A stretch of 40,702 nucleotides of DNA from Actinomycetota bacterium. GTDB taxonomy: Bacteria; Actinomycetota; Acidimicrobiia; Spongiisociales; ZC4RG35. Of the stretch, positions 1 to 40,702 are shown in pieces; position 1 is the stretch's first letter, and the number at the start of each line of letters is the position of its first letter. The position numbers were made by a program, and so were the translations under genes. The stretch is from positions 1 through 40,702 of the forward strand of contig QQVI01000008.1 in NCBI GenBank assembly GCA_003388545.1, written 5' to 3'. The notes beneath the pieces are model-generated. The model was not told where the DNA came from and did no database searches. It saw only the letters and a list, made by a program, of their open reading frames with translations.

Positions 1-46
1 CTCTCCTCTGGCAGGTACGATGGAGCCTTACCATACCCTCCCTGCG

Positions 47-160
47 TCTAGTTGCCTCTAGTTGATGTGTCTCCTTCGTTTCACTGCGGAGCGTCGTTGT
101 TGGCGTTAGTTGGGGCTGGTGGGTACCTGTTGTTTGCGGTACCTGCTGTTTGCGGTACGC
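47..160. repeat. Short direct repeats near left end
   Basis: Two small tandem repeat tracts lie in the gene-free left end. TCTAGTTG occurs at 47-54 and again at 57-64. A 16-base unit starting GGTACCTG occurs at 122-137 and 138-153 with one mismatch, and a partial third copy starts at 154. No gene is supported in 1-257. The tract lies downstream of the leftward gene that ends at 258. Confidence 0.6.
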
Positions 161-161
161 T

Positions 162-202
162 GGGGGTTGCTGCTGGCGGGGTGTGGACGTGCAGCAACCC
201 CC
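162..202. repeat. 12-bp perfect inverted repeat
   Basis: GGGGGTTGCTGC at 162-173 is the exact reverse complement of GCAGCAACCCCC at 191-202, with a 17-base loop. A further copy of GGGGGTTGCTG near 219-230 could pair with the same right arm, so two alternative hairpins are possible. Neither strand shows a T-run after the stem, so a standard intrinsic terminator is not supported. It lies after the last leftward gene and may end or stabilise that transcript. Confidence 0.55.
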
Positions 203-257
203 GGGTGTGGTGGCCGCGGGGGTTGCTGGTGGGTGGCTCTGGTTGTGTGGGTTCAGG

Positions 258-545
258 TCATTCCCACATTCCTCGGTTCGGTTCGTTGACCCATTCGGCG
301 ACGACGAGTTGCATCTCGTCGAGTGTCTGGAATCCTGCACTGCGGATGGTGCGCCAGTTCCGATAGTCGTAGGGGGTGTCGATGGCTACGAGATCGACCC
401 GGTCGGCGTACACGGCAACAGCGGCGCGGTGGCCGTATGGCTGTTTGGAGGCAAGTAGGGCTTTGAGGCCTTGCGCTAGTCCTTGCGTGTGTATCCAGGC
501 AGGTGTGGCCGTGTAGTCGGCGAGTAGTTCGGTCGCTGTCGTCAT
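258..545 (-). CDS. Hypothetical protein, 95 aa
   Basis: Last gene of the left leftward operon. The ATG at 545 follows a GGAAAGAG ribosome site and overlaps the stop of the preceding gene in an ATGA junction. The product is a soluble-looking alpha/beta protein with the segment HRAAVAVYADRVDLVAI in the middle and a Trp-rich C-terminus (WRTIRSAGF, EWVNEPNRGMWE). No family was recognised. Operon position and codon use match its neighbours, so it is very likely a real gene of unknown role. Confidence 0.75.
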   Translation of the reverse strand: MTTATELLADYTATPAWIHTQGLAQGLKALLASKQPYGHRAAVAVYADRVDLVAIDTPYDYRNWRTIRSAGFQTLDEMQLVVAEWVNEPNRGMWE

Positions 546-778
546 CGTCTCTTTCCTTCCGTTTGTTTCACTACGTCCCGTACGTATCCATGCGACACGC
601 TCGCATACCGTGCGATCACCCTGTACGAGAACCCGGCGGCATACGCAGACCGGATCTGGTCGTCCCGTGCGGCACGCTGCATCGCCGTTGTCCCTTCCGA
701 AAAGGCAAGCTCCGCAGCGATGTCCCGTAGCTCCTCAAGCTGGGCATGGGTCGGGGCCAGGTCCGTGAAGTCACTCAC
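542..778 (-). CDS. Small helix-turn-helix protein
   Basis: 78 aa starting at GTG 778, which shares GTGA with the stop of the upstream gene. A longer open frame upstream is judged non-coding because this start fits the coupling pattern of the whole operon. Residues about 45-75 (QIRSAYAAGFSYRVIARYAS, then VSHGYVRDVVK) look like a homeodomain-type helix-turn-helix, as in resolvase C-termini and small phage regulators. It probably binds DNA, perhaps as an operon regulator; the target is unknown. Confidence 0.75.
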   Translation of the reverse strand: MSDFTDLAPTHAQLEELRDIAAELAFSEGTTAMQRAARDDQIRSAYAAGFSYRVIARYASVSHGYVRDVVKQTEGKRR

Positions 779-1215
779 GCCACACCACCCAACACCAGCA
801 GCGCCGCCACCAGCACGATCAGCCACGCCGCCGCGACCGCCGCCGCAGCAGACCCGGCCTCCGCCTTCTCGTATTCACGGTCGGCGATGACGTCGGCAAT
901 CCAGTGTTCGGCGATCTCGTGAAAGTCGATACGCCACAACGACCCGACGTCAGACACGAACAGCACAGCGGGACGGTCGCCGGTCAGCCCGTAGTCGTTG
1001 CCGACGACCATGCCATAGATCTCTTCGGCGTACTTTTGGAGGCGTTCCGCCAGATCCGCCACCGCCTCATCCTTGGTGTACCAGTTCGGCACCGGACCCG
1101 CAAGGTACTCTGCCCACTCCCGAATCAGCTCATAGTCGCCTTCGTTGCTCGACCAATGCAGATTCGCTGCCCACGTTTCCCGATTCGACCAGCCGTTGTA
1201 GGTGTCATCACTCAT
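775..1215 (-). CDS. Phage protein with NGWSNRETW motif and C-terminal membrane helix
   Basis: 146 aa. The ATG at 1215 has an AGAGG ribosome site six bases upstream and overlaps the previous stop by eight bases, which favours it over the longer upstream frame. The N-terminus YNGWSNRETWAANLHW is a motif I recall from many small phage proteins of unknown function (DUF7249-like). A hydrophobic C-terminal stretch (about 125-146, AWLIVLVAALLVLGGVA) predicts one membrane segment that the classic family need not have. Function unknown. Confidence 0.75.
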   Translation of the reverse strand: MSDDTYNGWSNRETWAANLHWSSNEGDYELIREWAEYLAGPVPNWYTKDEAVADLAERLQKYAEEIYGMVVGNDYGLTGDRPAVLFVSDVGSLWRIDFHEIAEHWIADVIADREYEKAEAGSAAAAVAAAWLIVLVAALLVLGGVA

Positions 1216-1480
1216 TGTCGGCCTCTTTCGCCCTATCGGAACCACGGAACATTGCCGACATGACCGCATCCGATGTCGGGTCGATCCCCAAGTCGGCGCA
1301 CACCTGCACCACCGCGGGATACACGGGGTTGAAGAACCAACAAGCGTGATATGCGGCGTCCTCAACCTGTTGCAAGTCGTCAGCTGTCGGGATCCGTGTG
1401 GCGCTAGCGGCGCCCGCCGTCAGCTCGGACCCAAACGCTCCCAGCTCCCGTTGCTCAATATCAGCATCGCTGTAAACCAT
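1208..1480 (-). CDS. Hypothetical protein, 90 aa
   Basis: First gene after the terminator at 1669-1699. The chosen ATG at 1480 is preceded by GAAGG at a good distance; ATG 1498 in the same frame is an alternative. The protein is acidic and mostly helical (MVYSDADIEQREL at the start, DADLGIDPTSDAVMSAM-type helices near the end). No family was recognised. Its own promoter must lie in 1481-1665, where a TATGCA/TGCATA inverted repeat is found. Confidence 0.65.
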   Translation of the reverse strand: MVYSDADIEQRELGAFGSELTAGAASATRIPTADDLQQVEDAAYHACWFFNPVYPAVVQVCADLGIDPTSDAVMSAMFRGSDRAKEADNE

Positions 1481-1595
1481 TGCTCGCCTTCCGTCCATGC
1501 GCCCGCTCACCGGAACGCCCACGGGCAGTGTACCGCCGTACACGCCTTGAGGCCAGCCGTTTCGGGGCGAACAGTCGGATACCCGACACAGACGT

Positions 1596-1613
1596 TATGC
1601 AACGCTGTGCATA
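1596..1613. promoter_or_regulatory. Possible operator: inverted repeat TATGCA-N6-TGCATA
   Basis: Perfect 6-base arms at 1596-1601 and 1608-1613 are separated by six bases, in the gap between the terminator and the start of the leftward gene at 1480. The gap 1481-1801 holds this repeat, the terminator and no supported gene. Size and symmetry fit a dimeric repressor site, perhaps for one of the small HTH proteins next door. No convincing -35/-10 pair was found beside it. Confidence 0.35.
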
Positions 1614-1668
1614 GGACGGCGCAACAGGGCTAGGGCGATGGCGCCACGCCGGCTCGAGACACACAAAA

Positions 1669-1699
1669 GGGGCGGGCACAGAGAAAAAGCACCCGCCCC
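1669..1699 (-). terminator. Intrinsic terminator, leftward
   Basis: Read on the minus strand, GGGGCGGG (1699-1692) pairs with CCCGCCCC (1676-1669) around a 15-base loop and is followed at once by TTTT (1668-1665). It lies about 100 bases past the stop of the winged-helix gene (1802), so it would end the leftward transcript that starts at 5817. Confidence 0.75.
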
Positions 1700-1801
1700 C
1701 CCTGTGTCCGTGGAGGCTTCTGGATTTTTGAGGAGGCCAGTCTCCACAGATACGGTCCCGTGCCGGTAAGGGTGAGAGCAACAGGACCGGTCCTTACAAC
1801 C

Positions 1802-2155
1802 CTACGTCACATACCACTCCGCCCGATACGTGCGCACGTTCAACGGGTTCGGAACCAGCACGTTGCGCAACACGCCACGGTCCTTCAACCGGTACAAGGC
1901 CCGCCGGGCCGCCTCAGCGGACACACCCCTCCTTGTGGCCTCATACTGGAGCTCCGCTGTGTTGGATCCCGGATCTGACTCGACGAGATCCACCAGCATC
2001 GAAGCCGTCACCCCGTTGCGGATCATGTGCGGGTTCCGCCTGTAATGCCGGATACGTTGCGCAGCGAGCTTCCGATCGTACGTGCGGTGCGGATCACCGC
2101 CGACACGCAAAACCTCGTCCGACACCTCCCCGGACCACATACGCACGACCGTCAT
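1802..2155 (-). CDS. Winged-helix DNA-binding protein
   Basis: 117 aa. The ATG at 2155 lies four bases after the upstream stop with GGGTG in front; an in-frame GTG at 2158 is an alternative. The C-terminal half has the layout of a winged helix-turn-helix: MLVDLVESDPGSNTAELQYE, then a recognition-type helix AEAARRALYRLKDRGVLRN, then a short beta wing with PLNVRTYRAEWYV. It is likely a transcriptional regulator. It is the last gene before the terminator. Confidence 0.75.
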   Translation of the reverse strand: MTVVRMWSGEVSDEVLRVGGDPHRTYDRKLAAQRIRHYRRNPHMIRNGVTASMLVDLVESDPGSNTAELQYEATRRGVSAEAARRALYRLKDRGVLRNVLVPNPLNVRTYRAEWYVT

Positions 2156-2159
2156 CACG

Positions 2160-2534
2160 TCACCCGAAACAGTGGGCCGAAGATGTCGAACCCTGGTTCG
2201 ACCACGACCACCACCACAGCACCTTGCCGGCAACCACAAACCCGGTGCGTTTGTAGATCACAGCCTGCCGATGCACCTTGCCGTGCGACACCCACATCGC
2301 ACCCGCCTTGTGGCCGTACTGGACGCCCGTTTCCGGGGTCGCATGAACCTGAATGTTGGAATGCTGCGAACACCTGATCGTCCAATAGCCGTCGGTAGAG
2401 GCCGCCGTGTTCGCAAACACACCCTCATGCGGATGTTCGTGATGCTGAATCGGCTCAGTGTTGACCTTGTCGGCAGCCAACCCGACCCCCGCAACGAACA
2501 CCGCCACGGTCAGTAACCAAATGAGACGCTTCAT
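2160..2534 (-). CDS. Secreted or membrane-anchored hypothetical protein
   Basis: 124 aa from ATG 2534, with GGAG seven bases upstream and an ATGA junction with the previous gene. The N-terminus MKRLIWLLTVAVFVAGVGLA is a signal peptide or uncleaved anchor. The mature part is rich in His near the start (HHEHPHEG) and has paired Cys (IRCSQHS, AHCFG), which suggests an exported protein possibly with a disulphide. No family recognised; a role in altering the host envelope is possible but unproven. Confidence 0.7.
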   Translation of the reverse strand: MKRLIWLLTVAVFVAGVGLAADKVNTEPIQHHEHPHEGVFANTAASTDGYWTIRCSQHSNIQVHATPETGVQYGHKAGAMWVSHGKVHRQAVIYKRTGFVVAGKVLWWWSWSNQGSTSSAHCFG

Positions 2535-2899
2535 GCGTCAACTCCCTTCTCCTCGAGAACTTCTGTCCACAACTCATACGTCACCGGCTCATCCGCAGGC
2601 ACCATGTCGCAGAGGTCCGGCGGAGCAGCCCCTGCGGCGAGTTGCAGCAACCCGACGGGACACCGAAGCGACGGCTGAACGGTGTAGCAATTGTGAGTCT
2701 GGCACAGCCACTTCACCGACGCCGGATCAGCGAAGAACGGTTCGTTATGGCCTTCGTGTTTCATGCAGAGCCGGGGATCGTATGGGCATCGGATCAGCTC
2801 GACATGCTCAGCCGGGCACGGCAACCCCGTCGTGATGTAACCAGATGAGCCAAGCCTGCCGAGCCGGCCGTTGCCGTTGCATTGCGGGCACGGCCTCAC
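2531..2899 (-). CDS. Cys-rich protein with DnaJ-like CxxCxGxG motif
   Basis: 122 aa from GTG 2899 behind a strong GGGGAGG site, with a GTGA overlap to the upstream gene. It starts MRPCPQCNGNGRLG, a CxxCxGxG knuckle like one half of a DnaJ zinc-binding repeat, and has further Cys pairs (CPAEH, RCPYDPRLC, LCQTHNC). It probably binds zinc. Small proteins of this kind are common in early regions of actinobacterial phages; the function is unknown. Confidence 0.7.
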   Translation of the reverse strand: MRPCPQCNGNGRLGRLGSSGYITTGLPCPAEHVELIRCPYDPRLCMKHEGHNEPFFADPASVKWLCQTHNCYTVQPSLRCPVGLLQLAAGAAPPDLCDMVPADEPVTYELWTEVLEEKGVDA

Positions 2900-3102
2900 G
2901 TCACAACCTCCCCGAAGACCTCCAGACGGTCTGCTATGCGGCGGAGGTCTCGTTGAATCTCGTCATCGCCGGCGTGATGAGCCCATTGGTTGGCCAGGTC
3001 GGGTCGCTGGGCAATCCGAAGTGCTTGGACAATCGCCGGAACGGTGAGGTCAAAAACGTCCAGCCAATCGGCCAACAATCTGAGCTTGTCGGAGTCGTTC
3101 AC
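2896..3102 (-). CDS. Hypothetical helical protein, 68 aa
   Basis: Starts at GTG 3102, just after the upstream stop, using the same GGGGAGGTTGTGACGTG leader that starts the next gene down. It is predicted all-helical and acidic, with an EIQRDLRRIADRLEVF amphipathic helix at the C-terminus. No family recognised. Tight spacing and an excellent ribosome site support it as a gene. Confidence 0.7.
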   Translation of the reverse strand: MNDSDKLRLLADWLDVFDLTVPAIVQALRIAQRPDLANQWAHHAGDDEIQRDLRRIADRLEVFGEVVT

Positions 3103-3117
3103 GTCACAACCTCCCCG
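2896..3117 (-). repeat. Duplicated 19-bp translation-start cassette
   Basis: TCACGTCACAACCTCCCCG occurs at 2896-2914 and 3099-3117. On the minus strand each copy supplies the stop of one gene, a GGGGAGG ribosome site and the GTG start of the next. The two starts belong to the 122-aa and 68-aa genes. Confidence 0.8.
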
Positions 3118-3418
3118 CCACGTCTTCGGACGGTGCCTCCATAGCGGCGATGTAAAGCCCCACCAACCCTGCCGCTTCGATCTTCGCCGGGTCTAGGTGG
3201 TAGGTTTCCCCCGTGAACCGCACGCACCATCGGTAACCGCCCGATGTAGCGGCAGCCAGGTCGCACGCTCCGCAACTACACCCGTCGGACTCGACGTGGA
3301 TTGTCACATGCTTCACCCCGTCACGGGGGCCAGGGCACGCCCGATCCGGGTCATAACTCAAGTGGCCTCGGTATGCACCCGTCCCGCCGCAGCGGTCACA
3401 CAGCAGCGCGTCGATCAT
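3104..3418 (-). CDS. Cys-rich hypothetical protein, 104 aa
   Basis: ATG 3418 follows GAGAGG and forms an ATGA junction with the gp3-like gene. The N-terminus has CDRCGGTGAYRG, a CxxCxGxG zinc-knuckle motif, and a second cluster CSCGAC follows near residue 50, so a small zinc-binding domain is likely. The C-terminal half (YRWCVRFTGETYHLD) is beta-rich. Similar in style to the other Cys-rich proteins of this operon. Role unknown. Confidence 0.7.
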   Translation of the reverse strand: MIDALLCDRCGGTGAYRGHLSYDPDRACPGPRDGVKHVTIHVESDGCSCGACDLAAATSGGYRWCVRFTGETYHLDPAKIEAAGLVGLYIAAMEAPSEDVAGRL

Positions 3419-4542
3419 GTGAACGGCCTCTCATCATGCACCACCTTCTGTGCCGCAGCGAACGCCTGTACGGCGAACGCCTGATAATGCTCTTTGCGCC
3501 GCAGCGACGACACGGCGCCCCTGTGTTTCCCCTCGGCCTGCTCCAAGCCGTCGGTGTCGTCAATGTATTTCACCACAGCGGACCGCAATCCGTCCTCACC
3601 CCACTTATCGTGCCCCGTGGCTTCCATCAGCTCGAACAGGCGACGGATCCGGTCGTGGATGGCCCTGTTCGTGCCGGTGTCCTCGTCGCCGGCCTCAAGC
3701 ATGGCGTGCAGCTCGTTTTGCGACTCGGTGGCGACGTTGACGAATGTCGTTACGTTGGCGCCGCTTACGATTTCGAGCGAGTCCGGGTCGACGCTGTCGT
3801 CGACCACCACGGAAACCCACTTCTCTTCTGAGCCAGGCACAGGCAGCGATACGGTCTGAGACGTACTGGGCAGCGCCGGCGCTTCGGGTTGCCCCATCTC
3901 CAACACGTCACGCATCGACACACCCGGCAACTCCAACACCGGTACAACGAACTGGCGCTGGAACTTCTCGCCCGGCTTCTTCGGCGGTTTGCGTTCCTCG
4001 AGGCGTAGCGCGCCCTGCGGGATCAGTCCGGTTTGCATCATGTACGGGACGATCGTCTGCATCTGATAGCCGATGTGCCTAGCTGCCTCCCAGGAGCCTG
4101 TGTAGAGCGCCCACGTCCCGATTTCGGGGATATCGGGTAGATACACTGAGAGTTCCGTGGACGGCTTACAGGCCCTCTCATTGGCTGGGCACATGCATGG
4201 TTTCTCTTCCTGTGACTCGCCCAGGTCGTCGCCGCCGACGATGGTGCGGCCGTCACAGACACGCCTCAACCGGTTTTGGCCCCACAGCTTGAACCACGAC
4301 ACATCCGGGTCCTGCAACGGGATCATCACCGGCAACTCAGCGGTTTCGGTGAGGAGCTCATACCCGTTGCCCCAGGGCTGCACCGTGCCGCCCCACAGTG
4401 CAGCCGCAGCTTCGAGCAGGCCCGCCGAAGTCGAAGTGATACGCCAATGCTTGAGCGAGGTGGGGCGGCCACCGTCGACACGCATACCGAACCGGAGCGT
4501 GCCCAGCCGGCGAGCCTGCTTCTGGAGATCAAGGATGCTCAT
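3415..4542 (-). CDS. phiC31 gp3-like protein (recombination directionality factor family)
   Basis: 375 aa. The start is ATG 4542, in an ATGA overlap with the small membrane gene; the open frame extends upstream but that part reads as non-coding. It matches from memory the layout of phiC31 gp3, the factor that makes a serine integrase excise: the start SILDLQKQARRLGTLRFG, an RxTS segment, the Cys cluster C96, C116, C118, C125 (CMCP, then ACKPSTELSVYLPDIP) and G-x-W. The Cys cluster may bind zinc. The family also occurs in phages without integrases, where its role is unclear. No integrase is visible here, so a role in replication or recombination with the adjacent RecB-like nuclease is the more likely inference. 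The C-terminal 150 residues are acidic and helical. Confidence 0.7.
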   Translation of the reverse strand: MSILDLQKQARRLGTLRFGMRVDGGRPTSLKHWRITSTSAGLLEAAAALWGGTVQPWGNGYELLTETAELPVMIPLQDPDVSWFKLWGQNRLRRVCDGRTIVGGDDLGESQEEKPCMCPANERACKPSTELSVYLPDIPEIGTWALYTGSWEAARHIGYQMQTIVPYMMQTGLIPQGALRLEERKPPKKPGEKFQRQFVVPVLELPGVSMRDVLEMGQPEAPALPSTSQTVSLPVPGSEEKWVSVVVDDSVDPDSLEIVSGANVTTFVNVATESQNELHAMLEAGDEDTGTNRAIHDRIRRLFELMEATGHDKWGEDGLRSAVVKYIDDTDGLEQAEGKHRGAVSSLRRKEHYQAFAVQAFAAAQKVVHDERPFT

Positions 4543-4742
4543 CCGGCTTCTCGCTTCGGAACCGTCAGGTGGCCGAGGTACGCGGTAATGGGGCCACCGA
4601 TGGCGGAGTAGACCAGAATCTTTATGCACTCGTCCAAAACCCACTCCAGGTCGACGTTCCGCCAGCGGGTCATGACTCGAAGCGAAAGGATGATTCCCGA
4701 ACCAGCCCATGCGATGCCAACCAGGACTGCTAGGGAGATCAC
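4539..4742 (-). CDS. Small two-helix membrane protein
   Basis: 67 aa from GTG 4742, with a GTGA overlap to the nuclease gene upstream and ATGA to the gp3-like gene downstream. Two hydrophobic segments, about residues 1-20 (ISLAVLVGIAWAGSGIILSL) and 42-58 (ILVYSAIGGPITAYLG), are joined by a charged loop. It lies between two DNA-metabolism genes and is translated with them. Not a recognised family; a holin role is unlikely this far from the lysin. Confidence 0.65.
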   Translation of the reverse strand: MISLAVLVGIAWAGSGIILSLRVMTRWRNVDLEWVLDECIKILVYSAIGGPITAYLGHLTVPKREAG

Positions 4743-5671
4743 AGCTCCACCTTCCCGTCGAACGGGTCGCCCTGCGCCTCGAACCAGGCAGTGTGGAGCA
4801 GCGACTGGAACTGGCCGGACAGGGCCTCGGCTTTCGGGCCACTCAGCGGCACTTCGTACATGGCGCCCCCGTCCGGGTTGGCGACGATCACGAACGCCTC
4901 ATCGAACGTGGGCATCGGTTGTTTCCATGTGAAAACTGAGTCGAGAGTGTCGTCCTCCCGGCGAGGGTGTATCGGTCCAGTCAGCGCAGCATACGGGCAG
5001 TTCGCCAGCGCCCACACTTGCAACGCCGCACCCGGAAACGCACGATTGTCCTTCGCACGGGTCTTGAGATCGGCGATGCCGAAGAGGCGGGCCTCTATGC
5101 CGCCCTCGATCGGAACGAGGCCCGAGTAGCCTATGTCCAACGTGCCGGCATACCCAAGCTCGGGGTTGTAGACAGCCACTTCGGCGAACTCCCACCGGAA
5201 CGTGCCCGGCAGGAACCGGGACTTGAGCAGTGCTTCGGCCTTGAGGAACTCGTCGAAATACGGGTTCCCTTCGTCCGGCACATGGTCGAGGTCGCCGAGA
5301 ATGTACCGCTCGACCATGTCGTGCGCCTCGGTGCCACGGTCTGCCGCCTTCTGCGATGAGCGGGTGTGGGCTGAACGGATCTTCTTCCATAACGGATCTT
5401 CTCCGTCAGGAACCGCCGTGTCGCCGGTGGCGTCTATCACCTCGGCCAGCCAGTCGCCGACCTCATGGTGCCGTTCGAGCGTCATGGCGTCTTTGGCCGC
5501 TTCACCTGCGGCCCACCACATCAACGCCGTGCCCGGCATCAACTTCGTGATCGACGTCACCGACGGCAAATCACCGACCGGTGTCTTGTACTTGCGTCCC
5601 TGCGGCGTGGCGATGCGCAGCTGCTCAAGCTGCAACGGGGTCATGTTGACAACCGTGTGGGTGTCGCTCAC
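4739..5671 (-). CDS. RecB/Cas4-like PD-(D/E)XK nuclease
   Basis: 310 aa from GTG 5671, in a GTGA overlap with the regulator gene. The full active-site series of the RecB-family exonuclease fold is visible: H117 in RGTEAHDMVERY, an acidic residue near E164 (EFAEVAV), D179 in GYAGTLDIG, D201-L-K203 in GIADLKTRAK, and the Q-x8-Y motif (Q218, Y227). This predicts a metal-dependent DNA exonuclease or end-processing enzyme. Lying beside the gp3-like protein, it may work in recombination or genome-end processing. Helicase domains are absent, so it is a stand-alone nuclease domain. Confidence 0.85.
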   Translation of the reverse strand: MSDTHTVVNMTPLQLEQLRIATPQGRKYKTPVGDLPSVTSITKLMPGTALMWWAAGEAAKDAMTLERHHEVGDWLAEVIDATGDTAVPDGEDPLWKKIRSAHTRSSQKAADRGTEAHDMVERYILGDLDHVPDEGNPYFDEFLKAEALLKSRFLPGTFRWEFAEVAVYNPELGYAGTLDIGYSGLVPIEGGIEARLFGIADLKTRAKDNRAFPGAALQVWALANCPYAALTGPIHPRREDDTLDSVFTWKQPMPTFDEAFVIVANPDGGAMYEVPLSGPKAEALSGQFQSLLHTAWFEAQGDPFDGKVEL

Positions 5672-5817
5672 TGGTGTTCCTTCCGGTTCAATTCCCTCTG
5701 TACGGCTCGGTCGATGAGGGTCCGCATCGATACGCCGGCCCTCGCAGCCGCAACTTTCGCTTCCTTCACGAGTTCGCTCGAGATACGGACCGATGTGGTG
5801 TTGACTTCTTCCGTCAT
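5668..5817 (-). CDS. Ribbon-helix-helix transcriptional regulator
   Basis: 49 aa. The chosen start is ATG 5817 (MTEEVNTTSVRISSELV). The beta strand NTTSVRIS followed by two helices (ELVKEAKVAAARAG and MRTLIDRAVQRELNRK) is the classic Arc/CopG/MetJ ribbon-helix-helix fold, which binds DNA as a dimer through the strand. No ribosome site precedes the ATG, but a promoter -10 box ends seven bases upstream, so the mRNA is probably leaderless. As first gene of the leftward operon it likely represses its own promoter and maybe the divergent one. Confidence 0.85.
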   Translation of the reverse strand: MTEEVNTTSVRISSELVKEAKVAAARAGVSMRTLIDRAVQRELNRKEHQ

Positions 5818-5824
5818 ATGTGGC

Positions 5825-5852
5825 AATGTAGCAGATACCACAGGAAGGTCAA
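5825..5852 (-). promoter_or_regulatory. Leftward promoter, leaderless type
   Basis: Minus-strand TTGACC (5852-5847), a 16-base spacer and TACATT (5830-5825). The ATG at 5817 starts eight bases past the -10 box (seven intervening bases), about where transcription should begin, so the message would start at or next to its start codon. It lies in the 52-base gap between divergent operons. Confidence 0.7.
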
Positions 5853-5869
5853 CCCGGAAGGAACCCCAC

Positions 5870-6229
5870 ATGACGGACTGCCCAGAGACACTCGAGATCC
5901 AAGGCCACACCTACGTACGCCAAGACATGCTGCCCGAGACGGACGCCGACTACGTGATCGTCCGCGGCGACCGCTCCGCATCCTTCGCTGGGGAGCTCCA
6001 GTCACAGGACGGGCAGGTGGTCGTGCTCACCAACGCCCGACGCCTGTGGTACTGGGCTGGCGCCAACACCCTGTCGGAGCTCGCTCTACGCGGCCCCAAC
6101 AAGCCCGGTGAGTGCAAGTTCCCGGCTGCCGTACCGAAAGTCACCATTCTCGACGCCATCGAGATCATTCCCTGCACCGTGGCGGCGGTAAGGGCCATCG
6201 CAGACGTCCCGGCATGGTCGGACCAATGA
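5870..6229 (+). CDS. Small conserved phage protein (DUF6948-like)
   Basis: 119 aa from ATG 5870, with GGAAGGA seven bases upstream. The middle reads YVIVRGDRSASFAGEL, then VVVLTNARRLWYWAGA and a C-terminal VTILDAIEIIPCT segment. From memory this resembles DUF6948-type phage proteins, often found beside very Gly-rich repeat proteins, as here. It probably folds as a small beta-rich domain. Function is unknown. It heads the rightward operon and is coupled to the next gene by ATGA. Confidence 0.75.
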   Translation: MTDCPETLEIQGHTYVRQDMLPETDADYVIVRGDRSASFAGELQSQDGQVVVLTNARRLWYWAGANTLSELALRGPNKPGECKFPAAVPKVTILDAIEIIPCTVAAVRAIADVPAWSDQ

Positions 6230-6453
6230 ATGACGGCTACGGCTACGGCTACGGCTCCGGCGACGGCTCCGGCGACGGCGACGGCTCCGGCTACGGCGAC
6301 GGCTCCGGCTACGGCTCCGGCTCCGGCGACGGCTCCGGCTACGGCTCCGGCTCCGGCTACGGCTACGGCTACGGCGACGGCTCCGGCTACGGCGACGGCT
6401 ACGGCTACGGCCACGGCTCCGGCTACGGCCACGGCTCCGGCTCCGGCTCATGA
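6226..6453 (+). CDS. Gly-rich (G-D/S/Y)n repeat protein
   Basis: 75 aa. After MND, nearly every second residue is Gly, alternating with Tyr, Ser, Asp or His (GYGYGYGSGDGSGDGDGSG style), so it is low-complexity and probably disordered. Translation in this frame, rather than the other open frames through the repeat, is supported by ATGA overlaps at both ends (with the gene ending at 6229 and the VRR-NUC gene starting at 6450). A -1 slip at the junction would fuse it to the preceding protein. No function can be assigned; Tyr/Gly repeats suggest self-association. Confidence 0.7.
   Translation: MNDGYGYGYGSGDGSGDGDGSGYGDGSGYGSGSGDGSGYGSGSGYGYGYGDGSGYGDGYGYGHGSGYGHGSGSGS
6236..6450. repeat. Hexanucleotide-type tandem repeat
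   Basis: About 215 bases built from GGCTAC, GGCTCC, GGCGAC and a few GGCCAC units, all sharing a GGC every six bases. All six frames are open across it, an effect of the short period. It encodes the Gly-rich protein. Such tracts expand and contract by slippage. Confidence 0.9.
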
Positions 6454-6830
6454 CCGAGAAGATGACCGTCGATCAGTACAAGAAGCTCGCGGTGCTCACC
6501 ATGGGCGAGACCGAGTTCCAAACCATGGTCCTCGACCACGCCAAAGAGCAGGGCTGGATGGTGCATCACTGCCGCAAGGCCATGAGGGGCGACGGCCAGT
6601 ACCGCACCCCCATCCAGGGCCACAAGGGGTTCCCCGACGTCGTGTTCGCCCGCAACGGTGACGTCCTGTTCGTCGAATTCAAATCCGAGACGGGCACGCT
6701 TACGGGCGAGCAAGCCGACTGGCTGAACGAACTCAACGGGGGCCCCATCAATCTACACGAGCATCACCCGGCCGTCGTGTGGCGGCCTCGGGACTGGAAC
6801 GACAATTCCATACAGGAGACATTGCAATGA
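6450..6830 (+). CDS. VRR-NUC domain endonuclease
   Basis: 126 aa from ATG 6450, overlapping the repeat gene by ATGA. It has the VRR-NUC order: E22 in the first helix (GETEFQTMV), G60-F-P-D63 (HKGFPDVVFARNG), E76-F-K78 (VLFVEFKSETG) and LTGEQADWL with Q88. The family is a PD-(D/E)XK-type nuclease related to Holliday-junction resolvases and the FAN1 nuclease domain; stand-alone phage members are common. It likely resolves or trims branched DNA in replication or before packaging. Length is typical for the single-domain form. Confidence 0.9.
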   Translation: MTEKMTVDQYKKLAVLTMGETEFQTMVLDHAKEQGWMVHHCRKAMRGDGQYRTPIQGHKGFPDVVFARNGDVLFVEFKSETGTLTGEQADWLNELNGGPINLHEHHPAVVWRPRDWNDNSIQETLQ

Positions 6831-6991
6831 CCCTCATCGATAAGCTCCTCATGCTCGCAGCTGGGATCATGTTCTACGTGTGGGTCGTGGCGACGCCGGG
6901 AGACCAGGTGTTCGTGGCGTCCATTGCCGGAGGCTTGATCGGCTGGTCGGGCATCGGGCTTTACCTCGAGCTGTTCGTGCTGCGCCGCTGA
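6827..6991 (+). CDS. Small two-helix membrane protein
   Basis: 54 aa. ATG 6827 is the start because it has AGGAG at the right distance and forms ATGA with the nuclease stop. Two hydrophobic spans, about residues 6-23 (KLLMLAAGIMFYVWVV) and 30-50 (ASIAGGLIGWSGIGLYLELF). It ends in a TGATG overlap with the next small membrane gene. Unknown function; the pair with the next gene suggests a small membrane complex. Confidence 0.7.
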   Translation: MTLIDKLLMLAAGIMFYVWVVATPGDQVFVASIAGGLIGWSGIGLYLELFVLRR

Positions 6992-7107
6992 TGCCCTTCA
7001 TCATCGTCGCCATCATCGTCGGTATCGCCATCGCCATCGGGTTGGCTACCCTCATCGACATGTTCAACGACCACTACGACACAACAGATCACGGAGATTG
7101 GCATTGA
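6991..7107 (+). CDS. Very small single-pass membrane protein, 38 aa
   Basis: ATG 6991 shares the A of the upstream TGA. The sequence starts MPFIIVAIIVGIAIAIG, a single hydrophobic helix, followed by a short acidic and His-rich tail (NDHYDTTDHGDWH). Coupling on both sides (TGATG upstream, TTGA downstream) supports real translation despite its size. No family recognised. Confidence 0.6.
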   Translation: MPFIIVAIIVGIAIAIGLATLIDMFNDHYDTTDHGDWH

Positions 7108-7802
7108 GACACGCAACCGCAGCCATCCTTATCGCACTACTCGCATCGCTGCCCGCCATGGCGCTAGCAGGCCAGGACCGCAACCAGGATCGGCACACAC
7201 CGAACCGTGACGGATACGTGACAATGCGCTCGTGTGACGGTGCCGTCCTGTGGACGTTCACGGACGGCACGCAAGTCACCACAGAAACGAACACGATACG
7301 GCTCGAGCCGGGCCAAGAACTGGAGAACTGCGAATGCCTGAACGGCACCACCACCACGACCTCGACCACCACCGTATCCTCCACTACGGACCCGTCGACG
7401 ACCACGACCACAGCACCCACCACCACCACGCGCCCGCCGGTCACATCCTCATCTGTCCCGCCGACGACTGCGCCGCCAAGTACTACAACTACGGAACCGC
7501 CGACGGCCACGACCGTCACGAGCTCGGTCCCGCCGACCACGACCACGCCACCGACGACGACTGAACCTGTGGGGCCACCGTCGATGCCTGACGTCACCGT
7601 CGAATGCCTCACCGTGGGGTGGCTCATCACGCTCGTCAACGACCCACCTGGGCTCGTGATTCTTGTCGACAAGGAGCCCGCCGTCATTCACGAACAGGAT
7701 GAGGGGTTGTTCGTGTCCGCTTACGACGGCCAGCTGTTGGATATCCAGTGGACTGGCGGCAGGTTCATGGACACCCATAGCTGCGGCCGCGAATCGGGAT
7801 GA
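7104..7802 (+). CDS. Secreted protein with long Thr-rich linker
   Basis: 232 aa. The best start is TTG 7104 (GGAG seven bases upstream, TTGA overlap with the previous stop); TTG 7098 in frame is too close to that site. A clean signal peptide (RHATAAILIALLASLPAMALA, cut before GQ) is followed by a small domain with a Cys pair (RSCDGAV, NCECLNG), a Thr/Ser/Pro linker from about residue 80 to 155, and a C-terminal domain with VECLTVGWLI. No wall or membrane anchor is visible, so it is probably secreted or bound to the surface. A secreted product in an early-type operon may alter the host envelope or block other phages; this is inference. Confidence 0.75.
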   Translation: MRHATAAILIALLASLPAMALAGQDRNQDRHTPNRDGYVTMRSCDGAVLWTFTDGTQVTTETNTIRLEPGQELENCECLNGTTTTTSTTTVSSTTDPSTTTTTAPTTTTRPPVTSSSVPPTTAPPSTTTTEPPTATTVTSSVPPTTTTPPTTTEPVGPPSMPDVTVECLTVGWLITLVNDPPGLVILVDKEPAVIHEQDEGLFVSAYDGQLLDIQWTGGRFMDTHSCGRESG

Positions 7803-7803
7803 C

Positions 7804-7815
7804 CACGTAAACGTG
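7804..7815. promoter_or_regulatory. Possible operator CACGT-AA-ACGTG
   Basis: Five-base perfect arms with a two-base spacer lie directly after the stop at 7802, in the 98-base gap before the next gene (7901). No strong promoter or terminator was found in the gap; a weak GGTT/AACC inverted repeat sits near 7833-7845. Confidence 0.25.
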
Positions 7816-7900
7816 TAAGTAACTGGTAAGGTTTCGATAACCGGGGGAAGTGACAGAAGGGGTCTGAACCCGAAATGCGACAAGCCGAGGAACGTCGCAC

Positions 7901-8071
7901 ATGACGTTCGAGGCACTGCTCATACGATTCACATGCGCGGTTCTCGGGCATCCCATACAACCCAACAGCGTGTGCCGCTGCGGAGTTAAATGGAGGCCGA
8001 CCGAACTCGACATTGAGCTTTTCTTTCAGACCGAGGACCAGGAAGGAAACGACGATGACGAGCTTCGCTGA
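7901..8071 (+). CDS. Small Cys-motif protein, 56 aa
   Basis: ATG 7901, with GAGG ten bases upstream. The sequence has a GHP segment followed by VCRCGVKW (C-x-C-G), an arrangement I recall from small putative zinc-binding phage proteins. The C-terminus is strongly acidic (EDQEGNDDDELR). It overlaps the next start by 17 bases. GC-rich third positions support it. Function unknown. Confidence 0.55.
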   Translation: MTFEALLIRFTCAVLGHPIQPNSVCRCGVKWRPTELDIELFFQTEDQEGNDDDELR

Positions 8072-8297
8072 CGAGGCAGAGGCCGCCAAAGGGGTGCGCG
8101 GCCCAGACTGCACCATCGGGCAACTACCGGAACGCTACCCCGACGACGGCCCCGAGATCTATGAGGTCATAGAGACACGACACGACATCACTCACGCCGG
8201 AATCGCTCGAGCCGCCAGGGCCCGCGGCGTGAACATCTCTGAATCGGGGGTCGGCCGGCATCGCAGAAGGGACTGCCTGTGTCCGACAGTTTCGTAG
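8055..8297 (+). CDS. Small helix-turn-helix protein
   Basis: 80 aa. ATG 8055 is chosen for the GGAAGGAAA site just upstream; the frame is open further upstream without a good site. Residues about 45-72 (HAGIARAARARGVNISESGV, then GRHRR) fit a helix-turn-helix with a basic recognition helix, similar to small DNA-binding phage proteins. It overlaps the phosphoesterase start by 19 bases, so the two are probably co-translated and may act together on DNA. A small-terminase role is an alternative, but the large terminase already carries such a domain. Confidence 0.7.
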   Translation: MTSFADEAEAAKGVRGPDCTIGQLPERYPDDGPEIYEVIETRHDITHAGIARAARARGVNISESGVGRHRRRDCLCPTVS

Positions 8298-9340
8298 AGC
8301 TCGCACAGGCGACTACCGAAGTCCTCGAGCTGCGGGCAGCGCTCGATCGCACCCAAAAGATGCTCGGCAAAGAGAAACGTCGCACCGGACGTATAGCGGA
8401 AGCGGCATATCGGGCAGCCCACGAAGCAGCCCTAGCCCGCCCCGTACCGAAGGTGCCTATCCCACGAGCCGACCGGCGCACCGCGGCCGGCGGCCCCGAA
8501 GTAGCGGTCGCCTGGATCTCTGATCTCCAGCTCGGCAAGAAAACGCCCGACTACGACTCGGACGTGTGCCGGGAACGTATGGGGATTTACGCGAAAAAAG
8601 TTCGGGAACTCGTAGGTATTCAGCGCACAGCACGGCCCATCGATACATGCCACGTTTGGATGACCGGCGACATGGTCGAGGGTGAAGACATCTTCCCCGG
8701 TCAGACGTGGCTCATAGACAGTTCGCTATACGCCCAGACCGTGAAGAACGGCCCCGAGATCACGGCCCAGTTCCTGATGGAGATGCTCGCCGAATTCCGT
8801 GAAGTACACGTCACCGCGGTGATCGGCAACCATGGCCGCATCGGCCGCAAAGGGATGTCGCACCCAGAGACGAACACGGACCGGATGCTGTACGACATCA
8901 CCCGCAAGATGCTGTCCGGCGAGGACCGCCTCACCTGGAACATTCCCGAGCCCGGCAACTCGGGCGACCGTGGCTGGTACGCCGTCGACACGATCGGCAA
9001 CTACTCGAGCCTGCTCGTTCATGGCGACCAGTTCCGGGGTTCCCTCGGTGTGCCGTGGTACGGGATACGCAAAAAGGTGCTCGGATGGAAAGCCATGTCG
9101 GCAGACAGGAACCTGGCGTTCCCCGAGTTCCAAGACCTCGCTTTTGGGCATTGGCATCAGCCGATCACCTGGACCGTCAACGGTATCGGGATCCGGGGCA
9201 TCGGCTCGCCGGAGTCACGGAACGACTACGCCGCCGAGAACTTCGCCGGTATGTCCCGCCCGTCGCAAAGGCTCCTATTCGTGGACCCCGAAGCGGGACA
9301 GGTCACGGTGGAATATCCCGAGATTTGGCTTGATGGCTAG
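8279..9340 (+). CDS. Calcineurin-like metallophosphoesterase
   Basis: 353 aa from GTG 8279, with GAAGG upstream. After a coiled N-terminus (about 1-55), the five metal-binding blocks appear in order: SDLQLG (D82), TGDMVEGED (D131), GNHG (N184, H185), LLVHGDQ and GHWHQ. The first block is D-x-Q where most members have D-x-H, an unusual change at a metal-binding residue. The fold is shared with Mre11/SbcD nucleases and nucleotide phosphatases; phage members are common and mostly uncharacterised. Its stop overlaps that of the convergent late operon. Confidence 0.85.
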   Translation: MSDSFVELAQATTEVLELRAALDRTQKMLGKEKRRTGRIAEAAYRAAHEAALARPVPKVPIPRADRRTAAGGPEVAVAWISDLQLGKKTPDYDSDVCRERMGIYAKKVRELVGIQRTARPIDTCHVWMTGDMVEGEDIFPGQTWLIDSSLYAQTVKNGPEITAQFLMEMLAEFREVHVTAVIGNHGRIGRKGMSHPETNTDRMLYDITRKMLSGEDRLTWNIPEPGNSGDRGWYAVDTIGNYSSLLVHGDQFRGSLGVPWYGIRKKVLGWKAMSADRNLAFPEFQDLAFGHWHQPITWTVNGIGIRGIGSPESRNDYAAENFAGMSRPSQRLLFVDPEAGQVTVEYPEIWLDG

Positions 9341-10311
9341 CCCACCAACGAGTAGTCCGGGTCGAGCACGTCGTAGTACACGGCATGTACTGGCACGCCA
9401 TCAAGGTAGCCGAGCACCGTTACCCGTTCGTAAACGACATGTGGCTCCGAACCGGGAGACCCGTCCGCCGGGGTTGACCCTGCCTGCATGAACGGTTCCG
9501 TGATGCGCTCAAACTCGCCGAACGTGACACCAGGGTCTTCCGGGACCGTGTTCGTGTAGCTGCGGTCCTCAACACACTCACCGGTTGCGACCTCGGTGAA
9601 GCAGATAAGCGGCCGGAAGTCGGGGTCAGTCGTTTCGACATAGGGAACGGTGGCGATCGGGTTGGGCCAATTCGACTGCCTCGCTGCGGTGTCGCACACC
9701 CCATCGAAACGGAGACTTGTTTCCTGGATCTCCGCCATGTACTGATCGAACGTTTGTCCGTAGCCGACTGCCCGCTGGAACGTGACCCGCCCCACCAGTT
9801 TGGCGTCGTTGCCGTCCAAGTCACCCACCGCTACACCATCGTCGATGGCGTACAGGAACATGTACGCCCCCGAGTAGCCGGCCCGGTCGCCACTGATCCA
9901 GCCGTGACGATCCCCGTCAGTGTCGAAGGCGTACGGGGCGACCCACATTTGGGCGTCACGGCCACCCCCACCAGGGTCAAGGAACGTTGCCGAGTTGAGG
10001 TCAATTTCGAACTCTGGGCGGTCGTCGAAGCGGCCGAAGCCGCCCCGGTTGACCTGCACATCGATACACCATCCACGTATCTCGTTCGACGGCGGTGGCG
10101 ATGTGGTCGTAGTCGTGTCCGGGGGCAAAGTGGAGGTGGTGGTGGTGGTGGTGGAATGCTCATGTGCCTGCGCCTCGAGCGTCAGAATCCGGTTCTCGTG
10201 GTCGTTGAGAATGTCGTCGATTCCGGTGGAGATCCCAGACTGCCCCGTAGCCGGCACTGCGACCAGGAACAGGAGACAGCCGACTAGAGCTGCCCAGTAT
10301 CGGTTACGCAT
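9337..10311 (-). CDS. Secreted protein with Thr-rich linker, end of late operon
   Basis: 324 aa. ATG 10311 starts a signal peptide (MRNRYWAALVGCLLFLVAV, cut near ATG-Q) with AAAGG upstream. Next come a short helix (DDILNDHENRILTLEAQAH), a Thr/Pro linker (about 52-75) and a beta-rich domain with DRPEFEIDLNSATFLDPGG and DTDGDRHGWISGDRAG. Four or more Cys could form disulphides. It lies downstream of the lysis genes and converges with the phosphoesterase. No known family; a surface or host-interaction role is possible. Confidence 0.7.
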   Translation of the reverse strand: MRNRYWAALVGCLLFLVAVPATGQSGISTGIDDILNDHENRILTLEAQAHEHSTTTTTTSTLPPDTTTTTSPPPSNEIRGWCIDVQVNRGGFGRFDDRPEFEIDLNSATFLDPGGGGRDAQMWVAPYAFDTDGDRHGWISGDRAGYSGAYMFLYAIDDGVAVGDLDGNDAKLVGRVTFQRAVGYGQTFDQYMAEIQETSLRFDGVCDTAARQSNWPNPIATVPYVETTDPDFRPLICFTEVATGECVEDRSYTNTVPEDPGVTFGEFERITEPFMQAGSTPADGSPGSEPHVVYERVTVLGYLDGVPVHAVYYDVLDPDYSLVG

Positions 10312-10514
10312 GGGTTGCCTTTCTCTCGGCCCTCTTGCCGGAAGGGTACCGCACGGCCCCCGCATCTGCACTTCACTCGCCCATGGTGACGGAACCATTC
10401 CCGGTCACGCCAGGTCCACCACGTCTCAGCGGAGCACCCGAGCGAATCGTGGTGGTAAATCGTCAACGGGAGCGGCACCCAGTAGGTGAGCCACCGTCGA
10501 ATCAGGGTCGCCAT
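10284..10514 (-). CDS. Small basic protein with CxCGG motif
   Basis: 76 aa from ATG 10514 (MATLIRRWLTYWVPLPLTIY), which overlaps the end of the upstream small membrane gene. Trp- and Tyr-rich N-terminus, then a charged part with HHGRVKCRCGGRAVPF, a small Cys motif often seen in phage proteins. It overlaps the start of the secreted-protein gene by 28 bases. The ribosome site is weak, so translation may depend on coupling. Function unknown; its place beside the lysin suggests a lysis accessory. Confidence 0.5.
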   Translation of the reverse strand: MATLIRRWLTYWVPLPLTIYHHDSLGCSAETWWTWRDREWFRHHGRVKCRCGGRAVPFRQEGREKGNPCVTDTGQL

Positions 10515-10597
10515 CGTCTCGAGACAGCTTCGGCGAGCAGTTGGAGACCGATCACAGAAGCCGCCCCAAGGGCCATCCACCCAATTGCCTCAATCAT
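10502..10597 (-). CDS. Small membrane peptide, 31 aa
   Basis: Starts at ATG 10597 with a strong GGGGAG seven bases upstream. The product (MIEAIGWMALGAASVIGLQL, then LAEAVSRRWRP) is one hydrophobic helix followed by a basic tail. It lies right after the endolysin gene and overlaps the next start. A role in lysis as a mini-holin or spanin-like helper is possible but not shown. Confidence 0.5.
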   Translation of the reverse strand: MIEAIGWMALGAASVIGLQLLAEAVSRRWRP

Positions 10598-10681
10598 GTG
10601 GGAACTCCCCGGTGTCGGTATGCGGGCCTTCTGAAAGAATCGATCCTGAGGCCGCTCAGTGGATATCCCCCGGTCAGAGGG

Positions 10682-11452
10682 CTACAGGTCGCGGATCTCG
10701 GCCTCAAAGTCCTCGAGATCACCCAGCCGAGCCTCGATGTCGACCCATTTGGCGTCGATCACGGCTTCAAGCAGGTTGTGCCACTCGTTGCCACCGATCG
10801 ACTGGTCGCCGGACACGGCACCGGGGATGAGCTCGACCGCTTCCTGGGTGTTCGGACCCCAAATTCCGTCCGGGTTCAGCCCAGCGCCGTACGCCCGGTT
10901 GAGGCGGCGCTGCATTGTCGCGATGACAGCCTTGTTCGATGATGGTGTGACGGGCAACATGAGGGACTCCTCGCTTGAACCTACAACTGTAGTCCAGTCG
11001 ATCCCTTTGGCGAGGGACGACTGGGGGCGGTCAATCTCGAAATGCATCCGGTCGAAGTCGGGACCCAACCATTTGAACGCCGGGAACGCTTCGTCGTTAC
11101 AACGTATCGCTTCAACATCTTCGGCGAACTCATCTGTGAACGTGTCCGGCAAAATGTCGATAGCGATAGCGTGGGCATGCAGCGACGACAGGCTCGAACC
11201 ACCAATGGTGCGACAGTTGGTCGTGCCGGCCGCCCACGAATCAATCGACACGCCATGGTACTCCATGACTTGCGCCAGCGCCTCGAACGGCTCCACGGTC
11301 GCCGGGTGGACCCGCAGCTTGATGGTCGGCCCGCCGAGCAGGGTCGACGGGAACGCCACCAGCTCACAGATCGAGAAGTCGCAGTTGAACGGTGACGTGA
11401 AGTTCGAGATCGTCTCCGGGTACCAACCTCGCTTTTGTGTGGTGGAGGCCAT
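10682..11452 (-). CDS. Endolysin: M15-type peptidase with peptidoglycan-binding-like region
   Basis: 256 aa from ATG 11452, coupled by TGATG to the holin-like gene. The M15/VanY-type active site is visible: S90-L-H92 and D99 in SSLHAHAIAIDI, and H137 in DRMHFEID. The usual Gly of SxHxxGxAxD is Ala here. Residues about 175-215 (IATMQRRLNRAYGAGLNPDG, then IWGPNTQEAVE) look like a PG_binding_1 repeat. It should cut a peptide bond in host peptidoglycan, consistent with an L-Ala-D-Glu or D-Ala-D-Ala specificity. It has no signal peptide, so it depends on a holin. Confidence 0.8.
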   Translation of the reverse strand: MASTTQKRGWYPETISNFTSPFNCDFSICELVAFPSTLLGGPTIKLRVHPATVEPFEALAQVMEYHGVSIDSWAAGTTNCRTIGGSSLSSLHAHAIAIDILPDTFTDEFAEDVEAIRCNDEAFPAFKWLGPDFDRMHFEIDRPQSSLAKGIDWTTVVGSSEESLMLPVTPSSNKAVIATMQRRLNRAYGAGLNPDGIWGPNTQEAVELIPGAVSGDQSIGGNEWHNLLEAVIDAKWVDIEARLGDLEDFEAEIRDL

Positions 11453-11706
11453 CAGCCGAAAATCATCACGACAGCGATGGCGGCACCGAGGAACCCGACC
11501 ACGGCGGCGGCCGCCTTGGCTTCGCGGCGCAGCAGGAACCGTTCCTCGAGATCATCGATGAGCGTGTCCAGCTTGTGGAAGTTCAGCAACGCCAACTGTT
11601 TGACCGAGAACGGAACGTCGTCGACGCTCAGGTACCCGTTGTCCCTGAGCTCTCGTTCAATGCGTCGGCGTTCTTCCTGTCGCATTTCGTCATCCGGGGT
11701 TTCCAC
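11452..11706 (-). CDS. Holin-like protein, XhlA type
   Basis: 84 aa if GTG 11706 is used; ATG 11685, four bases after the upstream stop, is the alternative (77 aa). It has a charged helical N-terminus (MRQEERRRIERELRDNGYL, HKLDTLIDDLEERFLLRR) and one C-terminal membrane helix (AKAAAAVVGFLGAAIAVVMIF). This layout matches the XhlA holin/hemolysin type, in which an amphipathic coiled coil precedes a single membrane span. Immediate coupling to the endolysin supports a lysis role. Confidence 0.65.
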   Translation of the reverse strand: METPDDEMRQEERRRIERELRDNGYLSVDDVPFSVKQLALLNFHKLDTLIDDLEERFLLRREAKAAAAVVGFLGAAIAVVMIFG

Positions 11707-11872
11707 TCGGCATCTCGTCGCTTTCTTTCCCCCGCCCTTCGTCCGAATCAACGGACCCAACGGGACCATCATACTGAGAAATGATGGTCCGCAACCGGAT
11801 ATTGGCAAGAGACAGGTTTGCGACCTGACGCTCGAGTTCGGCGATGTAGGCGTTGGAGTCGAGGGCTACCAT
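11690..11872 (-). CDS. Short coiled-coil protein, 60 aa
   Basis: ATG 11872 has GGAGGG upstream and overlaps the end of the tail-fibre gene by seven bases. The first half is a heptad-like helix (YIAELERQVANLSLANIRLR), the second half a charged disordered tail (VDSDEGRGKESDEMPSG). It lies between the fibre and holin genes. It could be a fibre chaperone or a lysis regulator; neither can be told from sequence. Confidence 0.6.
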   Translation of the reverse strand: MVALDSNAYIAELERQVANLSLANIRLRTIISQYDGPVGSVDSDEGRGKESDEMPSGNPG

Positions 11873-12936
11873 GTCGCCAAATCCCTCCACGCTCCGTCGG
11901 CATACACCCGCACCGCATTGTCGGCAGTGTTCACGTACATCCACCCATCATTCGGCGACGACGGATCGCCAGTCGTGGTCTTCACCGGCAGGTCTATGAC
12001 CCCGTCCTCGCCGCGCAGCCCCATCACGGCATTGTTCGACTGGTCAAGAACGACGAGGGCGTTCTGGTTGATGAGGACCATCCGGTCGTCATTGCATGTG
12101 AAGGCGATCTGCCCGCCGGCATCGCGGTGCATGTAGGTGTCGGTATCCGCCGTCCACCCGTACCGCCCATCATTGGCAAGCTGGAGCTCGGCTACCCCAC
12201 TGTCGCCACCGCTGAACCGTAGCTGCAAATCGTCCCAAGCCGACAGCTCGAGAATGGTGCTCGCAGAGTCAACCACGTCTGATGCTTCACCCAGGATCGC
12301 CAAGGCGTGATTCGACGCCTCAAGGCGAACGGCGCCCTTGTTGTTGGTTCCCGACGAAAACACGTCACCCACGGTGCGAATAGTGAGGTCGGTGTCGTCG
12401 GCAACCACGTCTGCCGCATAATCGGTGTCGGAATTGAACCAGCGGATCCCGTTGCTGTCGAGCTCAACCCTTTGCCCCGAGGAGTCGGTCCGCACAGCGC
12501 CGGTTCCGTCCAGCGTCAAGTCACCCGAAATGGTGGAGGTTTCGAGGATGCCTCTCACCGTAACCGAATTGAACTCGGCGTTCCCATCTCCGTCGATGTG
12601 CCACCCGGTAGTGGTGGCGACGTAGTTATCTGATTCGATATCTCCAGTAGCGGAGACGTCAATAGTCTCGTCGACCGTGGAAGACCCGATGGTGCCTCGA
12701 AAGACACCGTCGTTGAACTCTACGTCGCCGTCGCCCTCAATGATCCACCCCGACGTGGCGGCCACATAGTTAGCGGACCGCAAGTCGGCGCCGTCCGCAA
12801 CGCTGATGGAGCCCTGTCCGAACGTGCCGGGCTGGAGCATGTCGACCGTGACCACGATCTCGCCATCGTTCGTGAACCGGTACTCCCAGTCGTCAACGAT
12901 GGAATCCAGCAGGGGCGGGAAATCGGCGACAGCCAT
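11866..12936 (-). CDS. Tail fibre protein with repeated modules
   Basis: 356 aa from ATG 12936 (GGAGG four bases upstream; ATG 12939 is adjacent but too close to that site). After a short N-terminal head it has two related beta modules, SANYVAATSGWIIEGDGDVE and SDNYVATTTGWHIDGDGNAE, each ending FRGTI/VRGIL, as in many phage fibre and tip proteins. A longer beta region follows and the C-terminus NTADNAVRVYADGAWRDLA is typical of fibre ends. It lies directly after the tail nozzle gene, the usual place for the receptor-binding fibre. Confidence 0.7.
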   Translation of the reverse strand: MAVADFPPLLDSIVDDWEYRFTNDGEIVVTVDMLQPGTFGQGSISVADGADLRSANYVAATSGWIIEGDGDVEFNDGVFRGTIGSSTVDETIDVSATGDIESDNYVATTTGWHIDGDGNAEFNSVTVRGILETSTISGDLTLDGTGAVRTDSSGQRVELDSNGIRWFNSDTDYAADVVADDTDLTIRTVGDVFSSGTNNKGAVRLEASNHALAILGEASDVVDSASTILELSAWDDLQLRFSGGDSGVAELQLANDGRYGWTADTDTYMHRDAGGQIAFTCNDDRMVLINQNALVVLDQSNNAVMGLRGEDGVIDLPVKTTTGDPSSPNDGWMYVNTADNAVRVYADGAWRDLATW

Positions 12937-14759
12937 CATTCCTCCCGCAGGATCACGGTAGCGAACGCCTGCGACTCGGCACCCACCTCGGGTACCTCAA
13001 CCGCCAGCACACGCACAGTCTTAGACACGCCCGCCTCGTATTCCTCAACAGTGCCCCACGGATCCACGAACGTCGTCAAGGTGCGGGTCGCCGCCAACGT
13101 AGCGAGAGTATCGAGCGCTGCGGCAGTGGCCCGGTCGCCGTCACCGATCGAACCGGCATCGATTTCGAGCTGATATTCGGTGCGGGACTCCGCAGAAATG
13201 GCTTCCGCTGTCACCGACTTGACAGTCGGGGTGGCGGACGAGTCCGTCGAATTCAACAGCAAGCGGATCTCGAAGTCTTTACCCACCACAGATGACCCGG
13301 ACGTAGATACCGTGAACGTGTGGGACGTTTCGTTGTCGGTGTCCCACGTGTCAGATACGGTCACGAAAGCGGCACCCTCAATCGAGTAGGCCACCTCGAT
13401 CTGGGTGTTGGCGGGGAGCGGCTCGGCTGTGACCACAATCTTGGTCAACACCTTGTCGATTCCGGGATAGCCCATGTCGAATCGGCCGCTATCCAGCGTG
13501 CCCTCCGACGTGTCGTAGGCGTCAATGTCGGTGCGTTCCACCATGTCAGATGCACCGATACCGGCCACAAACACCTGGTTGCCGAACACCTTGGCACACT
13601 CGCCAGCCCCGGTGCTGACATGGTTGGCAGCGACACTGAGCCCACCGAACGACAGGTTGTACGTCCACAACCGGTCGTCGTAATGCAGAATCAGGTCGTC
13701 GCCCAAGGTACCGGCGATCTGAAGAGACTCGTTGGCGGTCGTGCCGGACGGTGCTCGGAACGGTCCGATGACGCCCCGCTGCCCGCCCCGCTGGAAATAC
13801 ACGTAGCCTTTGCCGGGTTCCGTGTGCGCCGACGCCACCCGGTAAGCGACGAAGATAAAGCCACCACCGACAGCGATCGAATACGGGAAAGCGAAGGCGT
13901 GCCACAGTTTCCCGATGATGGAATGCGTGGCGGTGAAAGCGTTGTATTCGTGAATGAACGTGTCGCCGTTCTCGGTGCGCTGCACCCACACGGGTCCCAC
14001 GTCCGATGACGTGAGCCGGTTCTGCGCCCACGGTATGGTCCACGCCGACGCTTCCGACGTGACGTCAGCGACCAGCGTCACCGTGTCGGTCGCAGTCTTG
14101 TCGACGGTGTAAAGGTCTTCGTCGTTGAGGGCGTACAGCACCCCGTTGTGGTCTGTCACATAGGTCGGAACCGCGGAGAACACTGTGCCGCCGGTTGTGA
14201 CATGCACCGCAAAGGCGGGGGTGTCGTAGTTGAATTCGGCGATCGAGCCACCCGACTTGCCGATGTAGAGCTTGCCGTTGTGGCCCTCGGCGATCGACGT
14301 GGGTTCACCGGTTACGGCATGGATCCAGCGGGTACCCCAGTCGAGCCCGGACGGGTCCCACTGATAGAGGCGGTTGTCGGTGACGTCGCCGAAGGCGCCC
14401 CATAGTTTCCCGTCCGCCAACCCCAACACAGTGATCTCGGCGTCGGCACCGGAATACTGGGTCGTTGACGACGGCGCCGTCAAGATAACGCCTTCGCCCT
14501 GATACTTGGGGCGGGCCCCATCGGAAATGTTGTAAGCGTCGGCACCGTCCCGCCACAGCTCCTCACCTTCACCGGCACGCCACGAATTGATGTGCCACAG
14601 GCGCCGCTCAGCGTCCGCTTGGATCTTGCCCTGGTCGCCGGGAATGTCCTGCCGATCGGGCAGGATGGCTCGTTCCCGACGCAGATACGGTCGGGGCCGC
14701 CACCGCGCCAGATTGACGTCGAGCCCTGCGATAGTGGCTGCACGTTCACGAACAGCCAT
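12936..14759 (-). CDS. Tail nozzle (tubular protein B-like)
   Basis: 607 aa from ATG 14759, in a TGATG overlap with the adaptor gene. The middle third is a series of short beta repeats (LYIGKSGGSIAEFNY, GVLYALNDEDLYTVDK, FIFVAYRVAS, DDLILHYDDRLWTYNL), the pattern of a beta-propeller as in T7 gp12-type nozzle proteins. A C-terminal beta domain with FEIRLLLNSTDSSATPTVKS follows. Size and place after the adaptor support the nozzle call. Long-tailed genes are absent, which also fits a short tail. Confidence 0.65.
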   Translation of the reverse strand: MAVRERAATIAGLDVNLARWRPRPYLRRERAILPDRQDIPGDQGKIQADAERRLWHINSWRAGEGEELWRDGADAYNISDGARPKYQGEGVILTAPSSTTQYSGADAEITVLGLADGKLWGAFGDVTDNRLYQWDPSGLDWGTRWIHAVTGEPTSIAEGHNGKLYIGKSGGSIAEFNYDTPAFAVHVTTGGTVFSAVPTYVTDHNGVLYALNDEDLYTVDKTATDTVTLVADVTSEASAWTIPWAQNRLTSSDVGPVWVQRTENGDTFIHEYNAFTATHSIIGKLWHAFAFPYSIAVGGGFIFVAYRVASAHTEPGKGYVYFQRGGQRGVIGPFRAPSGTTANESLQIAGTLGDDLILHYDDRLWTYNLSFGGLSVAANHVSTGAGECAKVFGNQVFVAGIGASDMVERTDIDAYDTSEGTLDSGRFDMGYPGIDKVLTKIVVTAEPLPANTQIEVAYSIEGAAFVTVSDTWDTDNETSHTFTVSTSGSSVVGKDFEIRLLLNSTDSSATPTVKSVTAEAISAESRTEYQLEIDAGSIGDGDRATAAALDTLATLAATRTLTTFVDPWGTVEEYEAGVSKTVRVLAVEVPEVGAESQAFATVILREE

Positions 14760-15661
14760 CAGATCCGCCTACGTCGCTGCCTCGGGACAAAGCGTTTCGG
14801 TTGCTGCACCTCGGACCGCAGCACCTTCTCATGCGATGTGCGGAGCCGCAGAAACTCTTGCATACCCAAGCGGTAGACGTCGGACGTGTCGGCCGACCGT
14901 GACGTGTCCTGCCGAGGTGGGTTGCGCCGCAGACCGAACGCACGCAGACGTGGCGCGGCCTTGCCGAGCACGCCCCACACAATGAGGGGCTCGAGGCGGG
15001 TGTCAAGGTTGGCGAGGTCGGCTGAGTTGGGGCGCCGCAGACCCGTGTAATACACGGTGTCAGACGGGTCGTACACAGCATCCTGCCGGAGATGCACGGA
15101 GTATTCGTTAGCGACTATGGCCGTCGGCATCTGCTGCTTCACCTGCCATGCCGTCTCCGGCAGGTCGTGATACCCGGCTTCGCCGTTCAAGTCGTATTGG
15201 AAGATGCGCCACACGTCGTAGATGTAGGCCGGCAAAGCATACGTCTCGGTGGCTTGTGAATAGGTGATGGTGCCGCTGTGCCACGACCACACATGGTCGG
15301 CGAGCTCCATGTCGACCACTTCGTTGATGAGGTCGTTGATGTCCAGCTCGGAGAAGTCCGGGTTCTTCCGCACCACAGCCCCATCCGACTGAGAAGCAGC
15401 GGTCGTCCCGTTGTAGGCGCGGCGGATCGTCAGCGTCGACCCAGACACGCCGTCAACGATGACCTGCTCCCCTGCTGTGTCGGCGGTGCTGGCAAACTCG
15501 AGGATGTCGCCCCGAGCCCACAGGTCAGGGTTGTCGACGTCAACCGACGTGGCGGACCCATTGATGGCACCGTCGATGGTGTCCTCTTTGGGTCGCTCCA
15601 CTTGCGGCATCCCGAACAGGGACCGCCGACATTGCTCTCTCAGCGCTGCGAGGGTAGCCAT
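14759..15661 (-). CDS. Head-tail adaptor (tubular protein A-like)
   Basis: 300 aa from ATG 15661, overlapping the previous gene by 22 bases. The helical stretch DFSELDINDLINEVVDMELA and the segment YALPAYIYDVWRIFQYDL resemble adaptor or tail tubular A proteins of short-tailed phages, which form the ring below the portal. An inserted beta part (about 30-95: SATSVDVDNPDLWARGDILE) is predicted. The C-terminus is very basic (FVPRQRRRRI). The call relies mainly on size, pattern and position between capsid and nozzle. Confidence 0.55.
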   Translation of the reverse strand: MATLAALREQCRRSLFGMPQVERPKEDTIDGAINGSATSVDVDNPDLWARGDILEFASTADTAGEQVIVDGVSGSTLTIRRAYNGTTAASQSDGAVVRKNPDFSELDINDLINEVVDMELADHVWSWHSGTITYSQATETYALPAYIYDVWRIFQYDLNGEAGYHDLPETAWQVKQQMPTAIVANEYSVHLRQDAVYDPSDTVYYTGLRRPNSADLANLDTRLEPLIVWGVLGKAAPRLRAFGLRRNPPRQDTSRSADTSDVYRLGMQEFLRLRTSHEKVLRSEVQQPKRFVPRQRRRRI

Positions 15662-16095
15662 ATCCCCTTGTCCTGTACGTCGAGGTTCGTTCCCTTGTCG
15701 TAGCCCTGATGCTTGTAGGCGTTCTCGGTGGCGGTGCGCCCAGCTTCACGCAACCACTCTTCGATCTTGGCGTCGAGCTCGTCGTTCGTAAGATGCTGCC
15801 CCTCAGGCTTGTTCCGCATGATGGCACGCATCAGCATCATGGCGTGCGGATCGGAGCGCACCCACATCGCCAAGTCGGCTTCCATGGATTCCCGCACCTT
15901 GCGGGGGTCCGCAATCTGGATTGGCCCCTGCCGCTTTGTGGGCAGCGTCGCATGGCCCTTGTCGTCTTTGTCGACCTCAGGTAGCTCCGACGTGCCTTCG
16001 TGAAGAACGACTCGTTGGTTGCCTTTCGGCAGATTGCCTCGCCACTTGTCGAGGTCTTCGCCGCCGATCTCCTCAACTCGGGCTACCCGCGCCAT
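15640..16095 (-). CDS. Hypothetical head-region protein, 151 aa
   Basis: Starts at ATG 16095, two bases after the upstream gene ends. Polar and helical, with an N-terminal linker (PEVDKDDKGHATLPTKRQ) and a helix-rich half (ADLAMWVRSDPHAMMLMRAI, DELDAKIEEWLREAGRTA). No family recognised. Placement between capsid and adaptor suggests a head completion or decoration protein; it overlaps the adaptor start. Confidence 0.65.
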   Translation of the reverse strand: MARVARVEEIGGEDLDKWRGNLPKGNQRVVLHEGTSELPEVDKDDKGHATLPTKRQGPIQIADPRKVRESMEADLAMWVRSDPHAMMLMRAIMRNKPEGQHLTNDELDAKIEEWLREAGRTATENAYKHQGYDKGTNLDVQDKGIWLPSQR

Positions 16096-16097
16096 TG

Positions 16098-16829
16098 TCA
16101 GCCCCTAGCGCCGATACCGACGAACGGGAGGGCATCAGCGGACCACTGGCCCGGTGCGGCCTGCGGTCGCCGGTCGCCTTCGATGAGTGCGCGGTGCTCC
16201 TCGGAGCAATACGTGTCGTGCAGGAACCGGCCGTCACTGCCTTTAGCCGCAGCCATGAAACACGGCTTGGCGGGGCAGATGAACGGGTCGGGCATCTTGA
16301 AGCCCTTGTTCGTGTACGTCACAATCCCGTCAGCTTTCGAGCCGGCGATGTTATTCACCTGCGGTTCGTACGGAACGCCGACGATAACGATGTGGTCCTT
16401 TGTGGAGTAGGGGGCGACGAGCTTGAGGGAGCGACGCCACTCGCCTTGCTTCACGATCCCGAGACGAGTGCCCCAGTATTCGTCCTTCACCTCGTCGATG
16501 AACAGCTGGAGATCTTGCGGGTCGTTTGGGTTGAGGGCGACACCGCCGGCCATGCGTTCCTTGCGGTTGAACGCCTTGATCTTGTGGGTGGCAAGGTCGC
16601 GCCACATCGAGGACGGGAACCGCTCCTCGTCGTCGAGGATGGAGCGGTCGTCACCGAGGAAGAGGTGTGACACGTCCACGACGTTCGATTCGGCTTCGAG
16701 CCTGCCCTCGAGGTTCTCGTTGTCTGCCCGGAGATCGACAATCTCGGCTTCGAGTTCCGCCACTCGCGCCAAAGCGGCGTCGAGTTCCTCCGGGGCTGGG
16801 GTGGTGTCTGCGGTGGTGTCGTCTGACAT
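16098..16829 (-). CDS. Capsid-adjacent protein with coiled coil and Cys/His cluster
   Basis: 243 aa from ATG 16829, with AAAGGA five bases upstream. The N-terminus (about 12-50) is a coiled coil (LARVAELEAEIVDLRADNEN). The centre is beta-rich (HIVIVGVPYEPQVNN). Near residue 185 there is C-P-x3-C, then H-x3-C-x3-H (FICPAKPCF, LHDTYCSEEH), a possible zinc site. First gene after the capsid and separated from it by a hairpin. Unknown family; may be a minor head protein. Confidence 0.6.
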   Translation of the reverse strand: MSDDTTADTTPAPEELDAALARVAELEAEIVDLRADNENLEGRLEAESNVVDVSHLFLGDDRSILDDEERFPSSMWRDLATHKIKAFNRKERMAGGVALNPNDPQDLQLFIDEVKDEYWGTRLGIVKQGEWRRSLKLVAPYSTKDHIVIVGVPYEPQVNNIAGSKADGIVTYTNKGFKMPDPFICPAKPCFMAAAKGSDGRFLHDTYCSEEHRALIEGDRRPQAAPGQWSADALPFVGIGARG

Positions 16830-16846
16830 TGCTGTCCTTTCGGGTT

Positions 16847-16864
16847 GGGGGGCCGAAGCCCCCC
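16847..16864 (-). terminator. UUCG-capped hairpin after the capsid gene
   Basis: Minus strand GGGGGGC-TTCG-GCCCCCC: a perfect 7-bp GC stem with a cUUCGg tetraloop, 22 bases past the capsid stop. There is no T-run after it, so it is not a full intrinsic terminator. It may protect the upstream capsid mRNA or partly reduce read-through to later genes. Confidence 0.5.
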
Positions 16865-16886
16865 GTCCCTGTTTCTTGTTGTTCGG

Positions 16887-17765
16887 TTATGCGCCGTCGG
16901 AAATGATGCGCACGCCCGCAGCGTCGTCGACTTCACCGACCGCATATGCGGCGGTGACGACGATCTCGTCGCCACGGAGCGAGGCGTCACGCTCGATCTC
17001 GACCCGAATCGGCCAGCGCTCCACGTAGCCAAGAGCCTGGTTCTTGGCGTACATGAAGTTCTCCTTGTCGGACGAGCCGTCTTCGCCCACCTGGGACGAA
17101 ATGAACGTCTCGTGTCCGAACAGGTTGCCGACCAAGCCGCTGTCGCCCGAACCGGGCAGGTCGTTCGACTCGGACCGCACCATGCCACCCGTGTTGCCAA
17201 GGGCGCTGAACGTGGTGCCGATGTCACCGATGAGCTCCTTGTAGTAGGAGTCCGGGTGCAGCACACGAGCGTACGGGCCACGAATGTTCGCAGCACGGAG
17301 CACAGCGGTCGTGTCGAGCAAAACCTGCTCCGTCAGGTCGACGTTGGTCGTACCTTCCGACGTGGAGAAGCCTGCACCGAGAGCGACGAGGTCGCCGGTG
17401 ATCTTCTCTGCCACGGCGAGTCCGGCGTTGCGGCCGTACTCCATCATGCCGACGATGCCGCCACTGTCTGCGAGGTCGGTCAGCGTGAGCTTGAGGCCGG
17501 CCTCACCAACGGTGAGGGTGTTCTGCGTCGGCGTGAACGCCGTGTTTGCCGTCAGGTCCGTACCGTCCGTCAATGCGGAAGCGGTCAGCTTCGGGTACTT
17601 CGTGAATCGAGCGGCATTCGACGGAATGCCTGCGAGGCTCTTGCCGATGACGTGCTGCTTCATGGAGAACACGTCGTAGGCGGCCTCAACGATGGCGTCA
17701 CGCATCAGCCAATAGTCGTACGACAGAAAGCCGTTAAGACTTGACTGTGTGATCTCATTCGCCAC
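16887..17765 (-). CDS. Major capsid protein
   Basis: 292 aa from GTG 17765, with GGAGG six bases upstream, the strongest site in the region. Features that fit an HK97-fold coat protein are a helical N-terminus (YDYWLMRDAIVEAAYDVF), the segment TLTVGEAGLKLTLTDLAD, a long spine-like helix (GRNAGLAVAEKITGDLVALG), the loop region RVLHPDSYYKELIGDIG and a C-terminal beta part (IRVEIERDASLRGDEIVVTA). The scaffold gene lies directly upstream. Placement and pattern make this a confident call, though the subfamily (P22- or N4-like) is uncertain. Confidence 0.85.
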   Translation of the reverse strand: MANEITQSSLNGFLSYDYWLMRDAIVEAAYDVFSMKQHVIGKSLAGIPSNAARFTKYPKLTASALTDGTDLTANTAFTPTQNTLTVGEAGLKLTLTDLADSGGIVGMMEYGRNAGLAVAEKITGDLVALGAGFSTSEGTTNVDLTEQVLLDTTAVLRAANIRGPYARVLHPDSYYKELIGDIGTTFSALGNTGGMVRSESNDLPGSGDSGLVGNLFGHETFISSQVGEDGSSDKENFMYAKNQALGYVERWPIRVEIERDASLRGDEIVVTAAYAVGEVDDAAGVRIISDGA

Positions 17766-17783
17766 CGCTCACCTCCTTTGAGG

Positions 17784-18317
17784 TTACAGACCCCTGGGTG
17801 CCATCCCGGCGTTCCGGGGGCCGGGGTCTTGGTACCGAGGCTCGAGTTCCCCGGAATCGATGAGTGCCTGCAATGCGGCGCCATCGTTGTTGCGAATGAG
17901 GGCCTGGACCTTGTCGCTGGCGAGCGTCAGCTTCTCCGTCACCGTGCCGACCGGGGTGCCGTCTCCCCCTGGGGAGGGGATTGGCGCTGCCGGTTGCGCA
18001 GTCGGTTCCGTGGTCGCTGCCGTCGGCGGCGTCTCGGCCGGTTCGGCGGGTGCAGCGGTAGCGAACATGGGGGCAAGCTCCTCGAGCTTCGCATTGAAGT
18101 CCTCTCCGTCGAGGGTGCGAACATGGGGGAGGGCGAACTCTGCCGCCTTCGCCGGGTCTGTCGCTCCCTTGTCTCGGAAGAACGTCTCTGCTTTTCGAGT
18201 TGCGTCGAGGTCGATCAGCTTGGCGCCGAGCACCTCTGCCTCTTGCCTGGCCTTGTCACGCTCCTCGACCACTCGCTTGAGGGCCTCATCTGCGTTGGAG
18301 TTCGAGCCTTCTGTCAT
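17784..18317 (-). CDS. Scaffolding protein
   Basis: 177 aa. ATG 18317 has GGTGG eight bases upstream; a GTG 12 bases earlier is less likely. N-terminal coiled coil (DEALKRVVEERDKARQEAEV), a helix with ETFFRDKGATDPAKAAEFAL, a Pro/Ala/Thr-rich linker (about 92-128) and a short helical C-terminus (KVQALIRNNDGAALQALID). This charged, helical, Ala/Pro-linked layout directly before the capsid gene is typical of scaffold. It would shape the procapsid and leave before packaging. Confidence 0.8.
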   Translation of the reverse strand: MTEGSNSNADEALKRVVEERDKARQEAEVLGAKLIDLDATRKAETFFRDKGATDPAKAAEFALPHVRTLDGEDFNAKLEELAPMFATAAPAEPAETPPTAATTEPTAQPAAPIPSPGGDGTPVGTVTEKLTLASDKVQALIRNNDGAALQALIDSGELEPRYQDPGPRNAGMAPRGL

Positions 18318-18354
18318 GGTTGTTTCCACCTACGCCTCGTTTGTGGGTTTCGCC

Positions 18355-18373
18355 CCGCACAGAGGGAGTGCGG
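18355..18373 (-). other. Hairpin before scaffold gene
   Basis: Minus strand CCGCAC-TCCCTCT-GTGCGG: a 6-bp stem with a 7-base loop, 38 bases before the scaffold ATG. There is no T-run after it. It could be a processing site or shelter the 5' end of the scaffold-capsid message. Confidence 0.35.
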
Positions 18374-18401
18374 TGCCCTGTCAAATGCCCGATTCACTTC
18401 G

Positions 18402-18437
18402 CTCTCAAGGCGGGCTAGCCCCTGAGAGGTATTCTCA
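18402..18437 (-). other. Alternative hairpins in the ejection-scaffold gap
   Basis: On the minus strand TGAGA (18437-18433), TCTCA (18427-18423) and TGAGAG (18407-18402) follow in order. The middle element can pair with either neighbour, and the second option encloses GGGCTAGCCC (18421-18412). Only one hairpin can form at a time. The place, just past the stop at 18445, fits partial termination or attenuation before the capsid genes; no T-run is present. Confidence 0.4.
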
Positions 18438-18444
18438 TTGTAGG

Positions 18445-20082
18445 TCACAGGTTTTGGAACCCTGCGATTTGCAGCTCCCCGGCTTCATTCAGGAACGACG
18501 TAGCACCGGAGAACCCGGAGGCTTGGGCTGCGAACGTGCGCTGGATCGATTGCAGCGACTGCTCGATCTCGGCCGCTGTCTTGCCTGTCTCCGGGTTGTT
18601 CTGCCCGAAGATGACAGACACAAGATCCTCTTGGGTGAGTCCGAACTGCTCCGTTTGGAGGGCCCCGAAGTTGCGGGCAATCAACAGGGCCGTCTCTTTC
18701 GCAGCATCAGAGAAGGCATCGCCAGATACGACCCCTTCGTCTGGCACGCCACCCAAGGCGGCCACGAACTCAGCGTCGATATCGACTCCGGCGTCCGTCA
18801 ACGATTGGAGCTGGAGCGCAGCGTTGATAGCCTGATAGATGTCTGACGGTGCAGTCCCGGTCAGAATGTCGATGAACCCGTCCTCGTCGACCGGTGCCAG
18901 GCCGAACGACTCCAAGATGGCGTTCGTTTGGTCGAGATGGTCGGGGTTGTCGAACAGATCCATCTCGGCGGTCAACACCGGGATGATCTGTTCCGGCGAC
19001 CAGCCGGTGCTGATGAGTTCCGTCAAATACTCATCCGACACGTCGGTCTGCGGGCCACGGATAGCCAACAGCGAGGCGCGCAACTGGCCCTCCCACTGCT
19101 GATACACCTCGGTGACCGCCAACGGGTCGTCGGTACCCAGGAACGTAGCGACCGCATCGAATGCGCCGTACCGCTCCTGGAAAGCCGCTGTGCCGGCGAG
19201 CTCGTTGGCGGTCCTGGCAGCCGACCATCCTTCTTGGATGGACAGCACCATGAGAGCGGAGGCGGTGTCGTCCTCAAGGATCCAGTCCGGTACACCTTCG
19301 AGGCCGAGGGCAGCCAGGTCACGTTCGAAAATGGATTGCAGCGATTCGTCTGCACCGATGATCTCGTCGAGCGGGCCGACCGTGATGATCGACGACTCGT
19401 CGAACTGGGCGCCGTCGAAGGTGACGAGGGAGTCGAAGTCTGCCACACCACCCGGAAACAGCGCTTCGAGCTCCCCCTCGTCACCGACCTCGTAGGCGAT
19501 CGAAACGCCAAACACGTTGTATTGCAGAAAGTAGAGGGCATCGGCGTCGGAGCCGAGCGGGTTCGTGACCTTGACCAGCGAGGCGCCCGACGGGATCACC
19601 GTCCCGGCACCTCCGACTGGCCCTGGGGTATCGGCGAGGTCGCCGCCGCCTACCTCAAACACCACCTTTGGCTGCTCGGAATCTGCGATCACGCTCGAGA
19701 ACGTGATCGTCCCGTCGAGTAGCCCCCCGATGGTGGCGTCATCAATGTTCTCTACCGCTTCACCTGTCTGCTGGGCGTACCAAGCCTTGATGGTGTCTTC
19801 ACCGACCCGGAACGACAGGATGTCGGAGCGGAGCTGGTCGAGGGTGCGGTTGCCGTCGACCCCGGCATTGTTGGCCTCATCAATCCAGCCCAGAATGTCG
19901 GCTTCGGAGAACGAAACCGACTGGAACGTGGTAGTGATGAAGACAAGCAGGTCGATGAGTTCCTGCGGGGCCCCGGCGTTGGTGAGGGCGTCAGCGAACC
20001 CGACGTCACCAACGATCAGACCGCCGAGTTGGTCTTCACCGGTCCCGGTGTCGGGTTGTTCCGAAATGGGTGGGGCGGTCAT
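18445..20082 (-). CDS. Putative internal virion (ejection) protein, 545 aa
   Basis: ATG 20082 overlaps the upstream stop (ATGA). Strongly acidic and helical throughout (ALTNAGAPQELIDLLVFITT, DILGWIDEANNAGVDGNRTL, AAKETALLIARNFGALQTEQ), with a short beta insert near 150-230. No enzyme motif is seen. It forms a set with the 2041-aa and 368-aa proteins. Long helical proteins of this sort in short-tailed phages are often internal virion proteins ejected with DNA. The call is from context. Confidence 0.5.
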   Translation of the reverse strand: MTAPPISEQPDTGTGEDQLGGLIVGDVGFADALTNAGAPQELIDLLVFITTTFQSVSFSEADILGWIDEANNAGVDGNRTLDQLRSDILSFRVGEDTIKAWYAQQTGEAVENIDDATIGGLLDGTITFSSVIADSEQPKVVFEVGGGDLADTPGPVGGAGTVIPSGASLVKVTNPLGSDADALYFLQYNVFGVSIAYEVGDEGELEALFPGGVADFDSLVTFDGAQFDESSIITVGPLDEIIGADESLQSIFERDLAALGLEGVPDWILEDDTASALMVLSIQEGWSAARTANELAGTAAFQERYGAFDAVATFLGTDDPLAVTEVYQQWEGQLRASLLAIRGPQTDVSDEYLTELISTGWSPEQIIPVLTAEMDLFDNPDHLDQTNAILESFGLAPVDEDGFIDILTGTAPSDIYQAINAALQLQSLTDAGVDIDAEFVAALGGVPDEGVVSGDAFSDAAKETALLIARNFGALQTEQFGLTQEDLVSVIFGQNNPETGKTAAEIEQSLQSIQRTFAAQASGFSGATSFLNEAGELQIAGFQNL

Positions 20083-21185
20083 CGTCCCAATGCTCCCAAC
20101 TGGTTGAGCTGATTGGCGAACTTCTGGCTGAACGTGCCCTGCGTACGCAGCCTGTTTTCACGGGTCCGTTCGGTGCGCTCAGCAAGGGCGGCCTGCGAGA
20201 TGTTGAAACGGGCACCCGTTTCAACGAGGCCACGGGTCGTGTCCGATGACAGGCCGAACCGGCCCACCGTGCCAATGAACTGGTTGAGATATTCGGGTGC
20301 CGACATGAAGTCGGGCTTGTTGCGGTACAGCTCCTTGTACCGGGACGTCGCTTCGAGCCGGCCCAGCAGGAACGTCTGAAAATCCTTCTGGCCGCCTTCC
20401 GTCATCCAAAACGAGTTCGCTTCGTTCATGTACTCATCGACGACGGCTTCAACCCCGGTCGGGTCTTCGAACAGAAGTTCCCTGTGGAGATCGGAGGCTT
20501 GACGCACGAGCTGATCCCTGTCGAAAACGAGCTGCGTGCGCCCGCCTCCGCCCCCACCGCGCCGACCACCTCCACCTGATCGCCGCACTGGGGAGAGGGA
20601 CGCAAGGATCTGCTGAATCTCGGGAGTCGACCACGCCGGCACGTTGATGAACTGCTCCGAGATGACACCCGAGTTGTTGAGAGCGCCGGACTCGAGGAGC
20701 TGATCGATCAACCCTGGGTCCTGGTTGAGGATGCCTTCGCTGAGCACCTGGGGTCCGGTCAGGGGGTCGTTGACCCAAACCCGGCCGTCGACACGAAACA
20801 TCGGGGGAAGCAATGGCGTGCCGGAGGCCAGGGTCTGGAGGTACCCGACGACATTGGTCCCTTGAACGAGCTCGGTGAACGTGGGCCACCGGCCGTTTTC
20901 GGACAGGAAGTTGGCGGCTGCGAGGTTGAGGCGGCCCTTGATGTCTGTGGTGGAGGTGAATCCGAAAGAGTTTTTGGCCCAGTCGACTGCGGCGTTGTAG
21001 TTGAAAGGGTCGGCCGAGGACCATGACCCTGACGGCACGAAGGGTGAGTCCGGCACGAACGGGTCTGGACCGTCCTCCTCGGGTGCCGTGATCTCGAACA
21101 GCGTGGTGGGGGCATCGTCGTTCTGGAAGCCGACGGCATCGATCAGCCCAGGGTCGAGCAGGATGGTGGGGGTGAGAAGGCCCAT
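20079..21185 (-). CDS. Putative internal virion protein, 368 aa
   Basis: The true start is ATG 21185, with GGGGAGG upstream and a TAATG overlap with the 54-aa gene, not the earlier in-frame codon. Acidic N-terminal half with FFEITAPEEDGPDPFVPDSP-like disordered stretches, then a Gly/Arg linker (about 200-215, RRSGGGGRRGGGGGGR) and a helical C-terminal half rich in Arg and Gln (ALAERTERTRENRLRTQGTF). No family recognised. Grouped with the giant and 545-aa proteins as possible ejection proteins. Confidence 0.5.
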   Translation of the reverse strand: MGLLTPTILLDPGLIDAVGFQNDDAPTTLFEITAPEEDGPDPFVPDSPFVPSGSWSSADPFNYNAAVDWAKNSFGFTSTTDIKGRLNLAAANFLSENGRWPTFTELVQGTNVVGYLQTLASGTPLLPPMFRVDGRVWVNDPLTGPQVLSEGILNQDPGLIDQLLESGALNNSGVISEQFINVPAWSTPEIQQILASLSPVRRSGGGGRRGGGGGGRTQLVFDRDQLVRQASDLHRELLFEDPTGVEAVVDEYMNEANSFWMTEGGQKDFQTFLLGRLEATSRYKELYRNKPDFMSAPEYLNQFIGTVGRFGLSSDTTRGLVETGARFNISQAALAERTERTRENRLRTQGTFSQKFANQLNQLGALGR

Positions 21186-21349
21186 TACGCAACCTCCCCG
21201 TACTCGCCGTCCCAGCCGATTTTCCCTCCGAGCCACGCCGCAAACGCCTGGGCCAACTCATGGGTTTGTACGTCAAGGACATCGCAGAAATGATCGAAGT
21301 CGGCCCAATCACCGGAGTGGCAGCCATCGCACTTGAACGGGTCTGGCAT
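21185..21349 (-). CDS. Tiny Cys/His protein between virion genes
   Basis: 54 aa. ATG 21349 shares TAATG with the end of the giant gene, and its own stop shares TAATG with the next start. The sequence opens MPDPFKCDGCHSGDWADFDH, with C-x2-C-H and a later HFCDVLD, so it might bind zinc. The rest is a short helix ending GWDGEYGEVA. Coupled on both sides, so it is likely translated. Role unknown. Confidence 0.6.
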   Translation of the reverse strand: MPDPFKCDGCHSGDWADFDHFCDVLDVQTHELAQAFAAWLGGKIGWDGEYGEVA

Positions 21350-24300
21350 TACGACACCTCACCCTCTACTTGAGCGTTCAGGTATCCGAAGTAGTCCGGT
21401 ACTTCGGATTCGACACCGGGGGTGCCTCGGGGGTTTGTGGCGGTGAACACAGAAGGATCATAGATCGGAACGCCGTCGACATACAGCCAAGCGAACACAC
21501 GTTCCCTGTCGACCACGATGCCGGCATCCTGTGTGCGGAACTCTTGTGTGGTGCCAAACAGCTCCGGCTGGAACTGCCCGATCGTGATCGTGCCCGCCTG
21601 GTCGAGGAGTCGCCGCAGCGTGATCGACGCCTCGCCGTATCCGGCCTGGCCCTGCTCGGGGGCGTTGAGGCCAAGTAGCCGGAAGTACAGCGGCGTACCG
21701 TCGGCAGCGTGGGCGACCAGCGTGTCACCGTCGATGACAGAGATTTCGTTGGCGTCTTCGGTGGTGACAGCGTTCGACAGTTCCGCCACTGGGGGCGGTT
21801 CGGGAGCCTCCCAGTTGAGGTCGCCGTAGTCCCGTGCAAAATGACGGTTGTAGTCGCCGACCGTGAAGTTCGGGTTGAGGAGCACCGATACACGGAACCG
21901 TTGCCGGAACCATTCCTTCACTTCGTCGGCGTTGAACTCTGCGCCGTTGTCGAGGGTGACGTTCTCCCACTCTGACGGGTTGTCCCAACCAAAGAGTTTC
22001 TTGGCGAGGCGGTTCTGCTCTTGGATGTCTTCCACGAGCCCAGGGCCGTAGAAGTTGACGTCGGACTGGGGTGTCCACTCAATACCGGTCCAGCCGTGCG
22101 CTTCGGCGGCGTCGGCAATGGCTTGGCTCGAGGCCGGCGCAGACAGGTTGCTCAGCTTGGCGGCGACCGCAGTCGGTAGCGACACGTCCAGGTCGAACCG
22201 GTCCTGCTGGGCGCCGAGATGCTCCCTCAGCTCGCCGAGCGTGGTAGTGACGGATCCGTCCTCGTTGCGCCACACGTCAGGGAAATTGACACCGATGCGT
22301 GCCAGTCTGTCGAAGTGTTCCCAGTCGGCCGGGATGGTCACGACGGACCCAGCTTCGGTTTGATTGAGGCGCCCCTTCGACCAAGGGATCGGGACGGCTT
22401 CCTCCCAGACGCCTCGGATGTAATCGGCGGCGAATCGTGCTGCGCGGGCGTGACGGTCAAAGAAGACGTCACTGTTGTCACGCAGCACGACCCAGCCGCC
22501 GTCCCGCCCCGCCGCGAAGACTTCGTCCCGAGCTGGGCCGAATGGCGCAACGACCCTTGTGCCGGAAACGGCGTGTGCCCACTCGTCGGGCACTAGCTCG
22601 GGCACGACCTCCCACGAGGACGCCAGGTTGGCGAGCAACTCGGGGTGATCGATGAACAGCTTGGCTTTCTCCAAGTCGGGGATGCCTGGCAGGTTGATGA
22701 TGTCGGAGGCGACGTCGGCGAAGGCGTTGAGTTTCGACGGGTCGACCCGCTCGTCGTCATCTAGTGCGGGGGCGACCTCCAGGGCTGTGAGGCGGAAGTC
22801 GTCGGCCAGTCCTGGGGTTACCCAGCCGGCTTCTTCCCAAGCGTCGATGACGTCTCGCACCCCCGCATAGAGCGTTGCGTACTGTGCGTCAGATCCGTAC
22901 TGTGTCGGGCCGCCGATGTTGCGCTGCAACTGGTTGAGGATGTTGCGCTGATACCCGGAGCGCATCGCCTCCTCCATCATCACTTCGAGTGCCGCCACCG
23001 GGATCGACTCGCCCTGAATCGACGGGTTGAAAGCGAAAGCGTTCGGGACGCCGAGGCTCGATGTCTCGGCGAACCATTCGGCTTCGAGGAGCGCCAAGTT
23101 GTCTCGCAGGAACGGCGGCTCCGATTCGGCCACGATGGCGTTGAAGATGCGTGACACCTCGGTTGGCTCGAACTGCCCAGAGATGGCGGCGACATAAGCG
23201 GCCATCGCGGCAGCGTTGGAGCGGATGGACCGCCCGGACGTTGGGAGCAACGCATCGACGAGATGTGAGAAGCCCGACATGACGTCGTCGTTCGTGTAGT
23301 CCGCAAACACATCACCAGCGGGGTTGATGACTTCTACGGCCCGCCGACGTGGATCGTCCTCTGGGAGCCAGTTGATGAGCCACGTCGGCAGCGGCCCAAG
23401 TGATGGTACGTTGTTAATGACCATCTGCTCGTCGAGCGATGTTGGGAAGAATGTAAACGTGTTGGCGAGCCAGGTGGGTGTTCTCGGCTGATCGCCGAAT
23501 GTCTCCGGGTCGTCGTCGAGTGTCGTGACCTTCGACATGCGGGACAGGATCCGCAGATTCAACGGCACGCCCGGCACGTCCTTGACGGTGCGGCCGAACC
23601 GAATCTGCGTCGGGGCCGACAGCTGCCGGAACCAGTAGTCGACGAAGTCGATCGTCGCTCGCCCGAACGGCCACAATCGGGTCGAGCGACGACCGAACAC
23701 CGATGAGGCAGCGACAGAGAACATCAGGTCGTCGGCTCTCTGGGCGGCCCACCGGGTTGCGGCGTCCTCCAGATCCGAGCGGAGCACGAGGTTTTGAGCG
23801 CTCAGAACCGATTGCACGTCGGGTGATGTGCGCCCTGCGGCAATCATGGCACGGGCAGCTTCGGGCGACTCGGCAAACCCTCCTCGCAGAAGCGCCGCCT
23901 CGTCTAGGAGATCGGCACGGTTGGCGTGCATCGCCATGTACGACTCGCGGTAGTGGTCGAAGAACACGGCACCGCGGCGCGCACCGGGGCCACCGAACAT
24001 GACGTTAAACAGTTTGCCAAACACGGAGTCGCGGGACTGCACCTGCGCTGGGACACGGCCGATTGCGTTGATGAGTCCGTGGTTCGTGATCTGCTCGTTG
24101 TTGGCGGCTGCCTTCAGGATGGCTTCGACGAGCTCGTCGCCGTTCCGCACCGCATCGGCCCGCAACACCCCAAGCGAGTTCTGAATCGTGTCCCACACAA
24201 ACCGGGCATCGACTTCGTCGCCGTTGGGTCGGATCCGTCGCAGTGTTTGACGACCCGACTCCTCGAACCATTGGGCGAACGCCGCCACAGCGGACGCCTC

Positions 24301-27300
24301 GTCTGCTTCGGTCGCCAGGGCACGGGCGTACGCCTGCAACGTGGGTGACTGCACGAGGGTACCGTTGACCCATCGCTCGGCGGCCTCGAAGAACTCTCGA
24401 GACAGGGCGCCCCGAGTACCTCTCGGATTTGTAACCACATCCCACGCAGAATCACGCAACGCAACGAGGTTGCCCATCTCGCGGCCGTACTGGGTGCCGG
24501 CCGATGAGCCGCCCCGCCGGCCGATGAACGACCCCGTGGCCGCAAGGGAGCGGCCGATCTGGCCGGTGCTGGAGTAGAACCGCAGCACTTCGTCGAGGTG
24601 TGCCTTGAATGGAGTGACGGCGTTGAGCAGTACCGAGGCGGAGAACACGTACTGCATGTTGTTGAGCGTCTTCTGCACCGCCTGGTTTTTGAGAACGCTT
24701 CTCACTGCGCTGAACTTGTCGCCACCGAGGGCGCCGTACGCCACAAGTTCCATCGGTGACACGGGGAGCACGGCCTCCCGAGCTGCCGCACCGAGACCGG
24801 CACGGGCAGCGTCAGTGGCGTCTTCACCGAACGGCGCCAAGTTGAGGAACGGCCGCTCCTGGCCGACGCCTGTCCGTGCGAAGTCGCTGACGAGATCCCA
24901 GGCCCGCCGACCGTTCTCGAGGACGGGGATACCGAGGTCGTCGGCCCAGTCGTCCATGAATGAATCGACCCAGTTGCGCAGTAGGTTCCGATCTCCCGCT
25001 GATTGTGCAAAATCGAGTTCGTGTTTGAGGGAGAGGGCTTCCCTTCGGAGGGCCGCTTCGTCGAGGGCGAGCCGCTCGAACGTCGTCTCCCCTTCTGCCA
25101 GCAGGTCATCGATGCTCTGCTTCGCCTTCGTCAGTTGGTCGACCACAGCCTGGTCGAAGTCTGCGGTGCCGGCCAACGCCTGCTGGCGAAAGATGGCTTG
25201 GCGGAGGGCTGCCTGCTCTTTGCGCAGCATCGGGACCTGTGTGGCGTCGGCGGCCTGTCGGACAGCGCGGGTCGCCCGACTCACCGACTCGGAACGGGCC
25301 GTGACGGCGGCGACGAGATCCGCCGAGTCGCCCCGGAAGGCTTTCCACACGTTGACGAGCTCGTCCATAACTCCACGGAACTTGTCCGCCTGGGTGGGGA
25401 ACCGGGTCGTAACGAGTCGAATAGCATCGTCGAGGAAGAAGGCGTCGTCGGTACGGATAGCCCGATGCGTGCTCGACTTGGTAAGCATGGTCGCCACCTT
25501 CTCGACGGCGGCGTTGTCTGCGATGTCCATGTTTGCCAGGAACTTCGAGAGGCCCTGTACGCCTTGCCGGAGCGGAATGGCGGCCGGGCCGGTTGGTACC
25601 CAGAACCCACCGTTGGCGGGGGTGTTGGCAACGAGCGTGTCGAGGACCTCTTTCGTGGCGGCTTTGCGTGCCGCCAGGTCCGTGAACTCATCGCCGCCGA
25701 TCTGCCACAGCCGCACAAGGGCATCGGGCGACAGCCCCGTGCCGAACAGTTCAACCATTTGCGGGTTGGAACCGTCTACGAGGTTGCGGGCCAGGGACCG
25801 GAGCTCGTTGCGCCCATACACCCATTGCTGTGCCAGCGCCGGGTCATTCATGGCACGGGTCAAGGCTCGCCACCCGGCTTTGCCGCCAGGGGTTGCCCAC
25901 GTCAACGGGTCGAAGATGATGGACCCGCCAATGTCGACCCATTGAGCTGCGGCCGACTCCGGATCCATGTCGTAGAACTGTGAGACGGTCTTGTTGTCGA
26001 GGGCTTCGCCAACGGCGTTCGTGACGATCGTCACCGGGTTGATGGGTCCGTCGCCGGTTACGGCTTCGGCAATCCCCGCGGTGGCGTCAAGGAAGAATAC
26101 GCCGATGCCATGGGCGACACGATCCCACGCCTCAAAGATCGCCATGGCGCGGGGGAGAGCTATGTCTTCGACAAGGGTGCCGAGCACAGTGCGGTCATCT
26201 TCGAGTTCACGGAACTTCCGCAACGCCTCCTCAGAATCCAACTCCCCCAACAGAGATTCTTTGAGCGTGACCTTGTCAGCTTCGGGCAGGGCTGCCCAGG
26301 CGTCCATCGCCATGACCAGGGCATTTCCCTGAGAAGACCCCTCGCCGATGAACTGGGTGGCGACCGCGGCGATGATGGCCTCATCGGAGGCGGCCGCTTT
26401 GTGCGCCCCCGCAAGCGAATCAAGGTACTGCTGTTCCCGGCCAGCAGCCTGAGCGTCGAGTATCTGCTCTGTGTTGGTGATGCCGAACGCCTGCCGCATG
26501 ATCTCGTTCGTGACCACCTCATACGCCGGTCGGGCCCCGTGATCCTCGGTCCAGCGCAGCAGGTCGCCGGCCTGCTCGGTGATGGCGCCCCACACGGTCT
26601 GCGGGCCGGGCAGCTCGTCGGAGTCCTCGTCGATGGTGTGTGCCAGACCGGAGCGGGCCATGATGTACGCCCGCACCACGTCGGCGTGATCGGCGATCGT
26701 GGTGTTCGGGTCGAGGCGGATGAGGGCGCGGAACGTGGGACCGTCGGTGGCTTCGGAGACCGCCAAGGCCAAATCTGCACCTTGGGTGGCCCACACGACT
26801 CCGCGTCCCTCAATCTCTTCCAGGGCACGCACCTGTTCGATCGGGAGGGCCTCGATGCCTTCCACTGTTGACCCGTTGACTTCGATGCCGAAGTTCCCGA
26901 CCGCTGCTGGGGTGACGTTCAGTGACGTCGCTTCCCAGGCCCCACGTAGCACCTCGGCGTCGTTGAGGAGCTGCCCGGCTGTCAAGACCTGGCCGTACTG
27001 GCGGGCATACGTTTCGTGCATCGCCCGGTATAGGGCCTCCTGCGGCGGTGTCTCGTCACCGGCCGCAGTTACCATGGTTTGCTCGAGGTACTGCTCGTTC
27101 GCGAGCCCCAGGGCCCGTTGCGGATCTATCGACAGCATCGTGAGGAGCTCGGGGCTGCCGTCGTAATACGCCTCAGCGAACCGGTTGACGAACTTGGCGG
27201 TGCGGTCCTCGTCGCCGATCAGCGACGGATCCATCAAGTACAAGCTCGCCTGGATCATCTGGAAATCGGAGGTAGTGAGCGGTGTCGACGGCGCCGGGCC

Positions 27301-27474
27301 GAGCGGTGTCGGCCGCACCGGGGGTGCATACGGTGCGATCGTCGTCTGGAAAGGTGATGGTTCCGGTTCGGTGATGACGTCCGAGATGGGCGACGTCGAC
27401 GGGACTCCAGTGACTTCTTCTTCGAGGTCGAGTTCGCCGGGCACACCCGTTACGGCGAACTCTCTATCGGTCAC
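21349..27474 (-). CDS. Giant internal virion protein with C-terminal SNase-like domain
   Basis: 2041 aa from GTG 27474 (GGAG five bases upstream, GTGA overlap). It is mostly helical without membrane spans, with coiled segments around 700-860 (LRKEQAALRQAIFRQQALAG, EAALRREALSLKHELDFAQS). The last 130 residues match staphylococcal nuclease: VIDGDTL (D1915, D1917), FRLLGLNAPE (R1932, E1940) and DRERVFAWLYVDG (R1992). These align with the D19/D21, R35, E43 and R87 residues of the enzyme, so both arginines and the glutamate are kept; D40 is Asn. Size and place in a short-tailed phage suggest an ejected virion protein. A nuclease tail might degrade host DNA or act at the entry site. Confidence 0.75.
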   Translation of the reverse strand: MTDREFAVTGVPGELDLEEEVTGVPSTSPISDVITEPEPSPFQTTIAPYAPPVRPTPLGPAPSTPLTTSDFQMIQASLYLMDPSLIGDEDRTAKFVNRFAEAYYDGSPELLTMLSIDPQRALGLANEQYLEQTMVTAAGDETPPQEALYRAMHETYARQYGQVLTAGQLLNDAEVLRGAWEATSLNVTPAAVGNFGIEVNGSTVEGIEALPIEQVRALEEIEGRGVVWATQGADLALAVSEATDGPTFRALIRLDPNTTIADHADVVRAYIMARSGLAHTIDEDSDELPGPQTVWGAITEQAGDLLRWTEDHGARPAYEVVTNEIMRQAFGITNTEQILDAQAAGREQQYLDSLAGAHKAAASDEAIIAAVATQFIGEGSSQGNALVMAMDAWAALPEADKVTLKESLLGELDSEEALRKFRELEDDRTVLGTLVEDIALPRAMAIFEAWDRVAHGIGVFFLDATAGIAEAVTGDGPINPVTIVTNAVGEALDNKTVSQFYDMDPESAAAQWVDIGGSIIFDPLTWATPGGKAGWRALTRAMNDPALAQQWVYGRNELRSLARNLVDGSNPQMVELFGTGLSPDALVRLWQIGGDEFTDLAARKAATKEVLDTLVANTPANGGFWVPTGPAAIPLRQGVQGLSKFLANMDIADNAAVEKVATMLTKSSTHRAIRTDDAFFLDDAIRLVTTRFPTQADKFRGVMDELVNVWKAFRGDSADLVAAVTARSESVSRATRAVRQAADATQVPMLRKEQAALRQAIFRQQALAGTADFDQAVVDQLTKAKQSIDDLLAEGETTFERLALDEAALRREALSLKHELDFAQSAGDRNLLRNWVDSFMDDWADDLGIPVLENGRRAWDLVSDFARTGVGQERPFLNLAPFGEDATDAARAGLGAAAREAVLPVSPMELVAYGALGGDKFSAVRSVLKNQAVQKTLNNMQYVFSASVLLNAVTPFKAHLDEVLRFYSSTGQIGRSLAATGSFIGRRGGSSAGTQYGREMGNLVALRDSAWDVVTNPRGTRGALSREFFEAAERWVNGTLVQSPTLQAYARALATEADEASAVAAFAQWFEESGRQTLRRIRPNGDEVDARFVWDTIQNSLGVLRADAVRNGDELVEAILKAAANNEQITNHGLINAIGRVPAQVQSRDSVFGKLFNVMFGGPGARRGAVFFDHYRESYMAMHANRADLLDEAALLRGGFAESPEAARAMIAAGRTSPDVQSVLSAQNLVLRSDLEDAATRWAAQRADDLMFSVAASSVFGRRSTRLWPFGRATIDFVDYWFRQLSAPTQIRFGRTVKDVPGVPLNLRILSRMSKVTTLDDDPETFGDQPRTPTWLANTFTFFPTSLDEQMVINNVPSLGPLPTWLINWLPEDDPRRRAVEVINPAGDVFADYTNDDVMSGFSHLVDALLPTSGRSIRSNAAAMAAYVAAISGQFEPTEVSRIFNAIVAESEPPFLRDNLALLEAEWFAETSSLGVPNAFAFNPSIQGESIPVAALEVMMEEAMRSGYQRNILNQLQRNIGGPTQYGSDAQYATLYAGVRDVIDAWEEAGWVTPGLADDFRLTALEVAPALDDDERVDPSKLNAFADVASDIINLPGIPDLEKAKLFIDHPELLANLASSWEVVPELVPDEWAHAVSGTRVVAPFGPARDEVFAAGRDGGWVVLRDNSDVFFDRHARAARFAADYIRGVWEEAVPIPWSKGRLNQTEAGSVVTIPADWEHFDRLARIGVNFPDVWRNEDGSVTTTLGELREHLGAQQDRFDLDVSLPTAVAAKLSNLSAPASSQAIADAAEAHGWTGIEWTPQSDVNFYGPGLVEDIQEQNRLAKKLFGWDNPSEWENVTLDNGAEFNADEVKEWFRQRFRVSVLLNPNFTVGDYNRHFARDYGDLNWEAPEPPPVAELSNAVTTEDANEISVIDGDTLVAHAADGTPLYFRLLGLNAPEQGQAGYGEASITLRRLLDQAGTITIGQFQPELFGTTQEFRTQDAGIVVDRERVFAWLYVDGVPIYDPSVFTATNPRGTPGVESEVPDYFGYLNAQVEGEVS

Positions 27475-27797
27475 AGGTACTCCGAGAGGACTCTCCCGAT
27501 CTCAGCGAGAAGCGGGTTGTTGGACCCGAGCGCCTTCTGTCGGAACGACTGGATCGGCGACTGGACGGGGGTCAGCCCGCCGTTGGCCGTGATTCCGGGG
27601 GGGCCGGGCGGTTTGCGGTTCGCGAGGGCGTCAAAAGAAGGCCGGCGACGAGAAACAGGTCGACGTGCTTCCGGCAGTACGCCAGGTGCTTCACTTGGGC
27701 TTGTGGAAGTCGGCAATCCGGCGCGACGCATGGCTTGGACTGTTCGCTGTCGTTCACCGTGGGGTAGCCCCTTTGGGACGAGGTCCTCGGCGGCCAT
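27471..27797 (-). CDS. Hypothetical protein with alternating coding signal
   Basis: 108 aa if read straight through from ATG 27797 (AGGGA seven bases upstream) to a GTGA overlap with the giant gene. The C-terminal part (LTPVQSPIQSFRQKALGSNN, then PLLAEIGRVLSEYL) and the first dozen codons have the high-GC third positions of neighbouring genes. The middle, about 27755 to 27640, does not; there the overlapping frame 27572-27757 looks coding. So this may be a gene broken by two small indels, or two overlapping genes. Position suggests a minor head protein. Confidence 0.45.
   Translation of the reverse strand: MAAEDLVPKGLPHGERQRTVQAMRRAGLPTSTSPSEAPGVLPEARRPVSRRRPSFDALANRKPPGPPGITANGGLTPVQSPIQSFRQKALGSNNPLLAEIGRVLSEYL
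27572..27757 (-). CDS. Possible zinc-knuckle ORF overlapping 27471-27797
   Basis: 61 aa from GTG 27757, with AAGGGG about nine bases upstream. Residues 10-31 (CVAPDCRLPQ, then YCRKH) form C-x4-C-x12-C-x2-H, a motif I recall from many small phage proteins and HNH enzymes. Third codon positions are GC-rich in the first 40 codons, unlike the longer frame over the same bases. It may be a real overlapping gene or the true middle of one frameshifted gene. Confidence 0.45.
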   Translation of the reverse strand: MNDSEQSKPCVAPDCRLPQAQVKHLAYCRKHVDLFLVAGLLLTPSRTANRPAPPESRPTAG

Positions 27798-27800
27798 GTT

Positions 27801-28172
27801 CTAGTCCCTGTTCAGGAAGCGGGTGATGAGCCCTGGATTTTCGTTTGAGGTGGCACTCGTGGTGTTCTCTGGCTCGTCGCCGAGCGGTGGTCGCTTCTTC
27901 TCGGCGTTGTCGGCTTCGCGGGCTGCGGTGGCGTCGTCCGGGTCGACCACGCCGCCGTCGACGAGCAGGCCCTGCTCGAAGGCGCCGTCGAGGCCGATCC
28001 ACAGTTGGAAATGCCGCTCAAGCACGGTGGCATCGCCGGCCTCGTCGAACCGGATCGTGTAAGCGAACCCGTGCGGTGTCCAGCCCTGGTTGGCCCAGCG
28101 GGTCGTGGTGAGTGTGACGAACGGTTCGTCGAGTTCGGGTCCCATCGGGGGGCGAACAACTGGCTTGCCCAT
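27801..28172 (-). CDS. Hypothetical protein after portal, 123 aa
   Basis: ATG 28172 has GGAGAAA six bases upstream. The first two thirds are beta-rich (EPFVTLTTTRWANQGWTPHG, TVLERHFQLWIGLDGAFEQG); the C-terminal third is acidic and disordered (DDATAAREADNAEKKRPP). No family recognised. It lies just after the portal gene and likely encodes a small virion or assembly protein. Confidence 0.65.
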   Translation of the reverse strand: MGKPVVRPPMGPELDEPFVTLTTTRWANQGWTPHGFAYTIRFDEAGDATVLERHFQLWIGLDGAFEQGLLVDGGVVDPDDATAAREADNAEKKRPPLGDEPENTTSATSNENPGLITRFLNRD

Positions 28173-28184
28173 GTGGTGTTTCTC

Positions 28185-30053
28185 CTATGTTGCGGTGCCG
28201 CCTGGGGCGACCTCTGCGTTGAGTCGACTGATGTTGGCCGGAAGAGCGTTCTGGAGTCCGGGGGAGACACCGGGGATACCGCCCGACTGGAGCGATTGTA
28301 TCGCACCGAGGGCGTCAAATGGGGCACCTCCCGCTTCGGCCTGCTGCGCCGCCTGCCGTTCCGCCACGACCTGGGCGTCACGGAGCGCCTTCAACACGGC
28401 ACCACGGGTGGTGGTGTCGTCCGAATCGATGGCGTCGAGGAACTCGAGCACGGCCGGGTCCTGCTGGGTGAGCTGCAACGGCAGGACCTGCTGGATGTAG
28501 ATGTCGGTGAGCTGTTCGATGAGGATGTCCCGCTCGGTGGCGAGGGCGTCACGGCCACGCCGCTCAATGAACTGACGCCGAGACATGGTGCCCTGGCCGA
28601 GCTCGGTGGCGTCCTGCACCAACTGGTTCTGGCGGTCCAGCCCGGCGTTCTCACCGTACGACACGATGAGGCGGTAGTCACCGTTGATGTCGGTGCCTGG
28701 GTTGTAGTTCTCGGACCACTGCTTGTCACCCTCAACCCCGTCGATGCGTTTCTGTCCCACCTCTGGGGTACAGTGGATTTCGTCGAGCGCCGCGGTGCGG
28801 GCCGTGATCTCTTGGAGTCCGAAAGCAATGTCGCCCTGGGCGGTGGCGAGCTCCACGTTGAAGGTGCCAGCCAGCGCCACAACACCTTTCGCTGACACAA
28901 TGGATGCGTCCGGGTTGCCGGACCGTTGTGGCGGCCACGCTGCCTGTCGGCGGGCCGTGTCCTGCATGGCGGCGACGGTTTGCTGGGCCTCGAAGTTGAC
29001 CGGCGGCCGGTCCCGCTCAATGCGTGCGGTGCCTTCCCCGGTGCCTTCCAGTACAGCGCCCGGACCGTACTTGTGAGGGTCTTTGATGTTCTCGAGTACT
29101 GTGGGGGCGTAGATCGACATGTCGATGTCGTCGAGGAGGCGCGCCATGATGTTCTGCGCAACCCTCAACGTCGGGATGACGTCCTCGAGGGCACCCCGGT
29201 ACTCGCCGTCATGGGTGGCGCGCTTCGTTTCCACCACCGGACACACTCCGAGCTGGTGCTTCACGGGATCGGCGAGCCAGCCGATCACTTGACCCTCACC
29301 CCCTACTTGAGGTTGAATCTGCATGAAACGGTTGCGTTGATCGAATGTGATGTGGTCAACGCTGGTGCCGATGGCTACGGCCCAGTGGGTCTTGTCGAAG
29401 AACCACAGCTCCTCAACAAGCTCCCGGTCCGCCTCCTTACCCTTGAGTGGAAGTTGAGACTCGATCGCCTTGATGTTGGGGTGGTTGAGGCCGTACTCCT
29501 TCTTCATGGCACCGAGCGGCCGCTTCCGAGCCACGAGGATCTCCGTCAAAGAGCCGAGCGAGTCATGTGACAGCGGGTAGGCGAACATGGGGTGCATCCG
29601 CATGAAGAACGGGAACCGCTCGCCGGGCGAGGTGAGGCGAGGTTCGGTGGCGTGGATCCAGTTGGCCCACGGCACCGTGTAAGCGGCCCCTGCGTTGAAC
29701 CAGTCGAAGTACAGGGTTTGGATCGTCTTCTCGAGGCGGCTGCGGGTCCAGTACGACTCGAAGATGCGGCGCCGCTTCTCGGCGGAGCGTTCCCCACGGT
29801 CCTGCCGTGTGCCCCTCGCGGGGAACGTCCGCATCTGTGGCAGCGCCGACGCTGCGGAATAGACCTTGTCTTGCAACGAACCTGAGTAGATGTTCTCGAC
29901 GAGCGGGTCGGAGTGTTCGACAGTGTCGTCGTCCCAAAGCACCTGCCAGTTCCCCGCCCCGGTGGCGTTGTTTATGGCAATCTGCTTCTTCCACGCCTGA
30001 TGCTGACGTGCGCCGTGCTGTCTGGCTTCGGAAATGTCTGCGGTTGTGGGCAC
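28185..30053 (-). CDS. Portal protein
   Basis: 622 aa from GTG 30053, starting directly after the terminase stop with GGAG eight bases upstream. The layout fits large portals: an N-terminal helical region (RIFESYWTRSRLEKTIQTLY), beta-rich wing (FFMRMHPMFAYPLSHDSLGS), a stem/clip stretch with VIPTLRVAQNIMARLLDDID, and a helical Ala/Gln-rich C-terminus (KALRDAQVVAERQAAQQAEA). It should form the dodecameric ring at the head vertex through which the terminase packs DNA. Order terminase-portal is standard. Confidence 0.85.
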   Translation of the reverse strand: MPTTADISEARQHGARQHQAWKKQIAINNATGAGNWQVLWDDDTVEHSDPLVENIYSGSLQDKVYSAASALPQMRTFPARGTRQDRGERSAEKRRRIFESYWTRSRLEKTIQTLYFDWFNAGAAYTVPWANWIHATEPRLTSPGERFPFFMRMHPMFAYPLSHDSLGSLTEILVARKRPLGAMKKEYGLNHPNIKAIESQLPLKGKEADRELVEELWFFDKTHWAVAIGTSVDHITFDQRNRFMQIQPQVGGEGQVIGWLADPVKHQLGVCPVVETKRATHDGEYRGALEDVIPTLRVAQNIMARLLDDIDMSIYAPTVLENIKDPHKYGPGAVLEGTGEGTARIERDRPPVNFEAQQTVAAMQDTARRQAAWPPQRSGNPDASIVSAKGVVALAGTFNVELATAQGDIAFGLQEITARTAALDEIHCTPEVGQKRIDGVEGDKQWSENYNPGTDINGDYRLIVSYGENAGLDRQNQLVQDATELGQGTMSRRQFIERRGRDALATERDILIEQLTDIYIQQVLPLQLTQQDPAVLEFLDAIDSDDTTTRGAVLKALRDAQVVAERQAAQQAEAGGAPFDALGAIQSLQSGGIPGVSPGLQNALPANISRLNAEVAPGGTAT

Positions 30054-32195
30054 TTACTGTTCTCCACTCGCCAACAACAGGGCGACGTCGGTCATCTTCG
30101 GCTGCTCGTGGCGCAAAGGATACTGGTCTTCGCCGGTTCTTTCTGCTATTTGTCGCCGCCGCATCCGTTCCCACTTCTTGCGAACGCTCTGAGGCACCGG
30201 ACTGCGAACGTCGACCTTGGCGCCCGACGCACCTTCGAGGAAGTCGTACGCTTTGATGGAGCATACCCATGTCGCCAGCGCCGGGTCATCGGGCTGATGG
30301 CCTTTCTGGCCGGGACGGGAGCGGCCCTCAGCGTGGGAGCGGGCGTCGAAGTTCTTGAAGAACTCGAACAGACGTTCGGACTTCTTGCGGTCCTCGGCGG
30401 TCATGGCCGGAAGTCGCAACACACCGGAGCGCATCAGGAACGACATGGCCGACACCGACAAGTGGCCGCGGGACCGGTTACCGGCGTGCGTCTGATGCCG
30501 GTACAGCGACGTGGCGAAATCGGTGAACGCCTCTTTGATGATGGAGTCGTCGAGCACAGCCGATTCCTTGTTGACCTCATAGGCGTACCACAGCGGCCGG
30601 AACCGCTCCAGCGGCCACAAGATCAGCTTCGACTTGATGCCCTGAATGCCGAGTCGTTCCCCGAAGAACCAGTCGATAACCGTCATCGTTCCCATCGAAC
30701 GGTCAACGGCCATAGCTGTCCACGCTGCGCCGCCAACACGAGCCGGATCGGCGCCGACAAAGGTGACTTCCGAGGGGTTCCACACACCATAGGTGCGGGT
30801 CTCGTCGAGCGCTTTCTCGAGCACGGCGTCATTGAAGTCTCCCGTCATGTCTTCGGGTGGGTTCTGTTCGTAGGACGAGGCCCAAATGTCAGTGCCCTTG
30901 AGGTCCTCTTTGATGTCGAGGAGCCCGTCGACACGTTCCGCACCCTGCTCGGCGAGCTCGTCCTGTTCGGCAATGGTGAGGTTGCCGATCTCGATGCGTT
31001 TCCCGATCTTCTCGCCCTTCTCGGGGGGCATTTGGAAGTAGGACCGCAACGGGAACTCCTCGGGCCAGTACGACTCCATCTCCCCGTCTTCGTTGTAGAC
31101 GATCGGCGGGATGATGACTGTGGCGGTGCCGTTGGCGTACTTCGTGTACCAGCCTTCTTGCTTCACCACGGGGGCCTCGCCGATGTACTGCTGCATGAGC
31201 CGCTCGTAGTTGTCGCCCTTCTTGATGCGGGTACCGAGGAACACCATGCGGCCACGGGTATCGAGCCGGGACCGGGCGGTACCGAGAATGAACTGGAACT
31301 GGTCTTCCATCACGGTCGGTGACGTCTGATTCTCCCGCGTGAAGGCATCGGAGATCACCATCAGATCGACACGGGCACCGTACAGCGCACCACCGAGGCC
31401 AGTGGCCCACAGGTTCGGTTCGGCCTCGTCGGTGGTGCCCCGAATGAAGTACTTCTCGTTCTTCGTCCAGGTGGTTTTGCGCACCGAGTTGCCGTCAGTG
31501 TCGACCATGCCCCTTGCCCATTTGAACGGTCCGAAGTCCTCAATCAACGAACCTGTTGGGACTTGCGACGTGGAACCCAGTGGTGCGGTGCGGTACGTCT
31601 TCGGGTCCGTCAGGTACGGGTCGAGACGCTCTTCGATACGGCGGCCGGCGAAGCGTTCCGATTCCATGATCCAGGCGACACGGAGCCCCTGGTCGTAACA
31701 GGTTTCTCGAGCGACGATGTCGAGCGCCGAGGTGTCTTTCCCCATGCCGGGGGGGCCGAGCATGAAGATCCGCTTGTTGGTCTTGTCCTCGAAAGCGTCG
31801 ACGAGTGCCTGGTGGTGGCGGGGGGTGCCACGTCCGGTGTAGTGGCGGCGCCACTCGGCGAACGGCAGGCGCTCCACTTCTTCGTGGTCGAGCTTGACGA
31901 CGTCGGTGTCACGGGCACGGGCCAGCGCTTTGCGCCGGTTCTGGAGGAACTGCTTGGCCTTCTTGTACTGCTTGGCGAAATCCGGGTCTTCCCGGTTCCA
32001 CTTCTGCACGGTGACTTCGGCTACGCCGGCCGCTTTGGCTGCCTCGGCAACAGAGGTGATCTTGGGATCGTCTTGGATAGCGTTGAGGACCCGCATTTGG
32101 TTGGCGATGCGGCGCCGGACCCGCCCATCGAGGAGGTCGCCGTCGGGTTTGCGTTCCCGTTCCCAAAAGTCCTTGTCGGGTGCGTTGCCGCCCAT
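30054..32195 (-). CDS. Terminase large subunit with N-terminal HTH
   Basis: 713 aa. ATG 32195 (AGGGA upstream, TAATG overlap) is the start; longer upstream frame is non-coding. Residues about 44-85 (ITSVAEAAKAAGVAEVTVQK, then WNREDPDFAKQYKKAKQF) are a helix-turn-helix of the type found in small terminase subunits. The ATPase follows: Walker A G147-PPGMGKDT and Walker B D277-LMVISD283. The nuclease part has VGADPARVGG (first Asp), a Glu in YEVNKESAV and DDPALATW near the end. No separate small subunit was found nearby. The enzyme cuts and pumps DNA into the head. Confidence 0.85.
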   Translation of the reverse strand: MGGNAPDKDFWERERKPDGDLLDGRVRRRIANQMRVLNAIQDDPKITSVAEAAKAAGVAEVTVQKWNREDPDFAKQYKKAKQFLQNRRKALARARDTDVVKLDHEEVERLPFAEWRRHYTGRGTPRHHQALVDAFEDKTNKRIFMLGPPGMGKDTSALDIVARETCYDQGLRVAWIMESERFAGRRIEERLDPYLTDPKTYRTAPLGSTSQVPTGSLIEDFGPFKWARGMVDTDGNSVRKTTWTKNEKYFIRGTTDEAEPNLWATGLGGALYGARVDLMVISDAFTRENQTSPTVMEDQFQFILGTARSRLDTRGRMVFLGTRIKKGDNYERLMQQYIGEAPVVKQEGWYTKYANGTATVIIPPIVYNEDGEMESYWPEEFPLRSYFQMPPEKGEKIGKRIEIGNLTIAEQDELAEQGAERVDGLLDIKEDLKGTDIWASSYEQNPPEDMTGDFNDAVLEKALDETRTYGVWNPSEVTFVGADPARVGGAAWTAMAVDRSMGTMTVIDWFFGERLGIQGIKSKLILWPLERFRPLWYAYEVNKESAVLDDSIIKEAFTDFATSLYRHQTHAGNRSRGHLSVSAMSFLMRSGVLRLPAMTAEDRKKSERLFEFFKNFDARSHAEGRSRPGQKGHQPDDPALATWVCSIKAYDFLEGASGAKVDVRSPVPQSVRKKWERMRRRQIAERTGEDQYPLRHEQPKMTDVALLLASGEQ

Positions 32196-34036
32196 TACGT
32201 AGCTGTCCCTGCGATGTCGCCGATCTCGAGACCGTCCGCTCGGCGGTATCCGGCGAATGTGAGTGCGTTGTTCAAGGCGGTGGTGAGTGTCGCTGTGGCA
32301 GAATCGATGTCGGCGAGCCACGCGGTGCGGACCGCCGCCATCACTATGTCGTGTGTGTTTGGAGGATAGGCGAATGTCCCTGAGACTCGTTCCCAATTCT
32401 CTGACTGAGTAAATCCGACCGGCGCCGAGTGGCCGAACTCGACGAGGGCAAGGATCTTCGGGGAGGCTGCCGTGTTGCGGAACAGGCCCCCGGATTCGTA
32501 GCCCTGCGAAATGTCGATGAGCTGCCCGGACACGTTCTCGGGCTGGGGCACCGTGGTGATGAGCGGGATCACGGCGGGCGACACGACCGCCCCGCCGATC
32601 AGGACCGGGGTCGGCACAGTGACAAGCGCCGCGATGGTGGCTGGTTCAGCCGTGGATGGCGACTTGAACGTCGGTGACGGCACGGTGACGACGACGGGGA
32701 TCGATCCGGGTTCGACAACGGCGCCGCCAGCCACTGTCGGGGTGGGTGCCGTAGTGGTGGCCGGGATGACGGCGGGGGTGACCGTTTCGGCACCCGAATC
32801 TGAGTTGAAGGTTGTGGGGATCGGGACGGTGACGACGGCTGCGATCGAGGCGGGCACTACGACGGCGCCGCCGATGAGGGCCGCTTGCGGTACGGCGACG
32901 TTGGCTGCGATGGCGCCCGGCACGGCACGGCCAGCACCCGCCAGCGTGGGGGCCGGGAGGGCTGCGATGGCATCGATCACGGCAGGGGTCGCCACGCCAC
33001 CACCAATAACAGTCGGGGTGGGTGCGGTGGTGACGACAGCGATAGTGGCTGGTACCGCGGAGTGGGCGCCACCGTCAGTGTTGAACGTGGATGGAGTCGG
33101 AACAGTCACAACCACGGCGATCGTGGCCGGCTCGGCGGTGGCGGCTCCGGCTGTGGTCGGGGTCGGGGTGGTCGACACGACCGGGATGACAGCGGGCTCC
33201 ACTACGGCCGAGCCGATGAGCTGCGGGGTTGGGAGTGTCGTCGTTGCGACAATGGTGACTGGTTCCAGCACGGCGCCGCCGGCCACGGAAGGCGTCGGTG
33301 CTGTGGTGGTTGCCGCAACGGCACCGGGGGTCGTTTCCCCTGCTCCGTCGAGTGACGGCCCGGGCATGGTGGCGGTGGCTGCGATCACGGCAGGGGTGAC
33401 GGTGGCGGGGGTGCCGCCACCGGATTCGGGCATAGCGATCGTTTGAGCGTTCCAGCCGGTGCCGCCCGTGAGGGAGAAGGTCGTGGTTTCGGTCCAGCCG
33501 GTAACCGACGTGAGGTCATCGGTTGCTATAGCCACACCGGTCCCAGCCGACGACCCGTCATCTATGGCGGTGTTGTCGTCGGGTTCCGGGTAGCCGTTGA
33601 ACGACCTATTGCCGCGATCGTGCCCGGCAACCAGAATGAAGCGGTAGTCGCCGGAGGTGAGCCCGGTCAGGTCGGGCGGGTCGGGGGAGGCGCTCGCCCC
33701 GGTGGCGGCGGTGGCCGTAGTCCAGTCGTCGGTTCCGAAGTCGACGTCGGGTGCGGTGGCGCCGATGGCGGTGGCCCGTTCGGTGCCGGTCCAAGTGGGG
33801 GTGACGGAGGTGGCCGATGTTGAGCTGTCGGACCTCGCCCAGCCGAGCGTGTTGCCGTTGCCGTCAGTGAACCCGCCGGTCCAGCCGGTGGGCCAGGCAG
33901 CATCGCCGGAGTGGAGGCCGTCGATGCAGATGAACGCCACTTTCCAAGCGGTGCCGGCCGGGAGAGTAATGGCGAGGGAGGTGCCGCCTGCGGTTGAGGA
34001 GGTAGTTTCTCCGGTGAGTTCGCCGGGTGCCGCCAT
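32195..34036 (-). CDS. Structural protein with 13 tandem ~22-aa repeats
   Basis: 613 aa from ATG 34036 (AGGG upstream, TGATG overlap). The N-terminal 200 residues are a beta domain (LAITLPAGTAWKVAFICIDG, LTSGDYRFILVAGHDRGNRS) like those in phage surface or tail-appendage proteins. Residues about 212-500 are 13 imperfect repeats of the form P-A-x-I-x-(4)-T-x-P-x-P-T-x2-G-G-A-V. A 100-residue C-terminal domain (ILALVEFGHSAPVGFT) follows. Three copies of the same repeat occur in the next gene upstream. It is likely a head fibre or surface appendage. Confidence 0.65.
   Translation of the reverse strand: MAAPGELTGETTSSTAGGTSLAITLPAGTAWKVAFICIDGLHSGDAAWPTGWTGGFTDGNGNTLGWARSDSSTSATSVTPTWTGTERATAIGATAPDVDFGTDDWTTATAATGASASPDPPDLTGLTSGDYRFILVAGHDRGNRSFNGYPEPDDNTAIDDGSSAGTGVAIATDDLTSVTGWTETTTFSLTGGTGWNAQTIAMPESGGGTPATVTPAVIAATATMPGPSLDGAGETTPGAVAATTTAPTPSVAGGAVLEPVTIVATTTLPTPQLIGSAVVEPAVIPVVSTTPTPTTAGAATAEPATIAVVVTVPTPSTFNTDGGAHSAVPATIAVVTTAPTPTVIGGGVATPAVIDAIAALPAPTLAGAGRAVPGAIAANVAVPQAALIGGAVVVPASIAAVVTVPIPTTFNSDSGAETVTPAVIPATTTAPTPTVAGGAVVEPGSIPVVVTVPSPTFKSPSTAEPATIAALVTVPTPVLIGGAVVSPAVIPLITTVPQPENVSGQLIDISQGYESGGLFRNTAASPKILALVEFGHSAPVGFTQSENWERVSGTFAYPPNTHDIVMAAVRTAWLADIDSATATLTTALNNALTFAGYRRADGLEIGDIAGTAT
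32540..33402 (-). repeat. 13-copy protein-coding repeat tract
   Basis: Thirteen imperfect units of about 66 bases (a few longer by 12) encoding P-A-x-I-x4-T-x-P-x-P-T. Third positions vary a lot between units, so the tract is old or selected for protein rather than freshly expanded. Long open frames also appear on the plus strand here as a by-product. Confidence 0.8.
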
Positions 34037-36750
34037 CAGACTGCCCTCACAGTGATGCGCTCGAAGTCTTCCCAGCCGGTGATGTCCACAGGGAGCGACC
34101 CGAGGTCATGGGTGCCGTTTCCGTATTGCACGTCGTTCTTCCATGTGGCTGAGGGTCCGACGAGCGTGGCGGCAACAGTGCCGCCGGACACGTTGAGCTT
34201 CACGTTACTGGTGATGGCCCCGGTGCCGGTGGAGTTGAAGGCATCCGGATCCTTGTACCAAATCTCGAACTCGGCGGTGTGCCCATCGATTTCCACTACT
34301 TTGAGGGACGGCTTGATGCCGCGCCATTGCGCCATCTCCTCGCCGGCGGCTTGCATCTCGGCGAGGGTGTATTCGTTGGCGTCGAACACCCTCATGCCGC
34401 CGTTGGCAAAGTCAGCTGCGGTGAGACTGTTGCCGTCTTCGCGCCTGAAAAGAGACATACCTCTGTAGGCGTTGTTGCCCGACGAGTTGTGTTGGATCAG
34501 ATGCTTCCATCCGCCAGCGTATGTGTAGTAGTACAGGTCGACCCGGTCGGCGGCGGGTCCGCTGGTGCCGTCCCAGGTGATGTGGAGCACGACGTGCTCT
34601 TCGTCGGCGATGGCCGTCTCGAAGTCGCCGCCGTCGGCACCGGGATGTGACTCGGGGTTGCCGTGGGCGCCGGACGATCCGTCACCGGACATGACGACGT
34701 GGAAGGCCCCTCCCCCGGTGGGGGGGGCGGAGTCGGTGCCGAGGGCGTGCTTGTCGTTGATTGAGCCTCCGACGGCTTGGGATGCGATGACGTGACGGAT
34801 CCCGACGTTGGCGAGCCAGCGGCCGACGTACAGGAAGGCGATCGACCCGGTGGCGATGTTGGCTCCGGCGAGGGCTGACATGTGGGCGTCTTGGCGCGCC
34901 TCAATGGCGCCGTGGCCGTTGAAATAGTCCTCGACGTAGGTTGGATCGTTGCCGGACTGGGACGTAAAAGAGAGGGCTTCGTTGGAGTCGTCGTTCCAGG
35001 TGGATATGTCGGTTCCGTCGGAGACGCCGGTGGTGGACGGTTCGAGGACGGTGTACATGTCGGCTCGGAGCAGCTCGCCGGGGTCGGGCACCACGACCGG
35101 TTCGAATGCTGTCGGGTTCGGCACAGTGGCAGTGGCAGCTATAACGGTGGGGGTGATGACGGCACCACCGATCAGTGTCGGGGTGGGTGCTGTGGCGGTG
35201 GCGGCCACAACAGCGGGGATGGCGGTGTGGGCTGCCCCGGTTTGGAGTGCGGGTTGCGGCACGGTGGCGGTGGCAGCAATGGTGGCGGGCGTGACGGTGC
35301 CGGGCGTGCCTCCGGCATCTTCGAGGCTGCCAAGGTCGAGGACCTGGACGCCAAGGAAGTAGCGGGACGTGGAGGCGTAGATCCCCATGTCGTTGTTGGC
35401 GGCGCCGGCGCCGCCTGCGTCGTCGCGGTGCTCGAAGGTGAGGGAACCGGCGGAGGGGATGTCGCCGAGCCATGCGGAGCAGTAGTGGGCTTGCCACGTG
35501 TCGTCGTTGGACTGTGCCCCGCGGGAGTAGGCGCCGGAGATGCCGTAGCCTTGCCCGGTGCCGTTGTTGAAGCGGCCCCACGGGTTTTTGCGGCCACCGC
35601 TGGCGCCGGCGTCGCGGTCCCAGCGGGCCCATCCGAAGGCGAGGACCCCGAGGTCGGCGCCGGAGTCGTTGTCGACTTGGTCGTTGGCGGCGTCGAGGGA
35701 CAGGTTGGAGCCACCGTCGGCACGGAACGTCGATGACAGCGGGGTCGTGTACCACGTGTTTTCGGCGGCGAGGGCTGTGGTGAGGGAGTCGGTGGTGCCG
35801 TTGTCGACATGGATCCATTCGGCCGTACTTGGTAGTTCGAGGATTTGGAGGTAGGCGTCGGAGACGTTGGGGGTTCCGGCGTCGCCGCCTTCGGTTTCGT
35901 GGGTGGCTTGAAGACGCAACGTTTCGGTGCTGCCTCCGGTTTCGTGCAAATAGGCACCAACGATGGGGGGCCCTTGCGATGAGGCGTTGCGCTGGTAGCC
36001 GGAACCGGTTTGGACGTTGACGCTGTTGATTTGTAGCCGAGTGACGTAGGTGTGTCTTGAGGCGTCCGTTGACCAGGAGGTGGTGCCCCACACGATGAGG
36101 TATTTTGTGTTGGCGGCCAACGTGACGTCACCGCCGGTGCCGGGATACAGCGCAGCGTCGTCTTGGACTTCGGAGTTGTAGGTGACGGTTGTCCAGGTGC
36201 CGGACGAGTCGAGCCATGGCCGGGTGGCGTTGATGTTGGAGGTGCCGACTTCGGTGGCGTCGACGGTGCGTTCGAGGTGGGTGAAGTTCCCGTCGGGCAT
36301 CCGCACCAGCTGGATGCCGCCGGAAGCGCCGGAGAGCGTGGCGTAGTTGCCTACTGCGTCGGTGGGGGTGAGGGCCCCTGGGTTGCGGATCTTGAAGTCG
36401 TCGTTGGCGGTGAGGTTGAACAGCCCCATGCCAATCGATGCGCCGTGTTGCGCACCACCGGCGTTACGCAAATAGCGGTGCGTGGCACGGAACCGAATCT
36501 GGTCGGTGGTGTTGATCGACGGGACAAGGGTGCCGACAGCACGGGTGGAGAGGGCTTCGATGAGCCCGAGGTCCCACGCAGCGAAATAGATGCCGGTTTC
36601 GTCGACGGTGACTTCTGGAGACGCCCACGTGTAGCCGCCCTCGGACAGGACAGCAGTGTCGTAGGTGATGTCCGCCGCGGTGGTGTTGGCGGTGGACGTT
36701 CTCGCTGCATTGTGGCGACGGACAAACCGTTGCCCAACGGCCGTCGCCAT
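34036..36750 (-). CDS. Large fibre-like structural protein
   Basis: 904 aa from ATG 36750. N-terminal half is beta-rich with repeated jelly-roll-like units (GIYFAAWDLGLIEALSTRAV, KYLIVWGTTSWSTDASRHTY, VLAFGWARWDRDAGASGGRK). About residues 490-560 hold three copies of the P-A-x-I-x4-T-x-P-x-P-T repeat seen in the downstream gene. The part after 560 (ADMYTVLEPSTTGVSDGTDI, STWNDDSNEALSFTSQS) resembles LamG/concanavalin-like carbohydrate-binding domains of fibre proteins. It probably binds a host sugar or decorates the virion. Confidence 0.65.
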   Translation of the reverse strand: MATAVGQRFVRRHNAARTSTANTTAADITYDTAVLSEGGYTWASPEVTVDETGIYFAAWDLGLIEALSTRAVGTLVPSINTTDQIRFRATHRYLRNAGGAQHGASIGMGLFNLTANDDFKIRNPGALTPTDAVGNYATLSGASGGIQLVRMPDGNFTHLERTVDATEVGTSNINATRPWLDSSGTWTTVTYNSEVQDDAALYPGTGGDVTLAANTKYLIVWGTTSWSTDASRHTYVTRLQINSVNVQTGSGYQRNASSQGPPIVGAYLHETGGSTETLRLQATHETEGGDAGTPNVSDAYLQILELPSTAEWIHVDNGTTDSLTTALAAENTWYTTPLSSTFRADGGSNLSLDAANDQVDNDSGADLGVLAFGWARWDRDAGASGGRKNPWGRFNNGTGQGYGISGAYSRGAQSNDDTWQAHYCSAWLGDIPSAGSLTFEHRDDAGGAGAANNDMGIYASTSRYFLGVQVLDLGSLEDAGGTPGTVTPATIAATATVPQPALQTGAAHTAIPAVVAATATAPTPTLIGGAVITPTVIAATATVPNPTAFEPVVVPDPGELLRADMYTVLEPSTTGVSDGTDISTWNDDSNEALSFTSQSGNDPTYVEDYFNGHGAIEARQDAHMSALAGANIATGSIAFLYVGRWLANVGIRHVIASQAVGGSINDKHALGTDSAPPTGGGAFHVVMSGDGSSGAHGNPESHPGADGGDFETAIADEEHVVLHITWDGTSGPAADRVDLYYYTYAGGWKHLIQHNSSGNNAYRGMSLFRREDGNSLTAADFANGGMRVFDANEYTLAEMQAAGEEMAQWRGIKPSLKVVEIDGHTAEFEIWYKDPDAFNSTGTGAITSNVKLNVSGGTVAATLVGPSATWKNDVQYGNGTHDLGSLPVDITGWEDFERITVRAV
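35105..35303 (-). repeat. 3-copy version of the 22-aa repeat
   Basis: Three units of the same repeat as in 32540-33402, placed as a linker between the N-terminal beta part and the LamG-like part of the 904-aa protein. Sharing between neighbours suggests gene conversion or duplication. Confidence 0.7.
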
Positions 36751-36761
36751 ATGTGCCTACC

Positions 36762-37214
36762 TTACGGCGTGTAGTCGATCGTGAAGATGCCGCCCGCGGC
36801 GTGCTGTACCGTGAACGTCGAGTTCGTCGAGGAACCGGCTGTGACGAAATCCTGGAGGCACACGAGCTGGTCGGTGGTGTCTGCCCCGACGTTGGTGTGG
36901 ATCACCTGCGCCATGGCGTTCGTGATGGTGACGTCGTCGGCGCCGCCGTTGTCGTACACCGTGTCGGCGGCATCGAACGTGAGGGTGCCTGAGCTCAGTG
37001 TGATCTCAGTGGTGGTGATGGCTTCGCGGGCGTAGTTGCCGCCGGAGATTTCGTTCGTGACGTCGTTGACGAAGTCGTGTGTGTCGTAGTTCGGCGTGTA
37101 GCCGTCCTCGCACAACAGTCCTTCGTTGTCTTCAGCTTCGAGATTCTCGCCGGCTGCGTCGGTGAGGAACTTCTCGAGGGTGAGGCCATACAGCCCCGCG
37201 GCCGTGATAGCCAT
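36762..37214 (-). CDS. Small structural protein, 150 aa
   Basis: ATG 37214 with AAAGG eight bases upstream. Acidic start (TDAAGENLEAEDNEGLLCED) and then a beta-rich body with NGGADDVTITNAMAQVIHTN and STFTVQHAAGGIFTIDYTP. It resembles small phage structural proteins of the decoration or minor tail kind; the family is not identified. Heads the late structural block. Confidence 0.65.
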   Translation of the reverse strand: MAITAAGLYGLTLEKFLTDAAGENLEAEDNEGLLCEDGYTPNYDTHDFVNDVTNEISGGNYAREAITTTEITLSSGTLTFDAADTVYDNGGADDVTITNAMAQVIHTNVGADTTDQLVCLQDFVTAGSSTNSTFTVQHAAGGIFTIDYTP

Positions 37215-37217
37215 CTG

Positions 37218-37463
37218 TCAAGCCTTTCGTCGGGTTGCTTCCGCAATCCTATCAGCGAGGGTTGCGATGTCACGGGATTCTAGTCGTGCCGCTTCGCTGC
37301 GGAGGAGGTCGAGGACATCTGTGCGGGACAGCCACCGGTTGAGCCCGCCGGCGCCGTCCGGTACGGCGTTGAGGCACATGATGTTGATGTGCGTCGGGGT
37401 TTGCTCAGTGAGGCTCAGGAGGCGACGCCAGTCGCCGTCGGGGATTATGAGCTCCTGGGTCAC
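37218..37463 (-). CDS. Hypothetical helical protein, 81 aa
   Basis: GTG 37463 shares GTGA with the upstream gene. All-helical with a charged C-terminus (TDVLDLLRSEAARLESRDIA, TLADRIAEATRRKA) and an N-terminal Trp (DGDWRRLLSLTE). No recognised family. Part of a run of three small coupled genes before the structural block. Confidence 0.65.
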   Translation of the reverse strand: MTQELIIPDGDWRRLLSLTEQTPTHINIMCLNAVPDGAGGLNRWLSRTDVLDLLRSEAARLESRDIATLADRIAEATRRKA

Positions 37464-37684
37464 TCGACCCCGTCGAGGGCTTTGACCGCGGCGGAGGCTT
37501 CGATCACGTCAGGGGAGGCCCCTTCCGGTGCCGGGTCCCGGTAGCGGGTGCGGAACTCTTCGCGCATCTGGCGGAGGAGCTCGCGGTCCTTCTTGGTGAC
37601 GGCACCGTTCGCTTTCTTGTTGCGGAACTCCTCTTCGGCTGAGACGAGCCTGAGTTCCTGCTCGAGTCGCTCTTTGCGTGACAT
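37460..37684 (-). CDS. Hypothetical coiled-coil protein, 74 aa
   Basis: ATG 37684 with GGAG nine bases upstream. Highly charged helix from residue 2 to about 50 (RKERLEQELRLVSAEEEFRN, KKDRELLRQMREEFRTRY), then a short acidic tail (IEASAAVKALDGVE). Probably a coiled-coil dimer. Unknown function. Confidence 0.65.
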   Translation of the reverse strand: MSRKERLEQELRLVSAEEEFRNKKANGAVTKKDRELLRQMREEFRTRYRDPAPEGASPDVIEASAAVKALDGVE

Positions 37685-37687
37685 CCT

Positions 37688-37846
37688 CTACTTCTCCACT
37701 GTGAGCTTGAGCCTGACGGTGTCGGGTCGGGCGACGTGGTCCCGCTTACCGTTCTTCGACTCGATTGAGATGCCGGTGGTGCGGCCGGTGGCGGGGTCTC
37801 GCTGCCGGGTGACACGGCGTTGGCCGTCGTATTTGATGAGTCGCAT
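37688..37846 (-). CDS. Small basic protein, 52 aa
   Basis: ATG 37846 lies 12 bases past the methylase stop without a clear ribosome site, so translation is probably by re-initiation. The sequence MRLIKYDGQRRVTRQRDPAT and the C-terminal KRDHVARPDTVRLKLTVEK are basic and beta-like. Third codon positions are almost all G or C, the main support. Unknown function; may bind nucleic acid. Confidence 0.6.
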   Translation of the reverse strand: MRLIKYDGQRRVTRQRDPATGRTTGISIESKNGKRDHVARPDTVRLKLTVEK

Positions 37847-37858
37847 GTGGGAAGGGTA

Positions 37859-38533
37859 TCAGACATCGATCATGTGGGCGAGCGTTTCGGCAACCTGTGG
37901 CACTACGGCGTTTCCGAGTCCTCTAAGTCGGTCCACCCGGCGGGGAATCCCATGAGCCACTCGACCCATGTCGGGTTCAGTTGCCCATTGACCGCTGTGC
38001 GCAGATTCGGACCGCCGTCTCGACCGGAAGATCCGGGGCCGCCCATCCCGTCCGCTTGTGTCGGTGTGGGCCACAAGGAAGAATCGGTTGCGGAGGTGGG
38101 GTGCTCCAACGGCGGCAGCAGAAAGCTCACCCCATTCCGAGTCGTAGCCCAGCGTGGCAAGATCAGTGACGACTTCGGTACCTCCGTGACTTCTGAGGCC
38201 GGGCACGTTTTCCACGACGACGTAGCGGGGTCGTATTTCACCCACCAGGCGGGCGACTTCGGGCCACAGCCACCTTTCATCACTCGTACCTTTTTGCCGT
38301 CCCGCCTGCGAAACAGGTTGGCAGGGGAACCCGCCGACGATTGCGTCCGCGGCCGGTAGGGCGCTGCCTGACACGTCTCGCACATCTGCATATTTCGGCA
38401 CCTCCGGCCAGTGCTTGTTGAGGATCTGTTGACACCACGGATCCCATTCGACTTGAGTTACGCATTCCCACCCGGCCCGTTCGAGACCGAGGTCGAGGCC
38501 GCCGATCCCGGCGAACAGGGAAACGAATCTCAC
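37859..38533 (-). CDS. C5 cytosine DNA methyltransferase
   Basis: 224 aa from GTG 38533 (GTGA overlap with the upstream gene). All core motifs are present: I (FAGIGGLDLGLERAG, 7-21), IV (GGFPCQPVSQAG with catalytic C71), VI (VVENVPGL, E108), VIII (RNRFFLVAH) and X (RLRGLGNAVVPQVAE, 202-216). The stretch between VIII and X is only about 45 residues, so the target-recognition part is very short. No restriction enzyme was found; a solitary phage methylase would protect phage DNA from host restriction. An overlapping frame covers much of the gene. Confidence 0.9.
   Translation of the reverse strand: MRFVSLFAGIGGLDLGLERAGWECVTQVEWDPWCQQILNKHWPEVPKYADVRDVSGSALPAADAIVGGFPCQPVSQAGRQKGTSDERWLWPEVARLVGEIRPRYVVVENVPGLRSHGGTEVVTDLATLGYDSEWGELSAAAVGAPHLRNRFFLVAHTDTSGRDGRPRIFRSRRRSESAHSGQWATEPDMGRVAHGIPRRVDRLRGLGNAVVPQVAETLAHMIDV
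37903..38391 (-). CDS. Overlapping frame inside the methylase, family-like
   Basis: 163-codon open frame, same strand, +1 relative to the methylase. Its product has SWKTC, a WATTRNG segment, SSLWPTPTQADG, GPNLRTAVNG and LNPTWVEWLMGFPAGWTDLE. From memory this is the signature of a widespread set of phage and plasmid ORFs annotated as methylase-related (WPTPT..., NPxWVEWLMGxPxGWT). By my hand count, third-position G/C over the last 47 codons is at least as high as in the methylase frame. Start unclear (ATG 38391 or 38280). Whether it is translated is unknown. Confidence 0.35.
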   Translation of the reverse strand: MQMCETCQAAPYRPRTQSSAGSPANLFRRRDGKKVRVMKGGCGPKSPAWWVKYDPATSSWKTCPASEVTEVPKSSLILPRWATTRNGVSFLLPPLEHPTSATDSSLWPTPTQADGMGGPGSSGRDGGPNLRTAVNGQLNPTWVEWLMGFPAGWTDLEDSETP

Positions 38534-38811
38534 GTCGCTGGCAGCTTCTCGAGCGGGATTTTGGCTTTGGCGCCGTGGATGACGCGGGTCCACTGGACGG
38601 CTTCTTCGCTTCGGGTGAGGGGTGATTCGACGAGGAGGTTGAGGTCGCAGGTCATGGCGAACGATTCTTCTTCGATGCGGCCTTTGAAGTCGGGGGCGTC
38701 ATCGACCATGGAGGAGATGCGGAGACAGAAGACGCGGGCCGATTTGGTGAGGCGATGCCATGACAGCGTGTTGCCGCACAGGGCGCATTCCGGGTTGGGG
38801 AGCCTACTCAT
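38530..38811 (-). CDS. Hypothetical protein, 93 aa
   Basis: ATG 38811 with GGAGGG seven bases upstream and ATGA overlap. N-terminus CALCGNTLSWHRLTKSARVF has a CxxC and a further Cys. The rest (FKGRIEEESFAMTCDLNLLV, RVIHGAKAKIPLEKL) is mixed alpha/beta. Second gene of the late operon, just upstream of the methylase. Unknown function. Confidence 0.65.
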   Translation of the reverse strand: MSRLPNPECALCGNTLSWHRLTKSARVFCLRISSMVDDAPDFKGRIEEESFAMTCDLNLLVESPLTRSEEAVQWTRVIHGAKAKIPLEKLPAT

Positions 38812-39005
38812 GCCTGTTCCCTCCAGTTTCGGGCTTCGGCGAGCCGCCCGGCTTCATAGCCCTGTTCGTAGCCTCTGCTGTGTCCGGCGTTGTAAGAGAG
38901 GTTCTGGAGTCTCGTGGCCGCATCGATGAGGATGCCGACGAGGACCCCCACGACTAGGACAATGGGAACAATGGGGATAATGGGGATAATGAGGCCGGAG
39001 GTCAT
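38808..39005 (-). CDS. Small membrane-anchored protein, first late gene
   Basis: 65 aa from ATG 39005, with GGGAAG upstream. Residues about 4-28 (GLIIPIIPIVPIVLVVGVLV, then GILID) are one membrane helix; the rest (GYEQGYEAGRLAEARNWREQ) is a charged helix. It follows the late promoter and is the first gene of the transcript. Unknown function. Confidence 0.65.
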   Translation of the reverse strand: MTSGLIIPIIPIVPIVLVVGVLVGILIDAATRLQNLSYNAGHSRGYEQGYEAGRLAEARNWREQA

Positions 39006-39069
39006 GGCCGTTCTTCCCAGTTGCGGGTTTCAGTCTCTGGCACTACACGCTCCCGGTGGTGTGTGGTAA

Positions 39070-39097
39070 ACACTACACGACTGGGGTGGGGTGTCAA
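39070..39097 (-). promoter_or_regulatory. Late operon promoter
   Basis: Minus strand TTGACA (39097-39092), 16-base spacer, TAGTGT (39075-39070), about 65 bases before the first late gene at 39005. The -35 box is a perfect consensus. Together with the terminator just upstream it marks the start of the 30-kb leftward operon. Constitutive-looking, so late timing may need an activator or weak -10. Confidence 0.7.
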
Positions 39098-39104
39098 GAG
39101 GAAA

Positions 39105-39139
39105 GGGCCAGCCCCGAAGTGAGCGTTCGGAGCCGGCCC
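39105..39139 (-). terminator. Intrinsic terminator upstream of the late promoter
   Basis: Minus strand arms GGGCCGGCTCCGAA (39139-39126) and TTCGGGGCTGGCCC (39118-39105), 7-base loop; every base pairs if two G-U pairs are allowed, and TTTCCTCTT follows. It would stop leftward transcription coming from the right, insulating the late promoter directly after it. As plus-strand RNA the stem has two mismatches instead. Confidence 0.7.
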
Positions 39140-39216
39140 TGACCGGAAGGAACCCCCTGGAGGGGAGCCGCGCATGGTGTGACCACCGTACACGAAGTAG
39201 GGGCCGGACACAAGAC

Positions 39217-39245
39217 TTGAAATCGTGTGCGCCGACCCCTACTGT
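39217..39245 (+). promoter_or_regulatory. Rightward promoter, leaderless type
   Basis: TTGAAA (39217-39222), 17-base spacer, TACTGT (39240-39245); the ATG at 39253 comes seven bases later, as at the 5817 promoter. GAGG sits three bases before the ATG, too close for a normal site, so a leaderless message is likely. Drives the small rightward operon. Confidence 0.7.
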
Positions 39246-39252
39246 GAGGTAC

Positions 39253-39432
39253 ATGCCATATATACAAGGCGATCGTATCTCAGAACCGGCGGAAACGCAA
39301 CCCTCAGCAGGTAGTGTCGTGTTTGTGCCTATCCATCCCGGACCGAAAGACACGTACCGGCTTCTGTGGCTCGCATCCGCTAAAGACCCACGCCGCAACG
39401 GTGGCCCGTGGCCGGATCGGTGGGAAACATGA
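39253..39432 (+). CDS. Hypothetical protein, 59 aa
   Basis: Starts at ATG 39253 directly behind a -10 box. The sequence MPYIQGDRISEPAETQPSAG, then VVFVPIHPGPKDTYRLLWLA is short and beta-like. ATGA overlap with the next gene supports it. Unknown function; first product of the rightward operon. Confidence 0.6.
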   Translation: MPYIQGDRISEPAETQPSAGSVVFVPIHPGPKDTYRLLWLASAKDPRRNGGPWPDRWET

Positions 39433-39800
39433 GCGAAACGCAATTCTCAGCTGCCGCGGTGCGGATAGCGGAGGCGTACTGGGCGGCCCACCCCCTCCAG
39501 CTGGACACACACGTCACAGACATCATGGCGTTTCAGCGCCTCCTCGACGACGGGATCATCTACCCCGGCACCGGCGTCGACAAGCAGCCCGATCTCACCG
39601 CCAACCTCGTACACGTCCCATCAACGGAGATATTCGCAGCGGAGAAGATCGATTCGGTCCTGTTCGGTGACCCGGACGCCTCACCATATCCGGCGATGGA
39701 GCTAGTCAACCGCCGAGAACTCCAATGGCTCGAACACGCCGCAGACACCTCGCCACCCGAAATCGTGGGGCAACTCGAATTGGAGGCCGACGATGAGTGA
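39429..39800 (+). CDS. Hypothetical acidic protein, 123 aa
   Basis: ATG 39429 in an ATGA junction. Helical N-terminus (AAAVRIAEAYWAAHPLQLDT, HVTDIMAFQRLLDDGI), then IFAAEKIDSVLFGDPDASPY and an acidic C-terminus (EIVGQLELEADDE). No family recognised. Central gene of the small rightward operon. Confidence 0.65.
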   Translation: MSETQFSAAAVRIAEAYWAAHPLQLDTHVTDIMAFQRLLDDGIIYPGTGVDKQPDLTANLVHVPSTEIFAAEKIDSVLFGDPDASPYPAMELVNRRELQWLEHAADTSPPEIVGQLELEADDE

Positions 39801-40020
39801 CCCCACCGGCAAAGTGTACCGGATCCGAGGCTACAACGCCTCCAACATCAACTTCGAGATCAAAGACGCCGGCAACGGGCTCCTCCGAGTCCACGCCGAC
39901 GGAGTCGACATCACCGAAGACGTCCACCAAATCCGTATCACCCCGTTCACCGGTGCCATCGAAATCGTGCTACATTCCGTCGACGACTCGCCATGGGACC
40001 TCGAAGAGGTGCCGGAATGA
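39793..40020 (+). CDS. Hypothetical protein, 75 aa
   Basis: ATG 39793 with GGAGG six bases upstream, overlapping the previous gene by eight bases. Short beta protein (GKVYRIRGYNASNINFEIKD, GLLRVHADGVDITEDVHQIR, GAIEIVLHSVDDSPW), looking like one small beta sandwich or barrel. Unknown function. Confidence 0.65.
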   Translation: MSDPTGKVYRIRGYNASNINFEIKDAGNGLLRVHADGVDITEDVHQIRITPFTGAIEIVLHSVDDSPWDLEEVPE

Positions 40021-40190
40021 CCTGCCAACACGACTGGGAACGAGACGCCTCCATGCGACGAACCCTCTGCGGCCTCTGCGGCACCATCGTGACCGATCAC
40101 AGCCAATACGCCGACCTCGTCGACTCGTACCTCGAAATCGGTCTCAACGCTCTCGAACTCCACGCCAACAACGAAGGCCCCGACCCGTAA
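40017..40190 (+). CDS. Small zinc-finger-like protein, 57 aa
   Basis: ATG 40017, with GAGG seven bases upstream and ATGA overlap. C-x-H (MTCQHDW) and C-x2-C (TLCGLCG) form a likely zinc site near the start, followed by one helix (YADLVDSYLEIGLNALELHA). Similar small zinc proteins are common in actinobacterial phages. Unknown function. Confidence 0.65.
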   Translation: MTCQHDWERDASMRRTLCGLCGTIVTDHSQYADLVDSYLEIGLNALELHANNEGPDP

Positions 40191-40365
40191 CCGACCGGGC
40201 GAACAAGACCTGCCGACACCTCGAGCGGACGAAGCCGGAGACGAGCACCGTTAGGCCGGCAGGCACCCGAAGCCCCCACATACACACGGGAAACGAAACC
40301 ACCACCCCCAACCGCGTCGGGGAAACTGTACCCAAAACAGACCACACCGAAAGGGACACACCACC

Positions 40366-40566
40366 ATGAATGTTGAACAGCTCATACGCATCGCAGCCGA
40401 AGCCACCCGGCAAGGCATCGAACTCCAAGGCGTCATCCTCACACCAACCCAATACGCCACCCTCATGACCGACACGAAAGCCAACGTCGTCGACATGCAA
40501 CCAGACCACAACGGTCGCTACAGGGTCCGGGTCCACGGACTCACCATCGGAGTAGACAACATTTAA
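40366..40566 (+). CDS. Hypothetical protein, 66 aa
   Basis: ATG 40366 with AAAGGGA nine bases upstream. Helix (VEQLIRIAAEATRQGIELQG) then a short beta part (GRYRVRVHGLTIGVDNI). The 175-base gap before it (40191-40365) holds a spaced inverted repeat CCTGCCG/CGGCAGG but no supported gene. Unknown function. Confidence 0.6.
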   Translation: MNVEQLIRIAAEATRQGIELQGVILTPTQYATLMTDTKANVVDMQPDHNGRYRVRVHGLTIGVDNI

Positions 40567-40651
40567 CCGCTCTCCTCCGAGCGAGCCCGAACGGCTCTCC
40601 GGAAAGCTACCCGCCACAAAACACCACCAGACGGCACAACACAGACCAAAC

Positions 40652-40698
40652 GTTCCACCAAGCGGAACATACAGGCAAACTGTCCCATATAGCGGGAC
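40652..40698. repeat. Two matching small inverted repeats at right end
   Basis: GTTCC-ACCAAGC-GGAAC (40652-40668) and GTCCC-ATATAGC-GGGAC (40682-40698): each has 5-bp arms and a 7-base loop ending AGC, with centres exactly 30 bases apart. The gene-free end 40567-40702 holds these and a weak GAGCC/GGCTC stem near 40583-40597. They could be binding sites for a dimeric protein on successive helix faces, or small RNA hairpins. Confidence 0.45.
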
Positions 40699-40702
40699 GG
40701 TA

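Follow-up and report, generated by a model that had tools for sequence, protein, structure and literature searches.

The window, that is, the whole stretch of DNA that was analysed, is an entire contig of 40,702 bp, one of 358 in its assembly, and it is phage DNA, with terminase, portal and capsid genes that all lie on the minus strand. Between the portal gene and that of the major capsid protein (MCP) lies a gene for a giant protein of 2041 residues, in the following arrangement:

30054..32396, minus strand: terminase large subunit (TerL; PHROG 38)
28185..30053, minus strand: portal protein, 26% identical to Beephvirinae portals (E about 1e-19)
27801..28172, minus strand: ORF of 123 aa between portal and giant, without family match
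27471..27797, minus strand: conserved small gene, 108 aa, directly upstream of the giant and overlapping its start
21349..27474, minus strand: giant protein gene, 2041 aa, GTG start, hosting a domain like staphylococcal nuclease (SNase)
20079..21236, minus strand: conserved gene downstream of the giant, 385 aa, with one cysteine (none in the counterparts of relatives)
18445..20082, minus strand: conserved gene downstream of the giant, 545 aa, no cysteine
16887..17765, minus strand: MCP (PHROG 267)
14759..15661, minus strand: tail/connector-type protein, shared with Beephvirinae

The GTG start of the giant ORF overlaps the stop of the preceding gene (GTGA), and GC3 is 0.74-0.81 up to codon 2000 and 0.60 across the final 41 codons. 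The order TerL, portal, small gene(s), giant, a gene of ~360 aa, a gene of ~550 aa and MCP is found group-wide, and the source of the giant is an environmental phage of a podovirus-like group. Its relatives in culture, as judged by TerL and portal, are the Beephvirinae, podoviruses of Streptomyces; one phage of cluster BF has been described as a podovirus (PMC13097060), and FlowerPower has been placed in that cluster (PMC9753666). Elsewhere on the contig, a 475-aa protein encoded at 3415-4842 (minus strand) matches PF18897 (Gp3-like recombination directionality factor-like, E 5e-27), possibly a hint of lysogeny or of a temperate past, and neither an integrase nor an immunity gene was identified on the contig. 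A C5-cytosine methyltransferase gene at 37859-38593 (minus strand; PF00145, E 2e-47) covers only profile positions 2-163 of 324; since the second half was not found in the ORF, the enzyme may be truncated or split.

The body of the giant has no family match in Pfam and PHROG profile searches, so that an N4-type giant RNA polymerase or a hidden hydrolase was dropped as a candidate, as was a tape-measure protein, given that the gene precedes that of the MCP and is syntenic with podovirus genes. The recognisable features are all at the C-terminal end:

21793..21813, minus strand: proline-rich hinge (P.PP invariant) preceding the SNase-like domain
21463..21762, minus strand: SNase-like (OB-fold) domain, residues ~1905-2004, by sequence, profile and predicted fold
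21721..21732, minus strand: DGDT motif, D1915-G-D1917-T1918, equivalent to SNase D19-T22, invariant in five phages
21679..21681, minus strand: R1932, equivalent to SNase R35, invariant in five phages
21655..21666, minus strand: N1937-A-P-E1940, equivalent to SNase D40-E43, with Asn at D40 and the catalytic Glu retained
21499..21501, minus strand: R1992, equivalent to SNase R87, invariant in five phages
21370..21462, minus strand: family-specific C-terminal segment, residues 2005-2035, in place of the SNase C-terminal helices

This end of the protein is almost certainly a divergent SNase homologue, as the initial annotation had proposed from the motifs, whose placement (D1915/D1917, R1932, N1937, E1940 and R1992) proved right; phmmer, profiles, hhalign and Foldseek all agree. 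A phmmer search with the last 183 aa of the giant alone matched thermonuclease 5c4z at E 5.6e-4, three family members matched the PHROG 452 endonuclease at 9e-4 to 4e-6, and a five-member profile matched PDB thermonucleases at E 2.6e-5. When the family profile was compared by hhalign with eight bacterial thermonucleases (prob 98.8%, E 7e-17), the alignment ran from strand 1 up to and including R87/DG, where it stopped. A three-member profile detected ~90 chromosomal thermonuclease-type proteins, with matches in 93 of the 138 genomes of the order, the best (3e-10) in genomes other than that of the phage contig. Chance similarity was discarded in view of these E-values and of the five conserved members. 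PF00565 gave no match above the cut-off in any of three members in single-sequence Pfam searches, so that automatic Pfam annotation would overlook the domain; the chromosomal SNase copy of the same assembly matches PF00565 with 58.7 bits. On contig C14 of this assembly (14878-15222), a chromosomal-type frame of 376 aa, of the thermonuclease family, has VNANE instead of VNAPE.

Structure prediction, one of the checks proposed in the initial annotation, rendered an SNase-type OB fold: the AlphaFold2 model, built from four sequences (pLDDT 73, pTM 0.72), has the strand and helix order of the SNase barrel, and every one of the 50 best Foldseek matches in the PDB was a staphylococcal nuclease, with prob 1.00, E between 4e-5 and 2e-4 and low TM values of 0.38-0.48; among viral structures only a weak match to a phage thermonuclease was obtained. 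The domain had been ascribed to the last 130 residues, which holds up to R87; past this residue the usual SNase C-terminal helices are unrecognisable, and the model contains one short helix, with low pLDDT at residues 2010-2025. The segment instead follows a consensus of its own, [YWF][DN]...F[TS]..N.RG...V.D...L, with one exception at R. Thus, the domain has in common with the SNase/thermonuclease family (PF00565, COG1525) the OB-fold core, DGDT, R35, E43 and R87, whereas it differs in the Asn at D40, in Ala/Thr at T41 (a second change beside the one at D40, which had been taken as the only one), in the C-terminal helices, in its fusion to a phage protein of ~1900 aa and in escaping PF00565.

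A search for homologous giants had been suggested by way of PF00565. Syntenic giants with a C-terminal SNase domain were found on four IMG/VR contigs from uncultured phages (1930-2204 aa):

3300037515_000541: giant of 1930 aa
3300043331_000585: giant of 2003 aa
3300005253_001075: giant of 2158 aa
3300025889_014445: giant of 2204 aa

The domain is present in all five giants with a readable C-terminus and is their best-conserved part: in 100-residue blocks, mean pairwise identity is 18-38% in the body, 42.5% at 1901-2000 and 47.3% at 2001-2041. On this comparison of sequences, the fusion is a real feature that has been retained in five divergent phages. The giants of two relatives carry two cysteines each, 15 residues apart and at equivalent places (1639/1654 in L006, 1567/1582 in L007), a pair absent from the 2041-aa giant. 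Between portal and giant, two relatives, L088 (4039-6214) and L067 (5195-6088), contain paralogues of ~230-300 aa ending in DIDYYEA[YW][IL]PR, possibly decoration or adhesion proteins, three of them in tandem in L088; none was seen in the 40,702-bp contig.

The replacement of both D40 and T41, together with the loss of the C-terminal half of the SNase fold, could indicate an OB fold that binds only nucleic acid or protein, and the inactive SNase repeats contained in Tudor-SN offer a parallel. We consider this improbable, since DGDT, R35, N40, E43 and R87 are invariant in the five phages, with no loss of the Arg and Glu residues in any homologue, while the giants are only ~18-38% identical elsewhere; an invariant catalytic set speaks against pure binding. 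Moreover, among 35 SNase motifs from bacterial genome loci (a set that includes the motif of this phage, overlapping loci having been merged only if identical), 22 have Asn at the D40 position and 13 have Asp. Asn is therefore ordinary there in bacterial thermonuclease-family proteins and no sign of inactivation, and the argument from D40 was abandoned. That the domain is the most conserved part and that DGDT and the R, E and R residues are invariant is as expected under selected catalysis, and the domain is probably active.

The giant had been called a virion protein outright. An assignment by position, it is supported indirectly by the portal-to-MCP slot, the lack of cysteines and the synteny with cultured podoviruses, which make it probable that the giant is a virion component. 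In this slot, phage 80alpha encodes gp44, an ejection or minor head protein (PMC7290940), and other phages encode MuF proteins (PMC5576092); enzyme domains on head proteins are an established delivery theme (PMC5512222, whose main text contains neither of the terms SNase and staphylococcal nuclease). The giant has no cysteine in 2041 residues, as against 10.6 expected from neighbouring genes (P 2e-5), and other counterparts read, cultured ones included, also have none, apart from the two relatives mentioned above. The MCP and some tail proteins are cysteine-poor as well, so that this property supports a place in the virion more than ejection; nor could homology between the body and any known ejection protein be detected.

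As a cultured counterpart, gp9 of Beephvirinae (Immanuel3, WRightOn and FlowerPower) shares with the giant the slot after the portal, giant size (1635-1648 aa), the absence of cysteine and related TerL and portal proteins, but it lacks an SNase domain and its body shows no detectable homology (hhalign against PHROG 10618, prob 0.7%, E 0.08; no HMM match), so that the two are equivalent by position only. The whole giant had no match in cultured phages, in which the SNase matches inspected were free-standing small ORFs, and scans of the genome collection were empty. Three more giants by position, of 1711, 2016 and 2163 aa, were found in bacterial assemblies, all without SNase, and homology between the body of the giant and the G197 and G264 giants is undetectable. 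In the 2163-aa giant of G264, a GDS-type string near the end was dropped as a candidate SNase, there being neither an R..NAPE context nor a profile match. On contig C36 of this assembly the portal-giant module occurs twice, at L051 203-6253 and L050 11032-17082, with equal lengths and ends though the letters differ; its recurrence 43,828 bp on suggests a phage genome of ~43.8 kb assembled past one turn.

A portal-adjacent nuclease could act on the DNA of the phage itself: while the genome is being packaged, the head completed or the cell entered, it might trim, handle or protect the DNA end that lies near the portal. There are parallels in 80alpha gp44, which occupies the same slot and binds DNA ends (PMC7290940), and in T4 gp4, a virion-associated, nonspecific head-completion nuclease needed for packaging, cited as such in PMC7824862. 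This reading appears very improbable to us: the proteins that hold the same position in Beephvirinae, G197 and G264 do without the domain, which implies that SNase is not a general packaging need.

The initial annotation did not recall this fusion as a described system. An SNase was in fact found in 2007 on the baseplate-hub protein of BtI1, a prophage akin to Bacillus phage 0305phi8-36, where it takes the place of the wall-degrading domains (transglycosylase/M23) of the relative, for reasons that were not obvious to the authors (PMC2147016). It is likewise fused to a virion structural protein, but at the N-terminus, in a wall-enzyme position and on a myovirus-type tail hub, in contrast to the C-terminal SNase of a portal-adjacent giant. 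PHROG 8809 (2317 positions; L054-L064) also contains an SNase within a giant phage protein, at about 1095-1235 of the profile; there the domain is internal and precedes an M23-like region (~1283-1391 matches bacterial proteins, one of which is an M23-type peptidase as judged by visual inspection), and only the SNase stretch matches the 2041-aa giant. With its adjacent SNase and M23-like regions, PHROG 8809, of unknown function in the database, deserves an annotation of its own. MuF polymorphic toxins (PMC5576092, whose main text does not contain the term SNase) similarly have a portal-adjacent gene, a C-terminal enzymatic domain and a proposed delivery with DNA; the giant gene lies just downstream of the portal gene, with two small ORFs in between, but has a far larger body and no MuF domain, and membership was rejected as there was no Pfam MuF match. 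Hence the idea of the fusion is less new than had been supposed, while a literature search, not exhaustive, found no paper describing a portal-adjacent giant with SNase.

Both the BtI1 hub and PHROG 8809 couple SNase with attack on the cell wall, and in Beephvirinae annotated peptidase and glycosylase genes directly follow the giant, before the MCP. The enzyme could accordingly work at the entry site, either extracellularly or within the wall, where it would remove DNA around the cell or on its surface, beside cell-wall hydrolases, as the particle penetrates, and extracellular Ca2+ would suit an SNase, although D40N may alter metal use. We regard this as unlikely, for the giant gene is in the head/portal block, away from tail genes, and at the thresholds applied neither the giant nor the two proteins encoded downstream of it showed a hydrolase domain. 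The SNase of Staphylococcus aureus requires Ca2+, and Ca2+ is scarce in the cytoplasm, which counts against a nuclease delivered there. Mg2+-dependent SNases exist, however (PMC3585158), so that metal dependence cannot separate action inside from action outside; the nuclease of phage GBSV1, whose kinship to SNase is not assumed, is active without added metal (PMC2390534).

The reading that we favour, still tentatively, is that of a nuclease domain on a portal-proximal, ejection-type protein, delivered at infection and cutting host nucleic acid. A sugar-nonspecific nuclease of the SNase type would be held as a fixed C-terminal domain behind the proline-rich hinge of the giant. From its position, lack of cysteines and cultured podovirus counterparts, the giant would be packaged alongside the genome and would leave the particle at infection, ahead of the DNA or with it. 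The nuclease would then arrive on the envelope's host side or in the cytoplasm, and would cut host nucleic acid, its presumed substrate, as infection starts. Host nucleic acid may be the main target, a point on which we are equally guarded. Against this reading count the segment past R87, without recognisable SNase C-terminal helices, and the control that a nonspecific nuclease beside packaged DNA needs, none having been identified. It is conceivable, if rather doubtful, that every particle thus carries a pre-made, sugar-nonspecific nuclease across the envelope, where it degrades the nucleic acid of the host, or of rivals, ahead of any phage gene expression; that some further control would then spare the incoming genome is just as speculative.

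Together with the BtI1 hub and PHROG 8809, these giants suggest SNase as a cargo that recurs in virions. The conserved enzyme end gives a handle on portal-adjacent giants, both for activity assays and as a marker of where the C-terminus is located during infection, and it poses the concrete question of how a nonspecific nuclease can travel next to the DNA of the very phage that carries it.
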